Shown piece after piece: positions 1 through 64,000 of a DNA stretch of 64,000 nt. The position numbers were made by a program, and so were the translations under genes. The stretch spans positions 50,833 to 114,832 of the forward strand of contig CAJFGR010000010.1 in NCBI GenBank assembly GCA_904377845.1, read 5' to 3'. The notes under the pieces are model-generated. The model made no database searches, was not told the origin of the DNA, and worked only from the letters and a program-made list of their open reading frames with translations. The stretch comes from an uncultured Ruminococcus sp. (GTDB lineage: Bacteria > Bacillota > Clostridia > Lachnospirales > Lachnospiraceae). Position 1 is the stretch's first letter; every line of letters starts with the position of its first letter.

Positions 1-391
1 TGATAGGACTGGGTACGATCATCAACGTTTCCGCCATTACCATCGGCGGGCTGATCGGTCTCCTTTTCAGTAAAGCAATCAGTCCCCGATATCAGGACAC
101 CCTGATGCAGGCAAACGGCGTATGCTTATTATCTGCGTGATGACTGCATCCATGGGAAAGGGCTGTATCTTTTCGGCGATCCCGGTGGGCATATTTCAGG
201 GAGTGATTACACTTCTTGCAAGAGCGATCCAGCCGGTCATGACAGAGCGCGCACTTTCCAATCTTTCTCTGACAGGCTCTATGCTGATTTTCTGTGTGGG
301 AATCAACCTGTTGTGGGAGAAAAAACTGAAAGTCGCAAATATGCTTCCGGCTATTGTGATCGCAGTGATCTGTGCATTTCTGGGCTCCTGA
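1..391 (+). pseudogene. DUF554 family membrane protein remnant with internal deletion and frameshift
   Basis: Frame 3 reads IGLGTIINVSAITIGGLIGLLFSKAISPRYQDTLMQANGVC.. then stops. Frame 2 resumes with VMTASMGKGCIFSAIPVGIFQG..LIFCVGINLLWEKKLKVANMLPAIVIAVI, the DUF554 C-terminus. The central part of the family is missing. The start lies at the window edge. Confidence 0.75.
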
Positions 392-475
392 ACAGGGAAC
401 ACCGGATGAAACATCAGATATAGTGAGACAATAATAAACGGAGAATAGAATTAAAAAGAGAGGCGTCATAAAGAT

Positions 476-976
476 ATGGAAAATACAAAAATTGCATCCT
501 CGGCAAATATTGTGAAACAGTCGGTGGTTTTCGGAGATGTCACCATCGGGGAGGATTCCACTGTTCTCTTCCATGCAGTTCTCCGCGGCGATTGTGCGGA
601 GATTGTAGTAGGAAAATGCAGCAACATTCAGGACAACTGTACCATCCACACGGATAAAGGCTGCCCCGCCGTACTCGGCGATTATGTGACTATAGGCCAC
701 AATGCAGTGGTGCACGGCTGTACAGTCGGTACGGGTAGCCTGATCGGGATGGGAGCTGTTGTCCTGAACCGCGTGCAGATCGGAAAAGAATGTCTGATCG
801 GAGCGGGAAGCGTGGTGCTTGAAGATATGGTGATACCGGACGGGAGCCTCGTGGCGGGCAATCCGGCGAAAATAAAAAGAGAGCTGACCGAAGAAGAGCG
901 CAGAAAACTCTACGATAACAGCCTGCATTATATGGTAACAGGCAGGAAACTGAAAAAAGACGGATATTGTATCTGA
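476..976 (+). CDS. gamma carbonic anhydrase family protein (left-handed beta-helix hexapeptide repeats)
   Basis: Full ORF with hexapeptide repeats and GDCAEIVVGKCSNIQDNCTIHTDKG..GHNAVVHGCTVG motifs. Confidence 0.9.
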   Translation: MENTKIASSANIVKQSVVFGDVTIGEDSTVLFHAVLRGDCAEIVVGKCSNIQDNCTIHTDKGCPAVLGDYVTIGHNAVVHGCTVGTGSLIGMGAVVLNRVQIGKECLIGAGSVVLEDMVIPDGSLVAGNPAKIKRELTEEERRKLYDNSLHYMVTGRKLKKDGYCI

Positions 977-1065
977 AATAAGTGAAAAACAGAGCAGAAT
1001 CTGTTATAATAAACAGGCAGATTGACAGTACTGCAAAAACAGAGCCAAGAAGAGAGGAATTAATC

Positions 1066-2523
1066 ATGGAGTATAAGATTACCGGTTATAAGCCGGAAAA
1101 GTTATTTCATTTTTTTGAGGAGGTCTGCGCTGTACCGAGAGGATCGGGCAACGAGAAGGGAATCAGCGACTTCCTTGTAAAGTTTGCAAAGGACAGAGGA
1201 CTGTGGGTATATCAGGATGACAGCTATAATGTGATCATCAAAAAAGGTGGAAGCAAAGGCGCGGAAGATAAAGCTCCCGTCATGCTTCAGGGACACATTG
1301 ATATGGTATGCGACAAAAGGGCAGGAGTAGAGCATGATTTTGAGAAAGAGGGAATCGACCTTGTACTCAAAGACGGCGTACTCTCAGCAAACGGTACTAC
1401 ATTGGGCGCTGACAACGGTGTTGCGATTGCACTTATGATGATGGTGCTGGACGATGAAGATATCAAACATCCGCCGGTTGAGTGTGTATTTACTACAGAA
1501 GAGGAAGTAGGACTGAACGGTGCACAGGCACTGGATAAATCCCAGATTACTGCCCGCACAATGATCAATATGGATTCTGAGGAAGAGGGCGTTGCAACCA
1601 TAAGCTGCGCAGGAGGCTTAAGAGTCCAGCTTACAAGACCTGTGGAAAGGATCGCAGCAGAAGGGACATTGGTACAGATCAAGATCGGGGGACTGCTGGG
1701 CGGACACTCAGGTACAGATATCGACAAGGAGCGCCAGAATGCAAATATCCTGATGGCGCGCATGGTGGAGCACCTGATGAAAAATACAGACGGAAAGCTT
1801 GTCACATTTGCAGGCGGAACAAAGGACAATGCCATTACAAGAGAGTGTGAGGCGTCCCTGATCTACGCAGAGAAAGCAGAGGCGGAGAAAGCAGAGAAAC
1901 TTGCCTGTGAACTTGCCGAGACATTTTCGGAGGAGATTTCATCCTTTGAGCCGGACTTTGGATGCGAGTTTTCCGTGGAAGAGGGACAGAGTGTCTCTGC
2001 ACTGAAAGATGAGGATGCGAAAGCATTTGTAAGCGCCATCCGCCTTGCTCCGAACGGAGTGTACAGACGCAACATCAAGATGGACGGTTTTGTAGTCGTA
2101 TCCTCTAACATGGGTGTGGTAAGAGCGGACGAGAAAGAGCTCGTGATCGTTGTATCCCCGCGTTCTTCCGTGGCTTCTCTTCAGGAAGATACGAAAGAGA
2201 GATTCGCTCTTCTGGCGGAGACTTTCGGATTTGCCATCGACTACAGCGGAGAATATCCGGGATGGGATTACAAGGAAGATTCCAGAATCCGTGAAGTATT
2301 TGTAGAGAGCTACCGCGAACTCTTCGGAACAGAACTGAGGCTGGAAGCGCTGCACGCAGGGCTTGAGTGCGGACTCTTCTCAGAAGCACTGCCGGGACTG
2401 GATGCGATTGCAGTCGGACCGACACTTTACAACGTGCACACACCGGATGAAAATGTACCGCTGGATTCCTTTGAGCGGTTCTATGAACTGCTGAAGGATG
2501 TACTTGCAAGACTGGCTGCATAG
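1066..2523 (+). CDS. pepD: aminoacyl-histidine / beta-Ala-Xaa dipeptidase (M20 family, PepD-like)
   Basis: MLQGHIDMVCDK, NGTTLGADNGVAIA, TTEEEVGLNGA motifs. The ATG at 1066 is more likely the start than the upstream ORF start at 982. Confidence 0.9.
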   Translation: MEYKITGYKPEKLFHFFEEVCAVPRGSGNEKGISDFLVKFAKDRGLWVYQDDSYNVIIKKGGSKGAEDKAPVMLQGHIDMVCDKRAGVEHDFEKEGIDLVLKDGVLSANGTTLGADNGVAIALMMMVLDDEDIKHPPVECVFTTEEEVGLNGAQALDKSQITARTMINMDSEEEGVATISCAGGLRVQLTRPVERIAAEGTLVQIKIGGLLGGHSGTDIDKERQNANILMARMVEHLMKNTDGKLVTFAGGTKDNAITRECEASLIYAEKAEAEKAEKLACELAETFSEEISSFEPDFGCEFSVEEGQSVSALKDEDAKAFVSAIRLAPNGVYRRNIKMDGFVVVSSNMGVVRADEKELVIVVSPRSSVASLQEDTKERFALLAETFGFAIDYSGEYPGWDYKEDSRIREVFVESYRELFGTELRLEALHAGLECGLFSEALPGLDAIAVGPTLYNVHTPDENVPLDSFERFYELLKDVLARLAA

Positions 2524-2548
2524 TGCTCCGGTATTATACGAGATAACG

Positions 2549-2577
2549 GGCGGTACCCTGAAAGGGTGCCGCCTTTT
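2549..2577 (+). terminator. intrinsic terminator after pepD
   Basis: GGCGGTACCC-tgaaa-GGGTGCCGCC-TTTT. Confidence 0.8.
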
Positions 2578-2612
2578 GCGCGATAAGTCCGGCAAGTGGC
2601 TGTCATGCCTGC
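2578..2612 (+). repeat. 35-nt dispersed repeat, copy 1
   Basis: gcgcgataagtccggcaagtggctgtcatgcctgc; 31/35 identical to 43701-43735. Confidence 0.8.
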
Positions 2613-2664
2613 ATGAGCGGACATTTGCCCGGAAAGAGGCAGACCGGTATCAGGGAGGAAAGAG

Positions 2665-3663
2665 ATGAATACATTTTATATGGAGCTAAAGAATGCTTTG
2701 GAATGTTCAGAAGGCGATATCTGGGCGGAGACTGTTCTGACAGGAGATCGCGCCGGAGAAAAGCAGCTGCTTGTAAATCCTGAGAAAGACAGGACGGGAA
2801 GCAATGAGAGAGTTTTCAGGGAGCGGATCAGGCGCACGCCTAAACTGATCATCTGCGGGGCGGGGCACGTGTCTATGCCCATCATACGTATGGGAAAGAT
2901 GCTGGGCTTTATTGTCACTGTCATAGAAGACCGTCCGAAGTTCTCGGACAATGCGAGGGCAGCAGGGGCGGATCAGGTCTTCTGCCTGCCATTTCAGGAA
3001 GGCCTGGCGGATATCCCGGGAGACTCCGACTCATGGTTTGTGATTGTGACGAGAGGACACAGGTACGATACCGAGTGCCTTGAGTCTATATTGCAGAAGC
3101 GCTATGCTTACGTGGGGATGATGGGCAGCAGGCGCCGGACGGCGATCGTAAAAGACCAGCTTGAGGAAAAGGGGATAAGCCGTGAAGTATTGGACTCTGT
3201 CCACACACCGATCGGATTGAAGATCGGGGCGGAAACGCCGGAGGAGATCGCCGTGTCAGTCATGGCTGAGATCATACAGGTAAAGAACGCCCGGAGTGAA
3301 GAGGGCGGCGGAAAAGCAGGCGGCTATTCCGATGAAATGCTCTCCTGTATTCTCGGCACGGAAAGCGACAGGGAAAATATCGGGGTTCAGAAGAAGGTTC
3401 TGGCGACGATCATTTCCCGCAAAGGCTCTGCACCCCGCAGCGTGGGCACGAAGATGCTTATTCTTGAAGACGGAACAACCGTGGATACGATCGGCGGCGG
3501 ATGCGTGGAGAGTGAGATCATACAGAAAGCTCTCCTCATGATGCGTACGGATATGCCGGATTTTCAGATCTGCACAGTGGATATGACGGCTGATCAGGCA
3601 GAAGATGAGGGAATGGTATGCGGCGGAGTTGTGGAAGTCATGCTGGAGAGGGTAACAGTTTAG
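2665..3663 (+). CDS. XdhC/CoxI family molybdenum hydroxylase maturation factor (Rossmann domain first)
   Basis: N-terminal PKLIICGAGHVSMPIIRMGKMLGFIVTVIEDRPKF; C-terminal KVLATIISRKGSAPRSVGTKMLILEDG..GGGCVESEI. Confidence 0.85.
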   Translation: MNTFYMELKNALECSEGDIWAETVLTGDRAGEKQLLVNPEKDRTGSNERVFRERIRRTPKLIICGAGHVSMPIIRMGKMLGFIVTVIEDRPKFSDNARAAGADQVFCLPFQEGLADIPGDSDSWFVIVTRGHRYDTECLESILQKRYAYVGMMGSRRRTAIVKDQLEEKGISREVLDSVHTPIGLKIGAETPEEIAVSVMAEIIQVKNARSEEGGGKAGGYSDEMLSCILGTESDRENIGVQKKVLATIISRKGSAPRSVGTKMLILEDGTTVDTIGGGCVESEIIQKALLMMRTDMPDFQICTVDMTADQAEDEGMVCGGVVEVMLERVTV

Positions 3664-3704
3664 CCTGTGCTATTCAGAAAACCAGATAAATTTTCATCAA
3701 TTGA

Positions 3705-3733
3705 TTGACACATATTTCGACCGGTGTTACCAT
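3705..3733 (+). promoter_or_regulatory. sigma70-type promoter upstream of the purine riboswitch
   Basis: TTGACA (3705-3710), 17-bp spacer, TACCAT (3728-3733). Confidence 0.6.
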
Positions 3734-3753
3734 ATTTACATAGAAAAAACATC

Positions 3754-3825
3754 GCGTACTTATATAGGTTCATAATCGGGTGAACGTCTCTACCAGCCGC
3801 CGGAAACGGCTGACTATAAGTATGC
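3754..3825 (+). promoter_or_regulatory. purine riboswitch-like aptamer (guanine/xanthine type, C at the specificity position)
   Basis: P1 gcguacuuaua/uauaaguaugc; P2 GUUCA/UGAAC; J2/3 GUCUCUACC (xpt: GUUUCUACC); L3 CCGGAAA (xpt: CCGUAAA); J3/1 UGACUAUA. It lies between a promoter and guanine deaminase. Confidence 0.8.
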
Positions 3826-3871
3826 CGGAGAGATGGGCACATCATCCGGTATATGAGAGAGGAGGCAAGAC

Positions 3872-5158
3872 TTGATGAATGAATCTATTTTTATTTTAAA
3901 AGGAAATATTATCTACAGTAAAAGCCAGACAGAGTTTGCTATTTGCGAACATGGATATCTTGTCTGTAAAGACGGCAGAGTGGACGGGATTTATCAGACA
4001 CTGCCGTTCAGGCTGGGAGGCAATCCGATCCGGGATTACGGCGATTGTCTTATCATCCCGGGACTTGTGGATCTTCATATCCATGCGCCGCAGTATTCCT
4101 ACCGGGGACTTGGGATGGATATGGAACTTCTGGAGTGGCTTGAGGTAAATACGTTCCCGGAGGAGGCTAAATTCGAAGAAACTGATTATGCGGAGAAGTC
4201 CTACTGGATCTTTACGGAGAATCTTAAGAACAGTGCTACGACGAGAGCCTGTATCTTTGCCACGGTGCACCGTCCGGCAACACTTCTTCTTATGGATTTG
4301 CTGGAGAAGAGCGGACTTGACACCTATGTGGGCAAAGTAAATATGGACCGCAACTGTCCGGATTATATCTGTGAGGAGACGCAGGAGTCGGCAGATGAGA
4401 CGCTGGAGTGGATCAAGGATGTAAACCATCGAAAATACAAGAATACAAAGCCAATTCTTACACCGCGGTTCACGCCGAGCTGTACGGATGAACTGATGGA
4501 AGAACTGAAGAAACTGCAGATGCGCTATGCTCTGCCTGTACAGTCACATTTGTCGGAAAATCCGGGTGAGATTGAGTGGGTAAAAGAACTCTGTCCGTGG
4601 TCGGAATTCTATGGAGATGTGTATGACCGGTTCGGACTGTTCGGAGCTGACTGCCCGACCATTATGGCGCACTGCGTATACAGCGGCGATGAAGAGATCG
4701 CACGGATGAAAGAGAACGGTGTGTTTGTCGCTCATTGCCCGGAGTCCAATATGAATGTGTCATCCGGAATCGCTCCGGTCAGGAAATTCCTTGAAGAAGG
4801 TCTGCACGTGGGAATCGGAAGTGATGTGGCAGGCGGCTCCACGGAAAATCTGTTCCGCGCCATGGCTCATGCCGTACAGTCGTCAAAACTGCGGTGGAGA
4901 TTACAGGATAACAGTCTGGAAGCGCTGACCGCTGAGGAAGTGTTCTATATGGCTACAAAAGGCGGCGGAGAGTTTTTCGGAAAAGTGGGAAGTTTTGAGC
5001 CGGGATATGAGTTTGACGCGGTAGTGCTGGATGACAGCCGTCTGAAGCATCCGCAGCCGCTTGATATCAGGAGCCGGCTGGAACGTATGATATATCTGGC
5101 GGACGAACGGGAGATCAGGGCCAAATACGTAAAAGGGAAAGAAATCAGTCTGCCGTAA
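3872..5158 (+). CDS. guaD: guanine deaminase / amidohydrolase
   Basis: PGLVDLHIHAPQYSYRGLGMDMELLEWL, HLSENPGEIEWV, GSDVAGGSTENLFRAM. Confidence 0.9.
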   Translation: MMNESIFILKGNIIYSKSQTEFAICEHGYLVCKDGRVDGIYQTLPFRLGGNPIRDYGDCLIIPGLVDLHIHAPQYSYRGLGMDMELLEWLEVNTFPEEAKFEETDYAEKSYWIFTENLKNSATTRACIFATVHRPATLLLMDLLEKSGLDTYVGKVNMDRNCPDYICEETQESADETLEWIKDVNHRKYKNTKPILTPRFTPSCTDELMEELKKLQMRYALPVQSHLSENPGEIEWVKELCPWSEFYGDVYDRFGLFGADCPTIMAHCVYSGDEEIARMKENGVFVAHCPESNMNVSSGIAPVRKFLEEGLHVGIGSDVAGGSTENLFRAMAHAVQSSKLRWRLQDNSLEALTAEEVFYMATKGGGEFFGKVGSFEPGYEFDAVVLDDSRLKHPQPLDIRSRLERMIYLADEREIRAKYVKGKEISLP

Positions 5159-5178
5159 GTGTAACGGAGGTGAAAAAT

Positions 5179-7512
5179 ATGGAGGAGAAAGGCTATGTAA
5201 CTGGTAAAAATCATACGAGCGAGAGGGAACATATAGTCGGCAGGAGTGTGAAGCGCGTAGATGCATTTGAGAAAGTGACCGGACGGGCAAAGTATACGGA
5301 TGATCTGTGCGATAAAAATGCCTATGTGGCAAAGGTACTGCACTCGACGATCGCACACGGATATGTGAAGTGCATTGACACATCCGAAGCGGAAAAGATT
5401 CCGGGAGTGGTGAAGATCGTTACCTGTTTCGATGTCCCGAAATATTATTATCCCACGGCAGGACATCCATGGTCCACGGAGGAGGCGCATCAGGACGTCG
5501 CAGACCGGCTGCTGCTGGTGGAGCACGTTCGGTTCTACGGGGATGACGTGGCAGCCGTGGTCGCGGAAAACGAGGTGGCGGCCGCGCAGGCTGTTAGGGC
5601 GATTAAAGTAGAATATGAAGAACTGCCTTTCGTGCTCGACGTACACAAGGCTATGGAGGACGGAGCACCGCAGCTCCATGAAAAGTACCCTCACAATATT
5701 CTCAAGCACACATCAATACGCAACGGCGACTATGAAGCGGCTGTCAAAGAACCGGGGCTGATAAAGGTGGAGGGATGGTATCAGACGCCTACTGTCCAGC
5801 ACTGCCATATTGAAAATCCGGTCTGTTATGCATATATGGAACAGGGGCGGATCGTGGTTGTGACCTCCACACAGCTTCCCCATATCTGCCGGAGAGTTGT
5901 CGGACAGGCGCTGGGCATCCCGTGGGGAAAGGTAAGAGTGATCAAGCCTTATATCGGCGGCGGGTTCGGCAACAAGCAGGATATTCTGTATGAACCTCTC
6001 TGCGCATATCTCTGTACACAGGTGGGCGGCAGGACGGTGAAGATCGATACATCCAGAGAAGAGACGTTTGTGTCGACACGTGTGCGCCATGCCATTCATT
6101 TCCATATTATTTCTTATGTGCGTCCGGACGGAACTTTTGCAGCGCGTAAGTTCGAGAGCTGGTCAGATCAGGGGGCATATGCATCCCACGGGCACAGTAT
6201 TGCGGCGAAAGGAATGGGCTGCTTCCCGCAGCTGTATCCATGCCCCAATATCGAAGCAGATACATATACAGTATTTACAAATAAATCGGTCTCCGGCGCT
6301 ATGAGAGGATACGGGATTCCACAGGCGATGTTCGCTATGGAGAGCCACACAGAAGATGTGGCAAGGGCGATCAGCATGGACCCCTATGAGTTCCGTATGA
6401 AAAATGTGATGCCGAAAGGCTTTAAGGACGGATTCTCGAAAAATGTAAATTATTATGATTCTTTCCGGGAATGTATGGAAAAAGGACGCAAAGAGTTCGA
6501 CTATGACAGACGGAAAGAAAAATATGCTCATCAGACCGGCGATATACGGCGCGGCGTGGGAATGGCGGTTTTCTGGTACAATACCGGTGTATGGCCGATC
6601 TCCCTTGAGACGTCCGCCTGCCGTATGGTGCTCAATCAGGACGGCAGCATTCAGGTGCAGGTAGGTGAGACGGAGATCGGACAGGGAGCGGACACTGCAT
6701 TTGCCCAGATGGCGGCAGAGACACTCGGTATTCCTTTTGAGATGGTCCACGTAGTCTCATCGCAGGACACAGATGTGACGCCGTTCGGAACCGGAGCGTA
6801 TGCGTCCAGACAGACCTATATGGCAGGATTTTCCATTCGTCAGACCGGAGAACTGCTGAAAGAAAAGATCATTGAGACGGCGCATGAATTAACACGACAA
6901 ATGAAAGAAAATCTGGATATTGTAAACGGGAATATTGTCAGAACGACGGACGGAGAGATTCTTATGTCACTGGGTGAACTGGCAACAGAGAAGCTGTACA
7001 GTCTGACGAACAACGGGCATCTCACGGCAGAGAGCAGTTACCAGATCAAGAATAATGCATATTCATTCGGATGTACCTTTGCGGAAGTAGAGGTAGATAT
7101 ACCCGGGTGCAGGGCGCAGGTGACAGATATTCTGAATGTTCACGACTGCGGACGCCTGATCAATCCGGCGCTTGCCGAAGCACAGGTGCACGGCGGTATG
7201 AGTATGGCGATCGGATATGCCCTGTCGGAAAAGATGCTCTATGATGAGAGAACCGGAAGACCGCTCAACAATAATCTTCTTGATTATAAGCTTTCCACAT
7301 TTATGGATCATCCGGATCTTCACGCTTCATTTGTTGAGAACTATGAGCCCACCAGCGCATACGGGACGAAAGCGCTGGGAGAGCCGCCGACCTGTTCACC
7401 GGCTCCGGCGATCCGCAATGCCATCCTGCAGGCGACCGGCGTTGCGCTTAATGAGATACCGATGAGACCCCATCTGCTGTTTGAGAAGTTTACAGAGGCG
7501 GGGCTGCTCTGA
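5179..7512 (+). CDS. xdhA: xanthine dehydrogenase molybdopterin-binding subunit (XdhA/YgeS type)
   Basis: VGRSVKRVDAFEKVTGRAKYTDD, GGGFGNKQD, GAMRGYGIPQAMFAMES, EIGQGADT motifs. ATG at 5179 preceded by ggaggtg. Confidence 0.9.
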   Translation: MEEKGYVTGKNHTSEREHIVGRSVKRVDAFEKVTGRAKYTDDLCDKNAYVAKVLHSTIAHGYVKCIDTSEAEKIPGVVKIVTCFDVPKYYYPTAGHPWSTEEAHQDVADRLLLVEHVRFYGDDVAAVVAENEVAAAQAVRAIKVEYEELPFVLDVHKAMEDGAPQLHEKYPHNILKHTSIRNGDYEAAVKEPGLIKVEGWYQTPTVQHCHIENPVCYAYMEQGRIVVVTSTQLPHICRRVVGQALGIPWGKVRVIKPYIGGGFGNKQDILYEPLCAYLCTQVGGRTVKIDTSREETFVSTRVRHAIHFHIISYVRPDGTFAARKFESWSDQGAYASHGHSIAAKGMGCFPQLYPCPNIEADTYTVFTNKSVSGAMRGYGIPQAMFAMESHTEDVARAISMDPYEFRMKNVMPKGFKDGFSKNVNYYDSFRECMEKGRKEFDYDRRKEKYAHQTGDIRRGVGMAVFWYNTGVWPISLETSACRMVLNQDGSIQVQVGETEIGQGADTAFAQMAAETLGIPFEMVHVVSSQDTDVTPFGTGAYASRQTYMAGFSIRQTGELLKEKIIETAHELTRQMKENLDIVNGNIVRTTDGEILMSLGELATEKLYSLTNNGHLTAESSYQIKNNAYSFGCTFAEVEVDIPGCRAQVTDILNVHDCGRLINPALAEAQVHGGMSMAIGYALSEKMLYDERTGRPLNNNLLDYKLSTFMDHPDLHASFVENYEPTSAYGTKALGEPPTCSPAPAIRNAILQATGVALNEIPMRPHLLFEKFTEAGLL

Positions 7513-7534
7513 CACGGAAAAGAGGTGGAAGATT

Positions 7535-9016
7535 ATGTATGATATGAAGGCATTGCATGAGGCAAAGAGTGTGGACGATGCGGTCAGACTGCTTCAGGAG
7601 TATCCGCAGGCGCAGGTCATTGCAGGCGGAAGCGATGTGCTCGTCCAGATGAGAGAAGGAAAGCGCGCAGGTGCAGAGCTGGTGAGTATATACGGGCTGG
7701 ATGAGCTGCGCGGTGTGACTATAGAAGAGGATGGAACCATACGGATCGGATCTCTGACCAGTTTCTCACACATTACGAAAGACCCGATCATCCAGAAATA
7801 TATCAACGTTCTCGGCGAAGCCGTAGATACGGTAGGCGGACCCCAGATACGAAATATCGGAACCATCGGAGGGAATACCTGTAACGGTGTGACATCAGCA
7901 GACTCGGCGTCCACCCTGTTTGCGTGGGATGCAGTGATCGAGCTGACAGGTCCGGACGGGATCAGAAGGATTCCTATCAAAGCCTTTTATATCAAGGCGG
8001 GAAAAGTAGACTTAAGACCCGGCGAGATACAGACTGCTATCCTGATCCCGAGAGAAGCATATGAAGGATACGAAGGCCATTATATTAAATACGCAATGAG
8101 AAATGCTATGGATATTGCGACTCTGGGATGTTCTGTAAATGTAAAACTTTCTGATGACAAGAAAACATTTACAGATATCCGCATTGCATACGGTGTGGCC
8201 GGACCTGTTCCCATGCGTGCCGTCCATGCAGAGGCAGCAGGAAGAGGGCTTAAGGTGACAGAGGAGAACATCGAGAAGATCGGAGATACAGTACTCGAGG
8301 ATGTAACGCCCCGCGACAGTTGGAGAGCAAGCAAGGCATTCCGGGAGCATATCTCTAAACTTTTGTGCAAGAGAGCGCTGAGAGAAGCGGTCAGAAGGGC
8401 AGGCGGAATGACGGTGGAACAAGCCCCGGCAGTTTCGAACAGCAGGACGGTCGAGACCTTGGAGAAGAAAGAACAGACGGATGTGTCATCAGGAGCGTCC
8501 CGCAATACGATCATGACGGATTCTGAGAGCGGAAAGCAGTATAAACTCGTCCGCTGCCGCATCAACGGTGTGGAGCGTGAGACCATGGTGGATGTCAGAG
8601 CGTCCCTCACGGATATGCTGCGGAATGATTATTCCCTGACCAGCGTCAAGAAAGGCTGCGAGGTGGGAGAGTGCGGCGCCTGCAACGTGATGATCGATGG
8701 AGAGTGTTACAATTCCTGTATCTATCTGGCGGTGTGGGCAGACGGTAAAGAAATCCGTACTGTAGAAGGACTAATGGGACCGAACGGCGAGCTCTCAGAC
8801 ATTCAGCAGGCATTTATCGATGAGGCGGCAGTGCAGTGCGGTTTCTGTACGCCGGGCGTGATCATGAGTGCTGTAGAGATTCTTGAGAGCGGAAAAGAAT
8901 ACACAAGAGATGAGCTGAGAAAGCTGCTCTCAGGACATCTGTGCAGATGCACAGGGTATGAAAATATCCTGAATGCCGTGGAGAAGACGATGAAGAAGCG
9001 GCTTGGGAAACTGTAA
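7535..9016 (+). CDS. fused xanthine dehydrogenase FAD-binding (XdhB-like) + 2Fe-2S (XdhC/YgeU-like) subunit
   Basis: N-terminal AGGSDVLVQMREG..GGPQIRNIGTIGGNTCNGVTSAD (FAD domain); C-terminal CEVGECGACNVMIDG..CGFCTPGVIMSA..GHLCRCTGYENI (2x 2Fe-2S). Confidence 0.9.
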   Translation: MYDMKALHEAKSVDDAVRLLQEYPQAQVIAGGSDVLVQMREGKRAGAELVSIYGLDELRGVTIEEDGTIRIGSLTSFSHITKDPIIQKYINVLGEAVDTVGGPQIRNIGTIGGNTCNGVTSADSASTLFAWDAVIELTGPDGIRRIPIKAFYIKAGKVDLRPGEIQTAILIPREAYEGYEGHYIKYAMRNAMDIATLGCSVNVKLSDDKKTFTDIRIAYGVAGPVPMRAVHAEAAGRGLKVTEENIEKIGDTVLEDVTPRDSWRASKAFREHISKLLCKRALREAVRRAGGMTVEQAPAVSNSRTVETLEKKEQTDVSSGASRNTIMTDSESGKQYKLVRCRINGVERETMVDVRASLTDMLRNDYSLTSVKKGCEVGECGACNVMIDGECYNSCIYLAVWADGKEIRTVEGLMGPNGELSDIQQAFIDEAAVQCGFCTPGVIMSAVEILESGKEYTRDELRKLLSGHLCRCTGYENILNAVEKTMKKRLGKL

Positions 9017-9020
9017 ATAA

Positions 9021-9067
9021 ATGAGGACATCCGCTCAGTACATGGCATAACTGTCGGATGTCCTCAT
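9021..9067. terminator. bidirectional terminator between convergent operons
   Basis: atGAGGACATCCG...CGGATGTCCTCat flanked by A/T runs. Confidence 0.8.
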
Positions 9068-9100
9068 TTTATATTTTTAGGAGATTGCTAGCTATCTGTT

Positions 9101-10045
9101 TTAAAGATGGATTCTTGTGCCGGTCTTGCCGAGTATTCCGTCTTTTGCTTTCTCAAGCAGCGTGATTAGCGCCTGTCTTCCCGGTTTGGATTCTGCGAAA
9201 TCTACGGCTGCCTGAACTTTCGGAAGCATGGAACCCGGTGCGAAATGCCCTTCGTCTATGTACTGCTTCGCCTCGGCAACTGTGATGTCGTCCAGCCATT
9301 TTTCATCCGGCTTTCCGTAATTGATCGCAACTTTTTCAACGGCAGTCAGAATGATAAGGAAATCAGCGTCCAGCTCTTTTGCCATCAGGCAGCTCGCGAA
9401 GTCCTTGTCAATGACAGCGCTGGCGCCTTTTAAGTGATTGCCCTGACGTGTGACGGGGATACCGCCTCCGCCGCAGGCGATGACTACGTCGCCGGAGTCC
9501 ACCATATTGCGGATCGTTCCGATCTCAATGATCTCCTGCGGTTTCGGGGATGCAACCACACGGCGGTAGCCGCGGCCTGCATCTTCTTTCATGATGTAGT
9601 CATATTTCTCGGTCATGATATCAGCCTGTTCCTTTGTCATAAAGCGGCCGATGGGTTTGGACGGGTGGTCAAATGCCGGGTCATCGGGATCGACACGCAC
9701 CTGTGTGATCATGGTAGCCACCGGAATATCCGTGATCCCTCTGTTTAAGAGCTCTTCGCGGAGTGCATTCTGCAGGTCATATCCGATATATGCCTGGCTC
9801 ATGGCAACACAGACAGACAACGGTGTGTTCGGCTGATGCGGATCCTCGTGTGTGAGGGCGATCATAGCGTTGTTGACCATGCCCACCTGAGGTCCGTTTC
9901 CGTGAGCAACCACGACCTCGCATCCCTCCTGTATCAGATCGACGATAGCGCGGGAAGTGATCTTAACGGCCTTCATCTGCTCCGGCAGAGTATTGCCGAG
10001 GGCATTCCCGCCCAGGGCAATAACGATACGTTTTTTCTTTTCCAT
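9101..10045 (-). CDS. arcC: carbamate kinase
   Basis: RIVIALGGNALGNTLPEQM, VVVAHGNGPQVG, VIACGGGGIPV. Confidence 0.95.
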   Translation of the reverse strand: MEKKKRIVIALGGNALGNTLPEQMKAVKITSRAIVDLIQEGCEVVVAHGNGPQVGMVNNAMIALTHEDPHQPNTPLSVCVAMSQAYIGYDLQNALREELLNRGITDIPVATMITQVRVDPDDPAFDHPSKPIGRFMTKEQADIMTEKYDYIMKEDAGRGYRRVVASPKPQEIIEIGTIRNMVDSGDVVIACGGGGIPVTRQGNHLKGASAVIDKDFASCLMAKELDADFLIILTAVEKVAINYGKPDEKWLDDITVAEAKQYIDEGHFAPGSMLPKVQAAVDFAESKPGRQALITLLEKAKDGILGKTGTRIHL

Positions 10046-10062
10046 AAACTGCCTCCTTGGGA

Positions 10063-10446
10063 TCAGCCCTCTTTTACAGCGGCGATGGCCTCTACCTCGC
10101 AGAGCACTCCCTTCGGAAGAGCTTTGACAGCGACGCAGGAGCGTGCCGGTTTGCCGGTGAAGTATTTCGCATAGATTTCATTGAATGCTGCAAAGTCAGC
10201 CATATCTGCGAGGAAGCAGGTTGTCTTTACAACGTCTGTAAATGCAGCTCCCTGACTTTCCAGAAGAGCGCCTACATTTTTCATAACCTGTTCCGCCTGC
10301 TCTTCAATAGTAGTACCGACTACTTCACCTGTCTCCGGTGAGAGCGGGATCTGGCCTGAGAAAAATGCGATTCCGTTTAGGACGATTCCCTGTGAGTACG
10401 GTCCGATTGCTGCAGGTGCGTTTTTTGTGTCAACATATTTTAACAT
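10063..10446 (-). CDS. ridA: RidA family enamine/imine deaminase
   Basis: APAAIGPYSQGIVLNGIAFFSGQIPLSPETGE..ARSCVAVKALPKGVLCEVEAIA. Confidence 0.95.
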   Translation of the reverse strand: MLKYVDTKNAPAAIGPYSQGIVLNGIAFFSGQIPLSPETGEVVGTTIEEQAEQVMKNVGALLESQGAAFTDVVKTTCFLADMADFAAFNEIYAKYFTGKPARSCVAVKALPKGVLCEVEAIAAVKEG

Positions 10447-10530
10447 GATGTAAATACCTCCTGATGATTCTTTTTTAGATTAGTAACTGTTCAGTCCGTT
10501 CAGCCTGCGCCATTCGTAAAGCTGCAATTT

Positions 10531-11724
10531 CTATTTGAAAACTCTCGGTGTTGCTTTTTCTTCCAGTTTCTTGAGGATGTCAGCCGGATCTGCGAATTTT
10601 GCAAGGAAGATCATAGCTGCGATGATGTACGGTTTGTAGCTTGCCTCTTTGTAGAGCGGATCTCTGTAGCGGTCGAATACGCTTGCGTCAACTTCGCCTT
10701 CCTCACAGCTTACGCCTGTGATGTCAGCCGGCAGACAGTGCATATAGAGAGCTTTGCCGTCTTTTGTAGTCTTCATCAGTTCCTCTGTACAAGCCCAGTC
10801 TTTGTGCTGTGCATTCTGTGCGAGGAGCTCTTTCTCCAGCTCTTTGATGCCCTCGAAGTCGCCGTTCCCGTAGAGCTCTGTGCGTTTCTCCATAGCTGCG
10901 AACGGAGCCCAGCTCTTCGGATATACGATATCGGCGTCTTTGAATGCCTCTGCCATATTGTTTGTCTTTGTAAATGTACCGCCGGATTTCTTTGCGTTTT
11001 CGGCAGCGACAGCTTCAACCTCCGGGAATACCTCGTATCCTTCCGGATGTGCCAGCACAACGTCCATTCCGAAACGTGTCATTAGTCCGATGATTCCCTG
11101 GGGAACGGAGAGCGGTTTGCCGTAGGACGGAGAGTAAGCCCATGACATGGCGATCTTCTTGCCTTTCAGGTTCTCGACTCCGCCGAACTCATGGATGATG
11201 TGGAGCATATCAGCCATGGCCTGTGTCGGGTGGTCGATGTCGCACTGCAGGTTGACAAGCGTCGGTTTCTGCTCAAGGATGCCGTCTTTGTTTCCCTGTG
11301 TCACGGCGTCAACAACTTCGTGCATATAAGCGTTTCCTTTGCCGATGTACATATCGTCGCGGATACCGATAACGTCAGCCATGAAAGAGATCATGTTTGC
11401 TGTCTCGCGGACGGTCTCGCCGTGTGCAACCTGGGATTTCCCTTCGTCCAGATCCTGAACCTCAAGACCTAACAGGTTACATGCGGATGCAAATGAGAAA
11501 CGTGTACGCGTGGAGTTGTCGCGGAACAGTGAGATTCCGAGGCCGCTCTCGAAAACTTTTGTAGAGATATTGTTTTCTCTCATGTAGCGGAGAGCATCGG
11601 CTACTGTAAATACAGCTTCCAGCTCATCGTCTGTCTTCTCCCATGTGAGGAAGAAGTCTCCGTTGTACATATCCTTAAAGTTCAGGGCGTTCAGTTTGTC
11701 GATATAATCCTGTAAAGTTTTCAT
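10531..11724 (-). CDS. ygeW: knotted carbamoyltransferase YgeW
   Basis: FRDNSTRTRFSFASACNLLGLEVQDLDEGKSQVAHGETVRETANMISFMADVIGIRDD; LYMHCLPADI. Confidence 0.95.
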   Translation of the reverse strand: MKTLQDYIDKLNALNFKDMYNGDFFLTWEKTDDELEAVFTVADALRYMRENNISTKVFESGLGISLFRDNSTRTRFSFASACNLLGLEVQDLDEGKSQVAHGETVRETANMISFMADVIGIRDDMYIGKGNAYMHEVVDAVTQGNKDGILEQKPTLVNLQCDIDHPTQAMADMLHIIHEFGGVENLKGKKIAMSWAYSPSYGKPLSVPQGIIGLMTRFGMDVVLAHPEGYEVFPEVEAVAAENAKKSGGTFTKTNNMAEAFKDADIVYPKSWAPFAAMEKRTELYGNGDFEGIKELEKELLAQNAQHKDWACTEELMKTTKDGKALYMHCLPADITGVSCEEGEVDASVFDRYRDPLYKEASYKPYIIAAMIFLAKFADPADILKKLEEKATPRVFK

Positions 11725-11795
11725 TCTTTATTTGTCCTCCTTGATATAAATGAAATTAAAATTACTTCCTGAAAATTATAACAGTTTAACCCATG

Positions 11796-13106
11796 TTATT
11801 CGCAGTAGCAGTTCGGCAGTGCAGCATATACAGCAGCGCAAGTTACAAGATCCTGTTTCCATGTCTTCTCATTCGGAGCGTGTGCCTGAGCCTCAGCGCC
11901 CGGTCCGAATCCGATGCACGGAATTCCGTTTCTTCCCATAATGGACACGCCGTTTGTGGAGAAGGTCCATTTGTCTGTAAGCGGACGGCTCTGACGCATT
12001 TCCAGTGTCTCGGGAGCGCCGATTCTCTTGTCTCCATAGAGAGAAGTGTAGGCTTTTTCAAGAGCTTTTGTTACCTTGTGGTCTTTCGGGATCGCCCATG
12101 TCGGGAAGTAGCACTCGATCTCGTATACGCATCCTGTGTAGGACGGACGGTCATAGTTGTACATGGATACGACTACATCATCGCCGTATTTCTGTACGCT
12201 CGGCAGAGCACGGATCTCATCCAGGCAGCTCTCCCATGTCTCGCCGAATGTCATGCGGCGGTCAAGTGATACTGCGCAGGAATCAGCTACCGCACAGCGG
12301 CTCGGGGATGTGTAGAAGATCTGGGATACGGTAACTGTACCGCGTCCGAGGAAGCGAGCTTCCTCCCAGTCCGGATTGTATTTCGGATTTAACATTTTCA
12401 CAAGACCTTTGATCTCTGTCTCGTCTGCGTCATCGTTCTCGTTGAGAGCGCGCACATCCTGAAGGATGTCGGCCATCTTGTAGATCGCATTGTCGCCGCG
12501 TTCCGGAGCGGAACCGTGGCAGGAAACGCCTTTGACGTCGATGCGGATTTCCATACGTCCGCGCTGTCCGCGGTAGATACCGCCGTCTGTCGGCTCTGTG
12601 GATACGACAAATTCCGGACGGATCTTGTCCTCATTGATGATGTACTGCCAGCACAGGCCGTCGCAGTCTTCTTCCTGAACTGTTCCTACGACCATGATCT
12701 TGCATCCTTCCGGGATCAGATCCATGTCTTTCATGATCCTTGCACCGTAAACTGCGGATACAAGACCTCCGCACTGGTCGGATACCCCGCGCCCTCCGAT
12801 CTCTGTGTCGTTCTCGTATCCCTCATACGGATCAAAGTCCCAGTTGTCGATATTTCCGATACCTACTGTGTCGATATGTGCATCGTATGCGATGATCTTA
12901 TCGCCTGTTCCCATGTAGCCGATGACATTTCCCTGAGGATCGATAACGACCTCGTCGAAGTCCAGTTTCTTCATCTCAGCAGAGATCGTGTCAATATGTG
13001 CTTTCTCATCGCAGCTCTCGCCCGGATTCTTCACGATAGCGCGAAGAAATGCGGTCATGTCTTTCTGATAACCCTGTGCAGCTTCTTTGATTTTGTTGAA
13101 GTCCAT
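11796..13106 (-). CDS. ygeY: YgeY family selenium metabolism-linked M20 hydrolase
   Basis: [49 protein letters not shown]. Start placed at ATG 13106 (MDFNKIKE). Confidence 0.93.
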
Positions 13107-13199
13107 AGTTGTAATCTCCTTTCCTTGTTTGCGCCGTGGTTTACACGACATGGTGGTACACCCCTGCGGTGTTTTGAAAATGTTATGAGTGTGTTTCAT

Positions 13200-13239
13200 C
13201 AGGCGCCGGACCGCGGAGGGCGCGGGTCCGGACTGCCTG
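13200..13239 (-). other. GC-rich hairpin in the ygeX-ygeY intergenic region
   Basis: CAGGCgCCGGACC...GGTCCGGacTGCCTG stem. Confidence 0.55.
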
Positions 13240-13287
13240 ACCGGAATAATTAATTGATTAGTTTCGTATTTATATGGAACAGACTGT

Positions 13288-14493
13288 CTATCTGTCGTTC
13301 CCGCCCCAGACGATGGATTCGTATCTTTCGGGATCTGTGTCACCTTCGGTGGAGAAGAGGAGTACTTTCGAATTCTCGTCCAGTCCGAGATGCTCTCTCA
13401 GCGGCCGGTACTCGTCCATTGTCATGATGCAGGCAAGTGTTCCGAAGGGCGCGGCGCCGGACTCGCCGGATGTCACCGGCTGATCGCCTTTCACCGGAGC
13501 GGCCAGCATACGCATACCCCTTGCAGCCACCCAGTCAGGTGATGCTACAAACGTATCTACATGATTTTTCAGAATATCCCATGAAATAGTATTCGGTTCA
13601 CCGCAGGCAAGTCCTGCCATGATCGTTACCATATCTCCGTCTACGATGCGGATATCTCCGTCTCCTGCGCAGGCGCCTTTGTACAGGCAGGCAGCAGCTT
13701 CGGCTTCTACTACGATCACTTTCGGAGGATTCTCGGGATAGCGGTTTGCAAAATATCCCTGAACGGCTCCTGCAAGAGATCCGACACCGGCCTGAATGAA
13801 TACGTGGGTCGGACGCTCACAGTCATAGCCATGGAGCTGCTCGTCCGCTTCCATTGCCATCGTTCCGTAACCCTGCATGATCCATGAAGGAATTTCCTCA
13901 TATCCGTCCCAGGCGGTATCCTGAACCATGACGCCGTTTTCTGTTTTTTCCGCCATGGCATTTGCCATACGGACACATTCATCATAATTGTATTCCTCGA
14001 TGGTCGCCTGTGCGCCTTCTGCAAGGATATTGTTCAGTCTGGTCTGTGTACTTCCCTTCGGCATGAGGACAACGGCTTTCTGGCCCAGTTTATTGGCAGC
14101 CCATGCAACGCCGCGTCCGTGGTTGCCGTCTGTGGCTGTAAAGAATGTAGCCTGTCCGAACTCCTTTTTCAGCTCCTCGGAAGTGAGCACGTTGTAGGGA
14201 AGCTCGGAGACGTCTTTGCCGGTCTGCTTCGCTATGTAGCGCGCCATGGCGAATGAACCGCCGAGCACTTTGAAAGCATTGAGCCCGAAACGATAAGACT
14301 CATCTTTGACATACACTTCTCCCAGCCCGAGGCGCGCTGCCATATGATCCAGTTTCACCAGCGGAGTGACGCTGTACTGCGGAAAACTCTCATGGAACGT
14401 GCGCGCTTTTCTGACCTCATCCAGCCCCATTACTTTCAGGTTGGAATCCGCTGTCTTCGGCATCTTGTTCACTGCCCATTTGATTGTGTCCAT
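13288..14493 (-). CDS. ygeX: diaminopropionate ammonia-lyase (PLP-dependent)
   Basis: [42 protein letters not shown]. Confidence 0.95.
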
Positions 14494-14543
14494 TGTGGAA
14501 CCTCCTTATAAATATATGAAATGTTATTGATTTACAATATTGA

Positions 14544-14676
14544 GAATATGCCAGCTCGAATCCGCCCCTTCGGGGCTGCTTCTCGCTGATGGCGTCCGCC
14601 ATATGCCGATATCGTCATTATCTGCTGCTTGCAAGCAAGCTTGCACAGCATATACTGCCGATTTCGGCGCATATTC
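14544..14676. repeat. palindrome-rich intergenic element
   Basis: Terminal GAATATGCc / ggCGCATATTC inverted ends; internal hairpins CCCCttcgGGG, atggcGtccGCCAT, gcTGCttgcaagcaagcttGCAcagc. Confidence 0.5.
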
Positions 14677-15322
14677 ATCCTTTGTCCATATAGCTGTATA
14701 GCGTAAACTTTGATATCCCCAGCAGGGATGAGACTTTATCGCCGGATTTTGTGATGAGAAATGCTCCGGCGTTATTCAAATACTGCACTACGGCGACTTT
14801 GTCGTCCTTGTTCATCATCGCGACGGGCTTGCCTACTCTGGCGATTGCCTGTTCGATGAGCTGATCGAGCAGTTCAGTCACATTGTGGGTGATCCTCTGG
14901 GGAGAACCTGAGGTATCATTTCCGTGGCTGTCCTCCGGTTCGGTCTGAACCAGTCCCCGGATCGAGCTCTCTGCTGCGAGAAGGGTAGTGATGTCGTAAT
15001 TCATGGAAAAGATATACACGATCTTCCCTTCTTCATTACGGATATAGAGGGTACTGGATTTCAAGATCCTGCCGTCATCTGTTCTTGTCAGATATGCAAG
15101 TTTGTCCTTGACTTTTCCGGGATCGGATCTCAGTGTCTCAAGTACAATGCCTGACGGGCCGTCGCCGGTATGGCGGTTGGAAACATGGCCGTTCTCAATA
15201 TAGACGATGGATTTGTCCAGGTCTTTTTTTGTCAGATCGTGGATGACGACTTCGCAGGAATTCCCGAACTGGGCTGCAAGTCCGTGTGCAAGCTGCTTAA
15301 GAAAATGAAGTTTCTGCTCCAT
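14675..15322 (-). CDS. YheO/DauR-like PAS + HTH transcriptional regulator
   Basis: MEQKLHFLKQLAHGLAAQFGNSCEVVIHDL..SIVYIENGHVSNRHTGD; C-terminal KFTLYSYMDKG HTH. Start placed at ATG 15322. Confidence 0.85.
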   Translation of the reverse strand: MEQKLHFLKQLAHGLAAQFGNSCEVVIHDLTKKDLDKSIVYIENGHVSNRHTGDGPSGIVLETLRSDPGKVKDKLAYLTRTDDGRILKSSTLYIRNEEGKIVYIFSMNYDITTLLAAESSIRGLVQTEPEDSHGNDTSGSPQRITHNVTELLDQLIEQAIARVGKPVAMMNKDDKVAVVQYLNNAGAFLITKSGDKVSSLLGISKFTLYSYMDKG

Positions 15323-15371
15323 TGCTTCACCTGCCTTTTGGTAAGCTTGTCTGTCGTGTGTCTCTAAACCC

Positions 15372-15399
15372 ATCATAGCATAAAAAAACACAGAGTCAA
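15372..15399 (-). promoter_or_regulatory. promoter of the PAS/HTH regulator
   Basis: Minus strand TTGACT-N16-TATGAT with extended TGC just before the -10. Confidence 0.7.
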
Positions 15400-15407
15400 T
15401 ACTTTTT

Positions 15408-15422
15408 CTAAAAAATTTTTAG
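15408..15422. promoter_or_regulatory. operator palindrome O1
   Basis: CTAAAAAATTTTTAG; 8 bp from the -35 of the regulator promoter. Confidence 0.75.
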
Positions 15423-15427
15423 GCAAT

Positions 15428-15442
15428 CTAAAAAATATTTAG
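15428..15442. promoter_or_regulatory. operator palindrome O2
   Basis: CTAAAAAATATTTAG; 20 bp from O1. Confidence 0.75.
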
Positions 15443-15470
15443 GAATGCTGCTCAAGCGACAAAAATGATG

Positions 15471-15499
15471 TTGACGGACGTGTAAAAAAAGGTTATATT
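15471..15499 (+). promoter_or_regulatory. strong sigma70-like promoter for a short leader transcript
   Basis: TTGACG-N17-TATATT. Confidence 0.55.
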
Positions 15500-15513
15500 A
15501 ACTCACGAAGCAA

Positions 15514-15543
15514 GGCGCTTGATTTACGGATCAGGCGCCTTTT
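15514..15543 (+). terminator. intrinsic terminator between the two operator pairs
   Basis: GGCGCttGATttacggATCaGGCGCCTTTT. Confidence 0.7.
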
Positions 15544-15597
15544 CGCATATATAAATATTTTAATCTGCGCAGGATTTTAAACACTGTTTTTGAATAC

Positions 15598-15612
15598 CTA
15601 AAAATTTTTTAG
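15598..15612. promoter_or_regulatory. operator palindrome O3
   Basis: CTAAAAATTTTTTAG. Confidence 0.75.
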
Positions 15613-15617
15613 ATGCT

Positions 15618-15632
15618 CTAAAAATTATTTAG
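15618..15632. promoter_or_regulatory. operator palindrome O4
   Basis: CTAAAAATTATTTAG; 20 bp from O3 and 8 bp from the ssnA -35. Confidence 0.75.
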
Positions 15633-15640
15633 AATTCATA

Positions 15641-15669
15641 TTGCATTTATACAATATTAATGGTATTCT
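15641..15669 (+). promoter_or_regulatory. ssnA operon promoter
   Basis: TTGCAT-N17-TATTCT with extended -10 TGG. Confidence 0.6.
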
Positions 15670-15766
15670 ATAATCAGTGACAGGGCTTAGTGTGCGATTT
15701 GCACAGTAATCTGCAAAAGCGCATTGAGAACAGTATGTGGAAAATAAATAAAAAGGAGTAATTAAT

Positions 15767-17098
15767 ATGCTGGTTTTAGGTAATGGAAAAGTTATCACAA
15801 GAGATGCTGCATATCCGCTGATCGAGAATGGCGCAGTCGCGATCGACGGCACTACAATCTGTAAAGTGGGCTCCTCGGAGGAGGTAAGAAACGCATATCC
15901 TGATGCAGAGTACATCGATGCCAAAGGCGGCCTGATTATGCCCGGCTTTATCAATGTACACGAGCATATTTACAGTGCGTTTGCAAGAGGGCTTTCCATA
16001 AAGGGCTACGATCCGAAAGGATTTCTTGACATCCTTGACGGACAGTGGTGGACGATCGACCGCAATCTTACACTGCATGATACATATTTAAGTGCTATGG
16101 CTACTTATATTGACTGCATCAGAAACGGTGTGACAACGATCTTTGACCACCACGCAAGTTTCGGCTCGATCAGGGGCTCTCTTTTTGAGATTGAGAAAGC
16201 GGCTAAAGAGACCGGAGTGCGGTCCTGTCTCTGCTATGAGATCTCAGACAGAGACGGGATGGACAAGGCAAGAGAGTCTGTTATGGAGAATGCAGAGTTT
16301 ATCCGCCACGCGCTTCAGGATGATTCCGGGATGATCGCGGGAATGATGGGGATGCACGCGCAGTTTACGATCTCTGATGAAACGATGGAATTGGCGGCTG
16401 CCAATAAGCCGGATGAAGTGGGATATCACATTCATGTGGCCGAGGGGATCGAAGACCTGCATCACTGCCTGAAGCATTACGGGAAACGGATCGTTGACCG
16501 TCTGATGGACCACGGCATCCTCGGAGAAAAGACGCTTCTGGGACACTGCATTTACATTAATTCGCATGAGATGGACTTAATTAAGGAAACGGATACTATG
16601 GTGGTCCACAATCCGGAGTCCAATATGGGCAATGCGTGCGGATGCCCGCCGACGATGGAGCTGGTGCACCGGGGAATCCTCACCGGTCTCGGCACGGACG
16701 GATATACGCATGATATGATGGAATCATGGAAAGTGGCGAACATTCTGCACAAACATCATCTCTGCGATCCGAATGCGGCATGGGGCGAAGTGCCGCAGAT
16801 GCTCTTCGAGAACAATGCGAAGATTGCCGGAAGGTACTTCAAGCAGGAGCTGGGCGTCCTGAAAGAAGGCGCGGCAGGAGATGTGATCATCGTTGACTAT
16901 GATCCGCTTACCCCGATGAATGAAAATAATATAAACAGCCATCTTTTATTCGGAGTAACCGGACATGACGTGATTACGACAGTGGCAAACGGCGAAGTCC
17001 TGATGAAAGACAGAAGGCTTACGAAGATCGATACGGCCAAAGTGATGGCCGACTGCAGACAGGCGGCGAAAGAGCTTGCCGGGCGGATCAACGGTTAA
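15767..17098 (+). CDS. ssnA: putative aminohydrolase SsnA
   Basis: GLIMPGFINVHEHIYSAFARGLS..GLGTDGYTHDMMESWKVANILHKH. Confidence 0.95.
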   Translation: MLVLGNGKVITRDAAYPLIENGAVAIDGTTICKVGSSEEVRNAYPDAEYIDAKGGLIMPGFINVHEHIYSAFARGLSIKGYDPKGFLDILDGQWWTIDRNLTLHDTYLSAMATYIDCIRNGVTTIFDHHASFGSIRGSLFEIEKAAKETGVRSCLCYEISDRDGMDKARESVMENAEFIRHALQDDSGMIAGMMGMHAQFTISDETMELAAANKPDEVGYHIHVAEGIEDLHHCLKHYGKRIVDRLMDHGILGEKTLLGHCIYINSHEMDLIKETDTMVVHNPESNMGNACGCPPTMELVHRGILTGLGTDGYTHDMMESWKVANILHKHHLCDPNAAWGEVPQMLFENNAKIAGRYFKQELGVLKEGAAGDVIIVDYDPLTPMNENNINSHLLFGVTGHDVITTVANGEVLMKDRRLTKIDTAKVMADCRQAAKELAGRING

Positions 17099-17112
17099 TG
17101 AGGTGAATAGAA

Positions 17113-18543
17113 ATGAATGATACAAAGCAGAAAAAGGACAACTCAGAATTATTTAAATGGGATGGCAATCCGTCGTTCGGGCAGGTGCTTCCTCTGGCGG
17201 CACAGCACGTGCTGGCGGCGGTAGTAGGCTGTGTAACGCCGGCTATCCTCGTAGCAAATGCTGCAAATAATGCCGGCGGAAATGTGGATATGGGACTTCT
17301 GATCCAGGTATCTCTTGTGTTTGCTGCGCTGTCTACATTGTTACAGCTATATGCTAAGAAGATCAAACTGGGAAGCGGACTCCCGGTTATTATCGGCGTC
17401 AGCTTCGCATATGTTCCGACGATGACAGCCATTGCCGCACAAGCGAAAGACGTCAATACGATTTTCGGAGCCATGATCATCGGCGGTATCGTCGCGATAC
17501 TCGTAGGACTTTTCATCCGGCAGATCCGCCGGGTGTTTCCGCCGCTCGTGATCGGGACTGTAATCCTGGCGATCGGCTTGTCACTTTACAGCACAGCGGT
17601 CAACTATATGGCAGGAAATTCATCCAACACATACGAAGTGATCGTGGAGCAGCAGGGCAAAACAGAGGCGCTTGTGTTTGGATCCTGGCAGAACTGGCTG
17701 GTGGCGTTTATTACACTGGCGATCGTTGTTCTCCTGAACCATTATGGAAAAGGGCTGTTTAAGCTTGCTTCTATCCTGATCGGTCTTCTCTGCGGATATG
17801 CAGTGGCATTGTGTTTCGGAATGGTTGATTTCTCGGCACTTTCATCCGCAGGATGGTTCCAGGTTCCGATGCCGCTCGCTTTTGGGATTAGGTTTGATAT
17901 ATCGGCAATCCTGCCGCTTGCGATTTTGTTCCTGGTCAATTCGATCCAGGCGATGGGAGATTTCTCCGCTACAACGACAGGCGGTATGGACAGACTTCCG
18001 ACAGACGATGAGCTCAACGGCGGTATTATCGGATACGGCGTCAGCAATATGGTAGGCGCTCTGTTCGGATGCCCTCCGACAGCTACATACAGCCAGAACG
18101 TAGGTATCGTCGGTTCCACGAGAGTAGTGGCAAGAAAGGTATTTTCTGTCGCAGCCATCATCCTGCTCATCGCAGGACTGATCCCGAAATTTTCCGCACT
18201 GCTTAGGACAATTCCGCAGTGTGTGCTGGGCGGTGCGGTTGCATCTGTATTCGCATCTATCGCCATGACAGGAATCAAGCTGCTGGTGACGGAGAAACTG
18301 ACTTACAGGAATACGACTGTTGCAGGACTTTCCATAGCAATTGGTATGGGCGTGTCCTTAAGCGACGGCTGCTTAAACCAGATGACAGCAAGCATCCACA
18401 ACGCTCTTAATATGAGCATGAGCCTGGAGAGCTTCCAGTCCATCATCAACAATACATTCGCATCATCGCCGGTCGTACTGGCAACCATATTTGCAGTGAT
18501 TCTGAACCTGATTCTGCCGAAAGACAAGCCGGATGCACAGTGA
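17113..18543 (+). CDS. uracil-xanthine permease family (NCS2) transporter
   Basis: LPLAAQHVLAAVVGCVTPAILVA; QAMGDFSATTTGGMDR; NVGIVGSTRVVARKV. Confidence 0.93.
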   Translation: MNDTKQKKDNSELFKWDGNPSFGQVLPLAAQHVLAAVVGCVTPAILVANAANNAGGNVDMGLLIQVSLVFAALSTLLQLYAKKIKLGSGLPVIIGVSFAYVPTMTAIAAQAKDVNTIFGAMIIGGIVAILVGLFIRQIRRVFPPLVIGTVILAIGLSLYSTAVNYMAGNSSNTYEVIVEQQGKTEALVFGSWQNWLVAFITLAIVVLLNHYGKGLFKLASILIGLLCGYAVALCFGMVDFSALSSAGWFQVPMPLAFGIRFDISAILPLAILFLVNSIQAMGDFSATTTGGMDRLPTDDELNGGIIGYGVSNMVGALFGCPPTATYSQNVGIVGSTRVVARKVFSVAAIILLIAGLIPKFSALLRTIPQCVLGGAVASVFASIAMTGIKLLVTEKLTYRNTTVAGLSIAIGMGVSLSDGCLNQMTASIHNALNMSMSLESFQSIINNTFASSPVVLATIFAVILNLILPKDKPDAQ

Positions 18544-18579
18544 GAAGCGTGCATACCGCAATAACAGGAGGGAATAGCT

Positions 18580-21573
18580 ATGAGTGATATTATGAGACCG
18601 ATGTCTTTTGAACAGCTCTTAAACTGGACATTGACAGAACACAAGAAGAGAGGAACCGTATTCGGGGAGCATCACCCCTATCATGCGGATTCCAGATATA
18701 ACAGAACGATCTTTGAGAGAACGCTGGAGACGCCCGTCGGACCGGCGGCAGGGCCGCACACGCAGCTGGCGCAGAATATTGTGGCTGCATACTATACAGG
18801 CAGCCGTTTCTTTGAGCTGAAGACCGTGCAGGTCATGGACGGTGCGGAGTTATCCGCCTGTGTGAATAAACCGTGCATCAAGGCGGACGATGAGTGCTAT
18901 AACTGCGAGTGGTCCACGGAGCTTTATGTGCCGCAGGCCATGGAAGAGTATATCAAGGCGTGGTTTTTGTGCAAGGTGATCGCAAAGGAATTCTCGCTGG
19001 GAAGTATGGACGGCTTCCAGTTTAACATCAGCGTAGGCTACGATCTGGAAGGAATCAAATCCGAGAAGATCGACAACTTCCTTAATACAATGAAACACGC
19101 GCAGGATTCTGACATTTTCAGATCCTGCAAAGAATATCTTCTTGCACACGCGGATCTGTTCGAGAAAGTGACAAAAGAGGATATTGAGAGCATTTCAGGA
19201 GATATCTGCAATTCTGTTACGATCTCTACACTGCACGGATGTCCTCCGCAGGAGATCGAGCGGATCGCCATGTACCTGATCACGGAAAAAGGGTTCCATA
19301 CATTTATCAAATGCAATCCGACACTTCTCGGCTATGAGTATGCGAGAAAGATGATGGATGAAATGGGATACGACTATGTGGCGTTCGGAGATTTCCACTT
19401 CAAAGACGACCTGCAGTATGAGGACGCAGTTCCCATGCTTACAAGGCTGATGAAAGTCTGCGAGGAGAGAAATCTTGAGTTCGGAGTAAAGATCACAAAT
19501 ACATTTCCTGTAGATGTGAAACAGAATGAACTGCCCAGCGAAGAGATGTATATGTCGGGCAAGTCCCTGTATCCGCTGTCCATCTCTGTGGCGGCGAAGC
19601 TGGCGAAAGACTTTGACGGGAAACTGCGTATCTCCTATTCCGGCGGTGCAGACTTCCACAATATTAAAGATATCGTAGAAGCAGGAATCTGGCCGGTGAC
19701 AGTGGCGACTACGCTTCTGAAGCCCGGCGGATATGACAGAATGTCCCAGATGGCGTCCCTTCTTGAGAAAGAGGGAGCAGTATTTGCAGGAGTAGATGCT
19801 GATGCGGTGAGCAGGCTCGTGGAAGAGGCAAAGACAGACCCGCACCACGTAAAGGCAGTGAAACCCCTCCCGTCCAGAAAGATGAAGAAACAGGTTCCGC
19901 TTCTGGACTGCTTTGTAGCTCCGTGTAAGGAAGGATGTCCGATCCATCAGGATATTCCGGCATATCTTCAGCTTGTAAAAGCAGGAAAATATGAGGAAGC
20001 CATGAAAGTCATCACGGAGAAGAATCCGCTTCCGTTTATTACGGGGACGATCTGTGCACATCCGTGTATGAATAAATGTACCCGCAATTTCTATGAAGAG
20101 TCCGTCTACATCCGCGGCATGAAACTGATCGCAGCAGAGAATGGATACGATGCACTGATTGACAAGATCACCGCTTCACCGATAACAAAGAGCGGGAAAG
20201 CGGCTGTTATCGGCGGCGGTCCGGCTGGAATGGCTGCGGCATATTTCCTGAGACGCTCAGGCATGGAGACTACATTATTTGAGAAAACAGATGCCCTCGG
20301 CGGCGTGGTACGCCACGTGATTCCTGAGTTCCGTATCCCCGGAAGCGCCATTGACAAAGACGCGGCGCTTCTTGAAAAGGTTGGCGTCAACATCTGTCTG
20401 AACAGCGAGATCACGGATTTGGATATGCTGAAAAATGCAGGATACACGGCGGTTATCCTTGCAGTGGGCGCTTCCGAACCGGGTGTGCTCAGACTGGAGA
20501 AAGGCGAGCCGGTCAACGCACTTGAATTCCTTGCGGATTTCAAGGCAAAGGATGGAGATCTTGATATTGGAAAGAATGTTGTCATCATCGGCGGCGGAAA
20601 TACGGCGATGGATACGGCGAGAGCGGCGAAACGTACGAAAGGTGTGGAGCACGCGTATCTTGTATACAGAAGAACGAAGCGCTATATGCCGGCAGATGAG
20701 GAAGAGCTTGTCATGGCGGTGGACGACGGCGTAGAGTTTATGGAACTGCTCTCACCTGTGAAACTGGAAGACGGAAAACTGCTCTGCAAGGTAATGAAAC
20801 TGGGAGACTACGACGCTTCCGGCAGAAGAGGCGTGGTGGAGACCGGCGAGGAGAAAGAGATTCCGGCGGATACGGTCATTGCAGCAGTAGGCGAGAGAGT
20901 GCCCACGGCATTCTATGAGTCCTGCGGCATCAATGTCAATGAGAGAGGCCGCGCGATAGTCAATGAGGAGACCTGTGAGACGAGCCGTCCGGGCGTATAC
21001 CTTGCCGGAGACGGACTCGGAGGTCCTGCGACAGTTGTGGAAGGCATTGCAGATGCTTTAAAAGCCGCGCAGGCTGTGATCGGCGGTGCTCTTGTAAGAG
21101 ATTTCGAGCCGGAGACAGATGAAGATACGATCTACGGAAGAAAAGGAAATCTCTCTGATATGAAAGAAGATGCAGAGGAGAGCGGAAGATGCCTCGGATG
21201 CTCCGGCATTTGTGAGAACTGCGTGGAAGTATGTCCGAACCGTGCAAATATTTCCATCCGGGTACCGGGCATGGAGAAGCACCAGATCATCCATGTAGAT
21301 TATATGTGCAATGAGTGCGGCAACTGTAAGAGCTTCTGCCCGTACGACAGCGCACCGTATCTTGATAAGTTCACATTGTTTGCAGATGAGAAAGATATGG
21401 AAGACAGCAAGAATCAGGGATTTGCAGTACTTGATAAAGAGCAGGTGAAATGCAGAGTACGCTTCTTCGGAGAGACATATGTCTGGACAAAGGGAGAAGA
21501 GACAAGGATCCCGGAGGGACTGCAGAAACTGATGGAGACTGTCTGTACAGATTATGCATATCTTCTGAGATAA
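18580..21573 (+). CDS. ygfK: YgfK family putative selenate reductase / Fe-S flavoprotein subunit
   Basis: 997 aa: GPAAGPHTQLAQNIV (DHOD-like), CKEGCPIHQDIPAYLQLV, GGGPAGMAAAYFLRR, C-terminal 4Fe-4S CNECGNCKSFCPYDSAPY. Confidence 0.95.
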   Translation: MSDIMRPMSFEQLLNWTLTEHKKRGTVFGEHHPYHADSRYNRTIFERTLETPVGPAAGPHTQLAQNIVAAYYTGSRFFELKTVQVMDGAELSACVNKPCIKADDECYNCEWSTELYVPQAMEEYIKAWFLCKVIAKEFSLGSMDGFQFNISVGYDLEGIKSEKIDNFLNTMKHAQDSDIFRSCKEYLLAHADLFEKVTKEDIESISGDICNSVTISTLHGCPPQEIERIAMYLITEKGFHTFIKCNPTLLGYEYARKMMDEMGYDYVAFGDFHFKDDLQYEDAVPMLTRLMKVCEERNLEFGVKITNTFPVDVKQNELPSEEMYMSGKSLYPLSISVAAKLAKDFDGKLRISYSGGADFHNIKDIVEAGIWPVTVATTLLKPGGYDRMSQMASLLEKEGAVFAGVDADAVSRLVEEAKTDPHHVKAVKPLPSRKMKKQVPLLDCFVAPCKEGCPIHQDIPAYLQLVKAGKYEEAMKVITEKNPLPFITGTICAHPCMNKCTRNFYEESVYIRGMKLIAAENGYDALIDKITASPITKSGKAAVIGGGPAGMAAAYFLRRSGMETTLFEKTDALGGVVRHVIPEFRIPGSAIDKDAALLEKVGVNICLNSEITDLDMLKNAGYTAVILAVGASEPGVLRLEKGEPVNALEFLADFKAKDGDLDIGKNVVIIGGGNTAMDTARAAKRTKGVEHAYLVYRRTKRYMPADEEELVMAVDDGVEFMELLSPVKLEDGKLLCKVMKLGDYDASGRRGVVETGEEKEIPADTVIAAVGERVPTAFYESCGINVNERGRAIVNEETCETSRPGVYLAGDGLGGPATVVEGIADALKAAQAVIGGALVRDFEPETDEDTIYGRKGNLSDMKEDAEESGRCLGCSGICENCVEVCPNRANISIRVPGMEKHQIIHVDYMCNECGNCKSFCPYDSAPYLDKFTLFADEKDMEDSKNQGFAVLDKEQVKCRVRFFGETYVWTKGEETRIPEGLQKLMETVCTDYAYLLR

Positions 21574-21628
21574 TAGCCGGCGCTGGCTGGACTGTGATCT
21601 CCAGAAGAAATGGTAAGACATGATAATG

Positions 21629-21660
21629 GCCCGGCGGGAATGCTGTATTTCCTGCCGGGC
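21629..21660. other. long GC hairpin between ygfK and hydantoinase (attenuator or stability element)
   Basis: GCCCGGCGGGAA..TTCCTGCCGGGC; no clear U-tract. Confidence 0.6.
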
Positions 21661-21744
21661 TAATGGACATGAAACAATCCGTAGGCATCATAGTTGGGGA
21701 AATTTGACCCCAACATCATTTTATTACAGAAAGAGGGAGTCGGC

Positions 21745-23112
21745 ATGAAACTTTTATTTAAAGGCGGAACGATCGTAAGCGGTGACGGTATGAAGAAACT
21801 TGATCTACTGGTAAAAGGCGAGAAAATCCTTGCGGCGGGCGAGAATCTGGAATTCCGCGACGCCCAGATCGTGGACGTCCGCGGAAAGCTCCTTTTCCCC
21901 GGTTTTATCGATGCGCATACCCATATGGCACTGGAAGTGAGCAATACGATCACGGCGGATAAGTTCGAGACCGGAACAAAAGCGGAGCTTGCCGGCGGGA
22001 CCACGTGTATTGTGGACTATGCCACACAGTACAAGGGAGAGAGTCTGCGCGAGGCGCTCAACAACTGGCATAAAAAGGCAGACGGGCAGTCTTCCTGCGA
22101 TTATGCATTTCATCTGGCGCTGACAGACTGGAATGAGGAGATCAGCCGTGAGCTGGAGGAAATCGTTCAGAAAGAGACTTGTTCGTTTAAGCTGTACATG
22201 ACCTATGACACAATGGTGGATGACGAGACGATGTATGAAATTCTCTCCCGGCTGAAAGAGCTGGGCGGAATCGCCGGCGTACACTGTGAGAATAACGGTA
22301 TCATTCAGGCAAGGCTCAAAGAACTGGAGAAGATAAAAGGCGGAAGGACAGACGTATCAGACTATCCGTGGACACGCCCGAAAGAGGCGGAGGCGGAGGC
22401 TGTCGGCCGTCTGCTCAAGATAGCGAAATGTGTGGATACCCCGATCATTGTCGTACATCTGAGTACTGCAGCCGGATACCGTGAGATTCTTAAAGCGAGG
22501 GAGGAAGGTCAGACAGTTTACGTGGAGACGTGTCCCCAGTACCTTGTAATGGATGAAGGCAAGTATTCACTTCCGGCTGAGGAAGCGAGACATTACATGA
22601 TTGCCCCGCCGCTTCGGAAAAAGAAGAACCAGGAAGTCCTCTGGCAGGCGCTCAAAGAAGGACGTATCCAGACAATCGCCACAGATCACTGCAGTTTTAC
22701 GAAAGAGCAGAAGATGGCGGGGGCACAAGATTTTTCGAAGACACCGTGCGGTATGCCGGGAGCGGAGGAACGCCCGGCCCTGATATGGCAGTTTGGTGTA
22801 AATGAAAATCGGATTACGGCAGAGCAGATGTGCATCTATCTGGCGGAGAATCCGGCAAAACTCTATAAACTGTATCCGTGGAAAGGTGCCCTGATTCCAG
22901 GAAGCGATGCGGATATTGTTGTGTGGAATCCGGATATCGAGTGGACAATGACAGCCGAGAGCCAGCAGTCAGCCTGCGATTACTGCCCGATGGAGGGAAC
23001 GAAGATCCGGGGCAGGGCGGAACAGGTATATTTAAGAGGAAAACTGGCGGCGGAGAACGGAAAGATTCTCGAGGAAAAGGCAGGCGTGTATGTTCGCCAC
23101 GGTGTTGAGTAG
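21745..23112 (+). CDS. hydA: dihydropyrimidinase/hydantoinase family cyclic amidohydrolase
   Basis: LLFPGFIDAHTHMALEVSNTITADKFETGTKAELAGGTTCIVDYATQ; FKLYMTYDTMVDDETMYEIL. Confidence 0.92.
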   Translation: MKLLFKGGTIVSGDGMKKLDLLVKGEKILAAGENLEFRDAQIVDVRGKLLFPGFIDAHTHMALEVSNTITADKFETGTKAELAGGTTCIVDYATQYKGESLREALNNWHKKADGQSSCDYAFHLALTDWNEEISRELEEIVQKETCSFKLYMTYDTMVDDETMYEILSRLKELGGIAGVHCENNGIIQARLKELEKIKGGRTDVSDYPWTRPKEAEAEAVGRLLKIAKCVDTPIIVVHLSTAAGYREILKAREEGQTVYVETCPQYLVMDEGKYSLPAEEARHYMIAPPLRKKKNQEVLWQALKEGRIQTIATDHCSFTKEQKMAGAQDFSKTPCGMPGAEERPALIWQFGVNENRITAEQMCIYLAENPAKLYKLYPWKGALIPGSDADIVVWNPDIEWTMTAESQQSACDYCPMEGTKIRGRAEQVYLRGKLAAENGKILEEKAGVYVRHGVE

Positions 23113-23113
23113 A

Positions 23114-23872
23114 ATGATCTATATATACAGTGACGGTAAACTGTGTGAGACAGATTCTCTGATGCAGGCGCTGAAACCGGAGAAGGAAGAACTCCGGGGA
23201 CAGCGCCCGGTCATATCGGCGGTCGGCGCAGGCGGCAAGACAACTACGCTGCACCGCCTGGCTGACGAGTATGTCTGCGCGGGAATACCGGTAATCGTAA
23301 CAACGACAACACATATTATGAGAGAGGACAGGGAGGAGTTTCTGTCCGGCTTTTCAGAAGAAAAGATCAGAAGACAATTACAGAAGATCGGTCAGGTATG
23401 GGTGGGGGAACCCGCATCCTGCGGAAAGCTGGGCAGGCTTGCGGATACCGACCTGGAGAAGATACTGCAGTGGGAGATTCCGGTGCTTATCGAGGCGGAC
23501 GGCGCCAGAAGGCTGCCGGCCAAGGTGCCTGCAAAGCATGAGCCTGTGATCTTGCCGTGTACGACATATGTGCTGTCCGTATATGGACTGGACAGCATCG
23601 GGCAGAAGATAGAAGATGTTGTATTCCGCCATGAACTGGCGGAAAAACTATTAAATAAGAAAAAGAACGAATGCGTTTCGGCAGAGGACATTGCCATACT
23701 TGCCTCGTCTGTATATGGGGGAAGAAAGGGATGTCCGGAGAAAGCCGGATATACAGTTGTTTTAAATAAAGCAGATAACGAGACTCGGAAAAGAACTGCG
23801 CTGGCCGTCTGCCGTGCGCTGGAGGACAGAAAAATCCGCCAGGTAATCGTAACCGGACGGCAGGAATCCTGA
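23114..23872 (+). CDS. yqeC: selenium-dependent hydroxylase accessory protein YqeC
   Basis: ISAVGAGGKTTTLHRLADEY..VIVTTTTHIM..LIEADGARRLPAKVPAKHEPVI. Confidence 0.9.
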   Translation: MIYIYSDGKLCETDSLMQALKPEKEELRGQRPVISAVGAGGKTTTLHRLADEYVCAGIPVIVTTTTHIMREDREEFLSGFSEEKIRRQLQKIGQVWVGEPASCGKLGRLADTDLEKILQWEIPVLIEADGARRLPAKVPAKHEPVILPCTTYVLSVYGLDSIGQKIEDVVFRHELAEKLLNKKKNECVSAEDIAILASSVYGGRKGCPEKAGYTVVLNKADNETRKRTALAVCRALEDRKIRQVIVTGRQES

Positions 23873-23881
23873 GTCAAAAAA

Positions 23882-23915
23882 TCGTAACAGGTCGGCCATA
23901 AAGCTGAATTGTTAC
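23882..23915. repeat. small inverted repeat with possible similarity to the GTTCARCC repeat ends
   Basis: CGTAACAggtcggcc..gctgaatTGTTACG. Confidence 0.4.
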
Positions 23916-23939
23916 GGCAAATCAGAAAGGCAGATAAAA

Positions 23940-25292
23940 ATGAAGATATTGATCAGAGGTGCAGGAGATCTGGCGACAGGAATCGCATCCAGACTTTATG
24001 GAGCGGGACATCAGATCCTGATGACTGAGATAGAGGTACCGCTTACCGTGAGACGTACCGTCGCGCTGTCAAGAGCGGTCTATGAGGGAAGCGCACAGGT
24101 CGAGGAGATGCTGGGCGTTCTCGTAAAGGATCAGGCGGGCGCGGAACAGGTCATAGCGGATGGAGATATCGCCGTCATAGTGGATGAAACAGTATCCTGC
24201 CGGGAGTGGTTCCAACCGGATGTGATTGTGGATGCGATCCTTGCAAAGAGAAATCTCGGGACAAAGATTACGGACGCTCCTTTTGTTATCGGAGTCGGCC
24301 CGGGATTTACAGCGGGGGTTGACTGCAACTGCGTGGTGGAAACAAAACGGGGGCATACTCTGGGAAATATTATCTGGAAGGGGAGCGCTATCCCTAATAC
24401 CGGAGTTCCGGGAAATGTAGCGGGATATACGATCGAGAGGCTGATCCGTGCTGCTGCAGACGGAATACTGGAACCGAGAGTACAGATTGGAGATTACGTG
24501 GAAAAAGGACAGACTGTCGCTGTTACAGGAGGAATGCCGGTATACGCGCAGATGTCAGGCGTTGTAAGAGGGATGCTTCAGGCAGGCGCAGAAGTGACGC
24601 GCAATTTGAAAATCGGGGATATTGATGCAAGGGCAGAAGTCTCCCATTGCTATACCATTTCCGACAAGGCGCGAGCCATCGGGGGCGGTGTGCTGGAAGC
24701 CGTCACCGGATTTGAGCGGATGAAAGACAGATTTGCCATTGTTATTCTCGCCGCAGGTGCAGGTACAAGGTTCGGCGGGAATAAGCTGAACGCTCTTGTA
24801 AAAAACAAGCCCCTCTATGAGCATACCCTTGACAGGGTTCAGGCGTTCGGAGCATTCCCGGCATTTATCGTTACCGGATCCGAAGAGATTGCCCGGGAGG
24901 CGGAGAAAAGAGGAATTACTCCGGTGAAAAATACAGAGCCGGAGAAGGGAATAGCGCTTTCTCTTACGATGGGGCTTCACAGAGCACTGGAAATGAGAAC
25001 GGATTGGAGAGGAATCCTTTTCTCTGTCTGCGACCAGCCGGGGCTTGACACATCAACGATGCAGCAGATCTTCGGTATGTCGTTTCGTCATCCGGGAAGT
25101 ATTGTCTGTGCGGGCAGCGGGACGCGGACAGGAAATCCGGTATGCTGGGATGAGGCGTATTTTCAGGAGCTGCTGGAACTTACAGGTGATGAGGGCGGCA
25201 GGCAGATCATGAGAAGGCATAAAGACAAAGTTCGGATTGTACAGGCAGATCCGGAGGAGCTTAAGGATATCGACAGAAAAGAAGACCTGTAA
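23940..25292 (+). CDS. yqeB: YqeB (Se-dependent Mo hydroxylase system protein) fused to a MocA-like nucleotidyltransferase
   Basis: N-terminal MKILIRGAGDLATGIASRLYGAGH (YqeB); from about residue 263 FAIVILAAGAGTRFGGNKLNALV..VCDQPGLD (MobA/MocA-type). Confidence 0.9.
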   Translation: MKILIRGAGDLATGIASRLYGAGHQILMTEIEVPLTVRRTVALSRAVYEGSAQVEEMLGVLVKDQAGAEQVIADGDIAVIVDETVSCREWFQPDVIVDAILAKRNLGTKITDAPFVIGVGPGFTAGVDCNCVVETKRGHTLGNIIWKGSAIPNTGVPGNVAGYTIERLIRAAADGILEPRVQIGDYVEKGQTVAVTGGMPVYAQMSGVVRGMLQAGAEVTRNLKIGDIDARAEVSHCYTISDKARAIGGGVLEAVTGFERMKDRFAIVILAAGAGTRFGGNKLNALVKNKPLYEHTLDRVQAFGAFPAFIVTGSEEIAREAEKRGITPVKNTEPEKGIALSLTMGLHRALEMRTDWRGILFSVCDQPGLDTSTMQQIFGMSFRHPGSIVCAGSGTRTGNPVCWDEAYFQELLELTGDEGGRQIMRRHKDKVRIVQADPEELKDIDRKEDL

Positions 25293-25310
25293 CAGACAGA
25301 TCGAGAGGAG

Positions 25311-25868
25311 ATGAGTAATATGGCTCAGGTACGGAAAAAGAAAATAGCGGTTGTACAGTGTCAGGGCGGATGCAGGCCCCGGTCGTCGGAGACTGGAAAA
25401 GGCAGCTGCAGCAAAATGTCTGAAACAGAACCGCGAGCAGAGTTCTGCCGATGGGGATGTCTGGGGGGAGGAAGCTGTACAGAAGTCTGCCGGCTACAGG
25501 CGATTCATATGAATTACAGAGGTGTGGCTGAGGTGGATCCGGAGAAATGTGTGGGATGCGGATTGTGCGTGAAAGCCTGTCCCCGGAATCTGATCCGGAT
25601 TACAGCACCAGAGTATAACATTTATCCCGCGTGCGTCAGTGAAGATCCCGGAGCGCAGACAAGAAAAATATGTGATACGGGCTGTATTGCCTGCGGGATC
25701 TGTGTCAGGAACTGTCCGATGGATGCGATTTACATCGAGAATAACCATGCGGTGATTGATGAGGAAAAATGCATTGCCTGCGGTATGTGCGCAGTAAAAT
25801 GCCCGCGTGGAGCAATCAGAGACTATAACGGGATCTTTACGATTCGGGAAGCGCAGGTGGGATCATGA
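25311..25868 (+). CDS. 4Fe-4S ferredoxin (YgfS-like)
   Basis: CVGCGLCVKACPRN, CIACGICVRNCPMD, CIACGMCAVKCPRG. Confidence 0.88.
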   Translation: MSNMAQVRKKKIAVVQCQGGCRPRSSETGKGSCSKMSETEPRAEFCRWGCLGGGSCTEVCRLQAIHMNYRGVAEVDPEKCVGCGLCVKACPRNLIRITAPEYNIYPACVSEDPGAQTRKICDTGCIACGICVRNCPMDAIYIENNHAVIDEEKCIACGMCAVKCPRGAIRDYNGIFTIREAQVGS

Positions 25869-28459
25869 AAGAAACTTATACTTTTACAGTAAATGGTGTG
25901 GAGAGAACTACAACAGAGGATAAACCTTTACTGAGGTATCTACGGGATGATCTGCATCTCCATTCGGTGAAGGACGGCTGCAGCGAGGGAGCCTGTGGAA
26001 CCTGTACCATCATTGTGGACGGCAGGGCGGTAAAGTCCTGTGTCCTGACGACAAGACGGGCTGTGGGAAAGGATATCATCACTACAGAGGGACTCAGCGA
26101 CAGGGAAAAAGAAGCATTTGTCTATGCGTTCGGTTCCAAGGGATCTGTCCAGTGCGGATTCTGTATTCCGGGCATGGTCATGGCGGGAAAGGCACTGATC
26201 GACCGTGTGCCGGATCCGACAGAGGAAGAGATCAAAGTGGCATTAAAAGGAAATGTATGCCGCTGTACCGGATACAAGAAGATCATTGAAGGAATCCAGC
26301 TCACTGCCGCGATCCTGCGGGGTGATGCACAGATTGAGACGGATCTGGAAAAAGGCGATGTCTATGGAGTGGGACAGCACGCGTTCCGTCTTGATGTAAG
26401 GGAAAAAGTGCTTGGATACGGGGAGTATCCGGACGATGTGGAGATGGAAGGAATGGTCTATGCGTCAGCGGTCCGCTCAAAGTATCCGAGAGCCCGGATT
26501 CTGGATATTCATGCGGAGAAGGCGCTGGAGCTTCCGGGAGCCCTCGCAGTTCTGACGGCAGACGATGTTCCCAACAATAAGGTGGGGCATCTGCAGCAGG
26601 ACTGGGATGTGATGATTGCAAAAGGCAGCATTACCAGATGTGTGGGTGACGCCATCTGTCTGGTAGTGGCGGAGACAAGAGAAATCCTCGAGAAAGCCAA
26701 GAAGCTCATAAAAATCGATTATGAAGAATTGAAACCTGTAACCTCGGTGGAAGAGGCAATGGCGGAGGACGCGCCGAAAGTCCACTCAAAAGGAAATCTG
26801 TGCCAGAGCCGTCATGTGACGAGAGGAGATGCGAAGAAAGCTCTGGCGGAGTCAAAATATGTGGTGACACAGACTTATAAGACGCCATTTACGGAACACG
26901 CATTTCTGGAGCCGGAGTGCGCGGTGGCATTCCCTTATAAGGGCGGCGTCAAGGTGCTCTCCACAGATCAGGGCGTCTATGATACAAGAAAAGAAATCTC
27001 GATCATGCTCGGTTGGGATCCGGACAGAGTTGTTGTAGAAAACAAACTGGTCGGCGGCGGTTTCGGCGGAAAAGAAGACGTATCCGCCCAGCATATCGCG
27101 GCGCTTGCAGCATTGAAGGTGAACCGCCCGGTGAAAGTGACATTTTCCAGACAGGAGTCAATCAACTTCCACCCGAAACGCCATGCCATGGAGGGAAAAT
27201 TTACCCTCGGGTGCGATGAAAACGGTATCTTTACGGGACTGGACTGCGAGATTTATTTTGACACAGGGGCATATGCATCCCTGTGCGGACCTGTCCTTGA
27301 GAGAGCCTGCACTCACTCCGTAGGACCGTACTGTTATCAGAATACAGATATCCGGGGATACGGATATTATACAAATAATCCGCCGGCCGGAGCGTTCCGG
27401 GGATTCGGCGTGTGCCAGAGTGAATTCGCGCTGGAATCCAATATCAACCTGCTGGCGGAAAAAGTTGGGATTTCCCCGTGGGAAATCCGCTACCGCAATG
27501 CCATCGAGCCGGGCAAGGTACTGCCAAACGGTCAGATCGCAGACTGCTCCACAGCGCTGAAAGAGACGCTTCTTGCAGTAAAAGATGCCTATGAGAGCAA
27601 TCCGGGCAGGGCAGGGATCGCGTGCGCCATGAAGAACGCCGGCGTCGGCGTCGGCCTGCCGGACAAGGGCCGCGCGAAACTGGTTGTGCATGACGGAAAA
27701 GTCGAGCTGTACAGCGCAGCGTCCGATATCGGCCAGGGCTGCGCGACAGTATTTGTACAGATGGTGGCCGAGACGACGGGACTTGGAAAAGAACAGATTA
27801 TAAATAAAGGGGCCAACTCCGAAGTGGCGCCGGACTCCGGTACGACCTCGGGTTCCAGACAGACACTCATCACCGGAGAGGCGGTCCGGATGGCTTCCGC
27901 GGATCTGAATGAAGATCTAAAGAAAGCGGACGGCGATCTGACTAAGCTGGAAGGAAAGGAATATTTTGCCGAATTCTTTGATCCGACGGATAAACTGGGA
28001 GCCGACGTGCCCAATCCGAAGAGCCATGTGGCATACGGATTTGCCACCCATGTAGTTATTCTGGACGATGACGGTCGGGTAAAAGAAGTGTACGCGGCTC
28101 ATGATTCCGGCAAGGTTGTAAATCCGATCTCCATACAGGGGCAGATCGAGGGCGGCGTGCTCATGGGACTGGGGTATGCCCTGACCGAGGATTTCCCCCT
28201 CAAGGACGGCGTGCCTCAGGTGAGATACGGAACACTCGGGCTCATGCGCTCCACCCAGATCCCGGATATCCATGCAATCTACGTGGAGAAAGAAGAGCTT
28301 CTGCCGTTCGCGTATGGCGCGAAAGGCATCGGGGAGATCGCGACCATCCCCACCGCTCCGGCGGCGCAGGGGGCATATTACGCGATGGATCATGTGCTCA
28401 GGACAAAACTTCCGATGGAGGATACGTATTACTCGAAGAAACAGAAAGCAGTGAAATGA
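25865..28459 (+). CDS. selenium-dependent xanthine dehydrogenase (2Fe-2S + Mo domains, no FAD domain)
   Basis: CSEGACGTCTIIVDG..CGFCIPGMVMAG..NVCRCTGYKKI followed by a Mo-binding domain (GGGFGGKEDVSAQH, GAFRGFGVCQSEFALE). ATGA overlap with the ferredoxin. Confidence 0.9.
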   Translation: MKETYTFTVNGVERTTTEDKPLLRYLRDDLHLHSVKDGCSEGACGTCTIIVDGRAVKSCVLTTRRAVGKDIITTEGLSDREKEAFVYAFGSKGSVQCGFCIPGMVMAGKALIDRVPDPTEEEIKVALKGNVCRCTGYKKIIEGIQLTAAILRGDAQIETDLEKGDVYGVGQHAFRLDVREKVLGYGEYPDDVEMEGMVYASAVRSKYPRARILDIHAEKALELPGALAVLTADDVPNNKVGHLQQDWDVMIAKGSITRCVGDAICLVVAETREILEKAKKLIKIDYEELKPVTSVEEAMAEDAPKVHSKGNLCQSRHVTRGDAKKALAESKYVVTQTYKTPFTEHAFLEPECAVAFPYKGGVKVLSTDQGVYDTRKEISIMLGWDPDRVVVENKLVGGGFGGKEDVSAQHIAALAALKVNRPVKVTFSRQESINFHPKRHAMEGKFTLGCDENGIFTGLDCEIYFDTGAYASLCGPVLERACTHSVGPYCYQNTDIRGYGYYTNNPPAGAFRGFGVCQSEFALESNINLLAEKVGISPWEIRYRNAIEPGKVLPNGQIADCSTALKETLLAVKDAYESNPGRAGIACAMKNAGVGVGLPDKGRAKLVVHDGKVELYSAASDIGQGCATVFVQMVAETTGLGKEQIINKGANSEVAPDSGTTSGSRQTLITGEAVRMASADLNEDLKKADGDLTKLEGKEYFAEFFDPTDKLGADVPNPKSHVAYGFATHVVILDDDGRVKEVYAAHDSGKVVNPISIQGQIEGGVLMGLGYALTEDFPLKDGVPQVRYGTLGLMRSTQIPDIHAIYVEKEELLPFAYGAKGIGEIATIPTAPAAQGAYYAMDHVLRTKLPMEDTYYSKKQKAVK

Positions 28460-28482
28460 AATAGAAAGCGGTAAAATATGAT

Positions 28483-28526
28483 AGAAAAGGGGATTATGAT
28501 TTGAAGAAGTTATAATCCCCTTTTCT
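28483..28526 (+). terminator. terminator after the Se-dependent XDH
   Basis: AGAAAAGGGGATTAT...ATAATCCCCTTTTCT. Confidence 0.85.
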
Positions 28527-28656
28527 AATGATATAACAGTTATGTGTGATAAAGGATGGGAAAACATCTTCTCAATATAAGGCGGAAAAGGTATAATGAG
28601 GAAAGGCGGATTTACCTGCTGCTTGACAAAGAAGGAAAACGGGAGGTGACGTTACC

Positions 28657-29031
28657 ATGAAACGAGAATTAGGAATCGCCAGATGCGGACTTGCCTGTTG
28701 CTTATGTACCGAAAATGCGTCTTGCAGAGGATGTGATTCAGTAGAGTGTCCGGATAAAGACTGGTGTGAAAACAGAAAATGCTCGATTTCTAAAAAGATC
28801 GGGCATTGTTATGAGTGCAAAGAAAAATGCAGAAAAGGCTTATTAGGCAAAATCAAACCATATGCTTTTACTGAGTTTGCCAGAAGGTATGGTGAAGATT
28901 ACCTTTTAGACTGCCTTGAAAGAAACGAGAATAGAGGAATAGTTTATCATCGAGAGGGCATAAATGGCGACTATGATGATTTTGATGATGTGGAAACTTT
29001 AATCGAATATATAAGAACTGGAGCACGTTGA
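28657..29031 (+). CDS. DUF3795 domain protein
   Basis: GIARCGLACCLCTENASCRGCDSVECPDKDWCENRKCSISK. Confidence 0.8.
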   Translation: MKRELGIARCGLACCLCTENASCRGCDSVECPDKDWCENRKCSISKKIGHCYECKEKCRKGLLGKIKPYAFTEFARRYGEDYLLDCLERNENRGIVYHREGINGDYDDFDDVETLIEYIRTGAR

Positions 29032-29035
29032 GAAG

Positions 29036-29218
29036 TTGGATGTGATAGGAAAAATTGTAAAAGTAACAGTCGACAGACCTATGGGAAGTTATCACCCAAA
29101 CCACAGAGATATATATTATCCGGTTAATTATGGGTATATAAAAGGTATAATGTCGCCGGACGGAGAGGTGCAGGTTGCTTTTCAGGAACAGTATTTTAGT
29201 TATGAAATCATAACTTAA
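29036..29218 (+). pseudogene. inorganic pyrophosphatase-like protein with internal in-frame deletion
   Basis: GKIVKVTVDRPMGSYHPNHRDIYYPVNYGYIKGIMSPDGE joined directly to the C-terminal-like VAFQEQYFSYEIIT. Confidence 0.65.
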
Positions 29219-29243
29219 GATCCTGAGCAAAAGGAAATCTGAC

Positions 29244-29597
29244 ATGAAGAAATGGTATGATGAGGAATATGAATTTGAAATCGAAGTTACTGGTTTTCTC
29301 AGAGGAGATCATACGGAACATTACTGCAGAAATGGCGAAGAAGTCGGAGATAAATATACGTGTACTTACGGATGTCCTGTCAACAAGGAGGGATATGGTA
29401 TCTGTTCAAAAACAATGATGATGCTCTATCCTTTGATGGAAGCAGTCAGAAGCGGCGGGAATCTGGAAAATCTCGGTGGGGACGGGAAATACAGTAAAAC
29501 GATCGTATGTCCTGACGGATGCGTGATGTTTCGGTTGACGGCCAGACCGCTTGGAAATGAGAATTTTCACACGGGAGGCTTCTGGAAGGAACCATGA
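29244..29597 (+). CDS. TIGR04076-like small protein
   Basis: GDKYTCTYGCPVNKEGYGICSKTMMMLYPLMEAVRSGGNL..CPDGCVMFRL. Confidence 0.65.
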   Translation: MKKWYDEEYEFEIEVTGFLRGDHTEHYCRNGEEVGDKYTCTYGCPVNKEGYGICSKTMMMLYPLMEAVRSGGNLENLGGDGKYSKTIVCPDGCVMFRLTARPLGNENFHTGGFWKEP

Positions 29598-29789
29598 AAA
29601 CAGTCCGAACTGCTGTAAACTGAGATTGCAAGCTGAACTTGCGCATATGCAACTCTACTGTGGTGGAATGCTTCTGATGATGCCGTTATACTCTGAACAT
29701 ACTACAACATATTACAGGAACAGACGAATACTGAAAAAAGGAATACCATAACAGATGATGAACGGTGCCGCAGATATTCGTTCACAGAA

Positions 29790-29936
29790 AGGAGAAGGTA
29801 TCTATGGGATTTGGAGAAAATGATCGCACTGTCAAAAATATTGAATGTTACTTTTGATAATCTAGTATCAGAGCATAAGATATCTGATGAAACCGGAGAG
29901 GAGACCATTCAGGGAGAACAGAGAGATACTGGATAA
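29790..29936 (+). pseudogene. remnant of an XRE-type HTH regulator C-terminus
   Basis: Open frame DLEKMIALSKILNVTFDNLVSEHKISDETGEET.. stop at 29934, without an N-terminal HTH. Confidence 0.45.
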
Positions 29937-29975
29937 ACAGGCATGAAAAGATCTCGGAGAAAAGGAGGGTTTTGT

Positions 29976-30896
29976 ATGAGGGTCGGAGCAGTGATTGCCG
30001 CCGCGGGAACGCCGGGCGGCTTCCGTGCATACGACAAACTGGAAAATACAGATGCGGGCGCTATGCTGAGACGAATGATCTATACATTCCGCCGTGCGGG
30101 AGTGGAAGATGTTGCCGTGGTGACGGGATACAGGGCAAAAGAGACGGAGAAGAGCCTTGCTAAGCTTGGCGCGGTATTCTTAAGGTGCGGAGATTATGAG
30201 AATGTGCAAATGCTGGATCTTGCAGTCAAAGGGTTTCGGTATCTGAAAAACTGTGAACGGATTTTTTTCTGCCCGGCAGATGTTCCCCTTTTTACGGAGA
30301 ATACGCTGGCAATGATGCTTGCTCAGGATGCTCCGGTGGTGATCCCGGTCTGCGGAGGCAGGAAAGGTCATCCGGTCCTGATCGACGCAGGACTTACAGA
30401 GAATATCGCGGAGTATAAAGGCGAGCGGGGATTGAAAGGCGCTCTTGATGCGTCCGGGGCTGAGATCTTTCTTCTTCCGGTTGAAGATGACGGAGTAATT
30501 CTGCGCGCCCGAAGCGAGGATCATTTTGAAGAACTGGCTGCGACAGAGCTGCAGGCGGATATTCATCCGAAGGTAAAGCTGCAGCTTATGCGCAATGAAC
30601 CATTCTTCGGACCGGGCATGATGGTGCTCCTGAAACAGATCGATGTTCTGGGAAATGTTCGTGACGCCTGTGAGAAAGCCGGTATGTCCTACAGTAAGGG
30701 ATGGTCGCTGATCCGGACGGCAGAAAAAGAACAGGGGTGCCCGGTGGTGGAAAGGAGCCCCGGTGGGAAGAGCGGAGGAATGGCCCGGGTGAGTTCCGCC
30801 GGACACAGGCTTATGGAACGGTATGAGCGGCTGGAACGGGAGATTACAGAATTTGCGGAAAAGAAATACAGAGAGATATTTGATATGGATAAATGA
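29976..30896 (+). CDS. NTP transferase (MobA-like) fused to a ModE-type winged HTH domain
   Basis: MRVGAVIAAAGTPGGFRAYDK..FFCPADVPLF; C-terminal GPGMMVLLKQIDVLGNVRDACEKAGMSYSKGWSLIRTAEKEQGCPVVERSPGGKSGG. Confidence 0.88.
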   Translation: MRVGAVIAAAGTPGGFRAYDKLENTDAGAMLRRMIYTFRRAGVEDVAVVTGYRAKETEKSLAKLGAVFLRCGDYENVQMLDLAVKGFRYLKNCERIFFCPADVPLFTENTLAMMLAQDAPVVIPVCGGRKGHPVLIDAGLTENIAEYKGERGLKGALDASGAEIFLLPVEDDGVILRARSEDHFEELAATELQADIHPKVKLQLMRNEPFFGPGMMVLLKQIDVLGNVRDACEKAGMSYSKGWSLIRTAEKEQGCPVVERSPGGKSGGMARVSSAGHRLMERYERLEREITEFAEKKYREIFDMDK

Positions 30897-30917
30897 TTAT
30901 TGAACAAGAGTATTCTG

Positions 30918-30992
30918 CCTGTCCGTACGGCGTCAGTGGCTGTATCTTTGTGAAAAAAGATGTCGGCTGCGCACCTGTCGGACAGGTTTTTA
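30918..30992 (+). terminator. long hairpin with U-tract upstream of modA (terminator or attenuator)
   Basis: CCTGTCCG ... CGGACAGG TTTTTAT with an inner atcttt/aaagat stem. Confidence 0.5.
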
Positions 30993-31085
30993 TCTGATAG
31001 CGATTGTTTTTTAAAAAATAATCGGTTATACTGAATGAAAGAGCTGTGTGCAGACAGTCCAGAATCAATCAGGAGGATAATAAGT

Positions 31086-31982
31086 ATGAAGAAAAAGATT
31101 TTAGCAGCAATGCTTGCGGGAGCAATGGTATTATCAATGGCAGGTTGCTCCGGAAGTTCGGGCAGCAGTGACAATGCAGGAAACTCTGAGGATGCATCTT
31201 CCGAGGACAGCAGCACGGACGGGGAGGCAGAAGAGACGGAAATCCAGGTATTTATCGCAGCGAGCCTTAACACAGTAATGACGGAGCTTGCGGAAATGTA
31301 CAATGAGAAACATCCGGAGGTCAAGATTACATACAATGCGGACAGTTCAGGCACACTGCTGACACAGATCCAGGAAGGATATGAGTGTGACATTTTCTTT
31401 TCGGCAGCACAGAAGCAGATGGATGACCTTGAGGCGGACGGCCTGATGGTAGAAGGGACAAGAGCAGATGTAGTCAACAATCAGGTTGTTGTGGTATCAT
31501 TGAAAGACAGCGGAACAAAAGTGACCGGCCTGGAGAATCTGAACGAAGCGGAGAGCATTGCTCTGGCTGGAGGAAGTGTACCGGTGGGAAGATACACGAG
31601 ACAGGCGCTTATTAATCTCGGCACGCTGCCTGAGACAGATGATCCGGCTTCTATTACAACAGAAGAAATTTCCGAGGCACTTGGAGGCGTGGAGATCAGC
31701 GAGCAGGACAATGTGAGCAAGGTGCTGTCAGCAGTTGTTGAGGGATCCTGTGAAGTGGGAACGACTTATTATTCTGACACATACGGATATGAGGATGACC
31801 TTGATATCCTGCAGACTGTAAGCTATGACCTGACAGGCAACGTGATCTATCCGATCGCACGCGTGGTAAATGAGGAAGCAGACGACGTACAGACAGCAGC
31901 AGCGGAGGATTTCCTTCAGTTTATCCTTTCAGACGAAGCGAAAGCTGTATTTGAGTCCTACTATTTTGATACTAACGTATAA
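31086..31982 (+). CDS. modA: molybdate ABC transporter substrate-binding lipoprotein
   Basis: Lipobox LSMAGCSG; IQVFIAASLNTVMTELAEMYNEKHPEVKITYNADSSGTLLTQIQEG. Confidence 0.92.
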   Translation: MKKKILAAMLAGAMVLSMAGCSGSSGSSDNAGNSEDASSEDSSTDGEAEETEIQVFIAASLNTVMTELAEMYNEKHPEVKITYNADSSGTLLTQIQEGYECDIFFSAAQKQMDDLEADGLMVEGTRADVVNNQVVVVSLKDSGTKVTGLENLNEAESIALAGGSVPVGRYTRQALINLGTLPETDDPASITTEEISEALGGVEISEQDNVSKVLSAVVEGSCEVGTTYYSDTYGYEDDLDILQTVSYDLTGNVIYPIARVVNEEADDVQTAAAEDFLQFILSDEAKAVFESYYFDTNV

Positions 31983-32077
31983 GTTTGATGCGAACGTATA
32001 AAATGGAAAGATATAGCCCGGACCGGCTTTAAAGAAATTAAAAATCCGCATAAAAGCGGCGTACAAAGGGAGAAGTT

Positions 32078-32782
32078 ATGGAAGAAATTATGCAGATATT
32101 AAAAGACCTGGACTGGAGTCCGCTTTTTATATCCCTGAAAACCGGAGTGGTGGCGACATTTATCTCATTTTTTCTCGGGATATTTGCAGCAAGAAAAGTG
32201 GTAAAGGCTACACCGGGAAAGAAAGCGGTCATTGATGGCATTCTCACCCTGCCGATGGTGCTGCCGCCAACGGTGGCAGGTTTCTTCCTGCTCCTTCTGT
32301 TCAGCAGGAGACGCCCGCTGGGAGAATTCCTGTTTGAACAGTTCGATTTTAAAGTTGTGCAGACATGGCTCGGCTGCGTGATCGCGGCAACGGTCATCGC
32401 ATTTCCGCTTATGTACAGAAATGCCCGTGCGGCCATGGAGCAGATCGATATGAATCTCGTCTATGCAGGGCGTACGCTTGGAATGTCAGACACAAAGATA
32501 TTCTGGACGGTTATCGTTCCGACAGCAGGCCCGGGTATCGCCTCGGGGACTATCCTTACCTTCGCAAGGGCGCTGGGCGAGTACGGCGCTACTTCCATGC
32601 TGGCCGGAAATATACCGGGCAAGACCGGAACCATTTCCCAGAAGATTGCCATGGTCATTCAGGATGGCGACTATCTTACCGCCGGAATCTGGGTGGCGAT
32701 CGTCATGATCATTGCATTTCTTGTGATCTTCCTGATGAATATCATATCGGGAAGCAAGATGAAACACATCGGGAGGTGGTAA
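32078..32782 (+). CDS. modB: molybdate ABC transporter permease
   Basis: LTLPMVLPPTVAGFFLLLLFSRRRPLG; RALGEYGATSMLAGNIPGKT. Confidence 0.95.
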   Translation: MEEIMQILKDLDWSPLFISLKTGVVATFISFFLGIFAARKVVKATPGKKAVIDGILTLPMVLPPTVAGFFLLLLFSRRRPLGEFLFEQFDFKVVQTWLGCVIAATVIAFPLMYRNARAAMEQIDMNLVYAGRTLGMSDTKIFWTVIVPTAGPGIASGTILTFARALGEYGATSMLAGNIPGKTGTISQKIAMVIQDGDYLTAGIWVAIVMIIAFLVIFLMNIISGSKMKHIGRW

Positions 32783-32785
32783 GCC

Positions 32786-33850
32786 ATGGCAGTCACAGTA
32801 GAGATCAGAAGAAAACTGGATAATTTCCTTCTTGATATCAATTTCCACAGTAATGCCCGCCGGATCGGCATTCTCGGCGCTTCCGGATGCGGGAAGAGCA
32901 TGACACTGAAAAGCATCGCGGGAATCGAACTGCCCGATGAAGGACATATCGAGGTGGAAGGCAGGACATTTTTCGACAAGGAAAAGAAGATCAACCTGAA
33001 GCCTCAGATCAGAAATGTGGGATATCTCTTTCAGAATTACGCACTGTTTCCTACCATGACAGTGGAGAAGAACATTGCCGCAGGGTTAAAGGGCAGCAGG
33101 CAGCAGAGAGATGCCCGTGTCCGTGAGATGGTGGGGAAGTTCCGTCTGCAGGGACTGGAGAAGCGTCTGCCTGGACAGCTCTCAGGCGGACAGCAGCAGA
33201 GAGTGGCGCTTGCCCGCATTATGGCTTACGAACCGGAGATGATCCTTCTGGACGAGCCCTTTTCCGCTTTAGATATGTATTTAAAGGACCAGCTCCAGAG
33301 GGAGCTTGCAGAAATGCTTGCAGATTATGAGGGAACGGTGATTATGGTGTCACACAATAGAGATGAGGTTTACCGTTTCAGCGAAGAACTGCTCATTATC
33401 GATCAGGGAAAGATTGCGGCATCGGGTGAGACAAAAGCGATCTTCCGCAATCCTGTGAGCAGAGAAGCGGCGCGTCTGACCGGATGTAAGAATTTCTCGA
33501 AAGCACATAGGATCGATGGTCACACAGTGGTGGCGGAGGAGTGGGGAGTCACGCTCACTACAGAGAGGGAGATACCGGAGTATACAGAGTATGTGGGATA
33601 CCGTGCACATGACTTTATCCCGATATGGGAGCAAGATTCCGTGTGTCATGGGGACGAAGAAGAAAAGCACGGCTGGCTGCCATTTGACCTGGAAAGCAGC
33701 GCGGAACTTCCATTTGAACGGAATTATTACATAAAATCAAAAAAAACTGTCTGCTGGTTTGTACAGAGAGAACGGCTGCGCGAACTGGAGGTAAAAGGAA
33801 TGCCGGCTTATCTGGCGTTCGATGAGGAAAGGCTGCTGTTTCTCAGATGA
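32786..33850 (+). CDS. modC: molybdate ABC transporter ATP-binding protein
   Basis: GASGCGKSMTLKSIAG, LSGGQQQRVALARIMAYEPEMILLDEPFSALD. Confidence 0.93.
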   Translation: MAVTVEIRRKLDNFLLDINFHSNARRIGILGASGCGKSMTLKSIAGIELPDEGHIEVEGRTFFDKEKKINLKPQIRNVGYLFQNYALFPTMTVEKNIAAGLKGSRQQRDARVREMVGKFRLQGLEKRLPGQLSGGQQQRVALARIMAYEPEMILLDEPFSALDMYLKDQLQRELAEMLADYEGTVIMVSHNRDEVYRFSEELLIIDQGKIAASGETKAIFRNPVSREAARLTGCKNFSKAHRIDGHTVVAEEWGVTLTTEREIPEYTEYVGYRAHDFIPIWEQDSVCHGDEEEKHGWLPFDLESSAELPFERNYYIKSKKTVCWFVQRERLRELEVKGMPAYLAFDEERLLFLR

Positions 33851-33903
33851 AAAGGCGGTTTGTTCAGGAATGAAAATTGTTGGTTAAAAATTGAAAAACA
33901 GTA

Positions 33904-33932
33904 TTTACAAGAAGCCTCTTCTGTTATATAAT
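33904..33932 (+). promoter_or_regulatory. promoter upstream of the MATE transporter
   Basis: TTTACA-N17-TATAAT. Confidence 0.65.
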
Positions 33933-34022
33933 CTGCCCTTGGATTTTACGAAACAGTTCAGTTATCTGATGTCAGGAGATAAGTGCTGAACTGTTATTAT
34001 TGTGTAACAGAAGGGGTGTTTT

Positions 34023-35396
34023 ATGAAAGCAGTTCAGCATGATATGACATCGGGAAGTCCGATGAAGATTATACTTGATTTCACTCTGCCGATTTTTATC
34101 GGAAATGTATTTCAGCAGTTTTATAATATGGCAGACGCGGTGATCGTCGGAAAGTTTGTAGGTACGAAAGCACTTGCAGCAGTGGGGAGCACAGGGACGA
34201 TCATGTTCCTGATCTACGGTTTTGTGGTCGGGATGACTGCGGGATTTACCGTACTGACCGCCCAAAAATTCGGGGCCGGTGATATGCCGGCCATGCGGCG
34301 GACTGTTGCCGGTGCGTCTATCCTCTCGCTGATCATCGGCCTGATTCTGACGGTAGTCTTTATGATACTGATGAAACCATGGCTCACTCTTATGAACACG
34401 CCGTCGGATATATTTGCGGACGCTTATGCATACATTATGATCATCAGCGGAGGCATCCTTGCGCAGATGCTCTACAACCTGCTGGCGAGCATACTGAGGG
34501 CGCTGGGCAACAGCAAAGTACCGCTGTATTTCCTGATTCTCTCAGCTCTGCTCAATATTGTACTCGATCTGGTGTTCATTATTGTATTTCATATGGGAGC
34601 GGCGGGCGCTGCCATTGCAACTGTGATTTCCCAGGGCGTATCCGGACTTCTGTGCCTTGTATATATTGTAAAGAAAGTTCCCATGTTCAGGATGGGCAGA
34701 GAAGACTGGCATCCTTCAGGAACACTGATAATGACACAGATCAGAATCGGTATTCCCATGGCTCTGCAGTATTCCATCACTGCCATCGGTACTATGATGG
34801 TGCAGTCCTCCCTTAATATACTTGGCTCTACGCTCGTTGCCGCATTTACCGCTGCGAGCAAGATTGAGCAGGTGGTTACGCAGGCGTATGTTGCAATGGG
34901 AACTACAATGGCTACATACGGAGCCCAGAATATGGGAGCCGGAAATGTGCCGAGAATCCGGCAGGGATTCAAGGCATCGACGATTATCGGCATAATTTAT
35001 GCATTTATCGCGGCCGCTCTTGTTATGACCGTTGGAAAATATATGAGCTATCTGTTTGTATCGGAAGATGTGGAACTGATTATGGATTCTGTGGATATTT
35101 ATCTGAAATGCGTGGGAACTTTCTTCATTCCTCTTGCTATTGTAAATATTTATCGGAATGGAATACAGGGACTCGGATACGGGCTTCTGCCGATGATGAC
35201 CGGTGTGGCTGAACTGGTTGGAAGGGGAGTAGTGGCTGTGATTGCGGCCGGGCAGAAGAGTTATCTCGGAGTCTGCCTCGCAAGTCCGGCGGCCTGGGTG
35301 CTTGCATCTGTCCTTCTGATTGGTATGTATTACTACATTGTAAAAATTGATCTCAAAAAAATATTCCCGGAAAGAAAAGCCGGGAATGATATATAA
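34023..35396 (+). CDS. MATE family efflux transporter
   Basis: FTLPIFIGNVFQQFYNMADAVIVGKFVGTKALAAVGSTG. Confidence 0.95.
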   Translation: MKAVQHDMTSGSPMKIILDFTLPIFIGNVFQQFYNMADAVIVGKFVGTKALAAVGSTGTIMFLIYGFVVGMTAGFTVLTAQKFGAGDMPAMRRTVAGASILSLIIGLILTVVFMILMKPWLTLMNTPSDIFADAYAYIMIISGGILAQMLYNLLASILRALGNSKVPLYFLILSALLNIVLDLVFIIVFHMGAAGAAIATVISQGVSGLLCLVYIVKKVPMFRMGREDWHPSGTLIMTQIRIGIPMALQYSITAIGTMMVQSSLNILGSTLVAAFTAASKIEQVVTQAYVAMGTTMATYGAQNMGAGNVPRIRQGFKASTIIGIIYAFIAAALVMTVGKYMSYLFVSEDVELIMDSVDIYLKCVGTFFIPLAIVNIYRNGIQGLGYGLLPMMTGVAELVGRGVVAVIAAGQKSYLGVCLASPAAWVLASVLLIGMYYYIVKIDLKKIFPERKAGNDI

Positions 35397-35573
35397 AAGC
35401 TTTTTTCAAAGCTGAATTTCCTTTTTAGGCGAAGTCCAATGGCCGTACGAACGGCTGTCGATACAGCCATTGTCTTCTTTGTTTGTATGATATAAGGATA
35501 TCAGGTAATTGTGAATCCATTGTGTCAATATATGGAAGAAATCTTAAAATTTATTAAAAGAAACTAAACAGAT

Positions 35574-35885
35574 TCAATCGGAATTAGCGATGGTGTGCAT
35601 CATATCCTGAAGTGACCTGCCCCATCGCTCTTTTTCTGCCTCATACCGCTCATTCAGCCAGACAATTGCCTGATCCATCCCCTCGTCAGATAATGGGAAA
35701 GTGGCGCTTTCCTTGTCTTCATCAGGAGTCTGCTCGAAGCACCACGGCTCGGGATACACCCAGACGGTAAATGTAGTGCTGCTCTTGCCGTCATCGCCAT
35801 TCATATAATATCTCATACCATTATGACTTCCGGAGAAAGGTTCCTTTTTCAGTCCGCCGTAAGGCACCAGTCTTTTATCGATCAT
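35574..35885 (-). CDS. conserved hypothetical protein
   Basis: 103-aa ORF MIDKRLVPYGGLKKEPFSGSHNGMRYYMNGDD.. Confidence 0.6.
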   Translation of the reverse strand: MIDKRLVPYGGLKKEPFSGSHNGMRYYMNGDDGKSSTTFTVWVYPEPWCFEQTPDEDKESATFPLSDEGMDQAIVWLNERYEAEKERWGRSLQDMMHTIANSD

Positions 35886-35980
35886 ATTGTAAAATCCTTT
35901 CTGCTATTCAAATGTGATAAATAATGTATCAGCTCATCTTCTGCGGCTTTTCCTGCCGGCAGAAAAATATAAAATAAAAT

Positions 35981-36012
35981 ATCAGGGTGGAACCGGAAAG
36001 TCCACCCTGATT
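35981..36012 (-). terminator. terminator of the substrate-binding lipoprotein gene
   Basis: ATCAGGGTGGA..TCCACCCTGAT followed on the minus strand by a T-rich tract. Confidence 0.8.
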
Positions 36013-36018
36013 ATTATA

Positions 36019-37092
36019 TCACTGCGCGGCGATCGCTGCAAACTGTGTTGTCACGAGATCGTCATAAGGCACCCTTTCTTCCAGTTCTCCTGCGCTCTCA
36101 AGGATATCCTGAAGCAGTTCGAAGCTGCTCTGTTCAAAGATCAGGTTGCTCTTCCATGTATCCTGCTCATAGTAGCGCGTTACGATCGTAGTGATTGTTT
36201 CAAGATCCGTCTCTGGGAACTGTGGTTCTATGACTGACGCAATGTCTTCCGGAGTGTGTTCCTGGACATAATCCATACCTTTCTGGAGTGCATTTGTAAA
36301 GCCCTGGATAATCTCGGGGTTGTTGTCAATATAGCTTTTTTTTGCGCTGAACGCCGTGTAGGGTACATATCCGCTGTCTTCGCCGAGGGAGGCAACGACA
36401 TAGCCCTTGCCTTCGGATTCGAGAGTAGTGGCGCCCGGTTCGAACTCAACGGTAAAGTCTCCCTGTCCCTCTGAAAATGCGGCCGCAGTGGATCCAAAGT
36501 CGATATTCTGGTTGATCTCCAGATCTGTTTCCGGATCAATGCCGTTTTCTTTGAGAATATATTCGAAGACCATTTCCGGCATACCGCCTTTGCGTCCGCC
36601 AAGTACGAGATGCCCCTTCAGGTCATCCCATGTGAAATCGGGCATTTCTTCCCGTGCAACAAGGAAGTTCCCCGCGCGCTGGGTAAGCTGGGCGAAGTTG
36701 ACAACGTAATCCGTGGCACCCTCCGCATAGGTGTAGATGGATGCCTCCGAACCCATGAATCCGATATCCGCTTCGCCGGAGATGACGGCAGTCATTGTCT
36801 TATCCGCCCCAAACCCGCATACGAGCTCAAGATCGATTCCCTCTTCCTCAAAATATCCCTTTTCGATTGCTACATACATAGGTGCATAGAAGATAGAATG
36901 AGCTACTTCATTTAATGTGATTTTGACTGTTTCGGAATCTTTTGTCTTCTCATCTGCGCTGTCTGTGGCTGACTCTTCTTCGGATGTGCTGTCCTTGGAA
37001 ACTTTTCCTTCATTTGTGTCCGGAGTGCATCCGGCAAGAAGGGAAAGGGAGAGAACAGCGGCAGACAGGTATGCCAATATACGCTTTTTCAT
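36019..37092 (-). CDS. orphan NMT1/SsuA-like ABC substrate-binding lipoprotein
   Basis: Lipobox LSLLAGCTP; FYAPMYVAIEKGYFEEEGIDLELVCGFGADKTMTAVISGEADIGFMG. Confidence 0.88.
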   Translation of the reverse strand: MKKRILAYLSAAVLSLSLLAGCTPDTNEGKVSKDSTSEEESATDSADEKTKDSETVKITLNEVAHSIFYAPMYVAIEKGYFEEEGIDLELVCGFGADKTMTAVISGEADIGFMGSEASIYTYAEGATDYVVNFAQLTQRAGNFLVAREEMPDFTWDDLKGHLVLGGRKGGMPEMVFEYILKENGIDPETDLEINQNIDFGSTAAAFSEGQGDFTVEFEPGATTLESEGKGYVVASLGEDSGYVPYTAFSAKKSYIDNNPEIIQGFTNALQKGMDYVQEHTPEDIASVIEPQFPETDLETITTIVTRYYEQDTWKSNLIFEQSSFELLQDILESAGELEERVPYDDLVTTQFAAIAAQ

Positions 37093-37224
37093 AATTCCTC
37101 CATAATGAATATACTGATAGATTCTTTACAATATATGTGAGATACAGAGGAAATGTGCAGTGAGAAGGGATTACAAAAAAATAACAGTTCAGTCTGCGGC
37201 ATTCCGGCTGATTGAACTGTTACT

Positions 37225-37253
37225 AAAAAAGGATGCCGCGTTGTGCGGCATCC
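37225..37253 (-). terminator. terminator of the zinc-ribbon membrane protein gene
   Basis: GGATGCCGC-acaac-GCGGCATCC-TTTTTT on the minus strand. Confidence 0.85.
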
Positions 37254-37272
37254 CGGTAAATCTGACAGAAGA

Positions 37273-38496
37273 TCAGTCATCGTAATCCTCATCTGCATAG
37301 TCATCTTCAAATGCATCATATTCTTCATCTTCTTCATCGTCATACCCGCCGCCACGTGAAGTGATGGCAAGAATGAGAGAAATAACAGCAAGCACGCCAC
37401 CTGCAATTGCCGAAATGAGCAGCTGCAGGTCATTGCCTCTCTGCAGGAATGCAAATATGCCGCCGCCCAGATAGAATATCATCGGAAGCAGGAAAGCGAA
37501 GATTGTATTCTTTCTCTGCATAATGAAGTAAAGCAAAGCTGATACAAGCATACAAAGAGCGACAATAATGTAAGTCATTCCGGAAGATACACTTCCGCCT
37601 TCCGTTGTATCGGCAAGCCCGGTTACAAAGCCTCTGTAGATCAGGTAGCCGAAAGCGGCAAGAGAGAGAATGCCGAGAACAATACGCATCGGACGGAATC
37701 TCGGATCATCATCATAATACTCATCATCATCGTATTCGTCTGTTTCCGGTTCATAATTCTTTTTGGAAACATTTTTAGCATCATCGTCAGCCCGTCTGCC
37801 GGATGAAGATTTGGCAGAGGAAGCGCTGCGGATTTCACCGGTTTCATCGTCGTCCAGCTGTTTCTTTTTCCTGCGAACAGCCTTCTTTTCGATGGTGCCT
37901 GTTTCCAGCATATCTTCGTAGCTCTTGCGGGCTGCCTTTTCACGTTTGTTCCGGACTTTTTCCGGTGGAATGTTGCTGTAACGCTTGTCTTCAGCAGATT
38001 CGCTCTCTTCAGGATGTCTCTTCCTGACAGGTTTCTTTGCCGGAGCTTCCGAACTTTCTGCTTCCGGTCTCGGACGGCGCTTCGGTGCCGGTCTCTTCCC
38101 GGTTTCATCTGAGCCTGACTCAGCTTTTTTCGCTGAGGTTTCATGAGCTGCAGCGGCGCTGTCGGCCTGAGACTTCCTCCTTGGAGCAGGTTTCTTAACC
38201 GGAGCTTCCTCTTTTGAAGCAGGTTTCTTAACCGGAGCTTCTTCTTTTGGATCAGCTTCTTTTGCTGCAATTTCACGGACAGGTGCTTTTTCTTTTACAG
38301 GTGACTCTTTTTGTCCGGCAGCCTCCTGGGCCGCTTTCTTTGCAGCTGAGCGTTTCGCACGCTGCTTGTCAAGATTCCACTGTTTCTTACAGTCCCGGCA
38401 GATCGCATATTCATTAAAGATCGGATCACCGTTTTCATTGGTGCCAATCTGTTTGTTACGCAATTCGAGCTCTTTTCCACATATTGGACACTTCAT
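37273..38496 (-). CDS. zinc-ribbon protein with Lys/Pro/Ala-rich linker, TM segments and acidic tail
   Basis: CPIC..CRDC zinc ribbon; EEAPVKKPA repeats; hydrophobic segments; tail DDEEDEEYDAFEDDYADEDYDD. Confidence 0.8.
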   Translation of the reverse strand: MKCPICGKELELRNKQIGTNENGDPIFNEYAICRDCKKQWNLDKQRAKRSAAKKAAQEAAGQKESPVKEKAPVREIAAKEADPKEEAPVKKPASKEEAPVKKPAPRRKSQADSAAAAHETSAKKAESGSDETGKRPAPKRRPRPEAESSEAPAKKPVRKRHPEESESAEDKRYSNIPPEKVRNKREKAARKSYEDMLETGTIEKKAVRRKKKQLDDDETGEIRSASSAKSSSGRRADDDAKNVSKKNYEPETDEYDDDEYYDDDPRFRPMRIVLGILSLAAFGYLIYRGFVTGLADTTEGGSVSSGMTYIIVALCMLVSALLYFIMQRKNTIFAFLLPMIFYLGGGIFAFLQRGNDLQLLISAIAGGVLAVISLILAITSRGGGYDDEEDEEYDAFEDDYADEDYDD

Positions 38497-38605
38497 AAAT
38501 CTATACTCCTCTCTTTTGTTGAACAGAATTTACAACAAATTTATTATAACATTAAGAGAGGGCAAGAACAATGAAAAATTACAATATCTGACCGGTTTTG
38601 TCGAA

Positions 38606-38818
38606 TTATTTCCGTCCATTTTCATGAGAAGGCCGCGGAACCGGAGCCTCTGGACTGACGGACGGAAGAAACTTCCAGATATCGTTGTAGGATTCCAGTT
38701 CCGCCTCATTCTGTGGAAGAGAGGGTATAAGACCTGTAAACTCCGTAGCGGAGGCGGCACTGGAGAGATAGTCGTAGTCATCAATTATTTTTTCAGAATT
38801 TTTCTTGCTCTTCATCAT
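38606..38818 (-). CDS. small hypothetical protein
   Basis: 70-aa ORF preceded by gaggtg about 9 nt upstream of ATGATG. Confidence 0.45.
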   Translation of the reverse strand: MMKSKKNSEKIIDDYDYLSSAASATEFTGLIPSLPQNEAELESYNDIWKFLPSVSPEAPVPRPSHENGRK

Positions 38819-39014
38819 TATTTTTCACCTCGGTTATTTTATAATAGTTCAGCCTGCGCTATTTGCCGGTTCATGATTCAGACATAAATTTGGCTTCTGA
38901 TATCAGATGGATTAACTGCCATGTTATATTTTCTCCGCACAGATAAATTGTATTCTGGAAGAAATATGCTATAATGTTCAGGGATTATTTTGAATAAAAA
39001 TATGAGGTGAGAAT

Positions 39015-39740
39015 ATGAAATTTATAGCAGATACACATTCCCACACACTGGCAAGCGGCCATGCATACAGTACGATCAAGGAGATGGCGGCCGCGGCGAA
39101 GGCACGGGGACTGAAGGCTTTGGCGCTCACTGAGCACGCACCGGAGATGCCGGGAACCTGCGGCCTTTTCTATTTTCAGAATCTTGATGTGGTGCCCAGA
39201 GACTGCGGTGGCATCCGCCTCCTGATGGGAGCCGAGGTCAACATTATGGATCCGGACGGAGGGATTGACCTCCCGGAGGAAACCTGCAGAGATCTGGACA
39301 TTGTTGTGGCAAGTATGCATACTCCGTGTTATGGGACGGATCATACGCCGGAGGAAAATATCAGGGCCTATGTAGAAGTGATGAAAAAGCCCTATGTTAA
39401 TATCATCGGCCATCCGGATGACGGGAGATTTCCCTTTGACTATGAAATCCTTGTAAAGACGGCGAAAGAGACGGGCACTCTTCTGGAAGTCAACAACTCT
39501 TCCATGCGTCCGTCGAGCAGCAGGGTCGGCACGCGGGAAAATATTCTGACGATGCTGGATCTGTGTAAACAATACGAAGTGCCGGTGACAACAGGAAGCG
39601 ATGCTCATGTGGATGCTGATGCGGGCAACTTTGCCAATGTGAGTGAGATCCTTACTTACTGTAATTTCCCGGAGGAACTTGTCGTAACGACTGATCTGGA
39701 GAAACTGAAGCCATATCTCAATTGCTATAAAACCCTGTAA
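39015..39740 (+). CDS. PHP-domain phosphatase/hydrolase
   Basis: MKFIADTHSHTLASGHAYSTI..ALTEHAPEMPGTCG..GSDAHVD. Confidence 0.9.
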   Translation: MKFIADTHSHTLASGHAYSTIKEMAAAAKARGLKALALTEHAPEMPGTCGLFYFQNLDVVPRDCGGIRLLMGAEVNIMDPDGGIDLPEETCRDLDIVVASMHTPCYGTDHTPEENIRAYVEVMKKPYVNIIGHPDDGRFPFDYEILVKTAKETGTLLEVNNSSMRPSSSRVGTRENILTMLDLCKQYEVPVTTGSDAHVDADAGNFANVSEILTYCNFPEELVVTTDLEKLKPYLNCYKTL

Positions 39741-39878
39741 GATATTTTCGCAAAATAAAGTGGTGGACTTTAGAAGTTTACTGTGCTAAAATATAATAGC
39801 AGTCTGAAACACATACCAGATAAGGAATTGTGTTTCAGACAGATTTTATGCTACCGGTGAAAAGGAGATAGGGGTAAT

Positions 39879-40196
39879 ATGAGTAAGAAAATAAGGACAG
39901 AGGCCGTTGACAGTCTTTTTGAAGCCGTACTCAGCCTGAAGAATAAAGAAGAATGCTATATATTTTTTGAAGATATCTGTACGATTAATGAACTGCTTTC
40001 TTTATCACAGCGGTTTGAGGTCGCAAAAATGCTCCGTGAACAGAAGACATATCTGGAAATCGCGGAGAAGACCGGGGCTTCCACAGCTACGATCAGCAGG
40101 GTGAACCGTTCTCTTAATTACGGAAATGACGGATATGATATGGTCTTTGAGAGGATCAACAAGGAAGATTCGGACAAAGAGGAGCACAAAGACTGA
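39879..40196 (+). CDS. YerC/YecD family TrpR-related protein
   Basis: LSLSQRFEVAKMLREQKTYLEIAEKTGASTATISRVNRSLNYG. Confidence 0.92.
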   Translation: MSKKIRTEAVDSLFEAVLSLKNKEECYIFFEDICTINELLSLSQRFEVAKMLREQKTYLEIAEKTGASTATISRVNRSLNYGNDGYDMVFERINKEDSDKEEHKD

Positions 40197-40204
40197 AGCA
40201 GAGA

Positions 40205-40257
40205 TAAAAACAGCCGGAGATCGCGAAATGATGCAGTGCACACGTGATCCCGGCTGT
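40205..40257. terminator. bidirectional terminator
   Basis: aaaaACAGCCGGaGATC..GATCcCGGCTGT. Confidence 0.7.
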
Positions 40258-40261
40258 AAGT

Positions 40262-40867
40262 TTATTCTTTTTTATCTTTTGATGCAAGCTCATCAATGAT
40301 CTTTTCGATCATCATTTTTTTCAGATACACGTCGAAACTGAGACTGCATAAGAATGTGAAAAGCTGCAGCTCGTTTTTTTCCTCGCCATCCGGTACATTT
40401 TCAAATGAAGACTGAGCTTTTCCGTAGGCCTCCCTGACGGAAGCTTTCATCGGTTCAATGCGGGATTTCTCCATTTCACAGACTTCTCTGTAGATGTCGG
40501 AGAGCTGCAGTGCGCTGTCCGTGGAAAAATATTTCTCCCGAAGAGGTTCCAGCACGGTTTCTATATCCTTGATCGAAAGGATATTTTTAAAATAGTAGAT
40601 CAGAATCAGGAGAAGCATATGCTCCCTTGAGTATTTTTTCTTTACCGAGGGAGGCAGAAGGTTATTTTTCGTATAATTATTGATCATCGTTTTTGTCAGG
40701 ATCTTATCTTCACTGTAGCGCTTTGTAGATGAAAAATGTTCATCCATAAATGTAGTGACCTGATCCATATATAAGTCTATATTCGGGATTTCCTCCGGGC
40801 GGATATAGTCGACATGATCAAGACTGTTGAGTATGCTGTTAAGTATATCATTCGTATCGATTTTCAT
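40262..40867 (-). CDS. DUF1836 domain protein
   Basis: KTMINNYTKNNLLPPSVKKKYSREHMLLLILIYYFKNILSIKDI. Confidence 0.88.
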   Translation of the reverse strand: MKIDTNDILNSILNSLDHVDYIRPEEIPNIDLYMDQVTTFMDEHFSSTKRYSEDKILTKTMINNYTKNNLLPPSVKKKYSREHMLLLILIYYFKNILSIKDIETVLEPLREKYFSTDSALQLSDIYREVCEMEKSRIEPMKASVREAYGKAQSSFENVPDGEEKNELQLFTFLCSLSFDVYLKKMMIEKIIDELASKDKKE

Positions 40868-40952
40868 AGTATCACCTCAATATGTTCATTATATAGTACT
40901 CAAAACCAGATGACAAGCGGAAAATAGTTTAATGTACGGAATTCGGCATACA

Positions 40953-40982
40953 TTGACAGAGAACTTTCGTCTATATTATAAT
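40953..40982 (+). promoter_or_regulatory. pcrA promoter
   Basis: TTGACA-N18-TATAAT. Confidence 0.65.
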
Positions 40983-41071
40983 TACGGTCACAGTCGATTC
41001 CTGCAGGATGCAGGATATCAGATTCTTAAATATTTCCGAATATATGGATAATTCAGAATAAGGAGCAGTAT

Positions 41072-43351
41072 ATGAGTATATATGATACATTAAATGAACC
41101 TCAGCGGGACGCGGTTCTTCACACGGACGGTCCGCTTCTGATCCTGGCGGGTGCCGGTTCGGGAAAAACAAGAGTGCTGACTCACCGCATCGCTTATCTG
41201 ATTGAGGAATTGGGCGTCAATCCGTGGAATATCCTTGCCATTACTTTTACGAACAAAGCGGCAGGCGAGATGCGGCAGAGAGTGGATAATCTGGTGGGAT
41301 TCGGCTCGGAGAGTATCTGGGTGAGCACGTTCCATTCTATGTGTGTGCGGATTCTGCGCAGATTTATCGACAGGCTCGGATATGACAGCCGCTTTACGAT
41401 CTATGATACAGACGATCAGAAAACATTGATGAAAGCAGTGTGCAAAAAAGTCGATATCGACACGAAGCAGTTTAAAGAGAGAATGCTGCTCTCTGTGATT
41501 TCATCGGCGAAGAATGAAATGATCCTGCCGGAAGAATTCGAGCTGAACGCAGGAGGAGATTTCGCACAGCTTAAGATCGCAAAGGTATACCGTGAGTATG
41601 AAGCGCAGCTCAAGGCGAACAATGCGCTTGACTTCGATGACCTGCTTGTCAAGACAGTACAGCTTCTACAGACACAGCCGGATGTACGGGAAAACTACCA
41701 GGAGCGGTTCCGTTATATCATGGTGGATGAGTATCAGGATACGAATACCGTTCAGTTCAAGCTGGTCAGCCTCCTGGCAGGAAAATACAGAAATCTCTGT
41801 GTGGTCGGAGACGACGACCAGTCGATCTATAAGTTCCGCGGGGCCAATATCCGGAATATTCTCGACTTTGAGAAAGAATATCCGGACGCGAAAGTGATCA
41901 AGCTGGAACAGAACTACAGATCCACGGGGAATATCCTGAACGCGGCGAACGGCGTGATCAGCAACAATAAAGGAAGAAAAGACAAGACACTCTGGACGGC
42001 CAACGGCGAGGGAGAGAAGATCAGCTTAAGACAGTTTGATACTGCCTATGACGAGGCTGAATTTATCGCCGAGGATATCAAAAAAGAGGTGCGGGACGGA
42101 GCGTCATATAACGATAACGCGGTCCTTTACCGGACAAACGCACAGTCCCGCCTTCTGGAAGAAAAATTTATTGCCATGAATATTCCTTATAAGATCGTGG
42201 GCGGCATTAATTTCTATGCCCGCAGGGAGATCAAGGACATTCTGGCGTACTTAAAGACTGTGGATAACGGTCAGGATGATCTGTCCGTGCGCAGGATCAT
42301 CAATGTGCCGAAGAGAGGAATCGGCCTTACGACGATCAACCGTATTCAGGAGGCGGCTGACGAGCGCGGGATCAGCTTCTATGAGGCGCTGCTGGCGCCG
42401 GAGATGATCCCCGGTGTGGGCCGCAGCGCATCGAAACTGGACTCCTTTGCGGCATTGATCGAGTATTTTAAAGGACAGGCAGAAAAAGAGAGCCTGACCG
42501 ATCTGTTAAATGAGATTTTGGATATGACGGGCTATACACAGAATCTTGAGGCTGACGATGAGATAGATGCAGAGAGCCGGCTGCAGAATATCGAGGAACT
42601 TCTGAATAAGGCTGCGGCTTATGAGGAAGACTGTGAAGACCGGGATGAAAAAGCGACGCTGAGCGGATTCCTTGAGGAAGTAGCTCTTGTGGCGGATATC
42701 GACAGCCTGGAAGAAGATCAGGATTACGTCGTACTCATGACACTGCACAGTGCAAAAGGACTGGAGTTCCCCCATGTCTATCTTGCGGGAATGGAGGACG
42801 GACTGTTCCCCAGCTATATGACAATCACGGGGGATGATCCGGAAGAGCTGGAAGAGGAGCGAAGACTCTGTTACGTGGGTATTACCCGGGCGGAGCAGAA
42901 GCTGACCCTAACCTGCGCCCGGAAAAGAATGGTAAGGGGGGAGACGCAGTACAACAGGATTTCCCGGTTTGTCAGTGAGATCCCTCAGGAGCTGCTTGAT
43001 ACAGGCAGCAGGAAACGTACATATCTTTCAGAAGATGCGGGAACAGGGAAAAATACAGATGGAAACGGTCTGTATTCCGGCGGCAGATCTGCAACTGCAG
43101 GCAGCTCCCGAAGCAGGGCTTACGCTTCGAAGAAACCTTATACAGCTCTGACAAAAGGAAGTCAGCTGACGGCTCAGAAGAGTGACAGCCTGGCATATGG
43201 TGCGGGCGACCGTGTCCGCCATGTGAAATTCGGCGAGGGAACTGTTCTCGATATTAAAGAGGGTGGAAGAGATTTTGAGGTGACTGTTGAGTTTGATACT
43301 GCGGGCGTCAGAAAAATGTTTGCAATGTTTGCAAAATTAGTGAAAATTTAG
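41072..43351 (+). CDS. pcrA: ATP-dependent DNA helicase PcrA/UvrD
   Basis: LNEPQRDAVLHTDGPLLILAGAGSGKTRVLTHRIAYL; VVGDDDQSIYKFRGA. Confidence 0.96.
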   Translation: MSIYDTLNEPQRDAVLHTDGPLLILAGAGSGKTRVLTHRIAYLIEELGVNPWNILAITFTNKAAGEMRQRVDNLVGFGSESIWVSTFHSMCVRILRRFIDRLGYDSRFTIYDTDDQKTLMKAVCKKVDIDTKQFKERMLLSVISSAKNEMILPEEFELNAGGDFAQLKIAKVYREYEAQLKANNALDFDDLLVKTVQLLQTQPDVRENYQERFRYIMVDEYQDTNTVQFKLVSLLAGKYRNLCVVGDDDQSIYKFRGANIRNILDFEKEYPDAKVIKLEQNYRSTGNILNAANGVISNNKGRKDKTLWTANGEGEKISLRQFDTAYDEAEFIAEDIKKEVRDGASYNDNAVLYRTNAQSRLLEEKFIAMNIPYKIVGGINFYARREIKDILAYLKTVDNGQDDLSVRRIINVPKRGIGLTTINRIQEAADERGISFYEALLAPEMIPGVGRSASKLDSFAALIEYFKGQAEKESLTDLLNEILDMTGYTQNLEADDEIDAESRLQNIEELLNKAAAYEEDCEDRDEKATLSGFLEEVALVADIDSLEEDQDYVVLMTLHSAKGLEFPHVYLAGMEDGLFPSYMTITGDDPEELEEERRLCYVGITRAEQKLTLTCARKRMVRGETQYNRISRFVSEIPQELLDTGSRKRTYLSEDAGTGKNTDGNGLYSGGRSATAGSSRSRAYASKKPYTALTKGSQLTAQKSDSLAYGAGDRVRHVKFGEGTVLDIKEGGRDFEVTVEFDTAGVRKMFAMFAKLVKI

Positions 43352-43426
43352 TAGTAATCTCAAAATGTTAGTGTTATAATATTAGAAAGTAAGCACTGTC
43401 TCAGGGACAGGGAAAGGACGTGTATT

Positions 43427-43621
43427 ATGAGCAAAGTAGAAGAGCTTATTGCTGAATCAAAATTAAGTGAGATTCTTCATAAGAATGAGGCTGAAAAACA
43501 GAAAAATACAGTGATCTGGGTACTGGCCATTATCGGGGCAGTTGCAGCTTATCTGGAAGATTTTGAGGATGATTTCGATGATGATTTTGATGATTATTTC
43601 AGCGAAGACGATCAGGTATAA
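43427..43621 (+). CDS. small single-TM protein with poly-acidic tail
   Basis: 64 aa; TVIWVLAIIGAVAAYLEDFEDDFDDDFDDYFSEDDQV. Confidence 0.7.
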   Translation: MSKVEELIAESKLSEILHKNEAEKQKNTVIWVLAIIGAVAAYLEDFEDDFDDDFDDYFSEDDQV

Positions 43622-43658
43622 GACCAGACAGTAAAATAGAACAGGAAACAGAACGGAA

Positions 43659-43694
43659 AGGCGGGATGCAGAACATTGCACCCTGCCTCTTTTT
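43659..43694 (+). terminator. intrinsic terminator
   Basis: GGCGGGatGCA..TGCaCCCTGCCTCTTTTT. Confidence 0.75.
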
Positions 43695-43700
43695 GCGATT

Positions 43701-43735
43701 GCGCGATAAGCCCGGCAAGCGGCCGCCATGCCTGC
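43701..43735 (+). repeat. 35-nt dispersed repeat, copy 2
   Basis: gcgcgataagcccggcaagcggccgccatgcctgc; 31/35 identical to 2578-2612. Confidence 0.8.
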
Positions 43736-43763
43736 CGGCAGCATATGAATATATTTTGATGAT

Positions 43764-45146
43764 ATGGAGAAGTGGATGAAAAAAGGACAGACATTCGAAG
43801 GAATTATTGAGAGAGTGGATTTCCCGAATAAAGGGATCGTATATGTACCTGAAGAAGAGAAATACGTAACAGTAAAGAACGGGATGCCCGGGCAGAAAGT
43901 ACGCTTTGTGATCAACAAGTTTAAACGCGGAAACGCAGAGGGGCGTCTGCTGGAGGTACTGGAAAAGTCTCCTCTTGAAACAAGAGAACCGGTGTGCAGC
44001 ATCTTCCCGGCCTGCGGCGGATGTATGTACCAGACTATGCCGTATGAAGAGCAGATGAAGATGAAGGAAGGACAGATCCATCGTATCATGGATGAAGCAG
44101 TAAACGGTCCTTATGTCTTCGAGGGCATAAAGGCAAGCCCGAAAGAATTCGGCTACCGGAACAAGATGGAGTTCTCCTTTGGAGATGCATACAAAGACGG
44201 CCCGCTTTCACTGGGGTTGCACAAGAAGGGGAGCACATATGATATACTGACTGCTGCAGACTGCCGCCTTGTGCATGAGGATATGAATAAAATTCTTGTG
44301 TGTGTGCTGGAATATTTCCGTGAGAGAAATGTAAATTTTTACAGGAAGATGCAGCATATCGGATATCTGCGGCATTTACTCTTAAGGCGCGGCGATACAA
44401 CAGGCGAAATCCTGGTAAATCTGGTGACCACCACGCAGGAGGAACACGATCTGAAGCCGCTGGTCGAGTCGCTCCTGAAACTGGATCTGGACGGTAAGAT
44501 CGTGGGTATCCTGCATATCCTTAATGACTCTCTCTCTGACGTAGTGAAAAGCGATGAGACGTGTATTCTCTGGGGACAGGATTATTTTTATGAAAAACTG
44601 CTCGGCCTGGAATTCAAGATTACTCCGTTTTCCTTCTTCCAGCCCAATACCCGGGGCGCAGAAGTGCTTTATGAGACAGTGCGTGACTATATCGGGGATA
44701 TCCGTGACATGACTGTGTTTGATCTCTTCAGCGGGACGGGGACTATCAGCCAGGTGCTGGCTCCCGTTGCGAAGCAGGTGGTAGGTGTGGAGATTGTCGA
44801 AGAAGCGGTGGAGGCTGCAAAAGAAAATGCCGCAAGGAACGGTATTTCCAACTGTAAATTCATAGCAGGCGATGTATTTCAGGTTTTGGATGAGCTGGAA
44901 GAAAAGCCTGATGTCATTGTTCTTGATCCGCCGAGAGACGGAATCCATCCGAAAGCACTGCCGAAGATCTTAAGCTATGGTGTAGAACGGATCGTGTATA
45001 TCTCCTGTAAGATGACAAGCCTTGCGAGAGATCTGGAGATGATGCAGATCGCGGGGTACAGGGTAGAGAAGATGACGGCGGTGGATCAGTTCTGTGAGAC
45101 GGTGCACGTTGAGACGGTTGCTCTGCTCACGCGGATTACTGTATAA
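43764..45146 (+). CDS. rlmD: 23S rRNA (uracil-C5)-methyltransferase, RlmD/RumA family
   Basis: CSIFPACGGCMYQTMPYEEQ (Fe-S), FDLFSGTGTISQVLAP, VLDPPRDGIHPKAL, YISCK. Confidence 0.93.
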   Translation: MEKWMKKGQTFEGIIERVDFPNKGIVYVPEEEKYVTVKNGMPGQKVRFVINKFKRGNAEGRLLEVLEKSPLETREPVCSIFPACGGCMYQTMPYEEQMKMKEGQIHRIMDEAVNGPYVFEGIKASPKEFGYRNKMEFSFGDAYKDGPLSLGLHKKGSTYDILTAADCRLVHEDMNKILVCVLEYFRERNVNFYRKMQHIGYLRHLLLRRGDTTGEILVNLVTTTQEEHDLKPLVESLLKLDLDGKIVGILHILNDSLSDVVKSDETCILWGQDYFYEKLLGLEFKITPFSFFQPNTRGAEVLYETVRDYIGDIRDMTVFDLFSGTGTISQVLAPVAKQVVGVEIVEEAVEAAKENAARNGISNCKFIAGDVFQVLDELEEKPDVIVLDPPRDGIHPKALPKILSYGVERIVYISCKMTSLARDLEMMQIAGYRVEKMTAVDQFCETVHVETVALLTRITV

Positions 45147-45254
45147 ATAGAATGAAAAATGAGGGATGAATACTACAAGATTTCTATAATGGAAAATTCT
45201 GATCTAATCATGACCGGAGAACAATTCTTGTGAATTCAGTCCGGATATAAAAGA

Positions 45255-45302
45255 GGATTATGTTCTGTGGAGAGAAACCACGGTGCATAACCCTTTTTTT
45301 TA
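45255..45302 (+). terminator. terminator after rlmD
   Basis: GGattATGttctGTGG..CCACggtgCATaaCCCTTTTTTTT. Confidence 0.75.
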
Positions 45303-45450
45303 AGTCTTTTCTTTTCTGATAGATTTTAATCTACGTTATCTTTCTTACAGAAATACACTTATCGTAAAGCTCATGGTGAAAATGCCCAAAAATGATGCGC
45401 CAAAATTGTGTTTTTTGTCAATAGACATATGGGAACCGGGGTTATATATT

Positions 45451-45481
45451 TAACTTACAACTTAGATATAAGCGTAAGTTA
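45451..45481. promoter_or_regulatory. inverted repeat, candidate operator of the uronate/gluconate operon
   Basis: TAACTTAC-N15-GTAAGTTA upstream of 45515. Confidence 0.5.
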
Positions 45482-45514
45482 CAAACAAAACAAAGAGAAT
45501 CAGGAGGTAGCAAC

Positions 45515-47143
45515 ATGAAATTAACATTGGAAGGAATTAAGGATCGTGAGCCGTGGGAAAAGGCAGGCATTGTACTCCCGGGATATGATGTGGAGGAGGT
45601 TTCTGAGAAAGCCAAGAGAGAACCGCAGTGGGTGCATTTCGGCATCGGAAATATTTTTCGTATCTTTATCGGCGGCATTGCAGACGGTCTCCTTGAAGAC
45701 GGAGCGATGGACCGGGGTATTACCTGTGTAGAGACATTTGACTATGACGTGGTTGACAAGATTTACAAGCCCTATGACAATCTGGGACTGAGTGTGATCC
45801 TGCATGGAGATGGAACAAGGGAATACAAGGTATTGGGATCTCTGGCTGAGGCGGTAAAGGCGCAGTCTTCTGATCCGGCACAATGGAATCGTCTGAAAGA
45901 GATTTTTACCAGCTCTTCTTTACAATTAGTATCTTTTACGATCACAGAAAAGGGATACGCATTGCAGAAAGCAGACGGAACATGGTTTCCTTTTGTGGAG
46001 GCTGATATCGAGAATGGTCCGGATAAAGCGGCCGGAGCGATGGCAGTGCTGACAGCGATGCTCTATGAACGGTATAAAGCAGGACGTTATCCACTGGCTC
46101 TGGTAACTATGGATAACTGTTCCCAGAATGGCGCAAAGCTTCGTGAGTCTGTGCTGACTATGACAGAAGAGTGGAAGAAAAAGGGGTATGTAGATGCAGG
46201 TTTCGCAGACTATGTAAGCGATGAAAAAACGGTCGCTTTCCCGTGGACGATGATCGACAAGATCACACCGCGTCCCAGCGAGCAGATTGCGGATGATCTT
46301 GAAATGCTGGGTGTGGAGGATATGCAGCCGGTCATCACAGGGAAGAAGACATATATTGCTCCTTTTGTCAATGCTGAGAAACCGCAGTATCTCGTGATCG
46401 AAGACAGCTTCCCGAATGGCCGCCCGGCTCTGGAAAAAGGCTTTGGCGTGTATATGGCCGACAGGAAAACCGTAAATCGGTCTGAGCGTATGAAGGTAAC
46501 AGTATGTTTGAATCCGGTACATTCTGCGACAGGCCCTCTTGGAGTGGTGCTGGGATATGATCTGTTTGCCCATATGTTAAATACAGATCCGGATATGATG
46601 AAAATGGCCCGTATGGTAGCCTATGATGAAGGTCTTCCGGTAGTGCCGGATCCGGGAATCCTTTCCCCGCAGGAATTTGTAGATGAGCTTTTCAATGACC
46701 GGTTCCCAAATGAGTATCTGGGAGATACTAACCTCCGTCTTGCTGTCGACGTATCCCAGATGGTCGGTATCCGCTTTGGCGAGACGATCAAAGCATATGT
46801 GGAAAAATATGGCGATGCCTCACGTCTTACTGCTATTCCGCTCGGAATTGCGGGATGGCTCAGATATATGCTGGCGGTGGATGACGAAGGTAAGAAATAT
46901 GAACTTGCTCCGGATCCGATGAATGAGGAACTTCAGGAACAGCTCAAAGATATCGTAGTGGGAAAACCGGAAACATTTACGGACCAGTTAAAGCCCATTC
47001 TTTCCAATGAGAGGATATTCTTTACTGATATTTATAAGACCGGTCTGGGAGAAAAGATTGAAACTATGTTCCGCGAAATGATCGCCGGACCAGGCGCGGT
47101 AAAAGCAACTGTACATAAATATGTAGGAGGAAGACAAAAATGA
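45515..47143 (+). CDS. uxuB: mannitol dehydrogenase / fructuronate reductase family protein
   Basis: VHFGIGNIFRIFIGGIADGLLEDG..TMDNCSQNGAKLRESVL..KITPRPSE. Confidence 0.88.
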   Translation: MKLTLEGIKDREPWEKAGIVLPGYDVEEVSEKAKREPQWVHFGIGNIFRIFIGGIADGLLEDGAMDRGITCVETFDYDVVDKIYKPYDNLGLSVILHGDGTREYKVLGSLAEAVKAQSSDPAQWNRLKEIFTSSSLQLVSFTITEKGYALQKADGTWFPFVEADIENGPDKAAGAMAVLTAMLYERYKAGRYPLALVTMDNCSQNGAKLRESVLTMTEEWKKKGYVDAGFADYVSDEKTVAFPWTMIDKITPRPSEQIADDLEMLGVEDMQPVITGKKTYIAPFVNAEKPQYLVIEDSFPNGRPALEKGFGVYMADRKTVNRSERMKVTVCLNPVHSATGPLGVVLGYDLFAHMLNTDPDMMKMARMVAYDEGLPVVPDPGILSPQEFVDELFNDRFPNEYLGDTNLRLAVDVSQMVGIRFGETIKAYVEKYGDASRLTAIPLGIAGWLRYMLAVDDEGKKYELAPDPMNEELQEQLKDIVVGKPETFTDQLKPILSNERIFFTDIYKTGLGEKIETMFREMIAGPGAVKATVHKYVGGRQK

Positions 47144-48498
47144 CAAAACCGGTATTTGCGGCAGAGCCTGCAAGGCTGCTGATCGCAGCAGCGGCAGGAA
47201 TCGTGTTGTTACTGCTGCTTATCATAAAATTTAAGATACATCCAGTATTATCGCTGCTGATTTCTGCACTGTTTATCGGGCTTGGGGCCGGGATGCCGGT
47301 CCCGACCCTGGTATCCACTGTTGAAAAAGGGGCCGGGGAGACTTTGCAGGGTATTGTGTTACTGATCGGTCTGGGTTCTTTGTTTGGCGGGATCCTGGAG
47401 GTTTCGGGAGGAGCACAGTGTGTTGCCCAGACTCTGGTCAATAAGTTCGGCGAAAAAAAGGCCGGGATTGCTCTGGGAGTTACGGGTCTGGTAGTTGGCA
47501 CGACCGTGTTTTTTGAGGCAGGCGTTGTGATATTGATCCCTCTGGCATTCGGTCTTGCCAAGAAGACAAAAAAGTCCACCTTATATTATGTGATTCCGCT
47601 TTTGGCAGGGCTTGCCACAGGTTTTGCCTTTATCCCTCCGGCTGCAGGTTCAGTGCTTGTTGCAAATATGCTGAATGTGGATCTGGGAGTCATGATCGCG
47701 GTAGGTGTTCCGGTAGGTATTCTATCCTTGATCTTTGCGGGGATACTCTGGTCAAAGTTTATTGGAAACCGGATCAATACCGGACTGCCGTCCAATGTGC
47801 AGGAGGTACGGGAAGCAGAAGAGGGAAATCTGCCTAAATTTTCTACGGTTTTAATTATTATTCTGGTTCCGCTCGTCCTGATCCTGTGCAGTACCGTTTC
47901 GGAATACATTCCAGGCATAGAATTTATGCGTCCGGTATTAGAATTCCTGGGAACGCCGTTTGTCGCTCTGATCATTGCAGTGCTGCTGGCTATGTTTTTC
48001 CTGGGAAAGAGGCAGGGCTATAATGGGGAAGAATTAAAGAAGATATTGGATCGTTCACTGCGTCCTACCGGACAGATTCTTCTGGTCATCACCGGGGGCG
48101 GTATCATCCGCTGGGTGCTGCAGGACTGCGGTATGGGAAATATTATCGGGCCGGCATTGGAAAAGAGCGGTCTCCCGTTAGTTCTTGTAGCCTTTCTCAT
48201 CGCGGCATTGATCCGCGCGTCCGTAGGAGCTGCAGTAGTGGCAATGACAATGGCGGCAGGTATCATGGCATCCATGCCGGGCGTTGCGGAATTATCTCCG
48301 GTTTATCTTGCGGCAATGGTCTGCGCGATCAACGGAGGAGCGACTGCTTTCAGCCATGTCAATGATTCCGGTTTCTGGCTGGTCAACTCTCTTTTGGAGA
48401 TTGATGAAAAAACTACGCTGAAATCATGGACGATCATGGAAACGATAGTAGGTATTACTGGTTTAGTATGTGCTGTTATTATCAGTCTGTTTGCATAG
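47140..48498 (+). CDS. GntP family gluconate/organic acid permease
   Basis: KFKIHPVLSLLISALFIGLGAGMP; ATGFAFIPPAAGSVLVANML; ATGA overlap with the previous gene. Confidence 0.92.
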   Translation: MTKPVFAAEPARLLIAAAAGIVLLLLLIIKFKIHPVLSLLISALFIGLGAGMPVPTLVSTVEKGAGETLQGIVLLIGLGSLFGGILEVSGGAQCVAQTLVNKFGEKKAGIALGVTGLVVGTTVFFEAGVVILIPLAFGLAKKTKKSTLYYVIPLLAGLATGFAFIPPAAGSVLVANMLNVDLGVMIAVGVPVGILSLIFAGILWSKFIGNRINTGLPSNVQEVREAEEGNLPKFSTVLIIILVPLVLILCSTVSEYIPGIEFMRPVLEFLGTPFVALIIAVLLAMFFLGKRQGYNGEELKKILDRSLRPTGQILLVITGGGIIRWVLQDCGMGNIIGPALEKSGLPLVLVAFLIAALIRASVGAAVVAMTMAAGIMASMPGVAELSPVYLAAMVCAINGGATAFSHVNDSGFWLVNSLLEIDEKTTLKSWTIMETIVGITGLVCAVIISLFA

Positions 48499-48511
48499 GA
48501 GGACGAGAGAA

Positions 48512-48715
48512 ATGATCGCAAAAGTAGTTTTAGGAACAATGCAGAATGCAAGGAAACTGGTAAGCATTGTAGAACACATTCCATATGACGCGGAATTATG
48601 TAACGGCCGCTATGTGGTGAATGCCAAATCTATGCTCGGCGTATTGAGTATGCCGAAATTTGAAGAAGGAGAGCTGCATATCCATACAGATAACGAAGCG
48701 GAGTGTGAAGAGCAA
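48512..48715 (+). pseudogene. HPr-like phosphocarrier, C-terminus truncated at a deletion junction
   Basis: MIAKVVLGTMQNARKLVSIVEHIPYDAELCNGRYVVNAKSMLGVLSMPKFEEGELHIHTDNEAECE, then loss of homology. Confidence 0.7.
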
Positions 48716-49505
48716 GGTGGGAAAAGATATGCATGGAGAATTTCTCCGCACAGTGTTAGAAAGGGAACAGGTGGATACCAAAGGGCTTCTTTCAGACGAA
48801 AACTATTTTACAACACTGGCATTTGTGGATATAAATGAAGCCGGCGAGCGCACCTTTTCTTTCGCACGAAAACCGGGAGCGGATACGCAGATCCAGAAGG
48901 AAGAACTGGATATAGACATATTAGACCGCACAAATATTTTCCATATAGGCTCGCTGTCCCTTACCAGTCAGCCGGCCAGGGATACAACATTTTATGCGGT
49001 GAAACGGGCGAAGAATAAAGGGAGTATTATTTCCTATGACCCGAATTACCGGGCTTCTTTGTGGGAAGACGAGAAAACAGCAAAGCGGCATATGAGAAGC
49101 CTGCTTCCGTATGTAGATATGATAAAAATTTCTGATGAGGAAACGGAGCTATTAACGGATTACCAGGATCCGGAGCAGGCTGCGAGAAAATTATACCGTC
49201 AGGGAATCAAGATCGTTGCGATCACGCTTGGCGGCGAAGGGGCTTACGTTTATTGTAAAGAAGGAGGACGTAAGGTATCCGGCTTTAAAAGCCGTGTTGT
49301 GGACACAAATGGCGCAGGCGATTCTTTCTGGGGAGGCTTCCTGTACAGGATCAGTAAAATGGAAAAAAGTCTTGATGATCTGGGATTAGATGAACTGGAA
49401 GAGATTGCGAGGTTTGGAAATGCGGTCGCAAGCCTCTGTGTGGAGAAAAGAGGAGCGATTCCGGCAATGCCGAACTTACAGCAGGTGGAGGAAAGGCTGG
49501 TGTGA
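48711..49505 (+). pseudogene. PfkB-family carbohydrate kinase lacking its N-terminus
   Basis: Homology starts at KVGKDMHGEFLRTVLEREQVDTKGL and continues to DTNGAGDSFWGGFLYR..; N-terminal substrate/GG motif absent. Confidence 0.75.
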
Positions 49506-49903
49506 TAAACATGAATTTACATGATAATTTGACAGGGATCCAGCATATCGGGATCCCGACGAATGATATAGAGGAGACGATCACTTTTTATAAAAAGCTG
49601 GGATTTGAGATTGCCCTGCAGACGGTTAATAAAGAAGCAGATGAAAAGGTTGCATTTTTAAGACTGAATACGCTTGTGATCGAAACTTATGAAAACAAGG
49701 CGGCGAAAATGGAGAGCGGCGCGATTGATCATATTGCGATAGATGTCAAGGATGTAGAAAGCGTTTACCAATGGATAAATGAAAACGATATGAATACGAC
49801 AAAAGACATTCTGCATTTCCTTCCGTTTTGGGAAAACGGGGTCAGGTTTTTTACGATCGAAGGACCCAATAAGGAAAAAATAGAATTTAGTCAGTATTTG
49901 TAA
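49502..49903 (+). CDS. VOC family (glyoxalase-like) protein
   Basis: GIQHIGIPTNDIEETITFYKKLGFEI..DHIAIDVKDVES. Confidence 0.88.
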   Translation: MINMNLHDNLTGIQHIGIPTNDIEETITFYKKLGFEIALQTVNKEADEKVAFLRLNTLVIETYENKAAKMESGAIDHIAIDVKDVESVYQWINENDMNTTKDILHFLPFWENGVRFFTIEGPNKEKIEFSQYL

Positions 49904-49926
49904 CAGTGCCTATAGATGGCACCCTT

Positions 49927-50823
49927 TCAGGGGACGGTGAGATGATACCTGCCGTCCCCGTTTCTCTTTATTTCTTCTAAAAATGCTTTGGCCGCAGGAG
50001 AAAATGCCTGGTATTTTTTCGTTACGATATATAATCCCACAGATAACTCCGGACTGATCGGACGGAATGTAAGGTTGCGTCCGATTGTATTCACAAGGCG
50101 GTCAAGGCAGAGGGCATAGCCGATGCCGTGCTCCACTAAAAATGTGGCATTATAGATCAGATTGTAGGTGGCCACTACATTAAGGGCGTCTTCCCCGAAC
50201 CAGTCCAGATCCTGATGGCCGGAAAACGTTTGGTCGGCGAGGATCATGGGCAGGGATTTCAGCTGGTCGATATTGATGCTTTCCTGGCGGGAAAGGGGGC
50301 AGTCTTTCGGCATCAGAAGTCCGTATATATCCTTCATATGAAGATTCAGATAATCGTATTTTTCCTGACGCACCGGTCCGAGCAATAACCCCATATCAGA
50401 CAAGCCTTTGTCGATACGTTCCGTAACAGCGTCTGCGTCACCGCTGTAAGTGTGGAAATACACATCAGGATACCGAATACGGAATTTGGCTATAAGCTCT
50501 GCAATCATATCCATAGCAACAGTCTCCCCGCATCCGATATAAATATCTCCGCTTAAATTATCTGTATCCGCATGAAGCGTAGTCTCTGTATTTTCCAGCA
50601 GATCCATAATCTCACGGGCCCGGTTGCGCAGAAAGATTCCGTCTTCTGTCAAAGTTATTTTCCTTTTCCCGCGGATAAAAAGCTGTCTGCCAAGCTGTTT
50701 TTCCAGATCCATCAACTGTTTGGACAGAGTAGACTGGGAAATAAACAGTGACTGGGCTGCTCTTGTAATGTTCTGCTCCCGTGCCACGGCGAGAAAATAA
50801 TGCAGTAATCTTGTTTCTATCAC
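49927..50823 (-). CDS. LysR family transcriptional regulator
   Basis: MIETRLLHYFLAVAREQNITRAAQSLFISQSTLSKQLMDLEKQLGRQLF. Confidence 0.95.
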   Translation of the reverse strand: MIETRLLHYFLAVAREQNITRAAQSLFISQSTLSKQLMDLEKQLGRQLFIRGKRKITLTEDGIFLRNRAREIMDLLENTETTLHADTDNLSGDIYIGCGETVAMDMIAELIAKFRIRYPDVYFHTYSGDADAVTERIDKGLSDMGLLLGPVRQEKYDYLNLHMKDIYGLLMPKDCPLSRQESINIDQLKSLPMILADQTFSGHQDLDWFGEDALNVVATYNLIYNATFLVEHGIGYALCLDRLVNTIGRNLTFRPISPELSVGLYIVTKKYQAFSPAAKAFLEEIKRNGDGRYHLTVP

Positions 50824-50875
50824 GGCTGTACAATCCTTTCCCCCTTGTCAGGTATAGATTTTAGTGTGGTCATGG

Positions 50876-50947
50876 TTTGCCATATCATAGGTATGGAGGA
50901 TTTGGCATATGATATACTGTAATTTTATCATCGATAGAAACGATGGT
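50876..50947. promoter_or_regulatory. candidate LysR-type binding sites
   Basis: Direct repeats TTTGCCATATCATA (50876) and TTTGGCATATGATA (50901); inverted repeat ATCATCG-N7-CGATGGT (50927-50947). Confidence 0.5.
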
Positions 50948-51026
50948 AAATAAGAATTTATAACTGTTTGCTATTTCTGCTTTTCCGGATCTATAATAAA
51001 AGCAAATACAGAAGGAGGCGGATAGT

Positions 51027-51893
51027 ATGACAGAAGCGATAAAGTTGTCGAACGGCATATCTGTACCAATGGAAGGCTTTGGGGTCTTTCAGATACCGGA
51101 GGCAGACTGCGAGCGTGTTGTCAGGGATGCGATAGAAGCCGGATACCGTCTGATTGATACAGCCAGTTCTTACCAGAATGAAGAGGCTGTCGGACGGGCA
51201 ATTCAAAATTGCGGGATTCCGAGAGAAGAGCTTTTTATTACAACAAAGGCTTATATTCAGGAAATGGGTTATGATAATACAATGCAGGCATTTGACCGTT
51301 CTCTGAAAAGGCTGGGACTGGATTATCTTGATCTGTATCTGATCCATATGCCGTTTGGAGATTATTACGGTTCATGGCGGGCGATGGAGGAGCTTTACCG
51401 GCAGGGCAGGGTTCGGGCTATAGGCGTCTGTAATTTCCTGCCGGACCGTCTGCTGGATCTGTGTTATAATGCGGATATTAAGCCGCAGATCAACCAGATC
51501 GAGAGACATCCCCATTATCAGCGCGCGGAAGAGCTGAAGATCATGGAAGAACTCGGAGTTCAGCCGGAGGCGTGGGCTCCATTTGCGGAAGGGCTGAAAG
51601 GAATGTTTAACGAGCCGGTATTGGCGGATATTGCCGCAAAATACGGGAAGACGCCGGCACAGGTGATTCTGCGATGGAATGTGCAGCAGGGTGTTATCGT
51701 GATACCGAAGTCTGTCCACCGGGAACGCATGGAAGAAAATCTGGATATCTGGGATTTTGAGCTGGATGCTGAGGATATGGGACAAATTGAAAAACTGGAT
51801 AAGAACTGTCCTTCCATGTTAGATACCCGTAAGATCAGCGAGGTCAGAAGGGTCTATGATTATCTCAATAATCCTGTTCTGACAAGCTTATAA
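51027..51893 (+). CDS. aldo/keto reductase
   Basis: GYRLIDTASSYQNEEAVGRAI; LDYLDLYLIHMPFGDYYGSWRAMEEL; VIPKSVHRERM. Confidence 0.95.
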   Translation: MTEAIKLSNGISVPMEGFGVFQIPEADCERVVRDAIEAGYRLIDTASSYQNEEAVGRAIQNCGIPREELFITTKAYIQEMGYDNTMQAFDRSLKRLGLDYLDLYLIHMPFGDYYGSWRAMEELYRQGRVRAIGVCNFLPDRLLDLCYNADIKPQINQIERHPHYQRAEELKIMEELGVQPEAWAPFAEGLKGMFNEPVLADIAAKYGKTPAQVILRWNVQQGVIVIPKSVHRERMEENLDIWDFELDAEDMGQIEKLDKNCPSMLDTRKISEVRRVYDYLNNPVLTSL

Positions 51894-51932
51894 GTACAAA
51901 TTCGATAAAACAGGGAAAGGAAGCGGTTAATC

Positions 51933-52289
51933 ATGATGAATATGGAAGTCAACGGGACGGATATTAAGGTAAAACTGTATGACAACAGTTCGGCGAAAGC
52001 GTTGGAAGAACTGCTCAGGAAAGGCCCGTTTACGCTCAATATGAAAGACTATGCCCATATGGAGAAGTTCGGCAGTTTTGGAATGCAGCTGCCTGCGAAC
52101 GACGAAATGATCACAACCGAGGCAGGGGATGTGATCCTCTCGGAAGGAAATCTGCTGGTGATTTATTATGCGCCCAACACGTGGAACTTTACCAGACTCG
52201 GTAAGGTGCAGGATCTGTCCGCGGATGAGCTGAAAAAGGTGCTCGGAAAAGGAAGCATCACGGCAACCCTCACACTTACAGATGAATAA
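51933..52289 (+). CDS. cyclophilin-like fold protein
   Basis: KVKLYDNSSAKALEELLRKGPFTLNMKDYAHMEKFGSFGMQLPAND..GDVILSEGNLLVIYYAPNTWNFTRLGKV. Confidence 0.8.
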   Translation: MMNMEVNGTDIKVKLYDNSSAKALEELLRKGPFTLNMKDYAHMEKFGSFGMQLPANDEMITTEAGDVILSEGNLLVIYYAPNTWNFTRLGKVQDLSADELKKVLGKGSITATLTLTDE

Positions 52290-52365
52290 TGCCGGATGCA
52301 GTTTGTATAGGAATGAAGGCATCCATTTACAGAGCAATGCCAGAATACATAGTAGGAGAGAGAAT

Positions 52366-52607
52366 TATGAAAATTGTAGTTTTGCAGGATGATAATCAGA
52401 AAATACGGACGGCAATCCTGGGTGCGGTACTCCGTCCATGACGCCGTACAGCTCTCTGGCAGGCGGCAGACTGTCGAAGCACCCGGAGAAGATCAATTAT
52501 CTGGAAGAGCCTTATGTTCCACATAAGCTGGTAGATGTAATGGCGCAGAACACAGCTGCGGCTTCCGGTAAGAGCCATGTCTGGTCTGCCGGAGAACAGA
52601 AAATCTG
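52366..52607 (+). pseudogene. decayed region with aldo/keto reductase remnant
   Basis: MKIVVLQDDNQKIRTAILGAVLRP* then, in another frame, MTPYSSLAGGRLSKHPEKINYLEEPYVPHKLVDVMAQN; the latter joins two normally distant AKR segments. Confidence 0.6.
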
Positions 52608-52621
52608 AAGGAGGAATACGT

Positions 52622-53308
52622 ATGAAATATTATGAAACAGACCCGGAATTTATGGAACGGGTAGAACATTTTGCTTTTGATGAAGTTGTAAATGAAGAAA
52701 ATCAACAGCTGGACGCTCCGGTTCGCTGGCTGGCTATATTGGCGGCCCTGGTGGGCTCTCAGGGACTGGATGCCTACAAAGAATTCCTGCCGCGTGCTCT
52801 TGATGAAGGGATTCAGCCGGAGGCGGTGAAGGAAATGGTATATCAGTCCGTGGACTATGTCGGCATGGGCCGGATGTGGCCTTTCATGCAGGCGACCAAT
52901 GAGATATTTGCAGAGCGCAAGATTACTCTTCCGGCCAGCGGGAAATCTACAACAACCATGGAAAACCGTCTGGAAAAAGGAGCTCAGGCTCAGGCGGATA
53001 TTTTCGGCCCTCAGATGAAAGAGGCATGGAAAAACGGACATATCAACCGTTGGCTTGCCGCCAACTGCTTTGGCGACTATTACACCCGTACAGGACTTGA
53101 TCTTGCCCAGAGAGAAATGATCACGTTCTGTTTCCTGATGGCTCAGGGAGGCTGTGAACCGCAGCTTATCGCCCATGCGAAAGGAAATATGAATCTTGGA
53201 AATGATAAAGAATTTCTGATCCGGGTCGTGTCCCAGTGCCTGCCTTATATCGGGTATCCCCGCAGTCTGAATGCAGTTACCTGTGTAAATAAGGCCGCAG
53301 AAGAATAA
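52622..53308 (+). CDS. carboxymuconolactone decarboxylase family protein
   Basis: ILAALVGSQGLDAYKEFLPRALDEGIQPEAVKEMVYQSVDYVGMGR. Confidence 0.88.
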   Translation: MKYYETDPEFMERVEHFAFDEVVNEENQQLDAPVRWLAILAALVGSQGLDAYKEFLPRALDEGIQPEAVKEMVYQSVDYVGMGRMWPFMQATNEIFAERKITLPASGKSTTTMENRLEKGAQAQADIFGPQMKEAWKNGHINRWLAANCFGDYYTRTGLDLAQREMITFCFLMAQGGCEPQLIAHAKGNMNLGNDKEFLIRVVSQCLPYIGYPRSLNAVTCVNKAAEE

Positions 53309-53435
53309 ATAAATTTAATATAAAACATCAGCTTGTGGTTATCAATCAGAAAGTCTATAATGTGAATATGGCTTTTGATACTGAGGATTCCCCCTGAGCT
53401 TCAATTGCAGCATATAAAGCCGGAGCGCCGGTAAC

Positions 53436-54359
53436 ATGGAGGAAGTAATGGCAGCGCTTGTATTTATGATTCTCGGATTTGCGGTGGGACGTGTCTTTCC
53501 TGTCCGGTACAAAATATTTAATGAACGGATACAGCTGCTGTGTACGCTTGTTCTGATTTTCCTGATGGGTGTGGGGCTGGGACAGAGAGACGGATTCTTT
53601 TCCGGGCTTATCAGCCTTGGCTTTACAAGTTTCCTGTTCTTTCTGATTCCGACAATTTTGTCGATTGCGGTTGTCTATCTGCTGACCAGATGGTTTATGG
53701 ACGGAGCAGGAGAAAAGAGCAGGAGAGATGCAGGCGGAAGACGGAGAGATACGAAAGACAGCGATCCCATGGTATATCTGGCTCTTGGCGCGCTGCTACT
53801 GGGAATCGGATTCGGAGCGGTTCCGTTGACGGCACACATTCTGAAGCCGTTGTCCGACCATACGGACTGGCTGCTCGGTCTGCTCATGTTTTCAGTCGGA
53901 ATCAGTGTAGGGCTTCATCGGGGAATCGTGGCCGGGATACGGCAGCACCATGTGAAGATCCTGCTTATCCCTGCCGGGATAATCGCAGGTTCACTGGCAG
54001 GAGGCGTCGTGTGCGGGCTGCTGATGCATTATCCGGTCAGACAGGCTGTCTCCATCGCAGGTGGCTTGGGCTGGTACAGTCTGGCCGGAGTATCCATAAC
54101 CAATCTGGCCGGAGCAGAGGCGGGAAGTATTGCATTTCTGAGCAATCTGATGCGGGAGATCGGCGCCTTCTTTATGATCCCTTATATTTCCCGACATTTT
54201 AATGTCTGTACCTGTATCGCCCCGGCGGCTGCCACGAGTGAGGATACCACTCTGCCGATGCTGATGCGCTATACGAATGAAGAGACGGTAGTTCTTTCCG
54301 TGTTTAACGGGATTATCTGCTCTGCTGCTGTGCCGGTACTTATCTCGTTTTGTTATTGA
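53436..54359 (+). CDS. lysO: LysO (DUF340) family lysine exporter
   Basis: ILGFAVGRVFP..SIAGGLGWYSLAGVSITNLAGAEAGSIAFLSNLMREIGAFFMIP. Confidence 0.9.
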   Translation: MEEVMAALVFMILGFAVGRVFPVRYKIFNERIQLLCTLVLIFLMGVGLGQRDGFFSGLISLGFTSFLFFLIPTILSIAVVYLLTRWFMDGAGEKSRRDAGGRRRDTKDSDPMVYLALGALLLGIGFGAVPLTAHILKPLSDHTDWLLGLLMFSVGISVGLHRGIVAGIRQHHVKILLIPAGIIAGSLAGGVVCGLLMHYPVRQAVSIAGGLGWYSLAGVSITNLAGAEAGSIAFLSNLMREIGAFFMIPYISRHFNVCTCIAPAAATSEDTTLPMLMRYTNEETVVLSVFNGIICSAAVPVLISFCY

Positions 54360-55448
54360 ATGGAGAAACCTATGAAAGAGGAATGTCTGATCTGCAAAGC
54401 TCCATTGGAATATCTGAATGAAGATATTGAGATGGAGTGTGAATTATGCCATAAAAAAGAAAAAAGCAAAACAAGATGCATAAACGGTCATTATGTCTGT
54501 AACGAATGTCATATGCAGGGAATCGACAGCCTGATCGGCTTGTGTCTGAATGAAACATCCGGGAATCCGGTGGCGATACTCAACAAAATGATGTCCATGC
54601 CGTTCTGCCATATGCACGGGCCGGAGCATCATGTCATGGTAGGGATGGCGCTGCTGACTGCGTATAAGAACTGCGGCGGCGAGATTGACCTGAAGCGGTC
54701 TCTGATCGAGATGAACAGCAGGGGAAGTTCGGTTCCGGGCGGCGCCTGCGGATTCTGGGGCGCCTGCGGGGCAGGAATCAGCGCGGGAATGTTTATTTCT
54801 ATCGTTACCGGATCTACGCCGCTCGGAAAAGACAATTTCGGTCTGTCACACAAGATGACGGCAAGAGCACTGGACGCGATCGGCGAGGTCGGAGGACCCC
54901 GCTGCTGCAAGAGAGATTCGTATCTCTCCATAACAAGAGCGGTTGATTTCGTAAAAGAAAATCTTGGGATCGAGATGGAACAGTCAGACATTGTCTGTGC
55001 TTACACCAGCCAGAACAATCAGTGTATCGGGAAAAGGTGTCCGTTTTCCAGAGTAAATGCGAAGAAAAAGAAGATTGCGTTTATCTGCGTTCATAACTCC
55101 TGCCGGAGTCAGATCGCGGAAGCATTCGGAAGGAAATATCTGTCCGATCGTTATGAGTGCTATTCCGCGGGAACGGAAGTGAAGCCGCAGATCAATCAGG
55201 ACGCCGTAAGGCTGATGAAACAGGAGTACAGCATTGATATGGAAAAAGACCAGTATCCGAAGCTGCTGGAAGATATACCGGAAGCAGATATCTATGTGTC
55301 CATGGGATGTAATGTATCGTGTCCAAATATTCCCGGCAGGAAGGTTATTGACTGGGGACTGGACGATCCGACCGGTAAGGAAGATGCGGTATTTATGGAT
55401 GTGATCAGGCAGATAGAACATAATATATTGGAAATGAAAGATAAATAA
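54360..55448 (+). CDS. DUF5714-like Cys-rich domain fused to arsenate reductase/LMW phosphatase domain
   Basis: N-terminal CLICKAPLEYL..CHMHGPEHHVMVGMALLTAYKN; C-terminal KKIAFICVHNSCRSQIAEAFGRKYLSDRYECYSAGTE. Confidence 0.8.
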   Translation: MEKPMKEECLICKAPLEYLNEDIEMECELCHKKEKSKTRCINGHYVCNECHMQGIDSLIGLCLNETSGNPVAILNKMMSMPFCHMHGPEHHVMVGMALLTAYKNCGGEIDLKRSLIEMNSRGSSVPGGACGFWGACGAGISAGMFISIVTGSTPLGKDNFGLSHKMTARALDAIGEVGGPRCCKRDSYLSITRAVDFVKENLGIEMEQSDIVCAYTSQNNQCIGKRCPFSRVNAKKKKIAFICVHNSCRSQIAEAFGRKYLSDRYECYSAGTEVKPQINQDAVRLMKQEYSIDMEKDQYPKLLEDIPEADIYVSMGCNVSCPNIPGRKVIDWGLDDPTGKEDAVFMDVIRQIEHNILEMKDK

Positions 55449-55561
55449 GCAGATATATGGAATAATTCCCCCGTTTCAATATTTTTTTCACTGTGAACGG
55501 TTCTGTTTGGAATATAAAATAGACAGGAAAAGAATCAGTACACAGATGGAGAAGAATTGAA

Positions 55562-56116
55562 ATGGGTATGATCAGTAATGAAAATTTAAATGAATTTCTC
55601 AAGGAAGTCAGAGAGAAGGCAAAAGGAGAAGACAAACTGCTGGAGCAGTTTGAGCGCTGTTTTCTGAATACCCTTGAGACAACAGTGAGAATGAAGGAAG
55701 ACGGAACTGTGTACGTGATCACCGGGGACATCCCGGCGATGTGGCTGAGAGACTCCACGGCACAGATCCGTCCTTTTCTGTTTCCGGCAAAAGAAAATGA
55801 AGAGATCCGGCAGATGATCGCGGGGCTTGTGAAACGGCAGTTTTATGCGGCCGTGATCAACGAAAGGTTCGGCCTGGGCCTCTGCCTGGAGTTCGAGCGG
55901 AAGAACCTGCCGCACTTTATGCAGTGGAAATCAAGAGCCAGCGGCGACTATGTGGTGGGGCTTGAACCGGCGAACTCCAGTGTATACGGAAGAGGGTTCC
56001 ACGAGGAACAGGGAGACCTGCATATGCTGGGACCTTTTGAATCAGAGACGATGAATCTCACTTTAAGGATACTGGAAGGCGAAGAACTGGATGAAATACA
56101 GCGTCTGACAGTGTAA
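55562..56116 (+). pseudogene. in-frame chimera: GH125 exo-mannosidase N-terminus joined to a DUF4432 aldose-epimerase-like C-terminus
   Basis: VYVITGDIPAMWLRDSTAQIRPFLFPAKENEEIRQMIAGLVKRQF (GH125), then GLGLCLEFERKNLPHFMQWKSRASGDYVVGLEPANSSVYGRGFHEEQG (DUF4432-like). Confidence 0.75.
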
Positions 56117-56159
56117 AATAGACATAAAACGATCAAAAATCAACGCAGTAATTAAAGAC

Positions 56160-56807
56160 ATGGAAAAACTGATCAAAGAGCACGGATTCGAGATTCCGCC
56201 GTTCTGTAACTGGACGCCGGAGGGCTGGAAGACGAAAAACCATGAATATGATGAGATCAGAGACAATATGCTGGGCTGGGACATTACTGACTACGGCCTT
56301 GGCAAATTTGATGAAGTGGGATTTGCCCTGATCACGATCCGAAACGGAAATGTAAAGGACGACAGATATACAAAACCGTATGCAGAGAAACTGCTCATGG
56401 TAAATGAAGGACAGATGGCGCCCATGCATTTCCACTGGAACAAGATGGAAGACATCATCAACAGAGGAGGCGGCAATGTCCTGATCACGGTATACAATTC
56501 CACGGAGGATGGAGAATTCGCGGATACAGACGTGACTGTGCACAGCGACGGAAGAACCTATACAGTGCCTGCGGGAACACGTGTGAGACTGACGCCGGGA
56601 GAGAGTATTACGATCCAGCCTTATCTCTATCATGATTTCCATGTAGAGGAAGGAACGGGAGCTGTTCTGCTCGGAGAAGTATCTATGTGCAACGACGACG
56701 AGAACGACAACCGCTTCTATGAACCGATCGGAAGATTCCCGACCATCGAGGAAGATGAGCCTGCATACCGTCTGCTCTGCAATGAGTATCCGGCAGCAGA
56801 GGAGTAA
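56160..56807 (+). CDS. D-lyxose/D-mannose isomerase family protein
   Basis: MEKLIKEHGFEIPPFCNWTPEGWKTK..MAPMHFHWNKMEDIINRGGGNVLI; an in-frame N-terminal extension IKRSKINAVIKD lies upstream from 56124. Confidence 0.85.
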   Translation: MEKLIKEHGFEIPPFCNWTPEGWKTKNHEYDEIRDNMLGWDITDYGLGKFDEVGFALITIRNGNVKDDRYTKPYAEKLLMVNEGQMAPMHFHWNKMEDIINRGGGNVLITVYNSTEDGEFADTDVTVHSDGRTYTVPAGTRVRLTPGESITIQPYLYHDFHVEEGTGAVLLGEVSMCNDDENDNRFYEPIGRFPTIEEDEPAYRLLCNEYPAAEE

Positions 56808-56825
56808 TACATAAAATCCTGCAGA

Positions 56826-56857
56826 GGGCTGACAGTTCTGCCTGTTCAGCCCTTTTT
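56826..56857 (+). terminator. terminator-like hairpin before GH2
   Basis: GGGCTGAcagttctgcctgtTCAGCCCTTTTT. Confidence 0.7.
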
Positions 56858-56877
56858 GCACACAGAAAGGGAGAGAC

Positions 56878-59457
56878 ATGATAAGGACAGAGTTAAACAG
56901 AGACTGGAGAATGCGCTGTATGTCCGGCGGAGATTGGCAGAGCGCTGTGGTTCCGGGAACCGTATATACGGATCTTCTACGAAACGGAAATATGGAAGAT
57001 CCTTACTGGAAGGACAACGAGGATTCGGCGTGCGCCCTTATGGAGGACGATTACGAGTACGAGTGCAGGTTTGTGCCGGATGAAGCACTGATGAGGAGCA
57101 GGACGCGGCTGCTTAAGTTTGACGGGCTGGATACCTGCGCATCCATATACCTGAACGGAGAACTTCTGGGAGAACCCTGCAATATGCACCGTATCTGGGA
57201 ATATGACGTCACAGACAGTCTGAGGGAGGGAGAAAACCTGCTGAACGTGCAGTTTCACTCCCCGCTCAGATACATTGCGCAGGCGTATAAGAAGTACGGC
57301 AATATCGGAAATGACGATACTTACGAGGGCTTCATGCATCTGCGAAAAGCCCACTATATGTTCGGGTGGGACTGGGGCGCGCATCTTCCGGATGCCGGGA
57401 TCTTCCGCAGTGTCTCTCTTCTGGGGATTGAAGAAGGACGGATCGGCAGTGTCTATATCAGGCAGAGGCATGAGGAGAGTAAGGTAACACTTCTCTTAGA
57501 AGCCGAAGCGTCATGTATCAGCGGAAGAGGGGACGGCAGCAGTCCCGCCGGCGGAAATACCGGAGAACCGGAACAAAAGATCTGCTGGCAGGCAGCGGTC
57601 ACATCCCCTGACGGAAAAACATACCGGGCCGTTCTGGCGGACGGCAGAGGAGCGCTGGTCATTGAAGAACCGCAGCTCTGGTGGCCGAACGGCCTGGGAG
57701 ACCAGCCGCTTTACGATGTGGAAGTATCCATGCGGATCGGAGAAAAAGAATGCGATGTCTGGAAGAAAAGGATCGGCCTGCGCACGCTGACTGTAAAAAG
57801 GGAAAAGGATGCGTGGGGCGAGAGCTTTGCCCATGAGGTAAACGGAGTCTGCTTCTTTGCCATGGGAGCAGATTATATACCGGAGGACCACCTCCTCGGA
57901 CGGCGGAGCAGAGAACGGACACAGCGGCTCCTTGAGGACTGCCGCCTTGCAAACTTTAATTCGATCCGTGTATGGGGCGGCGGCTTCTATCCGGACGACT
58001 GGTTCTATGATCTGTGCGACGAACTGGGCTTGGTCGTCTGGCAGGATTTCATGTTTGCCTGCTCCGTCTATGAACTGACGGAAGAATTTGAGGCGAATAT
58101 CCGGCAGGAATTTATCGATAATATTACAAGGCTCCGCCATCACGCCAGCCTCGGCCTGTGGTGCGGAAACAATGAGATGGAAATGTTTGTGGACGAGCGG
58201 TGCTGGGTGACAAAACCGAGTGAAGTCAGAGACTATCTGTTCATGTATGAGAGGATCATCCCTGAAGTCCTCAGAAAATATGACCCGGAGACATTCTACT
58301 GGCCTGCAAGCCCCTCCTCCGGCGGAGCTTTTGACAACCCCAATGATCCTGACCGGGGCGACGTCCACTACTGGAAAGTGTGGCACGGCAGCCGCCCGTT
58401 CTCTGAGTACAGAAAGCATTACTTCCGGTATATTTCGGAATTCGGTTTTCAGGCGTTCCCGTCGAAGAAGACGATCGAATCCTTCACAGACGATCCGGCA
58501 GACTGGAATATTTTCTCCTATATTATGGAGAAGCACCAGCGCAATTACGGCGCTAACGGCAAGATTATGAGCTATATGCAGCAGGCATACCGGTATCCGA
58601 CGGATTTCGGCACGCTGATCTATGCCTCCCAGCTGCTGCAGGCGGACGGCATCCGTTACGGTGTGGAGCATTTCCGCAGAAACCGCGGCAGATGCATGGG
58701 CGCTGTCTACTGGCAGCTGAATGACTGCTGGCCTGTAATCTCATGGTCATCCATCGATTATCACGGGAGATGGAAAGCGCTGCACTATTATGCGAAACGC
58801 TTCTTTGCCCCGGTGCTCGTATCCTGCGAGGAGGAGAGCTGGATGACTCAGGAAGCGAATATGAACCGTCAGCATTTCCGGTTTGAAAAATCCGTACGGT
58901 TCAATGCCTCCAACGAGACGAGACAGGACCGGCAGATCCTCCTGCGCTGGCAGGTGAGAAACGCACAGGCGGAAATGCTCCGAAGCGAGGAGATGAAGAT
59001 CACGGTTCCGGCGCTTTCGGCGCAGTGGACCGGGAAAGTGCTGCTTCCGGATATCGATGTGTTCACAGAGTATGTAAGCTTTCAGGCGTACGACCTGACC
59101 GGTGTGTCCGCAGACAGTGTGACGGATGCCGGGGACATCGTGACAGCGGGCGGAGAGAGCATACTTCCGGGAGGAGACGGCTCTATGCAGGAGGCACAGA
59201 TCGCAGACAGCACGGTCATCTTCTCTTATCCGAAATATTTCCGCTATGAGAATCCCCATCTGCAGGCAGAGACAGACGGCGAGTGGATCACTGTCCGTGC
59301 GGACGCCTATGCCAAGAGCGTGGAAATCCTGAATGAGGAGGAAGATCTGATCCTGAGCGATAATTACTTCGATATGAACGCAGGGGTAAAGAAAGTGCGC
59401 ATCCTGCGGGGAAAACCGGACGGACTTCGGGTAAGAAGTGTGTTTGACATTCATTAA
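56878..59457 (+). CDS. glycoside hydrolase family 2 beta-mannosidase
   Basis: LKFDGLDTCASIYLNGELLGEPCNMHRIWEYDVT; MFGWDWGAHLPDAGI; VWGGGFYPDDWFYDLCDELGLVVWQDFMFAC; CGNNEME. Confidence 0.93.
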   Translation: MIRTELNRDWRMRCMSGGDWQSAVVPGTVYTDLLRNGNMEDPYWKDNEDSACALMEDDYEYECRFVPDEALMRSRTRLLKFDGLDTCASIYLNGELLGEPCNMHRIWEYDVTDSLREGENLLNVQFHSPLRYIAQAYKKYGNIGNDDTYEGFMHLRKAHYMFGWDWGAHLPDAGIFRSVSLLGIEEGRIGSVYIRQRHEESKVTLLLEAEASCISGRGDGSSPAGGNTGEPEQKICWQAAVTSPDGKTYRAVLADGRGALVIEEPQLWWPNGLGDQPLYDVEVSMRIGEKECDVWKKRIGLRTLTVKREKDAWGESFAHEVNGVCFFAMGADYIPEDHLLGRRSRERTQRLLEDCRLANFNSIRVWGGGFYPDDWFYDLCDELGLVVWQDFMFACSVYELTEEFEANIRQEFIDNITRLRHHASLGLWCGNNEMEMFVDERCWVTKPSEVRDYLFMYERIIPEVLRKYDPETFYWPASPSSGGAFDNPNDPDRGDVHYWKVWHGSRPFSEYRKHYFRYISEFGFQAFPSKKTIESFTDDPADWNIFSYIMEKHQRNYGANGKIMSYMQQAYRYPTDFGTLIYASQLLQADGIRYGVEHFRRNRGRCMGAVYWQLNDCWPVISWSSIDYHGRWKALHYYAKRFFAPVLVSCEEESWMTQEANMNRQHFRFEKSVRFNASNETRQDRQILLRWQVRNAQAEMLRSEEMKITVPALSAQWTGKVLLPDIDVFTEYVSFQAYDLTGVSADSVTDAGDIVTAGGESILPGGDGSMQEAQIADSTVIFSYPKYFRYENPHLQAETDGEWITVRADAYAKSVEILNEEEDLILSDNYFDMNAGVKKVRILRGKPDGLRVRSVFDIH

Positions 59458-59472
59458 TATTGACAGGAAGAA

Positions 59473-59509
59473 AGAAACGGAGAGCTCCGGATGCGGGCTC
59501 TCCGTTTCT
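59473..59509. terminator. bidirectional terminator
   Basis: AGAAACGGAGAG...CTCTCCGTTTCT. Confidence 0.85.
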
Positions 59510-59618
59510 AGTATGCATTTGTTCCAGCAGCAGGCTCTGTTGAGATGGGCCGGCCGCTGTTTATTTCTTATGGATTGATTCGCTTATGCCGAGCACCGCG
59601 CCGAAAAGGACTGAATTT

Positions 59619-62105
59619 CTATAAAAACTTTCCAGTTATACTTTCAGGAGACTTCCTGATTTCCTCCGGCGTTCCTGCCGCTACGATCCGTCCGCCTGCC
59701 TCTCCGCCGCCCGGTCCCATGTCAATGATATAATCTGCATTGCGGATTACGTCAAGGTCGTGTTCAATAACGATGACGGTTGCTTCGTTTTCGATGAGCG
59801 TCTGGAAGACTCCCAGCAGAGTGCGTACGTCAAGAGGATGGAGCCCGATGGTAGGCTCATCAAATACGAAAACGGAATCTGACTGAGCTTTTCCCATCTC
59901 ACTTGCCAGCTTCAGGCGCTGCGCTTCTCCGCCGGAGAGACTGGGCGTTTCTTCTCCCAGTGTGAGATATCCGAGCCCCAGATTTTCCAGTACCTGCAGC
60001 TTCTGCCGGACGGATTTCAGATTCGCGCAGGCTTTCAGCGCTGTGCTCACATTCATTTCCATCAGTTCCGGGAGAGAGAAGGAATGTCCATTTTTATCTT
60101 TCTTATTCGCGTATTTTATTTTCTCCGCACTTTTTGAATATCTTGATCCACGGCATTTTGGACAGGTAATCTTTACATCCGGAAGGAACTGTACATCCAG
60201 ACTGATCACCCCTGTTCCGTCACAGACCGGACAGCGCAGTTTCCCCGTATTGTAGGAAAAGTCTCCTGCCTTATAGCCCAGTTCCTTAGCGTCCGCGGTA
60301 CGCGCAAATGTCTTGCGCAGCTCGTCGTGGACATTGGCGTAGGTGGCTACGGTAGAGCGGACATTGATGCCGATCGGTGTGGCGTCGATCAGTTTCACCT
60401 GTGTAATCCCGTCTGCGGTGACGGCGCGCACATGATCCGGCAGCGCTTTCCCGTGAATTGCAGCTTCCAGGCCGGGAATCAGGCTTTCAAGGATGAGAGT
60501 CGTCTTGCCAGAACCGGACACGCCGGTAACTACTGTCAGTTTCCCTTTCGGAATATCCACTTCCAGCGGCTTAACGGTATGGATGGCTGAAGTAGAGAGA
60601 TGAATCTTCCCGTCGGTAAACATTTCGGAAGGGTCTGCCTGTTGTCTTATCGGCTCCTGAGGCTTCCCTGTGAGGAAAGGTCCGATCAGGGAAGCGGTAT
60701 TCCCGGCGAGTTCCGGTACGGTTCCCTGTGCAATCACTTCACCGCCGTCGATGCCGGCTCCGGGGCCCATCTCGATGATCCAGTCTGCCTCGGAGAGGAT
60801 CTGGGTGTCGTGGTCAACCAGAAGAATGGAATTGCCGTCCGCGATCAGGTCGTGCATCACGCCGAGCAGCCCGACGATATTGGAAGGATGCAGCCCGATG
60901 GACGGCTCGTCCAGAACATAGAGGACGCCCGTGGTACGGTTGCGCACCGCGCGGGCAAGCTGCATCCTCTGCCGTTCCCCGGTGGACAATGTAGAAGATG
61001 CCCGGTTCAGAGTCAGGTATCCCAGACCAAGATCCAGCAGCCGTTTTGCCACAACCTGAAAAGATTCGCAGATGCTCTTTGCCATAGGACGCATTTCCTC
61101 CGGCAGGGACGAGGGAACTCCCGACACCCATTCCGTCAGATCTGCCAGAGTCATGCGGCAGGCTTCATCCAGAGAAATTTCACGCAGTTTCGGTGCTCTC
61201 GCGGCTTCGGACAGACGCGTGCCGCCGCAGTCCGGGCAGATATCCAGCTTCAGAAATTTTTCCACCCGCTTCATCCCTTTCTCGTCCTTGACTTTTGAGA
61301 GAGCGTTTTCTACTGTGTAGACAGCATTGTAATAGGTGAAGTCCAGTTCCCCTGCCTGATTGGTCTTTTTGGAATGATAGAGGATATGTTTCTTTTCGGC
61401 GGGACCGTTGTAAACGATATTTTTTTCTCTGTCTGTCAGGTCGCGGAAAGGAATATTCGTGCGCACACCCATTTCCCGGCAGACGTCGGTCATAAGAGAC
61501 CACATGAGAGAATTCCATGGCGCAACCGCACCTTCATCGATGGTGAGGGATTCATCAGGAACAAGGGTGGATCGGTCTACTGTGCGTACCGTACCGGTTC
61601 CGTCACAGGTGCGGCACGCTCCCTGACTGTTAAATGCCAGTTCCTCTGAGGATGGAGCATAGAATCGGGCGCCGCATTCCGGACAGACCAGCTCCTGTCC
61701 GGCGGCGACGGCCAGAGAAGGAGCAAGATAATGCCCGTTGGGACATCTGTGATTCGCCAGTCTCGAATACATCAGACGCAGGCTGTTCAAAAGCTCTGTC
61801 CCCGTACCGAATGTACTGCGGATGCCGGGAACTCCGGGGCGCTGGTGGAGCGCAAGGGCAGCAGGAACGTACAGAACCTCATCCACGTCCGCTTTGGCTG
61901 CCTGCGTCATGCGTCGTCTCGTGTAGGTGGACAGAGCGTCCAAATAGCGTCTTGATCCTTCTGCGTAGAGGACGCCGAGGGCGAGGGAAGATTTGCCCGA
62001 GCCGGATACGCCGGCGATACCTACGATCTTCCCAAGGGGCACATCAACGTCAATATTTTTCAGATTGTGGACCCGCGCTCCGCGAATCAGTATTTTATCT
62101 TTCAT
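59619..62105 (-). CDS. uvrA: UvrA-like excinuclease ABC subunit A (short, class II-type)
   Basis: GARVHNLKNIDVDVPLGKIVGIAGVSGSGKSSLALGVLYAEGSRRYLDALS; CPECGARFYAPSS; LSTGERQRMQLARAV; LSGGEAQRLKLASEM. Confidence 0.93.
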   Translation of the reverse strand: MKDKILIRGARVHNLKNIDVDVPLGKIVGIAGVSGSGKSSLALGVLYAEGSRRYLDALSTYTRRRMTQAAKADVDEVLYVPAALALHQRPGVPGIRSTFGTGTELLNSLRLMYSRLANHRCPNGHYLAPSLAVAAGQELVCPECGARFYAPSSEELAFNSQGACRTCDGTGTVRTVDRSTLVPDESLTIDEGAVAPWNSLMWSLMTDVCREMGVRTNIPFRDLTDREKNIVYNGPAEKKHILYHSKKTNQAGELDFTYYNAVYTVENALSKVKDEKGMKRVEKFLKLDICPDCGGTRLSEAARAPKLREISLDEACRMTLADLTEWVSGVPSSLPEEMRPMAKSICESFQVVAKRLLDLGLGYLTLNRASSTLSTGERQRMQLARAVRNRTTGVLYVLDEPSIGLHPSNIVGLLGVMHDLIADGNSILLVDHDTQILSEADWIIEMGPGAGIDGGEVIAQGTVPELAGNTASLIGPFLTGKPQEPIRQQADPSEMFTDGKIHLSTSAIHTVKPLEVDIPKGKLTVVTGVSGSGKTTLILESLIPGLEAAIHGKALPDHVRAVTADGITQVKLIDATPIGINVRSTVATYANVHDELRKTFARTADAKELGYKAGDFSYNTGKLRCPVCDGTGVISLDVQFLPDVKITCPKCRGSRYSKSAEKIKYANKKDKNGHSFSLPELMEMNVSTALKACANLKSVRQKLQVLENLGLGYLTLGEETPSLSGGEAQRLKLASEMGKAQSDSVFVFDEPTIGLHPLDVRTLLGVFQTLIENEATVIVIEHDLDVIRNADYIIDMGPGGGEAGGRIVAAGTPEEIRKSPESITGKFL

Positions 62106-62194
62106 GTGCGATTGTCCTTTCAGAATAGAGTATGGTAATTATACTCTCTTTCGCTGAAAACATCAATTTATGTAAGATTTGTGGTATGATATTC

Positions 62195-62361
62195 CATAAT
62201 AGTTCAACCATCTGAATGTCAGCGGACGGATTTATGCTTGCATAGGAATCCGGAGGCTGACATTCAGATGAGGTGAACGCCTGTTAATGAGTAAAACAGT
62301 GGCAACAGCCACAATAAGCACGAAGTGCGGTTTTACGAATGGCGCGGGTTGAACTTTTATA
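62195..62361. repeat. about 167-bp element with inverted ends and internal palindromes (MITE-like or structured RNA)
   Basis: Ends ATAATAGTTCAACC / GGTTGAACTTTTAT; internal perfect 15-bp stem CATCTGAATGTCAGC/GCTGACATTCAGATG; GTGGCaacaGCCAC; GCACgaaGTGC. Confidence 0.7.
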
Positions 62362-62407
62362 ATATTGGAATTCAGAAGGATTAATCATATGACACAGGAG
62401 GAAGATT

Positions 62408-63613
62408 ATGTCTAATGCAGTTGTTACTTTAAAAAAAGGCGCGGGACGCACACTCAAGCAGGGCGGCCCATGGATTTATGACAATGAAATAGAAAGTATT
62501 ATGGGAAGTTTTGAGGACGGTGATATCGTGCTCGTCCATGATTTCGACGGCTATCCGCTGGGCCGGGGATTTATCAACCGAAATTCAAAACTGACGGTGC
62601 GCATGATGACGAGAAACCGTGACACGGAAATTAATGAGGAGTTTATCCGTATGCGTGTGAAAAATGCATGGGAATACCGGAAAAAGGTGATGGATGACAT
62701 CTCGAGCTGCCGTGTGATCTTCGGCGAGGCGGATTTCCTGCCGGGGATCGTGGTGGACAAGTTTGCGGACGTACTTGTAGTAGAATCACTTGCTCTGGGC
62801 ATCGACCGCTTTAAAGTGATGATCGCGGATATTTTAAAAGAGCTGATGGAGAAAGACGGGATCCATATCCGGGGCGTCTATGAGCGCAGTGACGCTAAAG
62901 TCCGCGAGCAGGAAGGAATGGAGCGCTATAAGGGATTCATCGGCGCGCCTTTTGATACGAAAGTGGAGATTGTGGAGAACGGTGTGCGCTATTATGTGGA
63001 TGTAAAGGACGGACAGAAGACCGGCTTCTTCCTTGACCAGAAATACAACAGACGGGCAGTGGCAAAGCTCTGCAAAGGAGCCCGGGTACTGGACTGCTTT
63101 ACCCATACCGGTTCCTTTGCCCTGAATGCAGGAATTGCAGGAGCGGAGCACGTGATCGGAGTGGATGCTTCTGAGCTGGGCGTTGCCCAGGCACGGGAAA
63201 ATGCCGCTCTGAACGGACTGGAAGACCGGGTGGAGTTTATCTGCGAGGACGTCTTTGATCTGCTTCCTCGTCTGGAGAAGCAGGGCGAGAAATATGATGT
63301 GGTTATCCTTGATCCGCCGGCATTTACGAAATCGAGAAGTTCGATCAAAAAAGCAGTGAAGGGTTACCGGGAGATCAATCTGCGGGGGATGAAGCTGGTG
63401 AAGGATGGCGGATATCTGGCGACCTGCTCGTGTTCCCATTTTATGGATTATGAACTGTTTACCAAGACGATCGGGCAGGCGGCGCAGAATGTGCATAAGA
63501 GACTGAGACAGGTGGAATTTAGAACACAGGCGCCGGATCATCCGATACTGTGGGGAGCGAGGGATTCTTATTATCTGAAGTTTTATGTGTTTCAGGTTTG
63601 TGAGGAAAAGTAA
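62408..63613 (+). CDS. rlmI: class I SAM-dependent rRNA methyltransferase (RlmI-like)
   Basis: LKKGAGRTLKQGGPWIYDNEIESI; DQKYNRRAVAKLCKGARVLDCFTHTGSFALNAG; VILDPPAFTKSRSSIKKAVKGYREINLRGMKL. Confidence 0.93.
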   Translation: MSNAVVTLKKGAGRTLKQGGPWIYDNEIESIMGSFEDGDIVLVHDFDGYPLGRGFINRNSKLTVRMMTRNRDTEINEEFIRMRVKNAWEYRKKVMDDISSCRVIFGEADFLPGIVVDKFADVLVVESLALGIDRFKVMIADILKELMEKDGIHIRGVYERSDAKVREQEGMERYKGFIGAPFDTKVEIVENGVRYYVDVKDGQKTGFFLDQKYNRRAVAKLCKGARVLDCFTHTGSFALNAGIAGAEHVIGVDASELGVAQARENAALNGLEDRVEFICEDVFDLLPRLEKQGEKYDVVILDPPAFTKSRSSIKKAVKGYREINLRGMKLVKDGGYLATCSCSHFMDYELFTKTIGQAAQNVHKRLRQVEFRTQAPDHPILWGARDSYYLKFYVFQVCEEK

Positions 63614-63636
63614 GAGGAGAAGAAGAGAGGATAACG

Positions 63637-63699
63637 AAAAAGAGACAATCCAGAGGATTTATGGCTAAAAGGCCAGATCCTCAGAGTTGTCTCCTTTTT
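63637..63699 (+). terminator. terminator after rlmI
   Basis: AAAAAGAGACAA..AGGAT..ATCCT..TTGTCTCcTTTTT. Confidence 0.8.
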
Positions 63700-64000
63700 C
63701 GTGCAGGGGGGATTTTCCCCCATTTTATTGTTCCACTATGACACCACTAACATATAGATACAATATTATCTTTACATTCCAATCTGGAAATATGTCTTAT
63801 TATATATGACATATTTCTAAGATACAATAGATAATAATAAAACCTATAATTTTGTAATTATAATAAAATATTGTATTATATAAAATTGTATGGTATTCTG
63901 GATATAGGTAATTGCGAAACAGATTTGCAAGCTTGATTCCAGCGAGGTAAAGATCCGGTATAACCGGATTTTCAGGAGGTGGATGCGGATAACAGGATTT

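Follow-up and report, generated by a model that had tools for sequence, protein, structure and literature searches.

A guanine-I type aptamer upstream of guanine deaminase in Lachnospiraceae: a predicted ON riboswitch with a platform over the start codon and first codons

In general, the known guanine-I riboswitches repress uptake and salvage (PMC9295807), and yxjA is such an OFF switch, working by strand exchange at P1 (PMC9756952). The adenine riboswitch of Bacillus subtilis pbuE is an ON switch, whose platform invades P1, J3/1 and P3 of the aptamer by strand exchange (PMC7707468). Variants of the same scaffold are guanine-II and xanthine-II, which occur in Paenibacillus and others and are predicted ON switches, with xanthine-II on purine degradation genes; a further variant, in Paenibacillaceae, selectively senses 8-oxoguanine (PMC9295807). 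Xanthine and urate are sensed for purine oxidation genes by the xanthine-I (NMT1) riboswitch (PMC7373994).

Here we describe a purine aptamer upstream of guanine deaminase in a stretch of 64,000 nucleotides from a Mediterraneibacter (Lachnospiraceae) genome, below called the window. We propose, with a probability of about 0.77, that it is a guanine-responsive ON riboswitch of the catabolic operon guaD-xdhA-xdhBC, with a platform formed by the start codon and coding region of guaD. The aptamer resembles guanine-I (RF00167; B. subtilis xpt-pbuX and yxjA) in its three-way junction, in U22, U47, U51 and C74, and in the GG:CC loop contact. Compared with the OFF switches xpt-pbuX and yxjA, however, it has a P2 of 6 bp and an L2 of 6 nt, precedes a catabolic gene and is predicted to switch ON. 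With pbuE it shares a predicted ON platform that invades the aptamer. In contrast to pbuE, which senses adenine and builds its terminator from P1, J3/1 and P3, it has C74, its switching strand is J1/2-P2-L2, and the partner of that strand is the Shine-Dalgarno, the AUG and the first codons. The fold of xanthine-I is unrelated. All features are listed in Table 1, where aptamer bases are numbered after B. subtilis xpt.

Table 1. Features of the leader and the operon, in window positions; helices of the OFF fold are predicted.
Feature	Position	Strand	Details
Promoter-like site	3705..3733	+	TTGACA, 17 nt, TACCAT, with TG before TACCAT; 10/12 consensus matches
Purine (guanine-I type) riboswitch aptamer	3740..3836	+	whole Rfam match RF00167
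P1, 11 bp	3754..3764 / 3815..3825	+	5' strand GCGUACUUAUA
J1/2, UAG (U22 A23 G24)	3765..3767	+	
P2-L2-P2'	3768..3785	+	18 nt in all; 6 bp, 3768-3773/3780-3785, closing pair U-G; 6-nt loop AAUCGG, 3774-3779
J2/3 core GUCUCUAC	3786..3793	+	U47, C48, U49, C50, U51, A52; ninth base, C, assigned to P3
P3-L3-P3'	3794..3812	+	6 bp, 3794-3799/3807-3812; L3 CCGGAAA, 3800-3806
J3/1, AC	3813..3814	+	C74 at 3814, base setting guanine over adenine
OFF helix, 5' arm	3764..3781	+	AUAGGUUCAU A AUCGGGU; A21, J1/2, P2 5' strand, L2, first bases of P2'
Anti-P1 hairpin	3820..3854	+	5' arm 3820-3829 overlaps P1; 3' arm 3845-3854
Shine-Dalgarno GGAGGC	3861..3866	+	in OFF fold pairs with J2/3 GUCUCU, 3786-3791
OFF helix, 3' arm	3870..3888	+	ACUUGAUGAAUGAAUCUAU; holds guaD start codon 3875-3877
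guaD, guanine deaminase	3875..5158	+	TIGR02967, E 1.8e-106, 356.5 bits
U-tract UUUUUAUUUU	3888..3897	+	codons 5-8 of guaD, adjoins OFF helix
xdhA, xanthine dehydrogenase molybdenum subunit	5170..7512	+	NF043082, 1265.9 bits (cut-off 780)
XdhB-XdhC fusion (FAD and [2Fe-2S] subunits), one reading frame	7535..9016	+	NF043083, residues 1-290; NF043084, residues 338-487

The promoter spacing indicates that the transcript probably starts near 3740. The TIGR02967 score of guaD is slightly below the equivalog cut-off (375.4), and its nearest solved chain is 2i9u. The TIGR02967 and NF profiles bear out the guanine deaminase-xdh operon that had been read from the letters, with an xdhB-xdhC fusion as its third gene. 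A large cluster of purine degradation type lies around the operon (9101-28459). It has genes like carbamate kinase, RidA, YgeW, YgeY and YgeX on the minus strand, and ssnA, a xanthine permease, ygfK-like, hydantoinase, yqeB/yqeC/mocA-like genes and a second xanthine dehydrogenase on the plus strand; ssnA and the permease are named by NCBIfam profile and the others by inspection. At 2665-3663 there is an XdhC-family maturation factor with its XdhC_C Rossmann domain (residues 61-203) before XdhC_CoxI (243-296). The expected order is XdhC_CoxI ahead of XdhC_C, and this protein is possibly permuted.

RF00167 matches the window at 3740-3836 of the plus strand over the whole model (1-102), scoring 57 bits where the gathering cut-off is 37 (window E-value 3.7e-07). 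No other Rfam match in the 64-kb window reaches gathering level, and the genome as a whole has no second RF00167 match. The original prediction had named a purine aptamer with guanine-class matches in P1, J2/3, L3 and the C of J3/1, and with a shortened or variant P2/L2. All of this holds up in the comparison with the Rfam purine model, a covariance model: the four pocket bases are present and the short P2/L2 is real.

Both P2 and L2 of the window aptamer are shorter than the Rfam consensus, which could be read as the mark of a decayed or non-functional aptamer. However, its score is well over the gathering level, the GG of L2 and the CC of L3 needed for the kissing contact are retained, and an identical short architecture is kept across dozens of species, which makes decay extremely improbable; a damaged aptamer is ruled out by this conservation. 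The 18-nt P2-L2-P2' is found in 24 of the 28 guaD-linked Lachnospiraceae aptamers, and GG and CC are present in all 66 parsed aptamers of the family. By locus type, the short form occurs at 26/31 guaD or xdhA loci versus 1/10 xpt, BMP or NCS2 loci (Fisher p 4.9e-5, uncorrected for relatedness). Judged by these alignments, the short P2/L2 is a genuine lineage-wide type that retains the GG:CC contact. In one assembly, which also holds L044, an aptamer before guaD (L084) has core changes, with UAUCCAG at J1/2, A for G46 and an altered L3; this copy may be decaying.

Next, we consider the ligand. The window pocket consists of the guanine-I contacts, and there are no junction insertions. In the relatives the parser pattern demands the pocket bases, so the unbiased evidence for the pocket comes from the window and the Rfam alignment. 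Position 74 is C (3814) and not the U of the adenine class. Guanine-II and xanthine-II are defined by insertions in J2/3 and J3/1, with U51G in xanthine-II (PMC9295807). In the window J2/3 (GUCUCUAC) and J3/1 (AC) both have the usual length and U51G is absent, and by these junction lengths, as far as sequence tells, both classes are excluded.

Since the pocket is of guanine-I type, guanine is the default ligand. It is also the ligand that we predict from the identity of the pocket together with the first enzyme of the operon, while hypoxanthine or xanthine could be weakly sensed. The original warning that no ligand preference can be assumed may therefore be relaxed to a default of guanine. A different purine (hypoxanthine, xanthine, urate or 8-oxoguanine) would suit the catabolic operon, and C48 and G24 do depart from the common bases; against this stand the four guanine-I contacts, and base 48 is C or U even in the near-identical leaders L037 and L038. 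As C and U alternate in this way, we rejected position 48 as a marker of specificity. The 8-oxoguanine riboswitch acts as an ON switch and precedes a deaminase gene of amidohydrolase type. In the window the gene is a different one: guaD scores as a guanine deaminase and reaches only 124.6 bits against the 8-oxoguanine deaminase model (cut-off 532). Even though xanthine-II and 8-oxoguanine riboswitches show that the scaffold has such variants (PMC9295807), we regard a ligand other than guanine as unlikely here.

The expression platform was originally called unclear, with no obvious intrinsic terminator between 3825 and 3872. The second statement is true for simple terminators, of which a terminator scan found none in 3600-4000. 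The first can be revised: on folding, the competing structure runs past 3872 into the coding region, and a platform overlapping the start codon and first codons of guaD can now be assigned in the model. In the minimum free energy (MFE) structure of the leader and first codons, 3764-3773 pairs with 3879-3888 and 3775-3781 with 3870-3876. Not only the window but also those guaD leaders that combine an aptamer with a short spacer have this OFF helix as their MFE structure. The duplex has -17.6 kcal/mol in the window, while the average over 442 other gene starts, taken from the window and from related loci, is -7.4 (sd 2.5), only two of them being as strong. The anti-P1 hairpin has a predicted probability of 1.00 in the full leader, and a similar hairpin overlapping P1 is seen in most of 39 relatives. 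We rejected it as a leader terminator, as there is no U-tract behind it. P3 is common to both predicted folds.

When the transcript is lengthened stepwise and folded to equilibrium at every step, a complete aptamer is seen at 3826 and the anti-P1 hairpin by 3864; P2 then yields to the start helix at 3884-3888. The bound (aptamer) fold is weaker than the OFF fold, by 10.7 kcal/mol in the window and by 4-21 in relatives. In many leaders this gap is plausibly small enough to be closed by the ligand together with the loop contact, above all during transcription. With the aptamer imposed, the median openness rises from 0.20 to 0.55 for the Shine-Dalgarno and from 0.34 to 0.58 for the AUG; L041 and L047 are contrary cases, in which the Shine-Dalgarno is less open in the bound fold.

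From these folds a mechanism can be proposed. With guanine bound, P1, P2, P3 and the L2-L3 contact would hold, the Shine-Dalgarno and AUG would stay open and RNA polymerase would read on. In the absence of guanine, the downstream hairpin would capture the 3' strand of P1 and, once codons 1-5 are transcribed, the start region would invade P2/L2 to form a long helix with J1/2-P2-L2. The Shine-Dalgarno would then pair with the ligand-binding J2/3, and the U-tract in codons 5-8 would come directly after. The gene would be turned OFF by occlusion of the Shine-Dalgarno and start codon, by termination at this U-tract within the coding region, or by the two together.

How common are such platforms? 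Among 250 Lachnospiraceae genomes, 55 contain a total of 69 purine aptamers. Downstream of these lie 28 guaD, 13 FAD-dependent oxidoreductases, seven Azg/PbuG-like permeases, five BMP-like lipoproteins, four MATE-like proteins, three xdhA, three xpt and a few others (names other than guaD and xdhA are from inspection of the protein sequences). The closest guaD genes are in Mediterraneibacter and other Lachnospiraceae, and 31 of 58 Mediterraneibacter genomes have an aptamer match over the cut-off. At the 28 guaD loci a folding heuristic, individually unreliable for very long hairpins (e.g. L027, L125), finds 16 ON-type terminators with a 5' arm of aptamer sequence (13 from J2/3-P3, three from J3/1-P1), two loci with downstream candidates only and ten with none; all three xdhA loci have an ON-type terminator from aptamer strands. 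Terminator arms such as ACUACCGUAA...CGGUAGUUUUUUU are plainly visible in most loci, and across the family ON-type terminators that use strands of the aptamer itself are present in most guaD copies with longer leaders. The window belongs to the class with none, and it is folding that reveals its OFF helix with the first codons.

A few of these loci deserve mention by themselves. The leader L063 / L122 has both an intrinsic terminator, with J3/1 and the P1 3' strand (including C74) as 5' arm, and a complementary start region; it is perhaps intermediate between the two platforms. The 13 FAD-dependent oxidoreductases are about 420-480 aa long, mostly have ON-type terminators (L007, L009, L013, L022, L024, L028, L120, L126, L127, L131, L139, L146, L147), and form a candidate family of purine-related enzymes. 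Aptamers with ON-type terminators also precede the MATE-like transporters at L006, L138, L141 and L143, perhaps purine exporters.

In the window, the OFF fold excludes the aptamer, and guanine should therefore turn the operon ON. That a catabolic operon would be switched on by its ligand had been expected from the start, and both the exclusive fold and the ON-type terminators among guaD relatives agree with this in the folding models. An xpt-like OFF switch, with guanine repressing guaD, would match the best-known guanine-I riboswitches (PMC9295807, PMC9756952). We judge it very improbable here, as the one strong alternative fold cannot coexist with the aptamer and lies over the start, the relatives have ON-type terminators, and for guanine to repress its own breakdown makes little sense.

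As would be looked for in an ON-type platform at the start region, the calculations give a helix over Shine-Dalgarno and AUG that is mutually exclusive with the aptamer and carries compensatory changes. The pair between L2 and base -1 has a probability of at least 0.91 in all 39 distinct leaders. When 36 distinct leaders are aligned, 95.4% of the 612 cells hold a pair, dropping to 20-45% when the strands are slid by 1-3 columns, and none of 500 shuffles reached the covariation score. The L2 base and the base before the AUG are C-G in 33 leaders, A-U in L069, U-A in L095 and U-G in L059. On the coding side the changes GAA/GGA, UCU/CCU, AUU/GUU, AUG/GUG and AAU/AGU all retain standard pairs, but they count for little because the search pattern that defined the group already required most coding-side bases of the outer helix, several of these among them. 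For the same reason most of the covariation comes from base -1 and its neighbours, with few independent events. In the inner helix the pairs at -2 and -3 fail in 5-7 of the 36 leaders, and that at -4 more often.

A less biased set is given by 45 and 35 guaD relatives, called with and without an aptamer and picked by protein alone. The complementary start motif is present in 40/45 of the former versus 1/35 of the latter (L098 is miscalled as lacking an aptamer, which sits further upstream). In a tree test the independent pairs are 4:0 for the motif going with the aptamer, too few to reach 0.05. Further, the 5' strand of P2 is invariant in the short-leader group and freely variable in the long-leader relatives, as expected if this strand serves two helices. 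One guaD, L057, has a complementary start (GUGAACCUGUUUUU) and no aptamer was found upstream; possibly the riboswitch was recently lost.

The first codons of guaD show a clear bias. Codon 4 is always NCU, while elsewhere in the same genes CCU accounts for 13% of the codons for Pro, and UCU for 22% of UCN codons. Codon 5 is GUU in all 12 cases of Val (14% elsewhere in the same genes), and codon 8 is UUA or UUG in 39/39 (14% elsewhere). First codons rich in U, A/G or A/U are common in genes generally. As the bias extends beyond the helix, it favours some role for the U-tract, and termination there may contribute.

It can also be asked whether the switch is purely translational, so that the OFF helix does no more than mask the Shine-Dalgarno and AUG, and the U-tract just encodes I-F-I-L. 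This would be a sub-case of the riboswitch proposed here, differing in the output step. The AUG and the Shine-Dalgarno both lie within OFF helices, the lower stem is rich in A-U pairs and thus weak for a terminator, and the scan of 3600-4000 detected no simple terminator; yet the U-rich synonymous choice runs on past the helix through codons 5-8, CTG is frequent at codon 8 of guaD copies that lack an aptamer, and most long-leader relatives have terminators. We put translation alone at somewhat less than an even chance. Tentatively, the same can be said for a more specific form of the ON switch. Here the aptamer itself would be the antisense, with J2/3 covering the Shine-Dalgarno and L2 and P2 covering the AUG and codons 2-5, followed by a terminator U-tract in the coding sequence. 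A single fold would then combine termination and translation block, and dictate the N-terminal residues.

In the open-access literature we did not find the arrangement of a guanine riboswitch with guanine deaminase, in Lachnospiraceae or in gut purine degradation. The same is true of a platform that joins J1/2-P2-L2 over the start codon, J2/3 over the Shine-Dalgarno and a U-tract within the coding sequence, and of an ON switch for guanine catabolism built on a guanine-I aptamer in this family; an earlier description of any of these outside that literature is possible.

The textbook role of guanine-I riboswitches is to turn salvage and uptake OFF. Strand exchange in chimeras of pbuE is blocked when the L2-L3 contact is stable (PMC7707468), which suggests that a shorter loop would suit switches opened through the aptamer; the short L2 may thus be part of the switch design. 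The layout is shared by about 39 relatives. If the proposed reading is true, the window offers a clean example of an enzyme whose first residues are shaped by the structure of its RNA. Moreover, the Lachnospiraceae, a large gut family, would use the guanine-I pocket in reverse, switching on the breakdown of guanine by a pathway that leads via xanthine towards urate.

Follow-up and report, generated by a model that had tools for sequence, protein, structure and literature searches.

Breakdown of urate by gut bacteria bears on host urate and on gout. The enzymes SsnA, YgfK, YgeW and YgeY and that encoded by dpaL belong to a reductive urate pathway, worked out in 2025, in which urate is converted to yanthine, the ring is opened by YgfK/SsnA, and 2,3-diureidopropionate is then converted by way of albizziin and 2,3-diaminopropionate to pyruvate (PMC12507026). 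The word 'regulator' is absent from that report, and in its engineered strain the native control region was replaced by other promoters; in the open literature we found no paper on a regulator of a gut urate cluster or on a PAS_6 operator. The E. coli reductive urate cluster with YgeV (PMC12507026) and the cluster examined here have in common SsnA, YgfK, YgeW, YgeY, diaminopropionate lyase, and HyuA-type and Xdh-type genes. However, for the E. coli cluster a Crp site between ygeV and ygeW is reported, and YgeV as the urate-associated regulator, whereas here a PAS_6/HTH_22 protein occupies that place.

Paired palindromes between two divergent operons

The window, by which we mean the whole stretch of 64,000 nucleotides analysed, carries its urate genes in two divergent operons. 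The features on which the analysis turns are as follows.

9101 to 14493, minus strand: remainder of the left operon, comprising dpaL (13288-14493), ygeY, ygeW, a RidA-like ORF and a carbamate-kinase-like ORF (ORF list; NCBIfam for dpaL, ygeY and ygeW)
14675 to 15322, minus strand: PAS_6 + HTH_22 regulator, 215 aa, first gene of the left operon (Pfam PF08348, E = 2.9e-36; PF13309, E = 2.2e-21)
15372 to 15399, minus strand (read from 15399 to 15372): putative regulator promoter, TTGACT-N16-TATGAT with a TG extension (promoter scan; TTGA at 8 bp kept in 54 aligned loci)
15408 to 15422, no strand: operator 1, CTAAAAAATTTTTAG, regulator-proximal (pattern scan, genome scan, 54-locus alignment)
15428 to 15442, no strand: operator 2, CTAAAAAATATTTAG (pattern scan, genome scan, 54-locus alignment)
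15598 to 15612, no strand: operator 3, CTAAAAATTTTTTAG (pattern scan, genome scan)
15618 to 15632, no strand: operator 4, CTAAAAATTATTTAG, ssnA-proximal (pattern scan, genome scan, 54-locus alignment)
15641 to 15669, plus strand: putative ssnA promoter, TTGCAT (15641-15646)-N17-TATTCT (15664-15669) with a TGG extension (direct reading; 8-bp operator distance conserved)
15691 to 15705, plus strand: additional conserved palindrome TGTGCGATTTGCACA (TGTGCGAWWTGCACA) in the ssnA 5' untranslated region (comparison among relatives)
15767 to 17098, plus strand: ssnA, first gene of the right operon, which continues with an NCS2 permease gene, ygfK and further co-directional genes (NCBIfam SsnA, NCS2, YgfK)

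The minus-strand run regulator-dpaL-ygeY-ygeW-ridA-arcC extends to position 9101 with the regulator leading; the product of dpaL is a diaminopropionate ammonia-lyase, and the RidA-like and carbamate-kinase-like ORFs are named from sequence only. As the regulator heads the left operon and ssnA the right, both arms of the pathway start at the interval between them, which looks like a bidirectional control region of a reductive urate-degradation cluster serving both arms. The gap between regulator and dpaL (14494-14674, ~180 nt) is rich in hairpins, and the distance from regulator start to dpaL start varies among relatives from about 0.65 to 0.98 kb. The same cluster holds a purine riboswitch (3740-3836; Rfam RF00167, 57 bits), which precedes an amidohydrolase ORF starting at 3872.

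We found four CTAAA-N5-TTTAG palindromes of 15 bp each in this interval, starting at 15408, 15428, 15598 and 15618 and thus forming two pairs with an exact spacing of 20 bp. When up to two mismatches are allowed, the pattern scores 8 strand-hits, from 4 sites, in the window where 0.58 would be expected; none of 100 shuffles reached 8, and the only exact CTAAAWWWWWTTTAG sites in the 2.76-Mb genome are these four; the scan of that genome found no further exact CTAAAWWWWWTTTAG site that would mark a wider regulon. The nearest palindrome lies exactly 8 bp from the -35 box at both the regulator and the ssnA promoter, although an alternative -10, TATAAT (15669-15674), overlaps the TATTCT of the latter and could shift the ssnA start ~5 nt downstream. 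A preliminary description of this DNA had reported the four palindromes with their positions and spacings, their distance to TTGACT-N16-TATGAT and TTGCAT-N17-TATTCT, and a PAS/HTH regulator and ssnA as divergent neighbours, and had proposed a genome scan for the palindrome; re-reading, the shuffle test, the genome scan, Pfam (PAS_6 and HTH_22) and NCBIfam (SsnA) bear it out in all these respects. It had also described the array as mirror-symmetric. We reject that description, because the two pairs, read in the regulator orientation as CTAAATA...-5 bp-CTAAAAA..., are direct copies of each other and most relatives have a single pair; 'mirror' fits nothing but the two promoters that flank the array.

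The additional palindrome at 15691-15705, of which the genome holds a single exact copy, would lie about 15-30 nt into the ssnA transcript and is kept in most Mediterraneibacter loci. Another regulator might bind there, or the palindrome might form a small stem in the RNA.

The module was compared across 80 relatives of the regulator with their flanking DNA. A paired palindrome was found upstream of the regulator throughout Mediterraneibacter and also in Faecalicatena, Hungatella and others, with drift towards CAAAAAWWTTTTNG further out. The pair is conserved across 54 aligned loci together with both promoters (-35 and -10 boxes) and the spacings, the start of the -35 at 8 bp in 93-98%, and the 42 single-pair loci keep the frame TCAA-8-site-5-site-8-TTGC exactly, as a 51-bp module. 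The helical phase from operator to -35 is accordingly constant in relatives, the exceptions being one locus with 7 bp (L083) and another with a 19-bp site spacing (L089). When a matrix trained on the window's own genus was applied to 43 outside loci, it recovered the pair in 29, in each case above all 100 dinucleotide shuffles; L089 is a thirtieth. Most loci without the pair also lack the divergent arrangement of urate genes. The preliminary description had staked its claim beforehand on conservation in orthologous intergenic regions, and the claim survives, as the pair is conserved there. As a separate observation, in 43 of 51 loci both palindromes of a pair have the same central base (A or T), and where loci were compared independently the central bases of paired palindromes always change in the same direction (median P = 0.06).

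The pair and the adjacent regulator

The regulator has an N-terminal PAS_6 domain (124.3 bits, Pfam cut-off 27) and a C-terminal HTH_22 domain (76.1 bits, cut-off 29.6). An AlphaFold2 model built on an alignment of 32 sequences shows a PAS-like domain followed by C-terminal helices (mean pLDDT 84.5, pTM 0.55); a fold search with this model returned generic LOV/PAS domains as its best PDB matches, and a sequence search of the PDB yielded no chain similar to the regulator. Among regulators of this type, DauR and DguR of Pseudomonas each control an adjacent catabolic gene set; D-arginine and D-glutamate are their reported signals, and one of the two represses while the other activates. Because these relatives sense D-amino acids, we would prefer an amino-acid-like intermediate (2,3-diureidopropionate, albizziin or 2,3-diaminopropionate) over urate itself as the ligand, by analogy. 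The activation and the purine ligand put forward in the preliminary description were guesses.

Gene order in relatives speaks to which protein the pair serves. The pair stays with the regulator where the divergent gene differs from ssnA (L105, L110, L113, L123). It is also found apart from the regulator, namely between dpaL and ssnA with the regulator 5 kb off (L109), before a detached ssnA as a weaker match (15.6; L110), and before dpaL unlinked from the regulator (L118, L124). In another family, with a regulator 52% identical, it again lies between regulator and ssnA (L038). By comparison, among 20 upstream regions of paralogues or second copies that were scored, 19 reached 8 or less and one alone (L209, 56% identical) reached 11; no comparable pair was found upstream of 19 paralogous or distant regulators, nearly all of them 30-43% identical. 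As the pair tracks the regulator, or detached ssnA or dpaL, and is absent from paralogues, it is very probably the operator of the adjacent PAS_6/HTH_22 orthologue group. The alignment and the matrix search thus support the earlier view of the palindromes as conserved sites tied to the PAS/HTH regulator at a fixed distance from both promoters. A general operator of the PAS_6/HTH_22 family was rejected, since the paralogue upstream regions lack the pair and carry other A-tract repeats instead. Upstream of one set of paralogous PAS_6/HTH_22 regulators (L194-L204, about 40% identical), repeated AACAAAAAGTTTG-like motifs replace the palindrome.

The palindromes might alternatively be mainly intrinsic promoter elements, that is, phased A/T tracts that serve two strong promoters as UP elements or curved DNA, without a protein dedicated to binding them. 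Their A/T-rich core does lie at UP-element distance from both promoters, and the 20-bp phasing would bend DNA. We nevertheless consider this very improbable, as the dyad symmetry and the C...G ends are conserved, with high information at both ends of the matrix, as the palindromes are unique in a genome where A/T-rich promoters abound, and as the pair goes with a single orthologous regulator but not with the paralogues. Set beside an UP element, an A/T-rich segment at about -59 to -38, the palindromes agree in position and core, but the C...G ends and the regulator-specific distribution exceed it.

At a spacing of 20 bp, the two 15-bp palindromes of a pair would face roughly the same side of the helix. 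They are flanked at 8 bp by the -35 boxes of two sigma70-type promoters that point away from each other, one reading regulator-dpaL-ygeY-ygeW-ridA-arcC and the other ssnA-permease-ygfK onwards. Most probably two dimers of the PAS_6/HTH_22 protein occupy the pair, and with a pathway metabolite in the PAS domain this protein would activate both promoters from about -50 and -70, with its own gene thereby part of the loop. We put the probability that the regulator activates both promoters at roughly 0.57. This reading is favoured by the position of the sites, wholly upstream of -35 and nearly invariant in phase to both promoters, by the -35 of ssnA, TTGCAT, which is weak yet conserved, and by the retention of an own pair at each promoter after duplication. 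Autoregulation, as proposed earlier, follows from the anatomy, as the regulator leads one of the two operons, and it holds if the operators act on the promoter of that operon.

Three observations count against activation and fit a ligand-released repressor on the same operators. The regulator promoter (TTGACT, TATGAT, TG extension) is near consensus, looks strong unaided and would suit repression; the PAS_6-HTH protein CfiR is reported to be a repressor (PMC4519771); and the A/T core of the palindromes is UP-like both in composition and in its position at about -58 to -43, so that occupancy would remove promoter strength. Such a repressor, bound at -43 to -78, would exclude RNA polymerase (or its alpha C-terminal domains) from both promoters until freed by a pathway metabolite. 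We regard it as the less likely mode of control, though one to be taken seriously: the sites lie fully upstream of both -35 boxes, near-invariant 8-bp phasing would be superfluous for occlusion, and the ssnA -35 is poor but strictly conserved.

One clade with two pairs and an insert

A single pair common to both promoters is the state in most loci. Two pairs were found in nine, the window among them (the others being L051, L053, L060, L061, L063, L064, L087 and G628); in most of these both pairs are near-perfect and each lies beside its own promoter. In a tree of regulator and ssnA all nine fall within one group of 18 rows (support 94), with at least six changes of state. Two near-identical strain pairs (L050/L051 and L052/L053) differ in a segment of 167 bp that was lost or gained, and within each of them the regulator-side linker is shared, a pattern that fits deletion between direct repeats. 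Because the inserts in the window, L051, L053 and L087 are homologous, we favour one gain and several losses of the two-pair state, with the qualification that the tree is without direction and that short-read assemblies could collapse such repeats. We therefore propose, with the direction inferred, that the ancestral module was a single pair between back-to-back promoters and that the two-pair state belongs to a single clade, within which it has changed repeatedly. In this clade, that of the window, duplication of the pair would have enclosed a 155-bp cassette bearing a promoter and a hairpin, leaving each outer promoter a private pair. This departs from the preliminary description, in which an activator geometry was used twice by design; the second pair and the insert are a clade-limited derivative of one common pair. 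That description also overlooked the promoter-hairpin unit between the pairs, which is made up as follows.

15443 to 15597, plus strand: insert of 155 bp between the two operator pairs, missing from most relatives (comparison of relatives)
15471 to 15499, plus strand: putative insert promoter, TTGACG-N17-TATATT (promoter scan; aligns with CP_ATP-grasp leader promoters)
15512 to 15541, plus strand: strong hairpin followed by a T-rich tail, about 13 nt past the insert -10, a putative terminator or attenuator (fold -22.7 kcal/mol, z = -5.5; covariance model R1)

No second copy of the insert was found in its own genome, and a mobile element was rejected on that ground; no Rfam family matched the regulator-ssnA intergenic region at gathering score. 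The insert promoter was also rejected as a third promoter of the same geometry, since its distance from the pair ranges from 5 bp (L051) to more than 40 bp (L087).

Within the genus, the relatives of the insert are other ssnA inserts and the leaders of a CP_ATP-grasp/Alpha-E operon, to which it is homologous at 76% over about 90 nt (E = 1.9e-10; range 1.9e-10 to 8e-6). A search of 58 genomes with R1 gave 19 strong places, of which 15 are CP_ATP-grasp operons, three are ssnA and one is unassigned. A further 20 matches were weak (E from 8e-6 to 3e-3), and the 16 of these that were examined comprise nine at glnA, five at GSIII, one at amtB and one other; at this threshold about 0.6 chance matches are expected, the E-values being rough. 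The glnA gene of the window's own genome has a promoter-then-hairpin leader as in the insert, with an ANTAR-domain gene downstream. By eye, no consistent ANTAR hexaloop was seen in the hairpin loops. Between promoter and gene, the CP_ATP-grasp/Alpha-E leaders themselves (L138, L139, L142-L154) carry two terminator-like hairpins in succession; they have no Rfam match and are a candidate for an undescribed regulatory leader linked to nitrogen genes.

The insert may therefore be a nitrogen-responsive leader, working or relic. In Clostridium saccharobutylicum, the ANTAR protein NitR antiterminates GS/GOGAT genes on nitrogen limitation (PMC6316151), and by this precedent transcripts from the insert promoter would be antiterminated at nitrogen shortage and read into ssnA, as a layer added in two-pair strains to the substrate control given by the operators. 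The homology to CP_ATP-grasp leaders, the 15 of 16 examined weak matches that precede glnA, GSIII or amtB, and the matching leader of the ANTAR-linked glnA all point this way. The idea is tentative all the same: the insert occurs in few strains and is repeatedly lost or eroded, two inserts (L063, L064) lack the promoter-hairpin unit, the weak matches may partly reflect a terminator sequence common in the genus, and loop sequences vary among R1 matches, the antiterminator structure being putative. More doubtful still is the fuller proposal that the urate control region of one clade captured a nitrogen-status leader between its duplicated pairs, with the operon answering to both a pathway metabolite and nitrogen shortage. 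This clade-specific unit, related to leaders of nitrogen genes, is the more interesting part of the interval.

Comparison with known systems

This operator region has the look of a switch by which bacteria turn urate breakdown on and off. With the operator defined, one candidate regulator identified and a 51-bp module that is conserved, the natural switch can be tested directly; the module offers a native sensor of the urate pathway, and the pair provides a binding-site hypothesis for the common, little-studied PAS_6/HTH_22 family.

The purine genes of Clostridioides difficile with DioR (PMC11448449) resemble the present locus in anaerobic purine catabolism and in having a dedicated, uncharacterised regulator. 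DioR is, however, an enhancer-binding protein, and both regulator and promoter class differ from those in the window (PMC11448449). The clostridial nitrogen leaders under NitR/ANTAR control (PMC6316151) have in common with the insert a hairpin directly after the promoter, as at the glnA beside the ANTAR gene in the window's own genome; the insert, a candidate for such control, differs in its place before a urate operon and in its sporadic occurrence. With the YheO/DauR-type PAS_6-HTH_22 regulators (DauR, DguR, CfiR), the window's regulator shares the domain order, PAS_6 then HTH_22. Whereas CfiR of Campylobacter jejuni represses the adjacent downstream gene, the window has paired palindromes common to two divergent urate-degradation operons.
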